This document shows, one piece after another, positions 1 through 32,530 of a DNA stretch of 32,530 nucleotides. The stretch is from NCBI GenBank assembly GCA_025463965.1, contig JAODBN010000337.1:1-32530 (forward strand), given 5' to 3'. The stretch comes from Acidimicrobiaceae bacterium. Its GTDB lineage: Bacteria > Actinomycetota > Acidimicrobiia > Acidimicrobiales > Bog-793. The notes beneath the pieces were generated by a model, which searched no databases, was not told the origin of the DNA, and saw nothing but the letters and a program-made list of their open reading frames with translations. The translations under genes were made by a program, and so were the position numbers. Positions within the stretch are counted from its first letter, which is position 1. Each line of letters begins with the position of its first letter.

Positions 1-1279
1 GTGTGGCGGTGGCGCTCCAGCCGTTGTCGAAGAAAACTTTGACGGCGTAAGTCCCCGACGTTGGGACATCGACCTGGTTGAAAGCAACGCTGCTGTCCGA
101 GTAGTCGATCCCGCCGACGTAGGCGCCATTCGAGGCGGAGGCGGTGTCCCAGATGTGGGCGTCGGTGACTACTCCGTTCTCGGCCTCATAGGTACCGTTC
201 AGCGAAGGCCCCGCGTCGCCCGACGGCAGGGTGATTGACGTCCCCAGAGCGACAGGGCTGCCGAACACTGGGCTCCCGCTGCTGTCCCACGTGACCTGCT
301 CGGCGGTGATCCGTCTGTCGGTTCCCGAGGTGTCGAAGCTCGAGCTCGTCTTGAGGTGATAGGCGACCCAATCCTGAGTCCCGTCAGGCGAGGTGAACCA
401 GGTCATGGAACCAGGTCCGTAGGCGCCTGCTGCGTCGTTACGGGAAAATACACATGCGGGAGACTTCGTCCACGAACCTGCTTGAGTGAGATCGGCGGTG
501 GTGCTCGCATTGAGCATGCCGACGCAATAGTCCGGCGAAGCGAATGAGCCAGCCGAAAACAGCAGGAAGATGCGGCCACCGTGAACGACGGCCGAACCTC
601 CCTCGTCGATACAGGAGCCGCCGGCGCATTCCCATCCACTGCTTGCAGGCGCGGCAATGAGCGTCCATGAGCTCGAAAGCGTCCAAGGATTGCTCATGGT
701 GGCAATGTAAATCGAGTTATTCGAGCCGCCGCCGATTGAAGTGGAGGTCGCGTAAAGCTGCCCGCCGACACTAAACGGGTTTAGCGCGTAGCCGGAATCG
801 TTCGGGCCTGGAGCGTTGGTGAACGACGCCTTGAAGTGGTAAGGGCCGAGAGGATCGTCGCCGCTGCTCTCCAGCACGAACTGCAGAGAATTGTTCACAT
901 CGCCGTTGTCGCCATTGTCGTAGATATACCAGTGGCCGCTAGCGTGATATAGAAATCCGCCAAAGCCGATGTCACAACATGGCGTGGAGGAGTCAGCGGT
1001 GTAGACGGTTATATTTGGCGCAGAGCCAAGTCCAGCGAGGCTCGTCGCGGCACGCATCGTCACTCGCGAGCTAATGCCCTGGTTGTAGAGCATGTAGTAG
1101 TAGCCGTTGTAATAAGCGACGCTTGGATCGGCCGACGAGCCGGGGATGAGCGGCGCAGTAAAAGTGGTGCCCGTCGCACTGGCCGGAGACGCATTTCCGA
1201 CCATGGCGTAGGCGCTCCCGAACAGCATCAGAACACCAACGATTGGACGAATGAGCCGAGATTGAGCGCGAACTCGCAT
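1..1279 (-). CDS. Secreted GH43-type glycoside hydrolase with CBM6/35-like tail (3' partial)
   Basis: This frame is open from ATG 1279 to the left edge (426 codons, no stop), so the ORF track missed it. A GGGGGA stretch lies just upstream of the ATG. Residues 1-35 form a Sec signal peptide (basic start, hydrophobic core, ending ASPASA). The mature part starts like a five-bladed propeller of glycoside hydrolase family 43: ADPSVAYYNGYYYML with candidate catalytic Asp51, CIDEGG with candidate acid Glu226, and GPGSMTWF in the usual GPG position. From about residue 362, YEAENGVVTDAHI resembles the start of a CBM6/CBM35 carbohydrate-binding module, which is cut by the edge. Several cysteines (TPCCD, ECAGGSC) fit an exported, disulfide-bonded protein. 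Likely role is release of arabinose or xylose from plant polysaccharide outside the cell. The fold family is fairly sure; the substrate is not. Confidence 0.8.
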   Translation of the reverse strand, partial: MRVRAQSRLIRPIVGVLMLFGSAYAMVGNASPASATGTTFTAPLIPGSSADPSVAYYNGYYYMLYNQGISSRVTMRAATSLAGLGSAPNITVYTADSSTPCCDIGFGGFLYHASGHWYIYDNGDNGDVNNSLQFVLESSGDDPLGPYHFKASFTNAPGPNDSGYALNPFSVGGQLYATSTSIGGGSNNSIYIATMSNPWTLSSSWTLIAAPASSGWECAGGSCIDEGGSAVVHGGRIFLLFSAGSFASPDYCVGMLNASTTADLTQAGSWTKSPACVFSRNDAAGAYGPGSMTWFTSPDGTQDWVAYHLKTSSSFDTSGTDRRITAEQVTWDSSGSPVFGSPVALGTSITLPSGDAGPSLNGTYEAENGVVTDAHIWDTASASNGAYVGGIDYSDSSVAFNQVDVPTSGTYAVKVFFDNGWSATAT

Positions 1280-1336
1280 GCATCCCCCGATGTTTGCTAG
1301 CCCCGGAGGAGCCGGCGCGGCGCCTTCAGGTCATTG

Positions 1337-1359
1337 AAGTACCGCATCCCGCGGTACTT
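1337..1359. promoter_or_regulatory. Perfect 9-bp inverted repeat, candidate operator
   Basis: AAGTACCGC (1337-1345) and GCGGTACTT (1351-1359) are exact inverted copies around ATCCC. The repeat begins a few bases downstream of the candidate minus-strand -10 box, so it would cover the predicted transcription start near 1356. That is a classical repressor position. It could also fold as an RNA hairpin. No second full copy was found in the window. Confidence 0.45.
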
Positions 1360-1362
1360 TTC

Positions 1363-1391
1363 ATCATATAATACTCTCATACGCTTGCCTA
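1363..1391 (-). promoter_or_regulatory. Candidate promoter of the GH43 gene
   Basis: On the minus strand TAGGCA (1391-1386, 4/6 to TTGACA) and TATGAT (1368-1363, 5/6 to TATAAT) are separated by exactly 17 nt. They lie in the only AT-rich stretch of the region and point at the GH43 start about 80 nt downstream. The call rests on matching by eye only. Confidence 0.35.
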
Positions 1392-2334
1392 GCCCTCGAA
1401 GCCGGAGGATTCCGGCGAGGACCTTGTCCGCCGGCTCGGCCTGGAGTCCGATAGACCCGCGAAACGGGATGACGCTCCGCCGTATCTGAGATGTGGGCCG
1501 CCCGATCGACGGCGGCGGTGTCGGATGCCTGCGACTGGGCCTCCCCACCGCGTGGCGCATGCGGTCGGCGCAGGCCTTTCCCGAATCGCGGCGAGATGTA
1601 CCGATGCGAACCGATTCGAGCTCCCGCGCGCAAACTTGTCGAGGCACTTCGTGCGGCCCTTACACGACAGGTGTCGGGGCCGCCTCCGGTGTTGGCAATC
1701 GCCAGTCCGTCGCTGTCCGAGCGAATCGAGGGACCAGGCGTTGGACGCTGAACGCATTCGAAGGGCGCACCGCGACCGCACGCTCCAGGCCCGAGCAGGG
1801 GTTTTCGTCACAGCACCTCAGCGAGAATGCGCAGTCCACCCGCCCACACGGGTCGACAGTCGCGAGCCCTGTGCTTCATGCGCTCCGGCTCTTTCCCTTG
1901 GTCTGGATGGCGGCGAGCTGCCGGGCAGACTTTTACAAGTTGCCACGGTGCTGACCCGATGAGGGCCTGGGAACTTGAGCCCTCGATCGGCGTCACCGGA
2001 TTCGGCGCGCTACCCCCTTGTTGCATAACTTCCGGATCGGTACAGTGAGCACGCGGAATGATTCGAATCAGGCCTAATCCGAAGCGATTCGGCAGGCCAG
2101 GCGGTAGTCAAACGGCAGCGGGGGAAAACTTGACGGCGCGATTTGTTGCTGGCGGGCAGGGGCGATACCGACGACTCGTACGGACGCAACCCGACCGGGG
2201 CGCCCACGCCGCGGACGGCTCGCTTCGAGTCTGCCGTCACCTGACATGGCGCGATGGCTCTCCATTTCCGCCCAGTCCCATGAGTGTCGGGACCGTGTCG
2301 GACGAGGAACGTGTTCCGCGCGAGGAGGCCTCGC
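1392..2334. other. Gene-free intergenic stretch
   Basis: Several overlapping open frames occur here on both strands (up to 153 codons). They are Arg/Ser/Pro-rich, lack recognisable motifs and good ribosome binding sites, and overlap one another as expected for random GC-rich DNA. A short palindrome GATTCGAATC lies at 2060-2069. No tRNA, insertion-sequence end or repeat array was seen. The stretch separates the GH43 gene from the DeoR-led operon and may hold that operon's promoter. Confidence 0.5.
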
Positions 2335-3180
2335 GTGTCCGTTGAGAGCGAGCTAGCTCTAACGGCCCACGAGGCGGACCTCGACCTTCTGCCGCTATCC
2401 GCCGATGAACGGCGTGATCACATCCTCGAGATCGTGAACGCCCGCGGCCGCGTGCGGGTGCGGGACCTCGCGGAGCTCGTGCGCGTGACCGAGCCCACGA
2501 TCCGCAAGGACATTACTGACCTCGCCTCGCAGCGCCTTCTGCGACGCATCCACGGCGGCGCGCTCGCCATCCGGCCGGCATACGAGCCCAGCGTGACCGC
2601 GCGGACACACACGAATGCGCTCGGCAAGTGCGCCATTGCTCGGGCCTGCCTTGCTCAGGTCAGGGATGGGGACGCAATCTTCATCGACAGCGGCTCCACG
2701 ATGATCGCGCTTGCCGATGCGTTCCGACCTGATCCGGCGCTGGCCAACCCGCCTGCCGCTCCTCCGGCGAACGTCAACGTGCTCACTAACGCCGTGGAAG
2801 TCGCCAGGATCTTGGCGCCGATATCGACAGTCCGTCACACCATGCTCGGAGGCCAGTACCGCGCCGCCGGGGAGTGCCTCGTCGGTCCTCTGGCCATCGA
2901 AGCACTCGAGCGCTTCACGTTGAATATCGCGTTCATCGGGGTCACCGGCTTATCCGATGCTGGTTTCACGGTGGCAGACGTCAGCGAGGCGCAACTCAAA
3001 GCGGCCGCCATGGAGAGAGCCCGCCGGGTGATTGTCCCTATGGACCACACCAAGGTCGGGTCTACCGGCTTCATACGGGTTTGCGAGACGGACCGCATCG
3101 ACACGGTCATCACCGATGAGCCCAACGAATACCTCGAGCAGATGTGCGCCGAGCACGACGTCGAGCTTGTGCTCGCATGA
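2335..3180 (+). CDS. DeoR-family transcriptional regulator
   Basis: The track starts at ATG 2284, but GTG 2335 is preceded by AGGAGG (2323-2328) with a 6-nt spacer and is the better start, giving 281 residues. An N-terminal winged helix-turn-helix (about residues 22-75) reads VRVRDLAELVRVTEPTIRKD and ends in the family's LRRIHGGA signature. The C-terminal DeoRC sensor domain has GDAIFIDSGST, the Gly-rich GGQYRAAGECLVG region and MDHTKVGSTGF followed by VITDEP. DeoR regulators usually repress sugar or polyol catabolism and respond to a phosphorylated intermediate. As first gene of a long co-directional set it is probably the local regulator. No sugar kinase is nearby, so its effector is unclear. 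Confidence 0.9.
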   Translation: MSVESELALTAHEADLDLLPLSADERRDHILEIVNARGRVRVRDLAELVRVTEPTIRKDITDLASQRLLRRIHGGALAIRPAYEPSVTARTHTNALGKCAIARACLAQVRDGDAIFIDSGSTMIALADAFRPDPALANPPAAPPANVNVLTNAVEVARILAPISTVRHTMLGGQYRAAGECLVGPLAIEALERFTLNIAFIGVTGLSDAGFTVADVSEAQLKAAAMERARRVIVPMDHTKVGSTGFIRVCETDRIDTVITDEPNEYLEQMCAEHDVELVLA

Positions 3181-3375
3181 ACGGCCGCTCTGCTCCGGCG
3201 CCCGGTACAGGGTTCTCGGCGGCGGCGAGGGGGCGCCGGGCTCGCTCCCCCCCCCGAACCGGTGGCCCCCACACGACGCCTCATCGGTGCTCTCGACCGC
3301 TCGCTTAGCCAACCAGCTAGCCGTCCAACGACTCAACCAGTTCCAAGCGAAAACAACGACCCTAGGGGGGAAGGT

Positions 3376-4740
3376 ATGAATCGCAATTGCCGGAGAGCCG
3401 TGCCTATCGCGGGCGCGGCTCTTATCTCAACACTTCTGGCCGTTCCAGGGGTGGCCTCAGCGACCTCGTCGCATGCGTCGAGCCAGTCGATAACCATCTG
3501 GACCACGACCGGAGTCAACTACGACTGGCAGAAGACTCTTCTTCCCGCGTTTGAGAAGACGACCGGTATCCACGTGAACTACGACATAATTCCGGAGAGC
3601 TCGCTGTCAGACAAGCTCCAGACGGCAGAGCTCGCTCACAGCACCGCATACTCGATCATCGAGGAGACCCAGGGCCAAACTGCGACTTACAAGGCCAATG
3701 ACGGCGCGATTGCACTGAAGAAGTTCCTCAACAACAGCTCGCTGACACCAGCCTCGTACAATTTCAACGGCATCTCTTCGGGTTCCTACTCAGGCTGCGA
3801 GCTGAAGGGGGTCGTGTACTGCCTGCCGACCTCCTTTGACGCCGGACCCGAGCTGTTCTGGAACAAGGCGCTGTTCAAGGCCGCTGGTCTCACCTCGGCT
3901 CCCGCGAACTGGAATCAGATCGTCGCCGATGCGAAGAAGTTGACCAGTTCCTCGAGCGGGGTCTCCGGCATCTGCATGCGTGGCAGCGAGTCCCAGGCGA
4001 ACAACTACCCGTTCTTTCTGATGTTCCCGTATTTCGCTCCCTACGCCAAGAACTACCAGGGCGAGATCCTCAACCACAGCTGGCAGCCCTTGTTCAATAG
4101 CGCGGGGGCCGCAACCTGGGCGAAGGATTATTCGGCACTGATGCAGGACTACGCCCCCAAGGGTGTGTCCTCGTACGGCTATACCGACTGTGAGCACGCC
4201 TTCGAGACCGGCCAGGTTGCGATGTGGTGGGACGACTCGGCATTCGAGACCGACCTCGCCAACCCCAAGGTGTCGAAGGTGGCCAAGCAGACCGGCTTCG
4301 CCGAGATTCCCTGCCCGAGCTTCAACCAGACGTGCCTCCTGTCGGTTCCATGGGGTATGTACGTCAACCCCAACCTGACGAACGCTCAGCAGGATGCTGC
4401 GTGGAAGTACATGGAGTACGTAACGGCGCCCGCCAACCAGATCACCGCCATGGTGAAGACGGCCAACCCCGGCATTGCGAGCCGAACGGCTTCCATCACC
4501 TACGCGCTTAGCCACAATTCGATCTTCAAGGCGCCAACCGACTACCTCCAAGCGGTGAAGTACAGCCTGAGCCACATCGAAGGGAATGCGATTCCGTCGT
4601 CGCCCGCATTCAGCCCGATGGTGAACGACATCAACGTGATGCTGTCGGACCTGACGACCGGACAAGAGTCGCCGGAATCGGCGCTCAGCACCATTCAGGG
4701 CCAGATCACTGCTATCTCCGCTCAGTACCACCTGAAGTAG
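3376..4740 (+). CDS. ABC transporter substrate-binding protein, family 1 (sugar type)
   Basis: The start is ATG 3376, behind GGGGGGAAGG; the longer ORF-track version is unlikely because the signal peptide begins at MNRNCRRAVPIAGAAL. The protein has 454 residues with a Sec signal ending near GVASA. The mature part opens with ITIWTTTGVNYDWQKTLLPAFEKTTG in the style of CUT1 sugar-binding proteins and continues with the solute-binding fold (WNKALFKAAGL, AMWWDDSAFETDL, SVPWGMYVNPN). It should deliver substrate to the two permeases encoded next. There is no lipobox cysteine, unusual for a Gram-positive type importer. Several Cys pairs (for example CELKGVVYC and CPSFNQTC) suggest disulfides. The ligand is unknown; sugars, polyols or glycerol-phosphate-like compounds are typical of the family. 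Confidence 0.9.
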   Translation: MNRNCRRAVPIAGAALISTLLAVPGVASATSSHASSQSITIWTTTGVNYDWQKTLLPAFEKTTGIHVNYDIIPESSLSDKLQTAELAHSTAYSIIEETQGQTATYKANDGAIALKKFLNNSSLTPASYNFNGISSGSYSGCELKGVVYCLPTSFDAGPELFWNKALFKAAGLTSAPANWNQIVADAKKLTSSSSGVSGICMRGSESQANNYPFFLMFPYFAPYAKNYQGEILNHSWQPLFNSAGAATWAKDYSALMQDYAPKGVSSYGYTDCEHAFETGQVAMWWDDSAFETDLANPKVSKVAKQTGFAEIPCPSFNQTCLLSVPWGMYVNPNLTNAQQDAAWKYMEYVTAPANQITAMVKTANPGIASRTASITYALSHNSIFKAPTDYLQAVKYSLSHIEGNAIPSSPAFSPMVNDINVMLSDLTTGQESPESALSTIQGQITAISAQYHLK

Positions 4741-4777
4741 GCGAGCAGCCCTGGCTTACCAGGTTGCGGGTCCCGAA

Positions 4778-4817
4778 GCCGACACCCGCCCGGAGACTGC
4801 TCCAGGCGGGTGTCGGC
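4778..4817 (+). terminator. Strong stem-loop between binding protein and permease genes
   Basis: GCCGACACCCGCC (4778-4790) pairs perfectly with GGCGGGTGTCGGC (4805-4817), 13 bp. The loop can extend the stem with GGAG/CTCC around ACTG. No T-tract follows. It lies 37 nt after the binding-protein stop. Such hairpins between a binding-protein gene and its permease genes often stabilise the upstream mRNA or partly terminate transcription, so the binding protein is made in excess. Confidence 0.75.
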
Positions 4818-4911
4818 CCGGCCGCACCCGTGCCGCCCGCGACGACGGACATGGTCGATCGTTCGGCGCTCCAGATGCAGTGGTTCACCGTTCCCAGCTG
4901 ATTGGATCGCG

Positions 4912-5889
4912 GTGCAGGTTTCCGAAAGCGACTTAACTCAGCCGACAAGGAGGACGTCACCCCCAGCCAGGACGCGTCCGTCGGCGGGCTTCTGGGCCAG
5001 CGGCCTAGGAGAACTCCGGCGCTGGGGAGACCGTCGGTTCCTCGTGCTCGCCGCTTTTCCCGCCTTCGCGGTCGTGGCGGCAGTCGCGGTGATCCCGATC
5101 CTCCTCGGCATCTGGCTGAGCTTCACGAACTACCAGCCGCTATCGCCGTCGCTTCGATGGGCCGGACTGACCAACTACGACGGCATCGTGAGGGGCCCGA
5201 ACGCTCTCTTCGCCCACACCGCCATTCTCAACACGCTGATCTTTGTAGGCGGCGCGATCGCCGTCGAGACAATCCTGGGAGTGGCAATCGCCGTGATCCT
5301 GGCGCGCAAGTTCCGGGGCGTCCTCTTCTTTCGGGCAATCTTTGTCATCCCCCTCATGGTGAACGGCGTCGCCTCCACCGTCACCTGGCGCTCACTGTTC
5401 AGCACATCGAACGGCTGGATCAACTACTTCCTCGGAGCCGTCGGGCTCGGGCAGCCGAACTGGCTGGGTAACGGGCACCTCGCAATGCCGACCATCATCT
5501 TCATCGACGCTTGGGCGGGCGTGCCGATCGTGGCCATCATCGTGATGGCCGGGATCCTGATGCTGCCGCCCGACCCGATGGAAGCGGCTCGGATTGACGG
5601 GGCGTCCGCAATCGGTGTGTTCCGGCACATCGTGCTCCCCGCCATCCAGCCGGTGCTCGCCTTTGCCGTGATGTTCCGCTTGATCGACCTGTTCCGTCAG
5701 TTTGCTGAGTTTCAGCTCATCACCGGCGGCGGCCCCGGCCTAACGACGACGGTGCTCAACTTCTACGTCTATCAGGAGACCTTCGTAAATGGCGATATCG
5801 GCTTCGGTGCCGCTCTTGCCGTTTTGCTCGTGGTGATGATGGTCATCCCCCTCGCGATCCTCTACCGCTTCACTCGAAGGGGTGTCTGA
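4912..5889 (+). CDS. ABC sugar transporter permease, MalF/UgpA type
   Basis: This is a multi-spanning membrane protein with about six hydrophobic segments. The first is FLVLAAFPAFAVVAAVAVIPILLGIWLSF. The permease loop that binds the ATPase is clear: EAARIDGASAIGVFRHIVLP, the EAA motif of CUT1 inner-membrane subunits. With GTG 4912 it has 325 residues, normal for the family. The tracked GTG 4810 falls inside the stem-loop and adds an Arg-rich, non-membrane stretch, so it was rejected. The ribosome binding site of 4912 is weak and the true start is uncertain. The gene ends with an 8-nt overlap with the partner permease. No ATPase gene is present, so a shared MsmX/MalK-like ATPase elsewhere must energise the importer. 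Confidence 0.88.
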   Translation: MQVSESDLTQPTRRTSPPARTRPSAGFWASGLGELRRWGDRRFLVLAAFPAFAVVAAVAVIPILLGIWLSFTNYQPLSPSLRWAGLTNYDGIVRGPNALFAHTAILNTLIFVGGAIAVETILGVAIAVILARKFRGVLFFRAIFVIPLMVNGVASTVTWRSLFSTSNGWINYFLGAVGLGQPNWLGNGHLAMPTIIFIDAWAGVPIVAIIVMAGILMLPPDPMEAARIDGASAIGVFRHIVLPAIQPVLAFAVMFRLIDLFRQFAEFQLITGGGPGLTTTVLNFYVYQETFVNGDIGFGAALAVLLVVMMVIPLAILYRFTRRGV

Positions 5890-6772
5890 CGTGGCCCACG
5901 CTGCACCGATCGTGATACCTGTCCGACGTCAGCGGCTCAACAGGGCGGCTCGCACGAAGATCATCAACACGTGCTGCATCGTCGTGCTCGTCGTCGGCGC
6001 TGCGATCATTCTGCTCCCCCTGTTCTGGCTCATCGAGACCGCGCTCAAGCCTCCGCTCGAGGCTTACGTGATGCCGCCGAAATTCATTTTCTCGCCCACG
6101 ACCGTCAACTTCAGCACCCTTCTTCAGCAGCAGAGCGACCAATTCGGCCAGGACCTCGTCCACTCGCTCGTTGTGCTCGCGGTAAGCGTGGCGCTGGCCC
6201 TCGTGCTCGGGACTCCAGCGGGCTATGCGCTGTCCCGATCGCGCTTTCGCGGAAGCCGCACGATCTCGGTCGGGCTCATCGCGATCTACATCGCGCCGGC
6301 GCTCGTGTACATCGTCCCGCTGTACGTCATTTACGAGAAGCTTGGATTGACTGGCTCTTATCTTTCCCTGATCCTCTACTACGAGACCTTTGAGATGCCG
6401 TTCGTCACCTTCATGATGCGCGGCTTCTTTAGCGATATACCGAAGGAGCTCGACGATGCAGCTCGCGTGGACGGGTGCAGCCGTTGGCTGGCTTTCCGGA
6501 GAATCTTGCTGCCGCTTGTGCTTCCTGGGCTATCTACCGTGACCGTCCTCATCGCCATTGGGTCGTGGGGCGAGTACTTCGGGGCGCTCATCTTCTCGGG
6601 ACCATCGACCCAGACGGCTCCGGTCGATCTCGCCGAGTACATCGGGCTCAACGCATCGAACTGGGGAGCCCTGGCGGCAGGCTCTGTGCTGTTGATTGTG
6701 CCGGTCCTAATCCTCGTCGTCTTTTTCCAGCGCGGCTATCTGCGCCGGCTCACGTCCGTGTCGGCGGCGTGA
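5882..6772 (+). CDS. ABC sugar transporter permease, MalG/UgpE type
   Basis: The 296-residue membrane protein starts at GTG 5882 inside the end of the preceding permease gene (8-nt overlap), indicating translational coupling. It has the usual second-permease layout: first helix INTCCIVVLVVGAAIILLPLFWLIETALKPP, a periplasmic loop, then the transport core. The EAA-type loop ELDDAARVDGCSRWLAFRRI faces the cytoplasm to dock the ATPase. The C-terminus VFFQRGYLRRLTSVSA follows the family pattern (FQR..v.Glt.GavK). Together with the binding protein and the first permease it forms a CUT1-type importer lacking only the nucleotide-binding subunit. About 120 nt without a gene follow before the ligase locus. 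Confidence 0.9.
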   Translation: MSDVAHAAPIVIPVRRQRLNRAARTKIINTCCIVVLVVGAAIILLPLFWLIETALKPPLEAYVMPPKFIFSPTTVNFSTLLQQQSDQFGQDLVHSLVVLAVSVALALVLGTPAGYALSRSRFRGSRTISVGLIAIYIAPALVYIVPLYVIYEKLGLTGSYLSLILYYETFEMPFVTFMMRGFFSDIPKELDDAARVDGCSRWLAFRRILLPLVLPGLSTVTVLIAIGSWGEYFGALIFSGPSTQTAPVDLAEYIGLNASNWGALAAGSVLLIVPVLILVVFFQRGYLRRLTSVSAA

Positions 6773-6890
6773 TGGCCAGCCACCACCCACGTAGACGATC
6801 CTCCACCAGTGAGCGCGCCAGTCTTGGGCAGCGAGCAGACCGGCGCACGACCTCAGTGGGCCTGCCCTGGCGTCCCCGGGGAGCCTCGCT

Positions 6891-8498
6891 ATGACTACCT
6901 ATCCCGGCGAACTCTCCATTGCCGATGTCATGTCCTTGAGGAGAGAGGACCGCTCATCGCACACGTTCCTTCGGATCGTCAGCAAGGGCGAAGCTCGCGC
7001 TTCGCTGAGCTACGCCGAGGCCGACGTGGCCACGTTGTCCGTCGCCCACGCCCTCCTAGCTCTCGGCCTGTCGGCAGGCGACCGCGTCATGATCGCCACG
7101 CCGAACTGCCTCGAGCAGATCCTTGCCATGTTCGGAACGGCTCGGACCACGCTCGTCAATGTTCCGATCAACGCCGCGAGCGCTCCTGCCGAGATCTCCT
7201 ACCTCGTCGGACTCACCGAGCCTGCGTGTGTCGTGGTTGGTCCCGAGCAGGCCGACGCCTTCGACCGAGCGGAGTTACCCGCTGGTGCGGTGCGGGTTGC
7301 GGTGGTGCTCGGGCCGAATACTGGAGCACATCGCTGGGCGGCGCGGTCGGTGAGCTGGGAAGAGCTCATCGCCAGCGGCAAGCCGACGGCCCTACCCCCA
7401 CCCGCTGCGCGCGACACCTTTCAGCTTTTGCCTACTTCTGGCACCACGAGCCGTCCAAAGGCAGTGATCCACAGCCACACGACTCGGCTCCGCAGCGCGT
7501 TCCGCGCCGTGCTCCACACCCGCATCCGAGACGACGACGTACTCCTCAATACCTTCCCGGCCTTCCACATCAATTGCCTCGACTCAGCCATCTTGCCTGC
7601 GCTCGTCACCGGGGCGACAGCGGTGATCTTCGAGACCTTCAGCGCTTCGTCTTTCTGGCGGGTCGTTCGGGCGGAGCAGGCGACGGTGGTCTCGGTGATC
7701 CCAACTCTCATCCGGGCCGTGGCCGCCCAGCCGGTGAACCCGGAAGAGCGGCAGCATTGCGTGCGACTCATCTCTGGTTCCCTTCGACCCTCGGCGGCCG
7801 AGTTGCAAGCCTTCCTGGAGCGCTTCGCCCTGAGCCGCTATGAGAGCGGCTAGGGCCTCACCGAGGCGGGGAACGCTGTGACGGGCACGAACGCCGAGAT
7901 CGGGGTGCGCCACCCTTCGATGGGCGTGCCGCTCTTTGACAGAACCGTTGAGCTCTTCGACGAGCAGGACCAGCCCGTCCCCGAAGGCGCGACCGGCGAG
8001 CTCGTGATCCGATGCGACCCGCCGGGCGCAGTCATGGACGGCTATTGGAACAACCCGGAAGCGACCCGTGCCGCTCTGCGGGACGGGTGGCTGCGCACCG
8101 GTGATCTCGCCCGAAGGGACCGGGCCGGCGCTTACTACTTCGTCGGACGTAGCAAGGACGTGATCAAACGCTCCGGAGAGAACGTTGGGGCCGAAGAGGT
8201 CGAGGCCGTGCTGTCCGACCACCCTGCCGTGAAGGAGGTCGCCGTCATCGGCGTCCCAGATGAATACCGCGACGAGGCGGTGATGGCGTTCGTCGTCATC
8301 GTCGAGGAAGGTGACGCATTGACTCTCCAGCAGCTACGAGCTTTCTGCACCGGACGCTTGGCTGACTTCAAAGTCCCGACTGCGCTGAGGGTGGTGGACG
8401 AACTGCCCCGGGGTCTGTTGGGCAAGACCGACAAGCGTGCGCTCCGTTCTCTGGCCGCCGCCGATCACCCGCTCGCTCGCGGAACGGGGGATAACTGA
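6891..8498 (+). pseudogene. Acyl-CoA ligase (AMP-dependent synthetase) interrupted by one in-frame TAG
   Basis: Two tracked ORFs (6891-7853 and 7878-8498) lie in the same frame and together make one full-length enzyme of about 535 residues, divided only by TAG at 7851-7853 (codon 321). Motifs are otherwise intact: the ATP-binding loop TSGTTSRPKAV (from residue 182), WLRTGDLARRD, VGRSKDVIKRSGENVGAEEVE, and the C-terminal lysine region GLLGKTDKRALR. The stop replaces the aromatic residue of the conserved YG-TE motif (SRYESG*GLTEAG), where a Tyr codon TAC or TAT is one base from TAG. The family activates carboxylates as AMP and then CoA thioesters. The gene may be a fresh pseudogene, a sequencing error, or read through. 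Its placement points to substrate activation for the downstream CoA-dependent genes. Confidence 0.85.
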
Positions 8499-8499
8499 C

Positions 8500-9669
8500 A
8501 TGGGGAGACCGGTGAGCAGCATCGTCGGCGTTGCCGAATCGGCCCTTGGGACAGTGTCCAACGAGACACCACTTCGAATGATGGCCTCGGCGACCCTCGA
8601 CGCCCTCGAGGAGGCGGGGCTCAAGCTCGCCGACGTCGACGCCATCTTCACCGCCGGCCTGCCGACGTGGTCACCGGCGTTGGAGGTCGCTGACTACCTC
8701 GGCCTTCAGCCTCGCCACGTCAACAGCTCCGATGTAGGTGGAAGCTCGTTCGAGTTCCACGTCGCCGCCGCCGATGCGGCCATCGCTGCGGGACTGTGCA
8801 GCGTGGCGGTTATCACCTATGCGGCCACCCCGCGCCAGGACCGGGCGGTACCGCCGTTGATCCGGGAGGAGCCGCCGTACACCGTGCGCAACGCCTTCGA
8901 GCGTCCGACCGGGCTCTTTGGCCCCGACATCGGCCCCTACGCGCTCGCGGCCGACCGCTACGTGCATGAGTTTGGCGTCTCGGCAACGGAACTGGCAGAG
9001 GTCGCAGTCGCGGCACGAAAGTGGGCCAATTTGAATCCCAAAGCTTTCCGTCACGGCGAGCCGCTCAGCATCGATGACGTGCTGAACTCCCCGATGGTCA
9101 CCGATCCTCTCCATACGCGTGATTGTTGCCTGATCACCGATGGTGGTGGCGCTGTCGTGATGACGAGTACTGACCGTGCCGCGAAACTGCGCAAGCAACC
9201 GATTCAGGTGGCTGGTTACGGCGAGGCGATCAGCCACGGGAGCATCTCGCTCTGCCGCGATCTCGTGCTCACAGGGGCCCGGGTCTCATCCGCTGCGGCA
9301 TACGAGATGGCAGGGCTCGGACCCGCCGATATGGATGTCGTGCAGATCTACGACTCCTTCACGATCACCGTGCTGCTTTCCCTGGAGAACCTGGGCTTCT
9401 GTGGCCCGGGTGAAGCAGGCGCGTTCGTCCAGGGCGGCCGTATCCGTCCCGGGGGTGCGTTCCCACTCAACACCTCCGGAGGCGGGCTGTCCTACTGCCA
9501 CCCCGGCCGGTTCGGCATCTTCCTGCTCATCGAAGCCGTTCGCCAGCTGCGCGCCGAGTGCGGCGAGCGGCAAGTTCCGGGCTGCCGTACCGCCCTCGCG
9601 CACGGTACGGGAGGGAACTTCTCAAGTGCCGCGACGGTGCTGCTCACGAATGAGGCGACCGGTGCCTGA
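8500..9669 (+). CDS. Thiolase-like protein (SCP-x/Ltp type), probable acyl-CoA aldolase
   Basis: ATG 8500 follows GGGGGATAA and lies 1 nt after the ligase stop; the earlier in-frame start at 8437 would overlap the ligase. The 389 residues have the thiolase-superfamily layout of lipid-transfer-type thiolases: MGRPVSSIVGVAES at the start, YDSFTITVLLSLENLGF (Tyr284), NTSGGGLSYCHPGRFG (His334) and a C-terminal HGTGGNFSSAA (His368). The N-terminal nucleophile position, normally Cys, reads DVGGSSFEF (residues 78-86) with no Cys. This family often pairs with DUF35 proteins, and the steroid side-chain enzyme Ltp2 is such a pair acting as a retro-aldolase. The overlapping DUF35 gene downstream supports the same here. 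Retro-aldol cleavage is inference; a thiolase-like CoA-binding fold is well supported. Confidence 0.85.
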   Translation: MGRPVSSIVGVAESALGTVSNETPLRMMASATLDALEEAGLKLADVDAIFTAGLPTWSPALEVADYLGLQPRHVNSSDVGGSSFEFHVAAADAAIAAGLCSVAVITYAATPRQDRAVPPLIREEPPYTVRNAFERPTGLFGPDIGPYALAADRYVHEFGVSATELAEVAVAARKWANLNPKAFRHGEPLSIDDVLNSPMVTDPLHTRDCCLITDGGGAVVMTSTDRAAKLRKQPIQVAGYGEAISHGSISLCRDLVLTGARVSSAAAYEMAGLGPADMDVVQIYDSFTITVLLSLENLGFCGPGEAGAFVQGGRIRPGGAFPLNTSGGGLSYCHPGRFGIFLLIEAVRQLRAECGERQVPGCRTALAHGTGGNFSSAATVLLTNEATGA

Positions 9670-10072
9670 TCCGCTCCCGCAAGACCCCGAGCTGACGACC
9701 TACTTTGAAGGGCTCCGCCGTGGGGAGCTGCTGCTCCAGCGCTGCGACGATTGTGCGCGTGCCCAGTTCCCACCGCGGATTCACTGCACCTTCTGCGGGA
9801 GTCGAGCCCACGTCTGGGAACCCTCTGCCGGCGATGGAACGGTCTACGCCAAGACCGTCAACCGCCGAGCACCCGAATCGGCGTTCGAGCACCTGGTGCC
9901 CTACGTCGTGGCCTTTGTGGACCTCGACGACGGAGTTCGGGTCCTCGCTCGGGCGGACGCCCCACCGGAGCGCGTCCAAACTGGGATGCGGGTCCAGGTC
10001 GTCGCCGACCCAAACCCGCCGGTCGGGGACGGCTTGATCTTCCGGATCCGTGATGGGAGCGAGACGCAATGA
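9662..10072 (+). CDS. DUF35 / OB-fold Zn-ribbon protein, partner of the thiolase-like enzyme
   Basis: GTG 9662 overlaps the thiolase-like gene by 8 nt; the longer tracked ORF is a shadow of that gene. The 136-residue protein has an N-terminal helix (ELTTYFEGLRRGELLLQRC), a rubredoxin-like zinc ribbon with Cys28-x2-Cys31 and Cys42-x2-Cys45, then an OB-fold (GTVYAKTVNRRAPE, PYVVAFVDLDDGVRVLARA). This matches the DUF35_N plus OB-fold_aCoA architecture. Such proteins form tight complexes with thiolase-like enzymes and bind the acyl-CoA substrate. The stop overlaps the next ATG by 4 nt (ATGA), so it belongs to the same translational chain. Confidence 0.92.
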   Translation: MPDPLPQDPELTTYFEGLRRGELLLQRCDDCARAQFPPRIHCTFCGSRAHVWEPSAGDGTVYAKTVNRRAPESAFEHLVPYVVAFVDLDDGVRVLARADAPPERVQTGMRVQVVADPNPPVGDGLIFRIRDGSETQ

Positions 10073-11052
10073 CCATTTCCAACGACACGCTGCTCGATAT
10101 CTACGAACGCTTGTGCCTCTGCCGGGAATTCGAGTCGGCGCTGATCTCCTACGGCACCCGGGACCGAGCCTCGCTCGGACACCCGTACCTCGGGCAAGAG
10201 GCAGTGGCGGCAGGCGCCTGTGCGGCCCTCGGTCCGGAGGATCGCCTGCTCAGCACCCATCGCTCCCACGGCCACGCCGTCGCCAAGGGCTGCGACCTCA
10301 TCCGCTTAGCCCTCGAGCTCTACGGCAGCGTCGAGGGTACGTGCCTGGGCCGTGCCGGAGAGATGTACATGTGCGAGCCCGACGTGGGCTATCTCGGCGG
10401 GACCCAGATCGTCGCCGGAAACCTCCCCATGGCCGCTGGTGTGGCACTGGCAGGCCAGCTGGCGGGCGGGGACCAGATCGCGATTGGTTTCGTCGGCGAT
10501 GGTGGCGTAAATCAGGGGGTCTTCTACGAGACCTTGAACCTCGCTTCGGTCTGGCACCTTCCCCTTGTCGTTGTGGTCGAGGACAACGGCTACGCCCAGT
10601 CGACCCCAGCCGCCTACGTCACGGCGGGATCGATCGTCGAGCGCGTCGCCGCCTTCGGGATCAATGCTCGCCGCGTCGATGGACAGGCGGCGACCGAGGT
10701 CTATGAAGCAGTAACCGAGGCACGCCAGCGGGCCATGGCCGGAGATGGCCCGACCGTCCTCCATGCCGAGACGTATCGATATGAGGGGCACTACTACGGA
10801 GATCGTCACCGGCGCTACCGAGACCAGACGGAGCTCGAGCACTGGCTTTCCCGAGATCCGCTCAGCGTCCACCGCGGCGTGCTGCAAACAGCCGGAATCG
10901 ACGAGGAGCGAATCAGCTCGATCGAACGGGAGGCGAAGGCGCTCTGCGTGGAGGCGTTCGAGGGCGCGAGCAGTGGTCGACGCGTCACCGCGGATGACCT
11001 CACAGGCTGGCTCAACCCGGTAGGGGCCAGTTCGCCGGGAGCACAGCGCTGA
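10069..11052 (+). CDS. Thiamine-pyrophosphate dehydrogenase E1, alpha subunit
   Basis: The 327-residue protein belongs to the 2-oxoacid/acetoin dehydrogenase E1-alpha family. The TPP-Mg motif is intact: GDGGVNQGVFYETLNLA starting at residue 143. The N-terminus (YERLCLCREFESAL, YLGQEAVAAGACAAL, THRSHGHAVAKG) and the GRAGEMYM stretch are typical, and AETYRYEGHYYGD matches the family's C-terminal catalytic loop. It forms an alpha2beta2 heterotetramer with the next gene product. The enzyme decarboxylates a 2-oxo acid, or cleaves an acetoin-like compound, and passes the acyl group to a lipoyl domain. It overlaps the DUF35 gene by 4 nt and the beta gene by 1 nt. The substrate cannot be read from the sequence; AcoA-like is as likely as branched-chain or pyruvate type. 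Confidence 0.92.
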   Translation: MTISNDTLLDIYERLCLCREFESALISYGTRDRASLGHPYLGQEAVAAGACAALGPEDRLLSTHRSHGHAVAKGCDLIRLALELYGSVEGTCLGRAGEMYMCEPDVGYLGGTQIVAGNLPMAAGVALAGQLAGGDQIAIGFVGDGGVNQGVFYETLNLASVWHLPLVVVVEDNGYAQSTPAAYVTAGSIVERVAAFGINARRVDGQAATEVYEAVTEARQRAMAGDGPTVLHAETYRYEGHYYGDRHRRYRDQTELEHWLSRDPLSVHRGVLQTAGIDEERISSIEREAKALCVEAFEGASSGRRVTADDLTGWLNPVGASSPGAQR

Positions 11053-12062
11053 TGAGGCCGCTGAAATATTGGAAGGCGTGCAACGAGGCACTGCGCCTCG
11101 AGATGCAGAGAGACCCTCGGGTGCTCGTGCTTGGAGAGGACGTCGCCGGGGGTGGCATCGGCCCCGACGGTGAAGTACGCGAGGCATGGGGTGGTCCGTT
11201 CGGCTTCACCCGAGGGCTGATCGAGGAGTTCGGGCCGTCGCGAGTTCGCGACACGCCTATCTCCGAGTCGGGGTTTACCGGCCTGGCCGCCGGACTCGCC
11301 GCGAGCGGCTACCGGCCATGGGTCGATGTGATGTTCACCGAGCTGCTGCCGCTCGCGATGGATCAGCTCGTCAACCGCGTCTCACGGACCCGCTTCCTCA
11401 GTGCGGGCCAGCTCACAATGCCCCTTACGATCAAGACTTTCGGCGAGTGCTACTCACCTCTCGCCCACTACCCCGGCCTTATCTGTGTCGCCCCATCGGA
11501 CGCTTACTCAGCGAAGGGGCTGACGGCTGCGGCGATCCGAGCCGATGACCCGGTGGTGATATTCGACAGCCTGCGACTGCTTCGCGACGAGTGCGAGGTG
11601 CCCGAGGAGGCGTACACCCTCGATCTTGGCAAGGCCCGTATCGTGCGTCACGGCTCCGATATCACCCTCGTCGGCATCGGGCCGTCAACAAGCATGTGCC
11701 TGGCTGCCGCCGACGCGCTGCAAGAGGACGGAGCTGACGCGGAAGTGGTCGACCTCCTCACTCTCGCCCCGTGGGACGTCGAAGGGGTCACCGAGTCGGT
11801 CCGACGGACGCGGCGCCTCGTTGTTGTCGACTTCGACCACCCGAACTGCGGTCTCGGGGCGACGATTTGCGCTTCAGTCTCGGAGTTGGCCTGGGGCGAT
11901 CTTGCCAGCGCGCCGCGCAGACTCCAGGCCGCAGCGGTGCCTGCGATGGGCACGGACGGGAATCCGGATATCACAACGCTCTGCATGCCGACGCTCGATG
12001 AAGTCCTCGGGGCGGCACGGTCCTCGCTACTGGCTGGCGTGACCGAGCGACAGGGGGCGTGA
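11052..12062 (+). CDS. Thiamine-pyrophosphate dehydrogenase E1, beta subunit
   Basis: The start ATG overlaps the alpha-subunit stop (TGATG). The 336 residues follow the transketolase-like pyrimidine-binding domain plus C-terminal domain of E1-beta. VLVLGEDVAGGG carries the conserved Glu that activates TPP. RVRDTPISESGFTGLAAGLAASGYRPWVD, the VNRVSRTRF segment and VVDLLTLAPWD with VVVDFDHPNCGLGATI complete the pattern. It pairs with the alpha subunit. Standard complexes also need an E2 acyltransferase and E3 dihydrolipoyl dehydrogenase, and neither is encoded nearby. Only a free lipoyl-domain protein follows, about 1.8 kb downstream. Confidence 0.93.
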   Translation: MRPLKYWKACNEALRLEMQRDPRVLVLGEDVAGGGIGPDGEVREAWGGPFGFTRGLIEEFGPSRVRDTPISESGFTGLAAGLAASGYRPWVDVMFTELLPLAMDQLVNRVSRTRFLSAGQLTMPLTIKTFGECYSPLAHYPGLICVAPSDAYSAKGLTAAAIRADDPVVIFDSLRLLRDECEVPEEAYTLDLGKARIVRHGSDITLVGIGPSTSMCLAAADALQEDGADAEVVDLLTLAPWDVEGVTESVRRTRRLVVVDFDHPNCGLGATICASVSELAWGDLASAPRRLQAAAVPAMGTDGNPDITTLCMPTLDEVLGAARSSLLAGVTERQGA

Positions 12063-12892
12063 TGCCGACCGCCAAGGACTACGTCGGGACTCTTTTCGGC
12101 GTTGAGGGAAAGTGCGTCGTCGTGACCGGAGCAGGTGACGGGTTCGGGCGGGAGATTGCGGGCGCCCTGGTACGAGCCGGGGCCAAAGTCGTGTTGGCCG
12201 ACCTCAATACCGCTGCTCTCGACAATGCCGTTACGGAGCTCAGCGCGCTGTCCTCTGATGTCCTCGCCCAGAAGGCCAACGTCACCGTGGAGGCGGATGT
12301 CGAGGCGCTCGCTCGGGCCGCAGTCGAGCGCTTCGGAACCGTCGACGCGCTTATCAACAACGCGGGCGCGATGCTCGGCACCGCTGCGCCGGAGAAGTAC
12401 GGGCTCGAGCTCTGGGAGTCGACGATCGCCGTCAACCTGACGTCGGCCTTCCTCTGCTCGAAGGCGATGTACGGGCCCATGGCCGCCAACGCGTCGGGCG
12501 GCAGCATCGTCAATCTCAGCTCGGTCGGCAGCATAAGCGCGCTCGGCGGCGGGATCTTGGCCTACGACGTTGCCAAGAGCGGAGTGAACCAGCTCACCCG
12601 TGAGCTGGCGGTCGAGTGGGCCCCGGCCGGAGTGCGCGTCAACGCCATCGCTCCGTGCCAGTTCCGGACTCGAGGTTGGGCAGCCGCTATGGAGGACCCG
12701 ACGAAGGAGGCAACGGTTGCCCGGGTCAAGGCGGGGATACCGATCGGCCGCCTCGGCGAACCCCACGAGATCGTCGGTGCGGCCCTTTTCCTCTGCTCAA
12801 ATGCCGCTTCGATGATCACCGGCTCGTTTCTCGCCGTTGACGGTGGGAACTTGGCGGCCAATCCGACCCTCGGCGGCGTACTCCACAGCTGA
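12062..12892 (+). CDS. Short-chain dehydrogenase/reductase (SDR)
   Basis: The classical SDR has 276 residues from ATG 12062, overlapping the E1-beta stop by one base; GTG 12059 is the tracked alternative but sits too close to AGGGGG. The cofactor motif TGAGDGFG lies near residue 24, followed by NNAG, NLSSVGS with the catalytic Ser, and Tyr168-x3-Lys172 (AYDVAKSG). The acidic residue at the end of beta-strand 2 (LADLN) favours NAD over NADP. The C-terminus MITGSFLAVDGGN is typical. It should oxidise or reduce a hydroxy/keto group in the local pathway, for example producing the 2-oxo or diketone substrate of the neighbouring E1 enzyme. Confidence 0.92.
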   Translation: MPTAKDYVGTLFGVEGKCVVVTGAGDGFGREIAGALVRAGAKVVLADLNTAALDNAVTELSALSSDVLAQKANVTVEADVEALARAAVERFGTVDALINNAGAMLGTAAPEKYGLELWESTIAVNLTSAFLCSKAMYGPMAANASGGSIVNLSSVGSISALGGGILAYDVAKSGVNQLTRELAVEWAPAGVRVNAIAPCQFRTRGWAAAMEDPTKEATVARVKAGIPIGRLGEPHEIVGAALFLCSNAASMITGSFLAVDGGNLAANPTLGGVLHS

Positions 12893-12917
12893 GCCGAGCT
12901 TACTGAAAGGCACTAGC

Positions 12918-13877
12918 ATGGCAATGCAACTTCCTCGCTACGAGGAGCTGCCGATCGATCCGAAGGCCCCGGCGGGCTCCTCATGGGGCGTATTCGGCTC
13001 CGATGATCAGGTCGGGAGCATCAACCTACTGACCGAGAGTCGCGTGAAGGCAGCGTGTGGACTAGTGCACAACGGACGCGTGTTCTCGTTGAATTGGGAT
13101 CTCGAGCTGCCAGATCCTCCGCTCGCCGGTCGCGGCGCGATGAGGCACACGATCCACCGCGGGCCTATCGGGACCGACGACCACTACGACAACTTCTTCA
13201 CGCAACGCTCCAGCCAGTGGGATGCCCTGTCGCACGTCCAGCACCCGCTCTACGGCTTCTACAACGGTCGGACGATGGACGAAATCACCGGCGCCAAAGG
13301 GAGCAAGAACGGCATGGACAACTGGGCTCGCCGGGGAATCGCCGGGCGGTTCACGCTGCTCGACATCGATCGATTCCGGGCCGAGGACGGGCGTCCCCTT
13401 GACCAGAAGCGCGCCGAGGCGCTCACTGTCGAGGATCTGGAGGGCGCCGTGCGTCGGCAGGGCTCGCCGATCGAGGAAGGCGACGTCCTGCTTCTTCGCT
13501 TCGGCTGGATGTCGTGGTACGAACAGGCTGACCGTTCCGACCGAGAGTGGGCGGCGCTGCCCCCGGAGGAGATCGGCACGCCCGGACTCGCACACGAGGA
13601 AGACGTGGCCGCGTGGCTCTGGGACCAGCACGTGGCCGCCGTCGCCACGGACAGCCCCGCCCTCGAGGTCTTGCCGGTCGATCAAACCTCGGCCGAGAGC
13701 TTTCTCCACATCAGGCTGATCCCGATGCTCGGGATAGCAATCGGTGAGATGTTCGATCTCGAGGCGCTGGCAGACGACTGTGCCTCGGACCACCGCTACC
13801 ACGGCCTTTTCACCGCCGCGCCCTTGAACAAGGTGGGAGGGAGCGGTTCGCCGGCGAACGCGCTCGCAATCAAGTGA
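12918..13877 (+). CDS. Cyclase-family metal hydrolase (PF04199, kynurenine formamidase-like)
   Basis: ATG 12918 follows GAAAGG with 7-nt spacing. The 319-residue protein belongs to the cyclase family that includes kynurenine formamidase, isatin hydrolase and polyketide ring-closing proteins. The opening WGVFGSDDQVGSINLL and IEEGDVLLLRFGWMSWYEQ are family hallmarks. The metal-binding segment reads SQWDALSHVQH (residues 99-109). Compared with the usual HxGTHxDxPxH, Asp102 and His106 are kept, but the position before them holds Gln100 instead of His, as in a divergent branch of the family. The likely reaction is hydrolytic opening of a lactam, lactone or cyclic diketone, or its reverse. It sits between an SDR and the lipoyl-domain gene in the operon. 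Confidence 0.88.
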   Translation: MAMQLPRYEELPIDPKAPAGSSWGVFGSDDQVGSINLLTESRVKAACGLVHNGRVFSLNWDLELPDPPLAGRGAMRHTIHRGPIGTDDHYDNFFTQRSSQWDALSHVQHPLYGFYNGRTMDEITGAKGSKNGMDNWARRGIAGRFTLLDIDRFRAEDGRPLDQKRAEALTVEDLEGAVRRQGSPIEEGDVLLLRFGWMSWYEQADRSDREWAALPPEEIGTPGLAHEEDVAAWLWDQHVAAVATDSPALEVLPVDQTSAESFLHIRLIPMLGIAIGEMFDLEALADDCASDHRYHGLFTAAPLNKVGGSGSPANALAIK

Positions 13878-13908
13878 AGCGTCACACGCGGCGCCAAGAG
13901 GAGGCGAG

Positions 13909-14154
13909 ATGATCCACGAGATACGACTGCCCGCCGTCGGCGCATCGGCGGTCGGCGAGGTGTCTGAGTGGTACAAGGCGCCAGAGCAATCAGTCACAGC
14001 CGGTGAGCCGATCGTCGCGGTCGACATCGACAAGGTGCTCATCGACGTCCCCGCCCCAGCCGACGGCGTCCTCACCGTGGTCGTTCCCGAAGGCCAGACA
14101 GTCGAGACCGGTGGTGTTCTCGGATGGATCACCGCCCGCAGCGACGAAGGGTGA
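13909..14154 (+). CDS. Stand-alone lipoyl (biotinyl)-domain carrier protein
   Basis: ATG 13909 has a strong AAGAGGAGG four bases upstream. The 81 residues are a single lipoyl domain: two symmetrical beta halves with the modification hairpin VDIDKVLIDVPAPADG, attachment Lys42 in DKV, and a terminal EGQTVETGGVLGWI. The DKV context and the neighbouring E1 genes argue for lipoate rather than biotin (which uses MKM/MKL). In normal E2 proteins this domain is followed by a subunit-binding domain and an acyltransferase core; here the protein ends directly after the domain and the next gene overlaps. It is therefore a free swinging-arm carrier, like glycine-cleavage H protein in concept, probably accepting the acyl group from the local E1. 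Confidence 0.88.
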   Translation: MIHEIRLPAVGASAVGEVSEWYKAPEQSVTAGEPIVAVDIDKVLIDVPAPADGVLTVVVPEGQTVETGGVLGWITARSDEG

Positions 14155-14159
14155 TCGGC

Positions 14160-14978
14160 GTGGCTGCCGGCGAAGGGTCCGATGCGGCCGTGACGGCTCG
14201 TCGCCTGGAAGGCGTTCGCGCGCTCGTCACCGGTGCAGCACAAGGGATCGGACTCGCCATCGCCACCCGGTTCGCCGACGAGGGCGCGGTCGTCGGAATG
14301 CTCGATCGCTCCGCGACCGATCTTGAGTCGGCCGCCAACGCAATCCTCCAACGGGGCGGCGCCGTGGTGAGCCTTCTGCTCGACGTCCGTGACCGGGCGG
14401 CCGTGAAGGGTGCGGTGGACGACTTCGTCGCCGGACAGGGCGGTGTCGACGCGCTGGTCAACTGCGCCGGGACGATCACCCTGCGACCCTTTCTCGCCGT
14501 CGACGAGGAAGCCTGGGATGACCTAATGGACGTCAACTGCAAGGGAACTCTCTGGTGCTGCCAGGCAGTCGCAGAGGCGATGATCGGGCAAGGTACCCGC
14601 GGATCCATCGTCAACGTCGCCTCGGTCTCGGGCCGACGAGGAGAGATCGGCAACTTGGCGTACTGCGCGACCAAGGCCGCCGTTATCAGCATGACCGAGT
14701 CGATGGCCCTCGAGCTGGCGCCCTATGGGATCCGCGTCAACGCAATCGCTCCGGGGATCGTCGCCACGCCGATGTGGGACCGGATCGACGAGCAGGCCGC
14801 AACACTTCTGAACATCCCTGTCGGCGAGGCCAGACGCCGCGCTGCTTCCACCATCCCGCTCGCACGGGTGGGCGAGCCCGGCGAGATCGCTGGCACGGCT
14901 GTGTTTCTGACATCGGCCGACGCCTGCTATGTCACGCGGCAATGCATCAATGTCGACGGGGGAAGCTGGCCCGGATAG
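14160..14978 (+). CDS. Short-chain dehydrogenase/reductase (second SDR)
   Basis: GTG 14160 lies 9 nt after GAAGG; GTG 14151, overlapping the lipoyl gene stop, is an alternative, while the tracked 14124 start is too far upstream. The 272-residue classical SDR shows TGAAQGIG, NCAG, NVASVSGRRGE with the catalytic Ser, and Tyr168-x3-Lys172 (AYCATKAA). The end of strand 2 is MLDRS, with Asp pointing to NAD. An INVDGGSWPG tail closes the Rossmann fold. It differs clearly from the first SDR of the operon, so the pathway probably has two separate redox steps on alcohols or ketones. About 80 nt follow before the transporter gene. Confidence 0.92.
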   Translation: MAAGEGSDAAVTARRLEGVRALVTGAAQGIGLAIATRFADEGAVVGMLDRSATDLESAANAILQRGGAVVSLLLDVRDRAAVKGAVDDFVAGQGGVDALVNCAGTITLRPFLAVDEEAWDDLMDVNCKGTLWCCQAVAEAMIGQGTRGSIVNVASVSGRRGEIGNLAYCATKAAVISMTESMALELAPYGIRVNAIAPGIVATPMWDRIDEQAATLLNIPVGEARRRAASTIPLARVGEPGEIAGTAVFLTSADACYVTRQCINVDGGSWPG

Positions 14979-15061
14979 GGCCCTATCGTGACGGGGCCAG
15001 CACCCAGGTCAAGCCCTATGGAGCGATCGATTCGCGACAAACAAAAGGAACGGTATCGGAC

Positions 15062-16483
15062 TTGTTTGTGAGCTCGGAGCGCAGGCGTGCCGCGCCCCGG
15101 CTCGTGTTCCTCATCGTCTCGATCGCGCTCTTCATGTCGGCGGTCGACGCCACGATCGTCGCGACCGCGCTGCCGAACTTGCGCCAGGCCCTGCACGCCT
15201 CGATCGCTTGGGTGAGCTGGTCCATCACCGCCTACTCCCTCGGATTGGCGGTGGCCATGCCGATCGCGGGCACCCTGGGCGACTTGATCGGCAGGCGCCG
15301 CGTCTTCATCGTCTCCGGCATGGTGTTCACCGCAAGTTCGCTCCTCTGCGGCTTATCGGTCGACGTCCCGATGCTGGTCGTTTTCCGCTTCCTACAGGCT
15401 CTCGGCGGGGGTGCTTTCCTGCCCTCCGCCAGTGGCATCGTCCTCGAGCAGTTCGGTGACGGCGGGACGAGGGCCGTCGGAATGCTCTCGGGGATCTTCC
15501 CCCTCGGGGCGCTCGCGGGACCGGTAATCGGAGGCATTCTCGTCACCGAGCTGTCCTGGCGAAGCGTCTTCCTCGTGAACGTCCCGATCGGGTTGGCCTT
15601 CACCGCTCTCGCCGTTCGTTACCTCCCCGGTGCGGTGAGGAGGCCGGGATCCGTGGACCTCGTGGCAGTCGGCCTGCTCGCGGCGGCGCTCATCTGCGCC
15701 CTCCTGGCGGTGACAGACCTTGCTGATCCGAACAACGAGATCTGGACCCCCTCGGTGCTGGCGCCGCTGGTGATGGCTGCGGGAGGTACGTACGCGCTCG
15801 TTGCGAGATCTCGTGCGCGTCCAGGCGGCCTGATCCCACTCCCGCTGTTCCGATCACGGCCATTCCTCGCCATGATCGTGTTCAACCTCGTCTGGGGCGG
15901 CATCGTTCTCGGCTTCGGTGCCCTCATACCTCTTTACGCTGAAGTCCGCTTCGGGCTGCGGCCGCTCTCGGCAGGGACGCTCCTCACTTTCCGAGCCGTG
16001 GGCGAAGGAGCCTTGGCAGTGGTGGTCGCGTCCCTCCTGCGCCGAACCGGGTTCCGAGCCCCGATGATCGCCGGCTGCCTGCTGTTGGCCCTCGGAATGG
16101 GAATGATGGTCGTCGGTATCCGTCGCGGTGAGGCATACGGCTGGCTGGCGGCAGCGGCAGCAGTCACCGGTCTCGGGGTCGGCGCCTCGGCGCCTTCGTC
16201 CAACAACGCGAGCCTGCAGGTGGCGCCCGACGCCGTCGGCACGATCGCCGGGCTGCGCGGCATGTTCTCCCAGTTCGGAGGCATTTTTGCCGTCGCCCTC
16301 ACCGCAGCGCTCGCCGAGCGGGGCGGTGGCGTCAGCCAAGGGCTGGCGCGCTCGTTCATCGCCATCGCCATCGCCATCGTCCTCGTCGCACCTCTCAGCT
16401 TGGCGCTGCCAGCCCACGCGAAGGCGCCACCGGTCACCCCGTCATCAGCGCTCGAGCAACCCGAGGTAGGAGGAAACCCTTGA
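15062..16483 (+). CDS. MFS transporter, DHA2 (14-TM drug/proton antiporter-like) family
   Basis: The tracked frame opens at 14555 inside the SDR; membrane sequence begins only at about 15090. TTG 15062 has AAGGAA 11 nt upstream, and GTG 15068 is equally possible. About 473 residues with many hydrophobic helices. The first helix carries MSAVDATIVATALPNLRQAL, the motif typical of EmrB/QacA-type DHA2 transporters. GDLIGRRRVFI is the loop 2-3 MFS signature, and GPVIGGILV is the antiporter motif C. Members export drugs or metabolites by proton exchange; some import aromatic acids. In this operon it may import the substrate or export an intermediate. The 3' end overlaps the next gene. Confidence 0.9.
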   Translation: MFVSSERRRAAPRLVFLIVSIALFMSAVDATIVATALPNLRQALHASIAWVSWSITAYSLGLAVAMPIAGTLGDLIGRRRVFIVSGMVFTASSLLCGLSVDVPMLVVFRFLQALGGGAFLPSASGIVLEQFGDGGTRAVGMLSGIFPLGALAGPVIGGILVTELSWRSVFLVNVPIGLAFTALAVRYLPGAVRRPGSVDLVAVGLLAAALICALLAVTDLADPNNEIWTPSVLAPLVMAAGGTYALVARSRARPGGLIPLPLFRSRPFLAMIVFNLVWGGIVLGFGALIPLYAEVRFGLRPLSAGTLLTFRAVGEGALAVVVASLLRRTGFRAPMIAGCLLLALGMGMMVVGIRRGEAYGWLAAAAAVTGLGVGASAPSSNNASLQVAPDAVGTIAGLRGMFSQFGGIFAVALTAALAERGGGVSQGLARSFIAIAIAIVLVAPLSLALPAHAKAPPVTPSSALEQPEVGGNP

Positions 16484-17391
16484 TCACCCAGGTGAGTCGT
16501 CAGCTGGGCCACGAGATCGTGCTGAACGTCCATCTCGTGATCGGTAGTGAGATTTCCGTGCTCGTAGACAGCGGGATCGCGGACATGGGAGGAGAGATCC
16601 TCTCGATGATCGACGCGACGTCCGCCGGTCGCTCGGCGGTGCGCTTCATCGTCAATACCCACAGCCACCACGATCACATGGGGGCGAACGGCCTACTGAA
16701 AGCGGAGCTCGGCTGCATCGTCGCGGCACCTCCGGCCTTGGCACACTGGCACCGCGACTTCGACCGGCACCTCGCCGAGTTCACCGACCCGGCCGACGCC
16801 GGAGTCGTCATACCGCCAGTCGAGCTCGCCGAGCTTCGCTCGACCCTCGACCGTGAGCACTCGGTCGAGCTCCATCTCGGCGACGGCTCGGAGATCGACC
16901 TCGGGGGCGACGTGCTGCTTCGCTGCATTGAGCTGCCGGGGCATGTCCGAGGCGAGGTCGGCTTCCTCGAGGCGAGCTCCGGGACGCTGATCATCGGGGA
17001 TGTGCTCATCGGGCTTGACTGGCCGTTCTTCCACGGATACGTGGATACGGCGCTGATGCGAGGGTCTCTCGAGCGACTTGACCAGCACCTGCGTTCCGGC
17101 GCCGTTTTGGCCGTCCGGCCCGCCCATTACCCGGTGATGACTGCGAAGGAGGCCACGGCGGTGGTGCACCGGATCATGAGCACCGTCGAGGAGATCGCTG
17201 CCGAGACGGAAATCGCCGCGCGGTCGCTTGGGTCGTTCTCCGCCCGCCAGATGCGCGACCGGCTGTGCGAGCGCTTCGGCAAGGCGAAGGACTTCCGCGC
17301 TCTCGCCGTGGCGAACGCCCATCTGCTCGATCTAGTCGGCCAGGGCCAGCTCCGGGCGCTCGCTGGCGGCCGGTACGAACTCTCAACCTGA
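16480..17391 (+). CDS. MBL-fold metallo-hydrolase
   Basis: TTG 16480 overlaps the transporter stop by 4 nt and is preceded by GGTAGGAGG with a good spacer. The 303-residue protein has the metallo-beta-lactamase signature THSHHDHMG (His61, His63, Asp65, His66), a later GHVRGEVGF where the third histidine sits, IIGDVLIG for the bridging Asp and PAHYPV for the last His. These fit a di-metal centre. The helical C-terminal part (about residues 215-303) is typical of glyoxalase-II/thioesterase or lactonase-like branches. In this cluster it could hydrolyse a CoA thioester, lipoyl thioester or lactone. It is the last gene of the long plus-strand run; only a weak hairpin follows. Confidence 0.9.
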   Translation: MITQVSRQLGHEIVLNVHLVIGSEISVLVDSGIADMGGEILSMIDATSAGRSAVRFIVNTHSHHDHMGANGLLKAELGCIVAAPPALAHWHRDFDRHLAEFTDPADAGVVIPPVELAELRSTLDREHSVELHLGDGSEIDLGGDVLLRCIELPGHVRGEVGFLEASSGTLIIGDVLIGLDWPFFHGYVDTALMRGSLERLDQHLRSGAVLAVRPAHYPVMTAKEATAVVHRIMSTVEEIAAETEIAARSLGSFSARQMRDRLCERFGKAKDFRALAVANAHLLDLVGQGQLRALAGGRYELST

Positions 17392-17645
17392 ACGGCGTGT
17401 GCAAGCCGACGTACTGATCCCACCGGCAATCGGTGCTTGCGGCCAACCGGTCCGCCAGGGGCAGTGACGAAAGGACTGCTAGAGCGGAGGCAGAGTGGGC
17501 ACCGGTCAGGCCCGTCATCACGTCGGCTGCGCCATGCGCCCGACGGCAGTTCTCTGACGGGGCTAAACGCTGTCGGTAGAGCGCGCGCGGCGCTCGGCGC
17601 CAGTTCGTGGCGCATCTTCCCGGGCAGGAGGGGTAGAGATAACGG

Positions 17646-18086
17646 GTGATTGACGAGCCCGACGAACGAGGGGTGCGCAGACGCTCTCGCATCTCCTACC
17701 GCACCCAGAACCTGTCGACGTCGAGCAGCCTCCTGCACCGGATCGACCACGCCACGTCGTTGTCCGGAGTGGCGGTGGGCTTCGCCCTGGCGTTGGTGGC
17801 GGCAATCGCGCTCGGGTGGGCACTCGGCTTCCCGACCCGCTGGGTCAACGGCTTTGAGATCAGTGCCTCGGCGGTGACCCTCCTCATGGTGTTCGTGATC
17901 CAACACACCCAGGCGCGAGAGCAGGCCTCGACCCAGCGCAAGCTCGACGAGCTGATTCGGGCGCTCCCTGGTGCGTCGGAGAAGCTGATGATGCTTGAGG
18001 AGGCTCCGAAGAACGTCCTGCAAGAGGTCGAGGACGACCAGCGGGAAGTTCGGTCTGACCTGGTCGCCGATGAGCCGAGCCCCTGA
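17646..18086 (+). CDS. Low-affinity iron permease-like small membrane protein (PF04120)
   Basis: The 146-residue protein starts at GTG 17646, with GGAGGGG about 12 nt upstream. Two hydrophobic helices are visible (VAVGFALALVAAIALGWALGF and ISASAVTLLMVFVIQ), followed by the family hallmark QHTQAREQASTQRKLDELIRALPGA and a charged, Glu-rich helix ending EEAPKNVLQEVEDDQ. This matches the bacterial low-affinity iron permease family, named after a yeast transporter; iron transport by bacterial members is poorly established. It is separated by about 250 nt from the catabolic operon and is convergent with the next small gene. Confidence 0.85.
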   Translation: MIDEPDERGVRRRSRISYRTQNLSTSSSLLHRIDHATSLSGVAVGFALALVAAIALGWALGFPTRWVNGFEISASAVTLLMVFVIQHTQAREQASTQRKLDELIRALPGASEKLMMLEEAPKNVLQEVEDDQREVRSDLVADEPSP

Positions 18087-18191
18087 GTCGGAGGATTCCA
18101 CGATTGCTCCTCGGCGCGACGTAGCGAACCCGAGCCCGGCAGTACAGGTTCCGATCCGGCGCTCGGCGCGAAGGCCCGGCGGCGGTGGCCT

Positions 18192-18434
18192 CTACTGGGC
18201 CTTTGGGCCGGCGTGTTCGGTGCCGGTGAGCTGGCGGAGGAACTGGTGACAGCGAGCGGCACGCTCGGAGTCCTGTTCCATGACCTCGCGCACGAACTTG
18301 GCAACGTCGTCCAGGCCCGCGTTCTCCGCGTCCCGAACGTATTGCCCGTAGTCATGCCCGGCTTTCAAGGAAAAGTACTGAATCGCCACCAGGTCGTAGA
18401 AGACGTCTTCGAAACCTGTCTCGCCTGTCGCCAT
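18192..18434 (-). CDS. Small helical protein of unknown function (ferritin-like appearance)
   Basis: An excellent AAAGGAGG lies 6 nt before ATG 18434, so this 80-residue ORF is very likely translated. The sequence looks like two amphipathic helices (EDVFYDLVAIQYFSLKAGHDY and LDDVAKFVREVMEQDSERAARC) rich in Asp/Glu and His. It resembles small uncharacterised bacterial proteins with a YDLV...YDQY...EEDRERA pattern that look like half a ferritin-like bundle. Convergence with the iron-permease-like gene is suggestive, but metal binding is inference. The C-terminus TGTEHAGPKAQ is disordered. Confidence 0.75.
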   Translation of the reverse strand: MATGETGFEDVFYDLVAIQYFSLKAGHDYGQYVRDAENAGLDDVAKFVREVMEQDSERAARCHQFLRQLTGTEHAGPKAQ

Positions 18435-18659
18435 GGTCGCCTCCTTTTCGCTCGGGCAGGATCCCGCCCACTTCGCCGCCTACCCACCGGCGCGCCGAGC
18501 CAGACGGAGCCGGCCGTGGCCGCCGCTTGTGGGAGGGGCGACGCCCAATTCGCACCGGTTCGGACCGGCTTCGGGAGTTAGTGCACCCGCCGAATTCGGG
18601 GCATCGCATGGTGCTCGGCGCGGCGGCACCGAGACCGCCACGCCGCGAACTTGCGCCGC

Positions 18660-18827
18660 TTACGTGTGATTGGTCACAGGCTGTCCGCTTCCTGGGCCTC
18701 CGCTGTTCGTATTGGTCGGCGTGGGATTAGAGCAGGCCGAGCAGCCCAGGACGAGCGCCACGGTGGCAACGAGTACTCCAACACGTCGATGGACTCGCCG
18801 TGAGGCCATGAATAGCGGGACGCTCAT
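18660..18827 (-). CDS. Probable small lipoprotein
   Basis: From ATG 18827 the frame encodes 55 residues: a basic start (MASRRVHRRVG), a hydrophobic core (VLVATVALVLG) and a lipobox-like VLGC before a Ser/Thr/Asn/Pro tail (SNPTPTNTNSGGPGSGQP). This is the layout of a signal-peptidase-II lipoprotein with a very short, disordered mature part. GGGAAG lies upstream of the ATG. The track uses TTG 18860. The short length keeps confidence modest. Confidence 0.45.
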   Translation of the reverse strand: MSVPLFMASRRVHRRVGVLVATVALVLGCSACSNPTPTNTNSGGPGSGQPVTNHT

Positions 18828-19503
18828 CGCACGGACGCTTCCCACTGGCACGCCGGCCAAAACAGCCTGGCCGGGTGGTCTGATTGGACTACGGACCCAG
18901 CAACTGCGCCATGTAGGCGCACCTCACCGCGTTATCCCGGTAGCGGCCCACCAACGCCAGCCGGGAACTGAGCCGCACTGTTCGTCCCGGACTCCAGCAC
19001 TGTGGATACCGACACCCCAGCGCAGCACTGCGGGCGTCGCTAGCAACGGTCGTCGGCGGTCGCGCGGCGGTCGCGCCCCACGGGACCGGTGCCCTCGCTC
19101 ATGCAAGCGGAGGTCAGCGACAGCATCCATGACGGGGTTAGTCCACGAGGAGCGTGGGGCAGAGCGCGGCTAGCCCGCCGCCACTGCACGGGGAGCAGCG
19201 GAGAAGGGGAACTCTGCGATGGACCCGAGAATCTATGGGACGAGGACTCGATCGGCTAGTGATTGCCAAACGACCGGCTTGAGTCGCGCGGGGCCTAGGA
19301 GCTAGCTGCCCTTGCAGAGCAGCACGAGTCGGCGCTGACCCGCGAGCTCGTCCCAACCTTTCCATAGGGGGCGCCCCATCGGCGTCCCTCAATTCTCTGA
19401 GTGCGCTCGTGCACCGGGTGAAGGTTGCTCTTCACAAAGATCTATTGATGGCGCGCTCGCCTCCGCGAGACGCCGCTCGCTTCACCAGATTCAAGGAGAG
19501 CTC
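18828..19503. other. Gene-free stretch upstream of the glycosyltransferase
   Basis: Frames here (18670-19173 plus, 18924-19130 minus, 19138-19392 minus) are Arg/Pro-rich without motifs or convincing ribosome binding sites. An inverted repeat GTGAAG-GTTGCT-CTTCAC occurs at 19418-19435, about 70 nt before the glycosyltransferase start, and could be regulatory. No RNA gene or mobile element was recognised. Confidence 0.45.
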
Positions 19504-20706
19504 GTGCTATGCCGCTCCGCAACCCATGCGCCCGCCCCGGGAGTGAGGCTGCGCCACCCGAGCGACGTTTATCTGATGGCTAGTGCTCGCCGGTTGGGCT
19601 TCCAGACTCGATGCCGGCCGCGTTCAGCCGTAGATGTGAATCCACCAAGTCCGGCGAGCATGGCAGCAACGCCGTTCAGTTATATCTTGCCGCTTGCCAC
19701 GAATGCAGCGATTCGGGAGCCGGCCTTCACCGACTACTTGAGCGCGATCGGAGGCAAGAGCGAGCTCATCGTCGTCGATGACTCGCCTCCTGAGGTGTTC
19801 GAGGAACACCACCGTATGTGGGGCGCCCTCTGCCTTCATGTACGTCCTTACGGTGACATGCCGGCAGGCAAGGTCGCCAACGTCATGACCGGTGTACGCC
19901 TCGCCCACCATGACCGGGTGGTCATCGCCGACGATGACGTCCGCTACGAGTCGGAGATCTACGAGATCGTCAGATTGCTGGACGATGCGGATGTTGTCCG
20001 TCCGCAGAACTACTTCTTCCCCGTTCCGTGGCACGCGGCCTGGGATTCCTCCCGCTCATTGCTAGCCCGTCTGTATGGTGGGGACTGGCCTGGCACCCTC
20101 GGCATCAGGCGCAGCACGCTTCTTCGTGCGGGCGGTTACGCCAGCGATGTGTTGTTCGAGAACTACGAATTGTGCAAGACGATCGAAGCAGTCGGCGGAC
20201 GGCATCTTGTCGCCAGCGATGTCTTCGTCCGGCGGATTCCACCGACGACGGACCACTTTGTTCACCAGCGTGTCAGGCAGGCCTATGACGAACTGGCTCG
20301 GCCGTGGCGCTTCATTCCTTTTCTGGCCGTGCTCCCGGGACTTGGTGCCCTAGTCCTGTTCGGGAGGCGACGCCTTGCGGGCCTGAGCTTGGTGGCAAGT
20401 GCTTCGGGCTTGGTACTTGCGGCAGAGGTCGGCCGGCGCCGGGGTGGCGCGTCGCGGTACTTCCCGCTTCGCAGTTCGTTAACTGCGCCGTTGTGGGTGC
20501 TCGAGCGCTCAGCCTGCGTCTGGCTGGCCCTCGGCGCCCGCACCATCGGGGGGGTGCGGTATCGGGGCAGGCGCGTTCGCCGAGCAGCGTTACCGCCCAC
20601 CGAGCGACGAGCAAGGCTCCGCGCTGCTCAACAGTGCGCCCCTGGAGCGGACCTGTTGCTCGCAGACAGCCAAAGCAGCGTTCTTAGTCAATTGATAAGG
20701 AGGTAG
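19504..20706 (+). CDS. Family 2 glycosyltransferase with C-terminal membrane segments
   Basis: The GT-A nucleotide-sugar fold is visible: FSYILPLATNAA opening strand, ELIVVDDSP, then the metal-binding VIADDDVRYESE and a GTLGIRRSTLLRAGGY acceptor-side block followed by FENYELCKTI. After the catalytic part, two hydrophobic segments (RFIPFLAVLPGLGALVLFG and LAGLSLVASASGLVLAAEV) would anchor it in the membrane. GTG 19504 has AAGGAG 5 nt upstream, but the first 50 residues look unlike protein; ATG 19576 or ATG 19660 (MAATPFSYILPL) may be the real start. It ends 3 nt before the diiron-protein gene, whose ribosome binding site lies inside it. The sugar donor and acceptor are unknown. Confidence 0.85.
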   Translation: MLCRSATHAPAPGVRLRHPSDVYLMASARRLGFQTRCRPRSAVDVNPPSPASMAATPFSYILPLATNAAIREPAFTDYLSAIGGKSELIVVDDSPPEVFEEHHRMWGALCLHVRPYGDMPAGKVANVMTGVRLAHHDRVVIADDDVRYESEIYEIVRLLDDADVVRPQNYFFPVPWHAAWDSSRSLLARLYGGDWPGTLGIRRSTLLRAGGYASDVLFENYELCKTIEAVGGRHLVASDVFVRRIPPTTDHFVHQRVRQAYDELARPWRFIPFLAVLPGLGALVLFGRRRLAGLSLVASASGLVLAAEVGRRRGGASRYFPLRSSLTAPLWVLERSACVWLALGARTIGGVRYRGRRVRRAALPPTERRARLRAAQQCAPGADLLLADSQSSVLSQLIRR

Positions 20707-20709
20707 GAA

Positions 20710-21738
20710 GTGCGCATCCCAGCGCTCGACACCGTCGTGGGCGTTCAGTTACCGCAAGCTCGGGGTCCCTTGACCGAGCGACTCTTTTCCCATCTACGAA
20801 GACCTCCTCACCGGTTCTGGTGGGAGCCGAAGCCCGCTTCGGCGTCCGAAGACGATCTTCAACTTGCCCTCTATTGCTGCTACGAGCTCCACTACGGAGG
20901 CCTTCCTGGTGTTGATCCGGACTGGGAGTGGGCTCCCTCCCTGCTCGAAGTGCGCGCCGCGTTAGAGAGGTATATGGAGGCGGACCTGCGAGCACGTGTC
21001 GGACCGATCAATGCTGATCCGAACACGGTGGTCGACGACTTGTGGACTTACGCGACCTCGGGCGGCGGGCCGTCGCTTTCTGGATGGGTAGCCGACTACG
21101 CAACCCTTGAGCACGTACGCGAACTCGCCAAGCACCGCTCGGCCTATCAGCTAAAGGAAGCGGACCCGCACACGTGGGCTATCCCGCGGCTGACGGGCGA
21201 TGCCAAGGCTGTCCTGGTGGCAATTCAAGCGGACGAATACGGCAATGGGGTGGCAAGCGAGATGCATTCCTCGCTGTTCGCGGACACGATGGATTGTCTC
21301 GGGCTCCAAACGCAGCCAAACGCGTACCTCGACGAAATTCCCGGCTTTACCCTTGCTACCGTCAACCTCATCAGCTTGCTTGGCCTCAAGCGTCGCCTCC
21401 GCGCTGCCCTGGTAGGCCACCTCGCTCTGTTTGAGATGACTTCCACCGGACCCATGGGTCGCTACGCCCGGGGATTGGAGCGACTGGGAGTTCCGGCCCG
21501 TGGCCGACGCTTCTACGACGTCCATGTCGAAGCAGACGAGCTACACCAATATCTTGCAAGCGAGGGAATGGTCGCCCACTTGGTCCGTATGGACCCGCAC
21601 CTGGCGGCCGATGTTCGTTTTGGAGCGCTCGCGCTGTCTGCGGTGGAGAGTCATTTCACCGAGGAAGTGCTGGGTCGCTGGTTGGCCGGCGGAACCTCGT
21701 TGCGACCATCGGAGGAACTCGGTCTCAGGGCGCCCTGA
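20710..21738 (+). CDS. Heme-oxygenase-like diiron (iron-containing redox) family protein
   Basis: GTG 20710 has a perfect AAGGAGG 6 nt upstream, inside the glycosyltransferase end, so the two are coupled. The 342-residue all-helical protein matches the iron-containing redox enzyme family (PF14518-like). Candidate metal ligands are Glu59 (CYELHYGG), the acidic and His positions of QADEYGNG...EMHSSLF (residues 174-186), and His272, Asp276 and His279 in HVEADELH. Relatives of this fold carry out oxygen-dependent N-oxygenation or C-C cleavage of amino or fatty acids (SznF, BesC and UndA types). The RLTGDAKAVLV segment is characteristic. The stop codon lies in the palindrome TCAGGGCGCCCTGA. The substrate is unknown; the coupled GT2 gene suggests a modified glycolipid or small metabolite. 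Confidence 0.85.
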   Translation: MRIPALDTVVGVQLPQARGPLTERLFSHLRRPPHRFWWEPKPASASEDDLQLALYCCYELHYGGLPGVDPDWEWAPSLLEVRAALERYMEADLRARVGPINADPNTVVDDLWTYATSGGGPSLSGWVADYATLEHVRELAKHRSAYQLKEADPHTWAIPRLTGDAKAVLVAIQADEYGNGVASEMHSSLFADTMDCLGLQTQPNAYLDEIPGFTLATVNLISLLGLKRRLRAALVGHLALFEMTSTGPMGRYARGLERLGVPARGRRFYDVHVEADELHQYLASEGMVAHLVRMDPHLAADVRFGALALSAVESHFTEEVLGRWLAGGTSLRPSEELGLRAP

Positions 21739-22011
21739 CGATAGCCAGCGACTCGCGAGACTGGGGCGGCTTGACGCTCTACGACGTCGCGACCCTCACG
21801 ACCGCGCGGTGACGCGGATGGGAGCGAGCACAGAGCGGTCAAAGGACCCCGGTATCCGTCCCATGGAGTCGATCGGGGCCTCGTTAACGGTGAACGTGAC
21901 CTCCTTTCGCCTACCTAGATTTACTTCTATGGCGATCCTCGATGACGGCGACCGGCTCTGCGCCGGCCCGGCGGTCACGTCCCCCTCGGCAGGTGCCGAT
22001 CGGTGGCCGTC

Positions 22012-22683
22012 ATGAGCGGCGGTGACGGTGAGGTCCTGCACGGCGGCCACCAGGAAGACCCAGAAGAAACGACGGAACAGGTCTGGGAGCGGCTGTACAC
22101 CGAGCGGGGCCAGCGGTGGTCAGGTCGCCCCAACCAACGCCTCGTCGAGGTCGCCGGCGAATTCACGCCTGGTCGAGCCCTAGACCTGGGCTGCGGAGAG
22201 GGTGGCGATTCCGTGTGGCTGGCCCAGCGGGGCTGGGCGGTGACCGCCGTCGACGTTTCTCCGACGGCGCTGGGCCGGCTGACTGCGCAGGCCGAATCCG
22301 CGGGCGTGGCCGATCGCATCGCCGCGATCTGCATCGACCTGGCCACGGCGTTCCCGGACGTTCCCGACGGAGGGTGGCACCTCGTGTCGGCTCAGTTCTT
22401 CCAAAGCACCCTCGCGTTGCCCCGTACGGCCATCCTGCGCCGGGCGGCAGCCGCTGTCGCCCTAGGCGGGCTGCTGCTCGTCGTGGACCACGGCGAAGCA
22501 CCGCCTTCGTCCAACCACCACGACGTTGTCTTCCCCACCGTGGAGGAAACGCTCGCCGAGCTCGCCCTCCCGTCCGACGCTTGGTCGCCCGTGCGGGTGG
22601 AGCGGTCCACAAGGGAATCCGAGGGCCCCGATGGCCAGCGCGTCGAGTTCGTCGACAATGTCCTCGCCCTGCGACGCGTATGA
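22012..22683 (+). CDS. Class I SAM-dependent methyltransferase
   Basis: The 223-residue protein starts at ATG 22012 (GGTGG upstream); the tracked GTG 22003 is an alternative. Motif I is ALDLGCGEGGDSVWLAQRGW, followed by the acidic VTAVDVS at the end of strand 2 and ICIDLATAFPD. VWERLYTERGQRWSGRPN at the start resembles the thiopurine-S-methyltransferase/TehB-like group that methylates small molecules or oxyanions. The C-terminal half (LLVVDHGEAP, VEFVDNVLALRR) completes the fold. It lies 270 nt after the diiron-protein gene, so operon membership is possible but not assured. It is convergent with putA. Confidence 0.9.
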   Translation: MSGGDGEVLHGGHQEDPEETTEQVWERLYTERGQRWSGRPNQRLVEVAGEFTPGRALDLGCGEGGDSVWLAQRGWAVTAVDVSPTALGRLTAQAESAGVADRIAAICIDLATAFPDVPDGGWHLVSAQFFQSTLALPRTAILRRAAAAVALGGLLLVVDHGEAPPSSNHHDVVFPTVEETLAELALPSDAWSPVRVERSTRESEGPDGQRVEFVDNVLALRRV

Positions 22684-22790
22684 ACCCGTAATCGTTGGGC
22701 TGCTGACAGCGCTGTTCGCCGCCTCGGATGGGCGCGAATCACCTCACAATCACCTGCCACATCGACAGCGTTATCTCACCGCAGAGGCGG

Positions 22791-22820
22791 GACGGTCGTC
22801 GCTACTCTTTCACGACCGTC
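22791..22820 (-). terminator. Stem-loop spanning the putA stop codon
   Basis: GACGGTCGT (22791-22799) and ACGACCGTC (22812-22820) are exact inverted copies with a 12-nt loop that contains the putA stop codon. The position between two convergent genes fits a bidirectional terminator, but there is no T-run on either side. Confidence 0.35.
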
Positions 22821-25800
22821 GAGGCTCGTGGAGTGATATTGCCATGTCGGTGCAGCGTTCTGCTTTCAGCCTGCTCGCGCGTCCAGTGCAGGAGCTCGAC
22901 GCTCCCTACCGCGGAAAGCGGCTCGACATCCGCGTCCAGACCAGCATCCAGTACTTCAAGCCGAAGCAATGGTGAGACACCGTGCAGTCGGACCCGATCG
23001 GCACCCAACTCTTTTGCTCTGGCAATGAATGCGGCGCCCGCTTCGACAACCGTGGACTCCGGAAGCCCCGGATACAGCTCGTCCGCTGAAAGCAACAGTG
23101 CGGTTCGGAGCTCGAGCGCGATGCCCAGGGCCACGGCAAGCGCCACGGGATCCGGCGGGGACCCAAGGCGAAGCGCGACGCGTTGGAGCGGGCGCAACCG
23201 GAAGATGTTGCTCTCGGCGCAAAGCGCCGTCGGGTCTTCGCCTTCCACTCGGTGACGCCAATCGCGAATGGCCAAGTCGAGTTCGTCGGCGGCCACGGCC
23301 GGCTCCATGGTGGTCCATGCTCCAAGTGAACCTACGTAGTGCGGTCCACCGGTCTTGGCGCCGCTCCCGATGCTCGAGCGCTTCCAGCCACCAAAGGGCT
23401 GGCGTCGGACAATGGCACCGGTGGTATGTCGGTTCACGTACGCGTTGCCGACTTCGACACGCTCGAGCCAGTAGTCCGCTTCCCGGTGGTCCAGCGTTTG
23501 GATGCCGCCGGTGAGCCCGTAGGCGGGCATGTTCTGAAGGTGGATCGCCTCGTCAAGGTTTTCCGCGCGCATGAGGCCGAGTGCCGGCCCGAAGCACTCG
23601 GTGAGGTGGAACTCGCTCCCCGGCGCGATGCCGAGCTTCACGCCGGGACTCCACAGGTGCGGGTTCTCCCCCACCTGGGTCGGGCGGACCAGCCACTTCT
23701 CGCCTGGAGAAAGCTCCGTCAGGGCGCGGGCCAGCGGCCCCTCAGGCGGCCGGATCAGCGGACCGACCTCGCTCGCCATCTCCCAGGCGGGCCCTACCCG
23801 CAGGCTTCGCACGGCATCGGCAAGCCGCGTGCGAAAATGCGGGTCGTCGTAGAGGGAGGACTCAACGATCGCCAGGCTCGCGGCCGAGCACTTCTGGCCG
23901 GCGTGCGAGAAGGCCGACCGGAGCAGGTCCCGGATGGCGTCGTCCTGGTCTGCCGCCGCGGTGATGACCATGGCGTTCTTGCCGCTGGTCTCGGCGTGCA
24001 GCTTTAGCGTCGGCTTCCATTCGAGGAAGCGCCGCCCGGTCTCGAAGGCGCCCGTGAGGATGACCGCGTCGACGTCGTCGTGGGCGATGAGGCGCCGGCC
24101 GACCTCGTCATCCGCGGTAGGCACGAATTGGAGCAGGTCTCGAGGCACACCGGCCGACCAGCAACTGCAGGCCAGCGTCCACGCTGTGAGCACCGATTCC
24201 GGCGCAGGCTTGAGGATGACTGCCCCTCCCGCTGCCAGTACCGCGAAGACCCCGCCTGCGGGGATGGCGAACGGGAAGTTCCAAGGGGGCGCCAGCACCA
24301 CTACGTCGTAGGGATCGAATCGGTACTTAGGGAGCCGCGTATCGAGCTCAAGCGCTCGATCGCCGTAGTAGCGGGCGAAGTCGATCGCCTCGGACACCTC
24401 CGGGTCGGCCTCGCCGACCGTCTTTCCCGCGTCGTGTGCCATAACGGCGATGGCGCGGCCGCGGTCGGAGACAATGCTCGCCGCAGCCCGATACAGGACC
24501 TCCCGGCGTTCGGAAGCAGTCCGGGAGCGCCAGACCGCGCCGGCGCGCTTAGCCGAGGCAACGGCGCGCTCCACCGTCGCGAGGTCGGCCTGCACGTAAC
24601 GGTAGAGCGGAGAAGCCGGAGCCGAGGGATCGATCCCGGTCCCACTCGCCGGCTCCTTGACGCTCTCACCGTCAACAACGGCAGGAACCGGCTCGCCCGG
24701 CGGCTTCCAGCTCAGCAAATGGTTGGCAAGCCAGCGGCGGTTGCGCTCCAGGGTGAAGTCGGTGTCCGGCTCGTTGCGGAACGCGCCCGCTTCGGAACCG
24801 TGGGCCGACCTTGCCCGGCCGGAAGCACCCGTAGCTCGGGGGCGGCCGAGCGCAGCCTGCTTCCCCGTCTCGTCCCCGGCGGGAAGTTCCTCGGCGGCAC
24901 GGTCCTGACTGCGCCGGGGCGGTCCGATCGGCAGTCGCCGGGCGGCCACTGCCGCCTCGAAGCGCGCCCGCTCGCGTGTCCAAGTCGGCGTCCCCGGATG
25001 GAGGTCGAACAGATGGGCGAGGAAGTTCTCCGGCGCGGTGTTCTCGTCGAATCGACGCACGAGATAGGCGACCGCCGACTCGAACTCGTCTCGCCGGACG
25101 ACCGGAGCGTAGAGAAGAAGGCCGCCGGCGAGGCGGCTTGTCGCCAGTGCCAGCGGCTCGGCCATGCCCTCGAGCATCTCCACCTCGACCGCGTCGCGCC
25201 GACCGGCCGCCTCCCGACGCACCAGTGCCCAACCGACGTCGAACAGGTTGTGGCTGGCGACGCCCACGCGCAGGGCTCCGGCATTCGCCGGGTCGAGTGC
25301 CAAGTCGAGGAGGCGCTTGTAGTTGGCGTCGACGTCCTCCTTGTGCTGGAACGGTGCCTGCTGCCAGCCCTGCAGCTCCGCTTCCACGCGCTCCATCGCC
25401 AAATTCGCGCCCTTGACGATGCGTACCTTGATCGCGCTCCCGTGGCGAGCATGTCGCTCCCTGGCGTAGGTGCAGAGACGCGCGAGCGCCGGATAGGAGT
25501 CCGGGAGATAGGCCTGAAGCACGATGCCCGCGTCGAGGCCCGTGAGGTCAGGCTCTGAGAGCAGTGTCGTGAAGGCGTCCACGGTGAGCTGGAGGTCGCG
25601 GTACTCCTCCATGTCGAGGTTGACGAACTTCGGTGGGTCGTAGCGTGCGGCCGAGGCGTAGATGGTGCGAAGCCGCTCGATGATTCGCTGCAGGCTGTGC
25701 TCATAGGCCAGGACGTCGAGGCGCGAGCAGATCGAGGTGATCTTCACCGACACGTAGTCGACCTCGGGTCGCTCGATGAGCTCGATCACTCGCTCGGTGC

Positions 25801-26308
25801 GCGCCTCGGCCTCCTGCTCGCCGAGGACGGCCTCTCCGAGCAGGTTCACGTTGACCCGGACGCCCTGGGAAGAGCGTTCCCGAATGTGGCGCGCCAGGCG
25901 CTTTGGCTCTGCCGGCAGGACCAGGCCGGCGAGCTCGCGCCGAAGGCGAGCCGTAGCGAGGGCGATCACCACGTCGGGAACGACCGACGCGAACCGGGCA
26001 CCGAGCAAGAGTGCGGCGCGGTCGATCCCCCGGGCGAAACTCGGGACCCCGTGCTCCTCCACGAGGTCGCGCAGCCGCAGCGCCGCGCGGCGCGGCGAGC
26101 TGATCCGCAGCACCTGATCGGTGAGCTCGGTCAGAAACGCTTGGCTGGCCGGATCGGCGAGCAGTACACCGATCTGGCGCCGCCGCCGGCCCGCTGCCTT
26201 TGACTCAGTCGTCTCCGCAGTCGCCATGAGGCCGCGAGCGAGCTCCTCAGCCATGGCAATCGAGGGACTGTCCGAGGGGTAGCCGGCGTCCGGCGGTGCT
26301 TGGCTCAT
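22802..26308 (-). CDS. putA: Bifunctional proline dehydrogenase / L-glutamate gamma-semialdehyde dehydrogenase
   Basis: This large fused enzyme (1168 residues from ATG 26308; the tracked start is 22 codons upstream) oxidises proline to glutamate in two steps. An N-terminal helical arm leads into the FAD-dependent proline dehydrogenase barrel (about residues 100-470; YVSVKITSICS, RIVKGANLAMERVEAEL, HNLFDVGWALVRR). A Gly/Arg/Pro-rich linker of about 60 residues follows, then the NAD-dependent aldehyde dehydrogenase domain (APPWNFPFAIP, HAETSGKN with Glu773, SHAGQKCSA with nucleophile Cys807). A C-terminal extension (about 1020-1168) resembles the ALDH-superfamily tail of long PutA types. There is no N-terminal ribbon-helix-helix DNA-binding domain, so it does not regulate itself. 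It diverges from a GntR regulator that may control it. Confidence 0.95.
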   Translation of the reverse strand: MSQAPPDAGYPSDSPSIAMAEELARGLMATAETTESKAAGRRRRQIGVLLADPASQAFLTELTDQVLRISSPRRAALRLRDLVEEHGVPSFARGIDRAALLLGARFASVVPDVVIALATARLRRELAGLVLPAEPKRLARHIRERSSQGVRVNVNLLGEAVLGEQEAEARTERVIELIERPEVDYVSVKITSICSRLDVLAYEHSLQRIIERLRTIYASAARYDPPKFVNLDMEEYRDLQLTVDAFTTLLSEPDLTGLDAGIVLQAYLPDSYPALARLCTYARERHARHGSAIKVRIVKGANLAMERVEAELQGWQQAPFQHKEDVDANYKRLLDLALDPANAGALRVGVASHNLFDVGWALVRREAAGRRDAVEVEMLEGMAEPLALATSRLAGGLLLYAPVVRRDEFESAVAYLVRRFDENTAPENFLAHLFDLHPGTPTWTRERARFEAAVAARRLPIGPPRRSQDRAAEELPAGDETGKQAALGRPRATGASGRARSAHGSEAGAFRNEPDTDFTLERNRRWLANHLLSWKPPGEPVPAVVDGESVKEPASGTGIDPSAPASPLYRYVQADLATVERAVASAKRAGAVWRSRTASERREVLYRAAASIVSDRGRAIAVMAHDAGKTVGEADPEVSEAIDFARYYGDRALELDTRLPKYRFDPYDVVVLAPPWNFPFAIPAGGVFAVLAAGGAVILKPAPESVLTAWTLACSCWSAGVPRDLLQFVPTADDEVGRRLIAHDDVDAVILTGAFETGRRFLEWKPTLKLHAETSGKNAMVITAAADQDDAIRDLLRSAFSHAGQKCSAASLAIVESSLYDDPHFRTRLADAVRSLRVGPAWEMASEVGPLIRPPEGPLARALTELSPGEKWLVRPTQVGENPHLWSPGVKLGIAPGSEFHLTECFGPALGLMRAENLDEAIHLQNMPAYGLTGGIQTLDHREADYWLERVEVGNAYVNRHTTGAIVRRQPFGGWKRSSIGSGAKTGGPHYVGSLGAWTTMEPAVAADELDLAIRDWRHRVEGEDPTALCAESNIFRLRPLQRVALRLGSPPDPVALAVALGIALELRTALLLSADELYPGLPESTVVEAGAAFIARAKELGADRVRLHGVSPLLRLEVLDAGLDADVEPLSAVGSVELLHWTREQAESRTLHRHGNITPRASTVVKE

Positions 26309-26547
26309 CTGTGTTCTCTCCCGGTACCGACCGACCGCTCCCGGCATAGTTCTGCTGGTAGGCACACCCCGCATTTGCGCCGGGTTGCATCAAGCATCTC
26401 CCGCGGAGCGGAAGGTCCAAGGCCCAAGGGAGAAACGCGTCGCTGGTAGGCTCGGTGCGTGCAACAGCCCGTATTTCTCGTGGTCTCGCCACTGATCGCG
26501 CCTCGGACTACGTCCAGCGCCGTGCCCCGTTGAGCGACGCTGGCCGC

Positions 26548-27192
26548 ATGTTCGGCGCCGCACCGCACGCCGTGACGAAGACGGACCTCGCCTACGACCA
26601 GATCCGCCAGGCCATCCTCGAGGGCCGGTTCAAGCCGGGCGCGACCCTCGACCAAGAGGTGCTCGCCGAGCAGTTGGACCTGTCGACCACTCCGGTTCGA
26701 GAAGCACTGCGCCGGCTCGAGTCCGAGAGACTGGTGGTGCGCCGTGCTCACCGCGACACCGTGGTCGCCCCTCTGTCGCACCAGATGCTGGAGGAGACCT
26801 TCGCCATCCGCCTGGCGCTCGACCCGATGGCCGCGTCGCTCGCGGCGACCCACGCGACCAAAGAAGAGCGCAAGGTCCTCGAGGAGCTCCTGCACTGGAA
26901 GGAGCCGGGCCCGAAGCCGGCAGACCGCGTGAGCAAGCACCGCCAGCTCCACCAGGCCATCTACGGTGCCGCGCACAATGCCATCTTGATCGAGATGCTC
27001 GAGAGCCTGTGGGACATCGTCGATCGCTATCGCCTCCTCACCCTGCAGGGCGGCGTGGTGGCCCCGCCGATCCACCGCGATCACGGGGCACTGCTCGAAG
27101 CGGTGATCGACGGGCGGGCCAGGGACGCGGCCAAGCTGATGCGCGAGCACACGATCGAGGGAATCCAGGCCATCCGCGACAGCACCGACTGA
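26548..27192 (+). CDS. GntR-family transcriptional regulator, FCD (FadR-type) subfamily
   Basis: From ATG 26548 the protein has 214 residues; GTG 26455 is the tracked start, but its extra 31 residues do not look like protein. The N-terminal winged helix is classical: AYDQIRQAILEGRFKPGATL, then LAEQLDLSTTPVREALRRLESERLVVRR. The C-terminal FCD ligand-binding domain is all-helical, with HRQLHQAIYGAAHN and HRDHGALLEAVIDGRARDAAKLMREH, which carry the His/Asp/Asn residues that bind metal and a carboxylate ligand in this family. It diverges from putA across 239 bp and converges with the peptide-transporter operon, so control of either is plausible. Amino acids or organic acids are usual effectors. 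Confidence 0.9.
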   Translation: MFGAAPHAVTKTDLAYDQIRQAILEGRFKPGATLDQEVLAEQLDLSTTPVREALRRLESERLVVRRAHRDTVVAPLSHQMLEETFAIRLALDPMAASLAATHATKEERKVLEELLHWKEPGPKPADRVSKHRQLHQAIYGAAHNAILIEMLESLWDIVDRYRLLTLQGGVVAPPIHRDHGALLEAVIDGRARDAAKLMREHTIEGIQAIRDSTD

Positions 27193-27219
27193 TCGAGCGC
27201 TTGGTCGGCCCGAGAAGCC

Positions 27220-28146
27220 CTAGCGGCGTTGCAGGCGGACGTCGAAGGCGTCTCGAAGCGCATCGCCGATCAGGTTGAGAGCCATCACCGTCAAGATGAT
27301 CAGGCCTCCGACGGGGTAGATCAGCCACCACTCCCCCGCGTAGATGTAGGACACGCCCTGGGAGAGCATCGCGCCCCAGTTGGCTGCGGGTGGCGGGATG
27401 CCGAAGCCGAGGTAGCCGAGCGCGGCCAGCACCAAGATGGCGTCGGCCACCTGAAAGGTGATGTTCACGATGATCGTCCCGATGGCGTTCGGGACCACAT
27501 GGAGGAAGATGCTGCGCGAAGCGCCGCCTCCCATCCCCTTCACGGCCTGGATGTACTCGCGCGTTCGCAACGTCAGCGTCTCGCCGCGGATCAGCCGAGC
27601 TGGGACGAGCCAGGCGAAGAACGCCACGACGAGCGTCAGGTTCAAGGCGTTGACTTTGATGATCGCTGCCATCAACAGCAGCACGAACAGCACCGGGATG
27701 GCGAGCAGCGCGTCCACGATCCGCATCATGAACGAGTCGACGAGACCGCCGAAGTAGCCGGAGACCGCGCCCCACAGCACCCCGAACACACCGGCCAGTG
27801 CAGCCGCGGCAAAGCCGATCTCGATCGAGCTCTGGCCGCCGGCCATCAGCCGGCCGAGCTCGTTGTAGCCGACGTTGTCGGTGCCGAGCGGGTAGCTGCC
27901 TCCCGGCGCCTGATTGCTCACCGAGAGGTTCGAGGTCACCTGATTGGTGTGGTAGAAGACCGGGCCCAGAAAGCAGAACCCGATGATCAAGACCAGGACG
28001 ACGAACCCGGCGAGGGCGAGCTTGTTTTCGAGGAAGACCGAGAGCACCGCGGCGCCGCGCTTTCGCGGAGGGCGTACAAGGTGCGAGACGAGGGCGTCGT
28101 CGCTCGACGTCGGCGGGATGGCGATCAGACCATGCTCAATCGCCAT
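27220..28146 (-). CDS. Peptide-type ABC transporter permease, DppC/OppC type
   Basis: The 308-residue membrane protein is the last gene of the minus-strand operon. A cytoplasmic N-terminal tail leads to the first helix LALAGFVVLVLIIGFCFLGPVFY, followed by the extracytoplasmic loop with YPLGTDNVGYNELGRLMAGGQSS, a signature of DppC-type permeases. The C-terminal block has REYIQAVKGMGGGASRSIFLHVVPNA, the EAA-type loop that binds the ATPase, and LGYLGFGIPPPAANWGAMLSQG. It pairs with the DppB-type permease encoded upstream. It converges on the GntR gene with only 27 nt between the stops and no visible terminator. Confidence 0.93.
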   Translation of the reverse strand: MAIEHGLIAIPPTSSDDALVSHLVRPPRKRGAAVLSVFLENKLALAGFVVLVLIIGFCFLGPVFYHTNQVTSNLSVSNQAPGGSYPLGTDNVGYNELGRLMAGGQSSIEIGFAAAALAGVFGVLWGAVSGYFGGLVDSFMMRIVDALLAIPVLFVLLLMAAIIKVNALNLTLVVAFFAWLVPARLIRGETLTLRTREYIQAVKGMGGGASRSIFLHVVPNAIGTIIVNITFQVADAILVLAALGYLGFGIPPPAANWGAMLSQGVSYIYAGEWWLIYPVGGLIILTVMALNLIGDALRDAFDVRLQRR

Positions 28147-28199
28147 CGCGCTGCGTCTCCGATCGAAGCGTCACGGGATTCTCGAAGGTCACGGAAGGC

Positions 28200-29147
28200 T
28201 CAGACATAGCGCACCCTGCGGTCGACGATCCCGTAGGCGACGTCCGCCACGAGGTTGCCGACGACGGTCAGCACTGCCACGACGAGCGTCAGTGCGAGCA
28301 GGGTCGGATAGTCACGGGTCTGGGCGGAGTTCCAGAACAACAGACCGATGCCCGGGTAGTTGAACACCGACTCGGTGATGAGGTTCCCCGAGACCAGCGC
28401 CGGCACGCTGAGACCGAGGAGGGTCACGATCGGCAAGATCGCGTTCCGCAGCATGTGGCGGAAGAGCACGCCCCACTTCGTCGCGCCTTTGGCCCGGGCG
28501 GTGCGGATGTAGTCCTGCGTCAAAGCCTCGATCGCGGCGGAGCGCATGTAGCGGCTGAACGACGCCACGCCGACGATCGTGAGGGTGAGCACGGGAAGGA
28601 CCATCCCCTTCGGATCGGTGATCGATCCCCCGACGGTCGCAGATTGGGGAGCAGACGGCGGCAGGAGCTTGAAGTACACGGAGAACACCGCGATGAGAAG
28701 GAGCGCCAGCCAGAACGTCGGCATCGAGTAGCCGACGAACGAGGCGCTGGTCAGCACGTAGTCGTCGGGCTTGTTGCGGCGCACCGCCTGGTAGATGCCA
28801 AGCGGCACGGCGATGAGGACGGTGAAGAAGAGGGCGAGGCCGCTCAGGTAGGCGCTCTTCGGCAGGTCCTGGGAGAGCAAGGTCGAGACCGACTCGTTCG
28901 TCTTGTACGAAAAGCCGAGGTTGCCGTGGAAGAGACGGTCCAGGTAGTCCCAGTACTGGATCGGCAAGGAACGGTCGTAGCCGTTCGCGGCGTTGAAGGA
29001 ACGAATCGCGCTTGGCGAGGCGCGCTCGCCGAGTTCGGCGCGAGCAGCACCACCCGGAAGCAAATGAAGGAGAAGGAACGTGATGATCGACACGAGGACG
29101 ATCACAAGGATTGCCTGTCCCGTCCGACGCAACAGGTAGCCAATCAT
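28200..29147 (-). CDS. Peptide-type ABC transporter permease, DppB/OppB type
   Basis: The 315-residue permease opens MIGYLLRRTGQAILVIVLVSIITFLLLHLLPGG, the standard DppB start. Family marks include SLPIQYWDYLDRLFHGNLGFSY, the helix-rich core, the ATPase-docking loop DYIRTARAKGATKWGVLFRHMLRNA and SGNLITESVFNYPGIGLLFW. Together with the DppC-type subunit it forms the membrane channel of an Opp/Dpp importer for di- or oligopeptides, nickel chelates or other peptide-like ligands. It lies 60 nt after the deacylase gene and 53 nt before the next permease. Confidence 0.94.
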   Translation of the reverse strand: MIGYLLRRTGQAILVIVLVSIITFLLLHLLPGGAARAELGERASPSAIRSFNAANGYDRSLPIQYWDYLDRLFHGNLGFSYKTNESVSTLLSQDLPKSAYLSGLALFFTVLIAVPLGIYQAVRRNKPDDYVLTSASFVGYSMPTFWLALLLIAVFSVYFKLLPPSAPQSATVGGSITDPKGMVLPVLTLTIVGVASFSRYMRSAAIEALTQDYIRTARAKGATKWGVLFRHMLRNAILPIVTLLGLSVPALVSGNLITESVFNYPGIGLLFWNSAQTRDYPTLLALTLVVAVLTVVGNLVADVAYGIVDRRVRYV

Positions 29148-29207
29148 CGAGGATCCACGCTCTGTTCGCCTCTCCTAATTCTCGAAGAACAGCTGGGCGA
29201 GAGCCGA

Positions 29208-30143
29208 CTAGACCGGCTGGGCCCCGGAGGCGAGACCCATCAGCAACCCGTCGACGCCGACGGCCGGACTGGTCGTCACAAAGAGCGGGAACCCGTCCTC
29301 GGGGGCCCGGATCTCTTCAATTTCGTCGGTCGTGAGCGAGGATACCGTTCCGACGATCGAGCCGCCTGGCACGCGGTCCCCCGCCGCCACCGCCGGCGAC
29401 CACCAGCCGCCGATCGCGGAGCGCAGCCACACCCATCGGTTGAGCTCGACTGGGGACTGTGGTGGATCGAAGCTCGCCGGAAGCACGCCAAGCGACGCGA
29501 GCACCCGGCGAATACCGCTGAGATGGAGTTCGACCGATCGCTCGTCGACGAGGCCGCAACCGCCGGCTTCGGCGGTGATCGAGGGAATGCCTGCCTCGGC
29601 GGCCGCGGCGCTGGAGGTCCCGGCGATCGGGCTCGCCGAGCGCTCGCTTCGGATGGAGTAGCCGAGCCCGTAGGCGTGCGAGAGCGCTCGGGACTGCTCC
29701 TGCACTTCCGAGGCGTCATAGATCGTGAACGGCTCGAGGGCCTCCACCATGTCACCGGCATGCAGGTCGATGTGGAAATCGGCGTTTCGGATCACCGAAT
29801 CGAAGAGAACGTGCGCCAGGCGCTCGGTGAAGCTTCCGTTCGCATCGCCCGGAAAGCACCGGTTGAGGTTCAGCTGGTCGTGTGGGACCACGAACGGAGT
29901 ACGGCCGTGAAAGGCAGCCAGATTGGCAATCGGAATTACGAGAAGGCGCCCCTGGAGCTTGCTCTCGTCGAGACCTTGCAGGAATCGGCGCAGACCGAGC
30001 ATCGAGGTGTACTCGCAGCCGTGGACCCCGGCCATGAGCGAGACGGTCGGACCGAGCTCGGCGCTCCCGAGCTCCAGGTAGGGCACCTCCGAGCCGACGA
30101 GGCCGTCGGCCCCGTCGACCCGGAGGGTTCCCGTCGTTCCCAT
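29208..30143 (-). CDS. Succinylglutamate desuccinylase/aspartoacylase-family deacylase
   Basis: The 311-residue zinc hydrolase is of the AstE/AspA (M14-like) family. Zinc ligands are His41 and Glu44 in AGVHGCEYTS and His128 in DFHIDLHAGD. LNLNRCFPG (Asn94-Arg95) binds the substrate carboxylate, and a later AEAGGCG supplies the catalytic Glu. The C-terminal beta domain (about residues 220-311; WVWLRSAIGGWWSPAVAAGDRV, GTVSSL) is the lid seen in DoeB- and AstE-like members. The family removes N-acyl groups from amino acids. It sits between the binding protein and the permeases of a peptide ABC importer, so it probably deacylates the imported compound in the cytoplasm. No signal peptide is visible. 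The exact acyl amino acid is unknown. Confidence 0.88.
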   Translation of the reverse strand: MGTTGTLRVDGADGLVGSEVPYLELGSAELGPTVSLMAGVHGCEYTSMLGLRRFLQGLDESKLQGRLLVIPIANLAAFHGRTPFVVPHDQLNLNRCFPGDANGSFTERLAHVLFDSVIRNADFHIDLHAGDMVEALEPFTIYDASEVQEQSRALSHAYGLGYSIRSERSASPIAGTSSAAAAEAGIPSITAEAGGCGLVDERSVELHLSGIRRVLASLGVLPASFDPPQSPVELNRWVWLRSAIGGWWSPAVAAGDRVPGGSIVGTVSSLTTDEIEEIRAPEDGFPLFVTTSPAVGVDGLLMGLASGAQPV

Positions 30144-30161
30144 ACGACTAGGTCTTCCTGA

Positions 30162-31982
30162 CTACTTGGTGGTGGTCCAGTACTCGGGCGTGTAGTTGAG
30201 CAGTGAGCTCTGGGTGACGCCCTTCAGGGTGTTCCTGATCTCCGAGATCTGGAAGTCCGGGTTGGGCTGCCAGATGTCGGGGAGCTGCGCGGCGAGGTAG
30301 TTCTCGTAGGTGCGCAGAACCGCCGTGCCGGACACCACGTGGGTGGCGTTGATGTTGGCGTCGTTTGTCGGGTTGGAGTAGCTGCCCTCGTTGATGCCCG
30401 AGCCGGTCTCGAAGATCGACTCGCCCGTCGGGTAGTAGTCAGGACCGTATGACCAGCCCTGGCCCCAGTTCTCCATTTGCCAGGTGCACGATGCGCTGAG
30501 CTTGCAGGGCGAGGCGTTGGCGATGACCGTGTTGAAGGGCGCCTGGGTCAGGTTGAGCTGGATGCCCTCGGTCGCCAGGTTGGACTTCAGCTGCTGCATC
30601 TCCTGGGTGATGTAGGTGAGGCCCGAGGCGTACTGCAGGTTGAAGCTCATCGCCGCACCCTTCGCGATGCCGGCTCCGCACTCACTTGAGCTCGTTCCCG
30701 GCTTCGCGCACGTCGTCGTTCCACCCGGCTTCACGTTCCAGCCGTGGCTCTTCAGCAGCTTGATCGACTTCTGCGGGTTGTACGGGTACGGGTTCGACGC
30801 CTCCTGCTTGGTCGACAGGTCGCTCTTGGGCAGGATCGGGACCGGACCGTAGGTCGGGTACGCGTAGCCGTAGAGGGCCTTTTTGATGTCGACCGGCTGG
30901 TTCACCAGCATCTGCACGGCCTGCCGGAAGTACAGCTGCCTGAAGATCGGCCCGACCTTCGGGTTGTTGTAGTTCATCGGGAAGTAGTTGATGCTCCAGC
31001 CGATCCAGGGCTGGGTGTTGTAGCCCTGAGACTTGAGCAGCGGGATCTGGCTCGAGTCCTGCGGCGGGGCGTAGCCGTAGTCAACCGATCCGGCGCGCAG
31101 CGAGTTGAACTCCGCGCTGTCGGTGGTGAAGGGCTGCAGGATCAGCTGGGCGATCTTCGACTTGACCGGGCCCGAGTACTTCGAGTTCGGCACGAAGACG
31201 GTGTAGCCGGTCGTCTGGAAGGTCTTCAGCTTGTAGGGCCCGTCGACGACCTGCCACAGCGGGTTGCTGGCGTAGCTGGCGGCACTGGAAGCCTGCTTGG
31301 CGAGGAAGGTGTAGACGGCCTTGGCACCGGCGGGGGTCGTGTCGTAGTTGCCGATGGCCCCGGTCGCCGACTCCTTGTCCCACGCCGCCTGCGGCAACGG
31401 GGTGATCTGGCTGAGCTCGTTGTAGAGGAACCAGGTGTCCGAGTACTTGCGGTCGAGGGTGAACACCACCGTCGATGCGTTCGGCGCCGCCATCTTCACG
31501 ACGTTTGCAGGGAACTCACCCGGCACGTAGACGGGCCAGATCCCTTGCTCCACCTTCAACATGTTCATAAAGAACAAGATGTCGCGCGAGGTGACCGGCT
31601 TGCCGTTCGCCCACTGGTACTTCTTGAGCTTGATGGTCACCGTCTTTCCGCCATTGGAATAGACGGGCGCGTCGGCGAGCGAGAGGTCCGCGTTGAACGT
31701 CGGCGACGATCCCTTACCGAACCAGTAGAGAGGTCGGAACATGATCTGCTGGAACTGATACAGGTTCACGTTGCTGTAGTACGCCGATCCCATGATCGGA
31801 AGGATGTAGTTAGGCGTAACTGCCGGCGGCAGTGCGAAGGTAACGGTGCCGTGGGTGGTGGCCTTTTTGGTCGATCCAGCCGCGGCCCCACCGAGCGTGC
31901 TAGCCCCGAGGCCAGCGACGGTGAGCGCTGAGGCGAGCGCCGCAGAGAGCACACCCCTCCGTTTGGCGGTTGACATGCGCAT
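30162..31982 (-). CDS. ABC transporter substrate-binding protein, family 5 (peptide type)
   Basis: ATG 31982 has GGGGAG 7 nt upstream; the tracked start (32093) adds 37 residues that overlap the promoter. The 606-residue protein carries a Sec signal peptide (MRMSTAKRRGVLSAALASALTVAGLG) but no lipobox Cys. Family-5 marks are present: IMFRPLYWFGKG, VTIKLKKYQWANGKPVTSRDILF, PYKLKTFQTTGYTVFVPN and IFRQLYFRQAVQMLVNQPVDIKKALYG. Two close Cys pairs (CAKPGTSSSEC and CKLSASC) suggest disulfides outside the cell. It feeds the DppB/DppC permeases. Ligands of the family are peptides, but also opines, sugars or metal chelates, so specificity is open. Confidence 0.92.
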   Translation of the reverse strand: MRMSTAKRRGVLSAALASALTVAGLGASTLGGAAAGSTKKATTHGTVTFALPPAVTPNYILPIMGSAYYSNVNLYQFQQIMFRPLYWFGKGSSPTFNADLSLADAPVYSNGGKTVTIKLKKYQWANGKPVTSRDILFFMNMLKVEQGIWPVYVPGEFPANVVKMAAPNASTVVFTLDRKYSDTWFLYNELSQITPLPQAAWDKESATGAIGNYDTTPAGAKAVYTFLAKQASSAASYASNPLWQVVDGPYKLKTFQTTGYTVFVPNSKYSGPVKSKIAQLILQPFTTDSAEFNSLRAGSVDYGYAPPQDSSQIPLLKSQGYNTQPWIGWSINYFPMNYNNPKVGPIFRQLYFRQAVQMLVNQPVDIKKALYGYAYPTYGPVPILPKSDLSTKQEASNPYPYNPQKSIKLLKSHGWNVKPGGTTTCAKPGTSSSECGAGIAKGAAMSFNLQYASGLTYITQEMQQLKSNLATEGIQLNLTQAPFNTVIANASPCKLSASCTWQMENWGQGWSYGPDYYPTGESIFETGSGINEGSYSNPTNDANINATHVVSGTAVLRTYENYLAAQLPDIWQPNPDFQISEIRNTLKGVTQSSLLNYTPEYWTTTK

Positions 31983-32016
31983 CTTCCAGCTCCCCTTTTT
32001 CGCCGCTGTTATATCG

Positions 32017-32045
32017 CCTATATCCTGTGTACTACAGGTTGTCCG
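32017..32045 (-). promoter_or_regulatory. Candidate promoter of the peptide-transporter operon
   Basis: On the minus strand CGGACA (32045-32040, 4/6 to TTGACA) and TATAGG (32022-32017, 4/6 to TATAAT) are 17 nt apart, in the most AT-rich part of this intergenic region. The start codon of the binding-protein gene lies about 35 nt further. A second possible -10, TATAAC, lies at 32013-32008. Confidence 0.35.
32024..32038. promoter_or_regulatory. Palindrome inside the promoter spacer, candidate operator
   Basis: CCTGT-GTACT-ACAGG is an inverted repeat with 5-bp arms. It fills the spacer between the two candidate promoter boxes, so a protein bound there would block RNA polymerase. The nearby GntR regulator is a possible binder; no matching site was seen in front of putA. 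Confidence 0.35.
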
Positions 32046-32132
32046 AATGCAGCAGTATCGCGAACCGCTCCCCCGAACGCAAGCAACCCGCACGACGAAA
32101 GACCTGTTCGGCGGGCAATTTCCCCTTTAAAT

Positions 32133-32530
32133 CTAGGTTAACTCTGCCGCTGCCTCGGGGGGCCGCGCCCCGACGCTCACCGGTTCTCCGTCGGCCAATG
32201 GCCGCTCGAGCGGGAAGTGACAGGCAGCACGGTGCGCGGGCCCGAACGACACGAGCGGCGGCTCCTTCTCGGCACAGAGCTGCTCCGCCCGGGGGCAGCG
32301 GGTGCGAAATCGGCATCCGGAAGGCGGCGCGATGGCGCTCGGGAGCTCGCCGCGGACCGTCTCGCCGCTCTTTGCCCGCTCAGCTTCTGGGGATGGCAGT
32401 GGGATCGCGTCGATCAGGCTTGCGGTGTAGTGGTGGGCGGGATGCTCGTAGATCGCTGTACTGGGACCCACCTCCACCAGCTTTCCGAGATACATCACGC
32501 CGATGGTGTCGGCGAGGTACTTCACCACCG
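32133..32530 (-). CDS. Peptide ABC transporter ATP-binding protein, OppF/DppF type (5' partial)
   Basis: Only the C-terminal 131 or so residues lie in the window; the frame stays open to the right edge. VVKYLADTIGVMYLGKLVEVG is the segment just after the H-loop in Opp/Dpp ATPases. YEHPAHHYTASLIDAIP follows, and then the oligopeptide-transporter C-terminal domain with GCRFRTRCPRAEQLCAEKEPPL, whose cysteines bind an iron-sulfur cluster in DppD/DppF-type ATPases. The nucleotide-binding motifs lie beyond the edge. It is upstream of the binding-protein gene on the same strand and most likely powers the importer encoded here. About 150 nt with its own candidate promoter separates the two. Confidence 0.93.
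   Translation of the reverse strand, partial: VVKYLADTIGVMYLGKLVEVGPSTAIYEHPAHHYTASLIDAIPLPSPEAERAKSGETVRGELPSAIAPPSGCRFRTRCPRAEQLCAEKEPPLVSFGPAHRAACHFPLERPLADGEPVSVGARPPEAAAELT

Follow-up and report, generated by a model that had tools for sequence, protein, structure and literature searches.

Whether the closely packed genes at this locus of an Acidimicrobiaceae bacterium constitute a conserved, dedicated catabolic pathway, the initial annotation of this DNA having proposed a candidate undescribed one, can be addressed through their sequences, their integrity and their recurrence in other genomes. The window analyzed here is the whole of contig C410 (32,530 bases), one of 438 contigs in a draft MAG that totals 3.54 Mb and is 77% complete. 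Open reading frames and profile searches delineated a run of 15 genes on the + strand, from position 2335 to 17391:

2335..3180, + strand: DeoR-family regulator (PF08220 and PF00455)
3376..4740, + strand: ABC substrate-binding protein of the sugar type (SBP_bac_1; PF01547)
4900..5889, + strand: ABC permease 1 (PF00528; 57% identity to a permease on contig C227 of the same genome)
5882..6772, + strand: ABC permease 2 (PF00528; 58% identity to the second C227 permease)
6891..8498, + strand: acyl-CoA ligase (AMP-binding) with an in-frame TAG at 7851-7853 (PF00501/PF13193, one per half, in one frame)
8500..9669, + strand: thiolase-like/SCP2 acyl-CoA enzyme (PF22691; NCBIfam PRK06158 above cut-off)
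9662..10072, + strand: DUF35/ChsH2-like OB-fold partner with a C4 zinc ribbon (PF12172 and PF01796)
10069..11052, + strand: E1 alpha, the alpha subunit of a TPP-dependent dehydrogenase, very divergent (PF00676)
11052..12062, + strand: E1 beta, from which an active-site loop of approximately 12 residues with the catalytic His is gone (PF02779/PF02780)
12059..12892, + strand: SDR 1 (PF13561; TGxxxGxG and YxxxK intact)
12918..13877, + strand: PF04199 metal-dependent hydrolase (cyclase) of the ester/lactone hydrolase type (PF04199, QxxxQxDxxxH, match to PDB 5ibz)
13909..14154, + strand: stand-alone lipoyl protein of 81 aa (PF00364; DKV lipoylation motif)
14151..14978, + strand: SDR 2 (nearest NCBIfam model L-iditol 2-dehydrogenase, below cut-off)
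15062..16483, + strand: MFS transporter (PF07690)
16480..17391, + strand: MBL-fold hydrolase (PF00753)

The stretch from the ligase to the MBL-fold hydrolase comprises 11 tightly packed, co-directional genes, and profile searches of the window placed all of them in known families; each family named initially (ligase, thiolase-like/DUF35, E1 alpha/beta, SDRs, PF04199, lipoyl, MFS and MBL) was recovered. The description of ten co-directional, mostly overlapping genes held with respect to overlap, which amounts to 1-8 nt at six of the ten junctions between ligase and MBL, but not with respect to extent, the run reaching from DeoR to MBL. At the remaining junctions, gaps of 1 nt (ligase/thiolase), 25 nt (SDR 1/cyclase), 31 nt (cyclase/lipoyl) and approximately 83 nt (SDR 2/MFS) are present. 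Codon-position GC is coding-like across all genes of the run. Neither Rfam matches nor tRNAs were found in the window, and promoter and terminator scans returned signals at chance level only; the upstream DeoR regulator probably controls the run. The run contains no gene for an acyl-CoA dehydrogenase or hydratase, an E2-core HMM found no match within the window, and no gene of the run belongs to the E3 proteins, which are often unlinked in other organisms and for which E3-like candidates are encoded elsewhere in this genome. The earlier view of a catabolic operon that is neither plain beta-oxidation nor a plain acetoin operon is supported.

The thiolase-like protein, whose nearest solved relatives are PDB 4u4e, Ltp2 (6ok1) and BbsB (7pxp), lacks a nucleophilic Cys, VGGSS being aligned at the Cys site, and it carries SYCHPG and the tyrosine of YDxF (YDSF at 284). 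It thereby displays the Ltp2/Sal-type trait of a YDxF/Y tyrosine base combined with no nucleophilic Cys; this tyrosine is the base in both Ltp2 and Sal, and the catalytic acids are Tyr344 and Cys304, respectively (PMC12329534). The window protein has neither acid: in the alignment, Ser stands at the position of the Sal Cys and the Ltp2 His, and His at that of the Ltp2 acid Tyr; the chemistry of the protein is consequently unproven. With the adjoining DUF35 protein, whose C4 zinc ribbon consists of CDDC/CTFC, retro-aldol cleavage by the pair is plausible. The PF04199 hydrolase aligns with 5ibz over nearly its whole length (E = 8e-36) and carries QRSSQWDALSH at 96, in agreement with QxxxQxDxxxH, a modified form of the PF04199 motif that trans-dienelactone hydrolase and the esterase MGS0169 (PDB 5IBZ) also carry (PMC5341072). 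The active-site motifs of both SDRs are intact, and the lipoyl protein has a lipoylatable lysine within DKV at residue 41 that is invariant in the alignment.

Conservation of the gene set was followed with several of its members as queries. E1 alpha was searched in 397 genomes of the phylum and in a GTDB contig scan of which the 80 best of 555 contigs were considered, E1 beta in 298 genomes of the order, the thiolase in 296 genomes of the class and 35 of the family, the cyclase in 118 relatives and 397 genomes of the phylum, and the lipoyl protein in 395 genomes of the class. At none of the loci examined did E1 occur together with the thiolase/DUF35 module or the cyclase module, and the full combination was absent both from the 80 best GTDB contigs and from every 20-kb region retrieved around a homologue of E1, the thiolase or the cyclase. 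Thiolase matches occurred in only three of 34 same-family genomes, none with an E1 context. The best identities were 54% for the thiolase, 57-58% for the cyclase and approximately 46% for both E1 alpha and E1 beta; on plasmids, the best matches reached 44% for E1 alpha (a Sphingobium plasmid) and 42% for the cyclase. Whole-operon conservation was rejected at every locus examined and, since none of the other sampled genomes yielded the full combination, a conserved pathway made up of the full set is not supported by these comparisons, though two sub-modules recur. For the full set, the outcome that the initial annotation had named as refuting its proposal, a lack of joint conservation, was thus obtained. 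A search of the open-access literature returned nothing relevant on clusters of a stand-alone lipoyl protein with E1, or on the full gene set.

The operon is thus an unusual combination of known families and not a conserved unit. Our leading reading, held tentatively and at somewhat less than an even chance, is that of a lineage-specific mosaic catabolic operon, assembled from two separately known modules, for an imported sugar, polyol or sugar-acid that passes through a lactone. The compound would enter through the ABC importer, controlled by DeoR; the two SDRs would oxidize hydroxyls, and the PF04199 hydrolase would open an ester or lactone ring. In a TPP-dependent reaction, E1 alpha/beta would cleave a C-C bond of a 2-oxo or acyloin intermediate and pass the acyl group to the lone lipoyl protein, which, acting in trans as GcvH does, would work with E2/E3 from other loci of the genome. 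The thiolase-like/DUF35 pair would cleave a CoA thioester in a retro-aldol- or retro-Claisen-type reaction. The genes, their motifs, the recurrence of the modules and the two lesions are observed; the substrate class, the order of steps and the provision of E2/E3 in trans we infer. Against this reading, no relative holds the whole set, so that the steps may not all belong to a single pathway. As sequenced, two of them are impaired or altered: the ligation to CoA by the stop codon, and the acylation of the lipoyl protein by the loss of the E1 beta histidine.

With regard to the substrate, the two nearest cyclases (57-58% identity) adjoin genes for L-fucose isomerase, an FGGY kinase and a ribose-type ABC system. 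Because of this operon context and the cyclase motif, a sugar-derived lactone is our best guess, and the earlier suggestion of a sugar-acid, polyol or cyclic substrate is strengthened by the same kinship and by the ester/lactone-type motif. On contig C227 of the same genome, permeases paralogous to those of the window (57-58%) directly follow E2 and E1 alpha genes, with a DapA-type aldolase, a D-2-hydroxyacid dehydrogenase and an E3-like protein nearby. This ties the importer type to E1/E2 enzymes and, with E2 cores encoded on C385, C366 and C227 and Pyr_redox_dim proteins that include the E3-like protein on C227, suggests that E2 and E3 would be available in trans.

The two lesions lie in the ligase and E1 beta. 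The ligase (6891-8498) is a single frame of 536 codons interrupted by the TAG at 7851-7853, which splits it into pieces of 320 aa and approximately 206 aa. The context, YESG*GLTEAG, falls inside the conserved YxSGxGxTE region, and no intact frame runs through the ANL core motifs. Treated at first as a working gene, the ligase is not intact, and given this stop codon CoA ligation by the enzyme as encoded is doubtful. E1 alpha and E1 beta belong to families with the TPP-binding motif GDG...N (PF00676, PF02779 and PF02780), and the window E1 may bind TPP. However, E1 beta cannot be taken as the plain E1 of the initial annotation: approximately 12 residues have been lost in frame between IKTFG and ECYSPLAHYPG, around residue 131-133, and with them the catalytic histidine. 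All 117 homologues compared, which span many phyla, carry the invariant [QTS]HS histidine, and only the window sequence has a gap at this position in the alignment; the catalytic Glu (E72) is retained. An AlphaFold model has an intact fold (mean pLDDT 90.7, and 87-93 around the deletion) closest to PDH/BCKDH E1 beta, with matches to PDB 1ols and 1olx, entries from the study of H146 beta' of human BCKDH. That residue, the equivalent of H128 beta, is reportedly essential for reductive acylation. The missing residue corresponds to H128 beta of Geobacillus PDH E1, proposed as proton donor to lipoate, where H128Q leaves 3.8% and H128N 0.7% of the activity of the PDH complex (PMC2663715). Without this histidine, acylation of a lipoyl protein is doubtful, and the window E1 is predicted to be poor at it. 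A lipoyl protein is nonetheless encoded 1.8 kb downstream of E1 beta.

The broken ligase and the altered E1 beta appear compatible with altered chemistry, recent decay or assembly error. Decay would mean that selection was lost after the operon had been assembled, that the ligase stop and the E1 beta deletion are inactivating, and that the other genes are intact because the process is recent. The occurrence of two independent lesions in conserved catalytic regions points to this, as do the lack of an orthologous operon among 34 same-family genomes and the very long branch of E1 alpha in its tree (2.66 changes per column, the median being 0.25). The remaining frames, active-site motifs and codon bias are, however, intact, and the E1 beta deletion is in frame with the predicted fold kept (pLDDT 90.7); the operon is possibly decaying, on the unlikely side of the scale but with a real claim to consideration. 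Alternatively, the TAG, the 36-nt loss, or both could be artefacts of a draft metagenome, with the operon intact in the organism. In favor of such error, the MAG is a draft in 438 contigs and 77% complete, and the TAG stands one base from the Tyr codon that the YGxTE motif of the family calls for at this place. Short-read errors do not usually take the form of 12 residues lost cleanly and in frame, though, and the other own-genome matches in the searches lack internal stops, which leaves an artefact unlikely.

A different substrate is suggested by the company of the ligase, thiolase, DUF35 and cyclase genes elsewhere. On Rhodococcus pDK3 plasmids (L100 and L277), ligase, cyclase, thiolase and DUF35 genes, the first recurring sub-module, are contiguous; behind them come an F420 LLM enzyme and a member of the indolepyruvate ferredoxin oxidoreductase family. 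Other cyclases were found in terpenoid- or aromatic-type clusters with P450, flavodoxin and LLM or with epoxide hydrolase and P450. These four families could act on a ring compound as its CoA thioester in alicyclic or terpenoid-type catabolism, with E1 replacing the 2-oxoacid:ferredoxin-type enzyme. As the window encodes no monooxygenases, the nearest cyclases by identity lie in sugar operons, and both importer and regulator are of the sugar type, we consider this unlikely.

The second sub-module, E1 alpha/beta with a stand-alone lipoyl protein, usually beside SDRs, recurs in approximately 17 loci from Actinomycetota, sphingomonads and Neisseria, including Sphingobium, Sphingomonas and Acidimicrobiaceae. 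The lone lipoyl carrier had been singled out as an oddity. It is indeed a separate 81-aa protein without an E2 core in the window, but two more stand-alone lipoyl genes occur in the same genome, on contigs C3 and C26, each beside E1 alpha/beta; these two clusters share 85-87% DNA identity and, as read from their translations, contain MR_MLE, CoA-transferase and sugar-isomerase-like genes. Two further genomes of the same phylum (G157 and G308) hold SDR, SDR, amidohydrolase and MBL genes, with MR_MLE in G157, while several same-order genomes present PhyH, amidohydrolase, SDR, lipoyl and a fused E1. The E2-core HMM matched none of 15 lone-lipoyl loci and all of 39 control clusters. At one locus (L209), E1 and the lipoyl domain form a fusion and a separate protein holds only an E3-binding domain, and at another (L263) an E2 core is present as a separate protein; a lone lipoyl protein therefore does not always imply the lack of an E2. 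Since E3 is linked in just nine of the 39 controls, its absence is weak evidence. An SDR lies within 8 kb in 14 of 17 lone-lipoyl and 18 of 41 E2-type loci (p 0.009), and an amidohydrolase in six of 17 and none of 41, respectively (p 0.0003), values that are only indicative because the loci are not independent and some queries were drawn from the same loci. Lone-lipoyl loci do not form one clade in the E1 alpha tree (nine changes, at least four of them forced), where the place of the window is unsure owing to its long branch.

It is conceivable, though improbable, that E1 alpha/beta, a dedicated lone lipoyl carrier and an SDR form a widespread, undescribed lipoate-dependent catabolic system in which a GcvH-like trans carrier would serve sugar-acid or acyloin cleavage, the window being a variant whose E1, deprived of the histidine for acylation, would have shifted to cleaving C-C bonds non-oxidatively. 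Five lipoate-dependent complexes have been named as characterized (PMC6067878), to which a lone-lipoyl E1 and SDR module without a linked E2 would add. The testable question raised is whether a trans lipoyl protein serves catabolic E1 enzymes, and the window variant offers a natural test of E1 working without the lipoate-acylating histidine. This module is a better lead than the window operon and merits follow-up.

A plain acetoin/diol operon, with the SDRs as diol dehydrogenases and E1 alpha/beta plus lipoyl as acetoin dehydrogenase, is very improbable: SDR 2 scores with acetoin reductase/meso-butanediol dehydrogenase models and the lipoyl domain is closest to the NCBIfam acetoin E2 model, but no cut-off was reached, the run has no E2 core or E3, and the cyclase, thiolase, DUF35 and ligase would go unexplained. 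The layout of an aco operon (E1 alpha/beta, E2, E3 and a diol/acetoin SDR, with no CoA ligase/thiolase module) was not found. For annotators, the mosaic operon carries a warning: as a whole it is not conserved, and the annotated functions of its ligase and E1 may not hold.

Compared with known systems, the mosaic operon shares with the 2-oxoacid and acetoin dehydrogenase complexes the TPP motif of E1 alpha, the E1 beta fold with catalytic Glu72 and the DKV lysine of the lipoyl domain, whereas that domain is here a separate 81-aa protein, the operon has no E2 core or E3, and the invariant H128 beta loop is gone from E1 beta. As with the steroid side-chain aldolases Ltp2-ChsH2 and Sal-Shy and the benzoylsuccinyl-CoA thiolase BbsAB, the thiolase-like protein has an adjoining DUF35/ChsH2-type partner with a C4 zinc ribbon, no nucleophilic Cys and the YDxF tyrosine; it differs in having YDSF rather than YDHF or YDCY, His in place of the Ltp2 acid Tyr, and no hydratase or acyl-CoA dehydrogenase nearby. 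The pDK3 cluster of Rhodococcus DK17/DK180 has four contiguous families in common with the window, yet identities are low (36% for the cyclase, 32% for the thiolase and 30% for the ligase), and a 2-oxoacid:ferredoxin-type enzyme is found there where the window has E1/lipoyl. QxxxQxDxxxH is common to the window cyclase, the MGS0169/5IBZ esterase and trans-dienelactone hydrolase, but the nearest relatives of the window cyclase sit in sugar operons. Finally, the LbpA lipoate-binding proteins of sulfur oxidation and GcvH are likewise single lipoyl-domain proteins that work in trans, whereas the lipoyl protein of the window adjoins E1 alpha/beta and SDRs in a catabolic locus rather than sHdr or glycine cleavage genes.

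The catalytic-His loop is absent from the E1 beta protein encoded in the window operon (11052-12062, + strand); this His is otherwise invariant, and the window sequence is the sole case of loop loss among the 118 compared. In the same operon, the acyl-CoA ligase gene (6891-8498, + strand) is interrupted in frame by a TAG codon at 7851-7853 (YESG*GLTEAG), at a site where its family would presumably have Tyr.

Paralogous clusters that likewise combine E1 alpha/beta with a stand-alone lipoyl-domain protein (lone lipoyl) were found on two other contigs of the same genome:

L102 (contig C3), 4636-9551: paralogous cluster 1
L103 (contig C26), 4986-9899: paralogous cluster 2

Each comprises genes for an SDR, an MR_MLE protein, a CaiB-like CoA transferase, E1 beta, E1 alpha and the lone lipoyl protein, and is followed by a LacI-type regulator. 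The DNA identity between the two clusters is 87%; the pair represents either a recent duplication or co-binned strains.

At the left end of the window, a gene truncated by the contig end (2-1279, - strand) encodes a secreted protein which, judged solely by its translation, resembles a family 43-type glycoside hydrolase bearing a carbohydrate-binding end. Further right, a 1190-aa protein (22802-26374, - strand) looks like a PutA-type proline/P5C dehydrogenase; its gene is adjoined by a GntR/FCD regulator and by genes for an ABC transporter of the dipeptide type together with an AstE/AspA-like peptidase (27220-32093, - strand).

At locus L114, two copies of one 335-aa ORF (173-1180 and 10780-11787) bracket an E1/lipoyl/SDR/amidohydrolase/MR_MLE cluster, possibly forming a composite mobile element. 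In Mesorhizobium norvegicum (L209, 9929-12331), E1 alpha, E1 beta and the lipoyl domain are fused into a single 800-aa protein, and an E3-binding domain resides on a separate small protein. Loci L258, L259 and L260, of the same order as the window (family f56), encode a PhyH dioxygenase, amidohydrolase, SDR, lone lipoyl protein and fused E1 alpha/beta, an arrangement that is kept across several genomes and is the E1/lone lipoyl module in compact form.

What the first reader, a model, noticed from the sequence alone, without database searches (positions are those of the whole stretch)
19504..22683. GT2 glycosyltransferase translationally coupled to a heme-oxygenase-like diiron protein, with a methyltransferase nearby
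The diiron-protein start is 3 nt after the glycosyltransferase stop, with its AAGGAGG inside the upstream gene. Heme-oxygenase-like diiron enzymes are a growing source of unusual oxidations (N-oxygenation, C-C cleavage). A coupled membrane glycosyltransferase and a small-molecule methyltransferase form a compact tailoring set with no known product.
Basis: partly seen in the sequence, partly recalled or inferred. Interest (0 to 1): 0.5.

Follow-up and report, generated by a model that had tools for sequence, protein, structure and literature searches.

The report
Membrane glycosyltransferase coupled to diiron N-oxygenase
Two adjacent genes encode a membrane sugar-transferring enzyme and an oxygen-using iron enzyme that stay together (and are sometimes fused) across distant actinobacteria, and in one genus the iron enzyme's place is taken by an unrelated heme enzyme family that hydroxylates nitrogen, so the pair probably makes an undescribed nitrogen-oxidised, sugar-bearing compound.

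Summary
The HDO (20710-21738; PF14518, 1.5e-49) starts 3 nt after the GT stop, with AAGGAGG at 20697-20703 inside the GT gene. The GT probably starts near 19663, not 19504. All putative diiron ligands are kept, and the fold model matches the N-oxygenases HrmI, SznF and RohS.

The linkage is real. In 296 genomes of the class, all 9 with this GT also have the HDO (chance 1e-11), adjacent in 7. In a phylum sample, 12 of 16 GT places lie beside an HDO. Two Microbispora species fuse both in one ORF. HDO->GT is the usual order; the window's GT->HDO is unusual.

New: in three genomes of one genus with GT but no HDO, the GT is followed by a GntA-family (YqcI/YcgG) heme N-hydroxylase. These GTs nest beside the window's. 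This non-homologous replacement suggests that the HDO too N-hydroxylates, possibly a guanidine. Elsewhere a CDGSH [2Fe-2S] protein (candidate electron donor) and a CcbJ-like N-methyltransferase recur beside the HDO. The window's own methyltransferase is not an ortholog of that one and is not shown to belong.

Verdict: a new variant built from known enzyme kinds; product unknown; biochemistry inferred, not shown.

The parts
19663..20706 (+). Membrane glycosyltransferase, GT2 superfamily (347 aa from the likely start M54 of the ORF 19504-20706). GT-A domain with invariant D39, D90-D91-D92, E166-N167-x-E169 and Q202-R-x-R205-Q206; C-terminal hydrophobic helices.
19504..19662 (+).
20697..20703 (+). 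AAGGAGG ribosome-binding site of the HDO, inside the end of the GT gene
   Evidence: read directly
20710..21738 (+). Heme-oxygenase-like diiron oxidase/oxygenase (HDO, 342 aa, PF14518). Putative ligands E150, E176, H186, E242, H272, D276, H279, aligned with SznF E189, E215, H225, E281, H311, D315, H318 (SznF numbers derived from the chain numbering of the alignment; ligand identities recalled from the SznF structure)
22003..22683 (+). Class I SAM-dependent methyltransferase (TehB/CpaM-like). Nearby, but not shown to belong: relatives lie near an HDO in only 2 of 80 loci (L075, L037)

Best explanation
The two genes encode one functional unit: a soluble diiron N-oxygenase (HDO) held close to a membrane glycosyltransferase by coupled translation here, and by covalent fusion in Microbispora. 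Most likely the HDO binds two irons, activates O2 and N-hydroxylates a nitrogen of a small molecule, with a guanidine as the leading candidate group. The GT transfers a sugar from a nucleotide sugar at the cytoplasmic face of the membrane, in the same pathway: either it caps the reactive N-oxygenated product or it makes the substrate. In other hosts a CDGSH [2Fe-2S] protein probably supplies electrons, and an N-methyltransferase modifies the same or a neighbouring nitrogen. SHOWN by sequence: linkage, co-occurrence, fusion, conserved ligands and catalytic motifs, and replacement of the HDO by a GntA-family protein. INFERRED: N-oxygenation, the guanidine substrate, the order of steps, channelling, and the CDGSH role. 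The product is unknown.
For: Co-occurrence: 9 of 9 GT genomes have the HDO in the class sample (22 of 296 have HDO; P 1.2e-11). In the phylum sample 12 of 16 GT places lie beside an HDO. In a 7.3 Gb plasmid/replicon collection the GT has a single hit, in Nonomuraea, about 1.4 kb from its HDO. Enrichment is confined to the neighbourhood: GT 0.20 per kb in the first kb, none beyond 3 kb. Coupling: GT start 1 nt before the HDO stop in many HDO->GT loci. Fusion: L056 708 aa and L063 785 aa, HDO + linker + GT in one ORF. Chemistry: the HDO profile matches HrmI 4e-25, SznF 5e-21 and RohS 2e-15 in PDB. A confident model (pLDDT 92.9) has HrmI, SznF and RohS as its best structural matches. Replacement: three HDO-less genomes of one genus carry methyltransferase -> GT -> GntA-family N-hydroxylase (275-289 bits, cut-off 145), with DUF1989 after it in L119. 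These GTs nest with the window's GT (97/92 support). The YqcI/YcgG family hydroxylates guanidine N-H (PMC12866846); the HDO domain of SznF hydroxylates a methylated arginine (PMC13108848). Neighbouring MT3 is closest to CcbJ, 7e-44, then YunM and CypM.
Against: No product or activity is known. HDOs as a superfamily also desaturate, decarboxylate and cleave C-C bonds. The GntA replacement is seen in three genomes of one genus, so it is one evolutionary event, and NCBIfam's GntA model may cover more than one substrate. HrmI is listed as 3H/3C although it too has a Glu aligned with E242, so a 3H/4C site is not proven. Many HDOs of this clade have no GT: 33 of 39 checked genomes without a linked GT lack it entirely, so the GT is an optional add-on. 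The window genome shows no CDGSH gene (assembly 77% complete), so its electron donor is unknown. The closest HDO relatives of the window lack the GT, and HDO and GT histories disagree.
Confidence: 0.55

Rival explanations
1. The HDO acts on carbon of a lipid (UndA-like decarboxylation, desaturation or hydroxylation of a fatty acyl group) and the membrane GT makes a glycolipid from it.
For: The GT is membrane-bound, with lipid-linked-sugar GTs and ceramide-type GT21 among its relatives. UndA is an HDO.
Against: UndA is a distant structural match (TM 0.45, E 0.014) compared with HrmI/SznF/RohS. A GntA-type N-hydroxylase replaces the HDO in one genus. Recurrent neighbours are amine N-methyltransferase-like; the Pfam-scanned neighbours of the linked loci gave no lipid-synthesis set.
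Confidence: 0.2
2. The HDO is a stress-protection protein (iron or O2/ROS handling, as suggested for Acinetobacter DtpC), and the GT is an envelope gene co-regulated with it.
For: DtpC, an HDO-like protein, protects dried cells and needs its metal ligands (PMC13232832). Some actinobacterial HDO-CDGSH loci lie among sigma-factor, STAS or gas-vesicle genes.
Against: Fusion with a GT and replacement by an N-hydroxylase point to one biosynthetic step rather than co-regulation alone. Active-site motifs of both proteins are invariant.
Confidence: 0.15
3. A three-enzyme small-molecule tailoring set (GT, HDO and the methyltransferase at 22003-22683).
For: The MT is co-directional and 264 nt downstream. 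Relatives of it lie near an HDO in L075 (40.7% over 209 aa) and L037. MTases are enriched next to HDOs in general.
Against: Found in 2 of 80 loci only. The recurrent MTase is a different subfamily (MT3, CcbJ-like), whose homolog in this genome lies on another contig. Higher GC3 than GT and HDO (0.81 against 0.68-0.72).
Confidence: 0.2
4. Chance adjacency of two unrelated genes.
For: The closest HDO relatives of the window lack the GT, and the gene order here differs from the rest.
Against: Co-occurrence, adjacency, overlap and fusion in distant lineages.
Confidence: 0.02

Closest known systems
HrmI (HDO N-oxygenase, nitro group formation on the L-lysine side chain, hormaomycin)
   Same: Best sequence-profile (4e-25) and fold match (TM 0.74); HDO fold; stand-alone domain
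   Different: About 20% identity; no GT partner known to me; the window lacks any peptide-synthetase context
SznF HDO domain (streptozotocin, guanidine N-hydroxylation)
   Same: Putative ligands align one to one, including the extra Glu (E281 / E242); the pathway also has an N-methylation and a sugar
   Different: No cupin domain; no nitrosation module; the GT here is a membrane enzyme
RohS (azomycin N-oxygenase)
   Same: Stand-alone HDO N-oxygenase; profile match 2e-15
   Different: Shorter; about 18% identity
MboA-MboB (mangotoxin HDO with a dedicated redox partner, PMC13185094)
   Same: Precedent for an HDO with a dedicated Fe-S redox partner encoded next to it, as CDGSH may be in related loci
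   Different: MboB is a flavin/2Fe-2S reductase, not CDGSH; MboA makes an alkyne; no partner is seen in this window
GntA/AglA/DcsA (YqcI/YcgG heme guanidine N-hydroxylases)
   Same: Occupies the HDO's place after the same GT in one genus
   Different: Unrelated fold and cofactor; not in this window
PcManGT (6yv7), membrane mannosyltransferase of Pyrobaculum
   Same: Nearest solved GT by sequence profile (1e-4) and fold
   Different: About 20% identity; archaeal; acceptor not transferable

Membership tests
HDO superfamily (PF14518) | Heme-oxygenase-like all-helical fold | tested here: met
   Model pLDDT 92.9, pTM 0.91; 30 PDB matches E<0.001, headed by HDOs
HDO superfamily (PF14518) | Three His and three or four carboxylate ligands | tested here: met
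   E176, H186, E242, H272, D276, H279 invariant in 57 sequences, E150 in 56, aligned with SznF. Metal binding itself not tested
HDO superfamily (PF14518) | Binds two irons and activates O2 | not testable with these tools
   Needs purified protein
HDO N-oxygenases (SznF, HrmI, RohS) | Closest by sequence and structure to these among solved HDOs | tested here: met
HDO N-oxygenases (SznF, HrmI, RohS) | Oxygenates nitrogen | not testable with these tools
   Only indirect: GntA-family protein in the same operon position in one genus
SznF proper | C-terminal cupin domain for nitroso formation | tested here: not met
   342 aa, only PF14518 found
GT2 superfamily | GT-A nucleotide-sugar domain with a DxD-type motif | tested here: met
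   D39 and D90-D92 invariant; GT2 structures top the fold search. PF00535 match is just below its cut-off, PF13506 above
GT2 superfamily, cellulose-synthase-like branch | ED catalytic base and QxxRW acceptor motif | tested here: inconclusive
   Variant ENxE and QRxRQ, invariant or nearly so in the family
HpnI / GT21 | Curated model score | tested here: not met
   HpnI 26 bits against a cut-off of 310; PF13506 only 25 bits, partial
Conserved HDO + CDGSH + GT + N-methyltransferase set | CDGSH protein beside the HDO | tested here: not met
   No PF09360 match in G000, assembly 77% complete; present within 5 kb at 42 of 69 HDO places elsewhere

The most novel reading that the evidence does not exclude
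A family of membrane glycosyltransferases works as a platform for N-oxygenases, pairing with or fusing to either a diiron (HDO) or a heme (GntA-type) enzyme, to make a widespread but undescribed class of N-hydroxylated (perhaps guanidine), sometimes N-methylated glycoconjugates in actinobacteria, with CDGSH proteins as electron donors.
Probability: 0.35. Interest if true: 0.78.

Novelty: new variant of a known kind. Interest (0 to 1): 0.6.

Why it matters
According to a 2026 review (PMC13108848) there are more than 10,000 HDOs, of which few have known reactions. An HDO fused to a membrane glycosyltransferase, swapped in one genus for an unrelated heme N-hydroxylase, narrows a blank family to a concrete test (N-hydroxylation of a guanidine or amine followed or preceded by glycosylation). 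It also points to a conserved small metabolic unit spread over many actinobacterial families. The CDGSH link would be a second, different kind of dedicated HDO electron donor.

Tried and rejected
Chance adjacency: rejected. The window methyltransferase as a conserved member: not supported. CDGSH partner in the window genome: not found. Known biosynthetic cluster around the pair: the scanned flanking genes are a DeoR regulator, ABC transporter, AMP-binding, thiolase, E1 dehydrogenase, cyclase, MFS, MBL-fold and PutA-type genes, with no obvious link. Rfam families at 17-23 kb: none. Sigma-70-like promoters: none, uninformative for this GC content. L094 'GT-CDGSH fusion': looks like a frame-broken GT running into CDGSH, not counted. 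Literature: searches combining 'iron-containing redox enzyme' or CDGSH with glycosyltransferase, diiron, methyltransferase or gene cluster found no paper; the library misses most subscription journals. GT distribution inside the genus of the fused loci could not be searched.

Full report
OBSERVATION. The window is one whole contig (C410) of a 3.54 Mb, 438-contig assembly, 77% complete. The reported geometry is right: GT stop TAG at 20704-20706, three bases, HDO start GTG at 20710, and AAGGAGG at 20697-20703 inside the GT gene. The HDO is PF14518, 168.7 bits. The GT is a weak GT2/GT21 match. The ORF at 22003-22683 is a class I methyltransferase. The GT 5' end should be moved: orthologs start near window residue 54-59, and 19504-19662 has flat GC at the three codon positions (0.68/0.64/0.64) against 0.67/0.51/0.72 in the core. 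The likely start is ATG 19663.

LINKAGE. 80 HDO relatives (about 45-61% identity) were fetched from genome contigs. A GT ortholog (36-56%) lies next to the HDO in about 35. Most are HDO->GT tandem (28 of the 36 linked loci examined, window included), many with the GT start 1 nt before the HDO stop; four have the GT downstream on the opposite strand, one has it upstream on the opposite strand, two are fusions, and the window alone is GT->HDO. In an even sample of 296 genomes of the class, HDO is in 22 and GT in 9; all 9 have HDO (P 1.2e-11) and 7 are adjacent. In 317 genomes of the phylum, HDO is in 65 and GT in 16; 13 have both, and 12 of 16 GT places lie within 5 kb of an HDO. The dependence is one-sided: of 39 genomes whose HDO has no linked GT, 33 have no GT at all. 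GT, CDGSH and MTase matches are concentrated within 2 kb of the HDO, with almost none beyond 3 kb. The clusters that gave these profiles came from the same loci, so this last figure is descriptive.

FUSION AND HISTORY. In Microbispora triticiradicis (L056:5382-7505, 708 aa) and M. amethystogenes (L063:5995-8349, 785 aa) HDO and GT are one open frame with linkers of about 60 and 135 residues; M. bryophytorum (L092) keeps them separate. The HDO tree needs 15 changes of the GT label, at least 8 forced by well supported branches, against 26 in shuffles: the GT is gained, lost or unlinked repeatedly. The window HDO groups with L018/L019, which lack a linked GT, while its GT groups with those of L003, L033, L059, L023 and others. 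An AU test rejects the HDOs of window, L003 and L033 as one clade (p 0.0045). So the pair here was probably re-assembled, in a new order.

HDO. All putative ligands are kept: E150, E176, H186, E242, H272, D276 and H279, aligned with SznF positions 189, 215, 225, 281, 311, 315 and 318. That these SznF residues are ligands is recalled from the SznF structure; the review describes its 3H/4C set (PMC13108848). HrmI, listed there as 3H/3C, also has a Glu aligned with E242, so a 3H/4C site is likely but not proven. Profile search: HrmI 4e-25, SznF 5e-21, RohS 2e-15. AlphaFold2 model pLDDT 92.9; best Foldseek matches HrmI (TM 0.74), SznF, RohS, then FlcD; UndA far below.

GT. Model pLDDT 90.4. Nearest solved enzymes are PcManGT by profile and fold, then cellulose synthase, RmlT, hyaluronan synthases and lipid-phosphate GTs. 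Motifs D39, DDD 90-92, ENxE 166-169 and QRxRQ 202-206 are essentially invariant. C-terminal helices suggest membrane association; topology was not tested.

REPLACEMENT. Three genomes, all of one genus (g270), have the GT without the HDO. There the GT is preceded by a methyltransferase and followed by a protein matching NCBIfam GntA (275, 277 and 289 bits; cut-off 145), with DUF1989 next in L119. In L121 the GT reading frame is broken. The GTs of L119 and L120 form a pair nested in an eight-member set that holds the window GT (97/92). YqcI/YcgG proteins hydroxylate guanidine N-H (PMC12866846), and SznF's HDO domain hydroxylates methylated arginine (PMC13108848). Two unrelated oxygenases after the same GT are best explained by the same kind of reaction. 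This is one evolutionary event, so it is suggestive, not proof.

OTHER PARTNERS. A CDGSH protein lies within 5 kb of 42 of 69 HDO places in the phylum sample (lower bound, list truncated). HDOs need electrons, and MboA-MboB is called possibly the first dedicated HDO-redox pair (PMC13185094), so CDGSH is a good candidate donor. None was found in the window genome. MT3, the recurrent methyltransferase, is closest to CcbJ (7e-44), then YunM and CypM, which by their names and from memory methylate amines. G536 has GT-HDO, MT3 and a second HDO together. The window genome has an MT3 homolog on another contig, C121.

CONCLUSION. The GT-HDO pair is a real, conserved functional unit (about 0.95). N-oxygenation is the best reading (about 0.65), a guanidine substrate less sure (about 0.4). 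The methyltransferase of the window is not established as a member. The enzymes belong to known kinds; in the papers searched I found no description of the pairing, the fusion or the oxygenase swap.

Noticed in passing
L087:8117-8329, L069:7977-8189; G348:C11, G356:C75, G549:C1 and others: A small CDGSH [2Fe-2S] protein gene lies within 5 kb of 42 of 69 HDO places across actinobacteria, often under 150 bp away: candidate dedicated redox partner.
   Followed up: partly
L119:435-3826, L120:3895-7262, L121:4731-7484: Operon methyltransferase -> GT -> GntA-family heme N-hydroxylase (-> DUF1989, identified in L119) in genomes without the HDO.
   Followed up: yes
L123 (G536:C33:12000-24000): Two HDO genes in divergent arrangement around an MT3 methyltransferase, one followed by the GT.
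   Followed up: no
L056, L063, L107 (Streptomyces sp. NBC_00984 plasmid): HDO units next to gas-vesicle gene clusters in Microbispora and in a Streptomyces plasmid.
   Followed up: no
L108:7118-9963: Kitasatospora plasmid: dimethylargininase, HDO, CDGSH and a HemK2/MTQ2-type methyltransferase in a row; fits arginine/guanidine chemistry but is a single case.
   Followed up: no
L094:7068-8006: GT copy apparently broken by a frame change and running into the CDGSH gene.
   Followed up: partly
L018 and L019: Nearly identical HDO loci from MAGs labelled Actinomycetes and Acidobacteriota: mis-binning or recent transfer.
   Followed up: no
window 18192-18434 (-): 80-aa ORF without Pfam match, 67% identical over 77 aa to one in Arthrobacter locus L085 and 40% in L031: conserved small protein of unknown function.
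   Followed up: no
window 22802-26374 (-): 1190-aa bifunctional proline dehydrogenase / aldehyde dehydrogenase (PutA-type), convergent with the methyltransferase.
   Followed up: no
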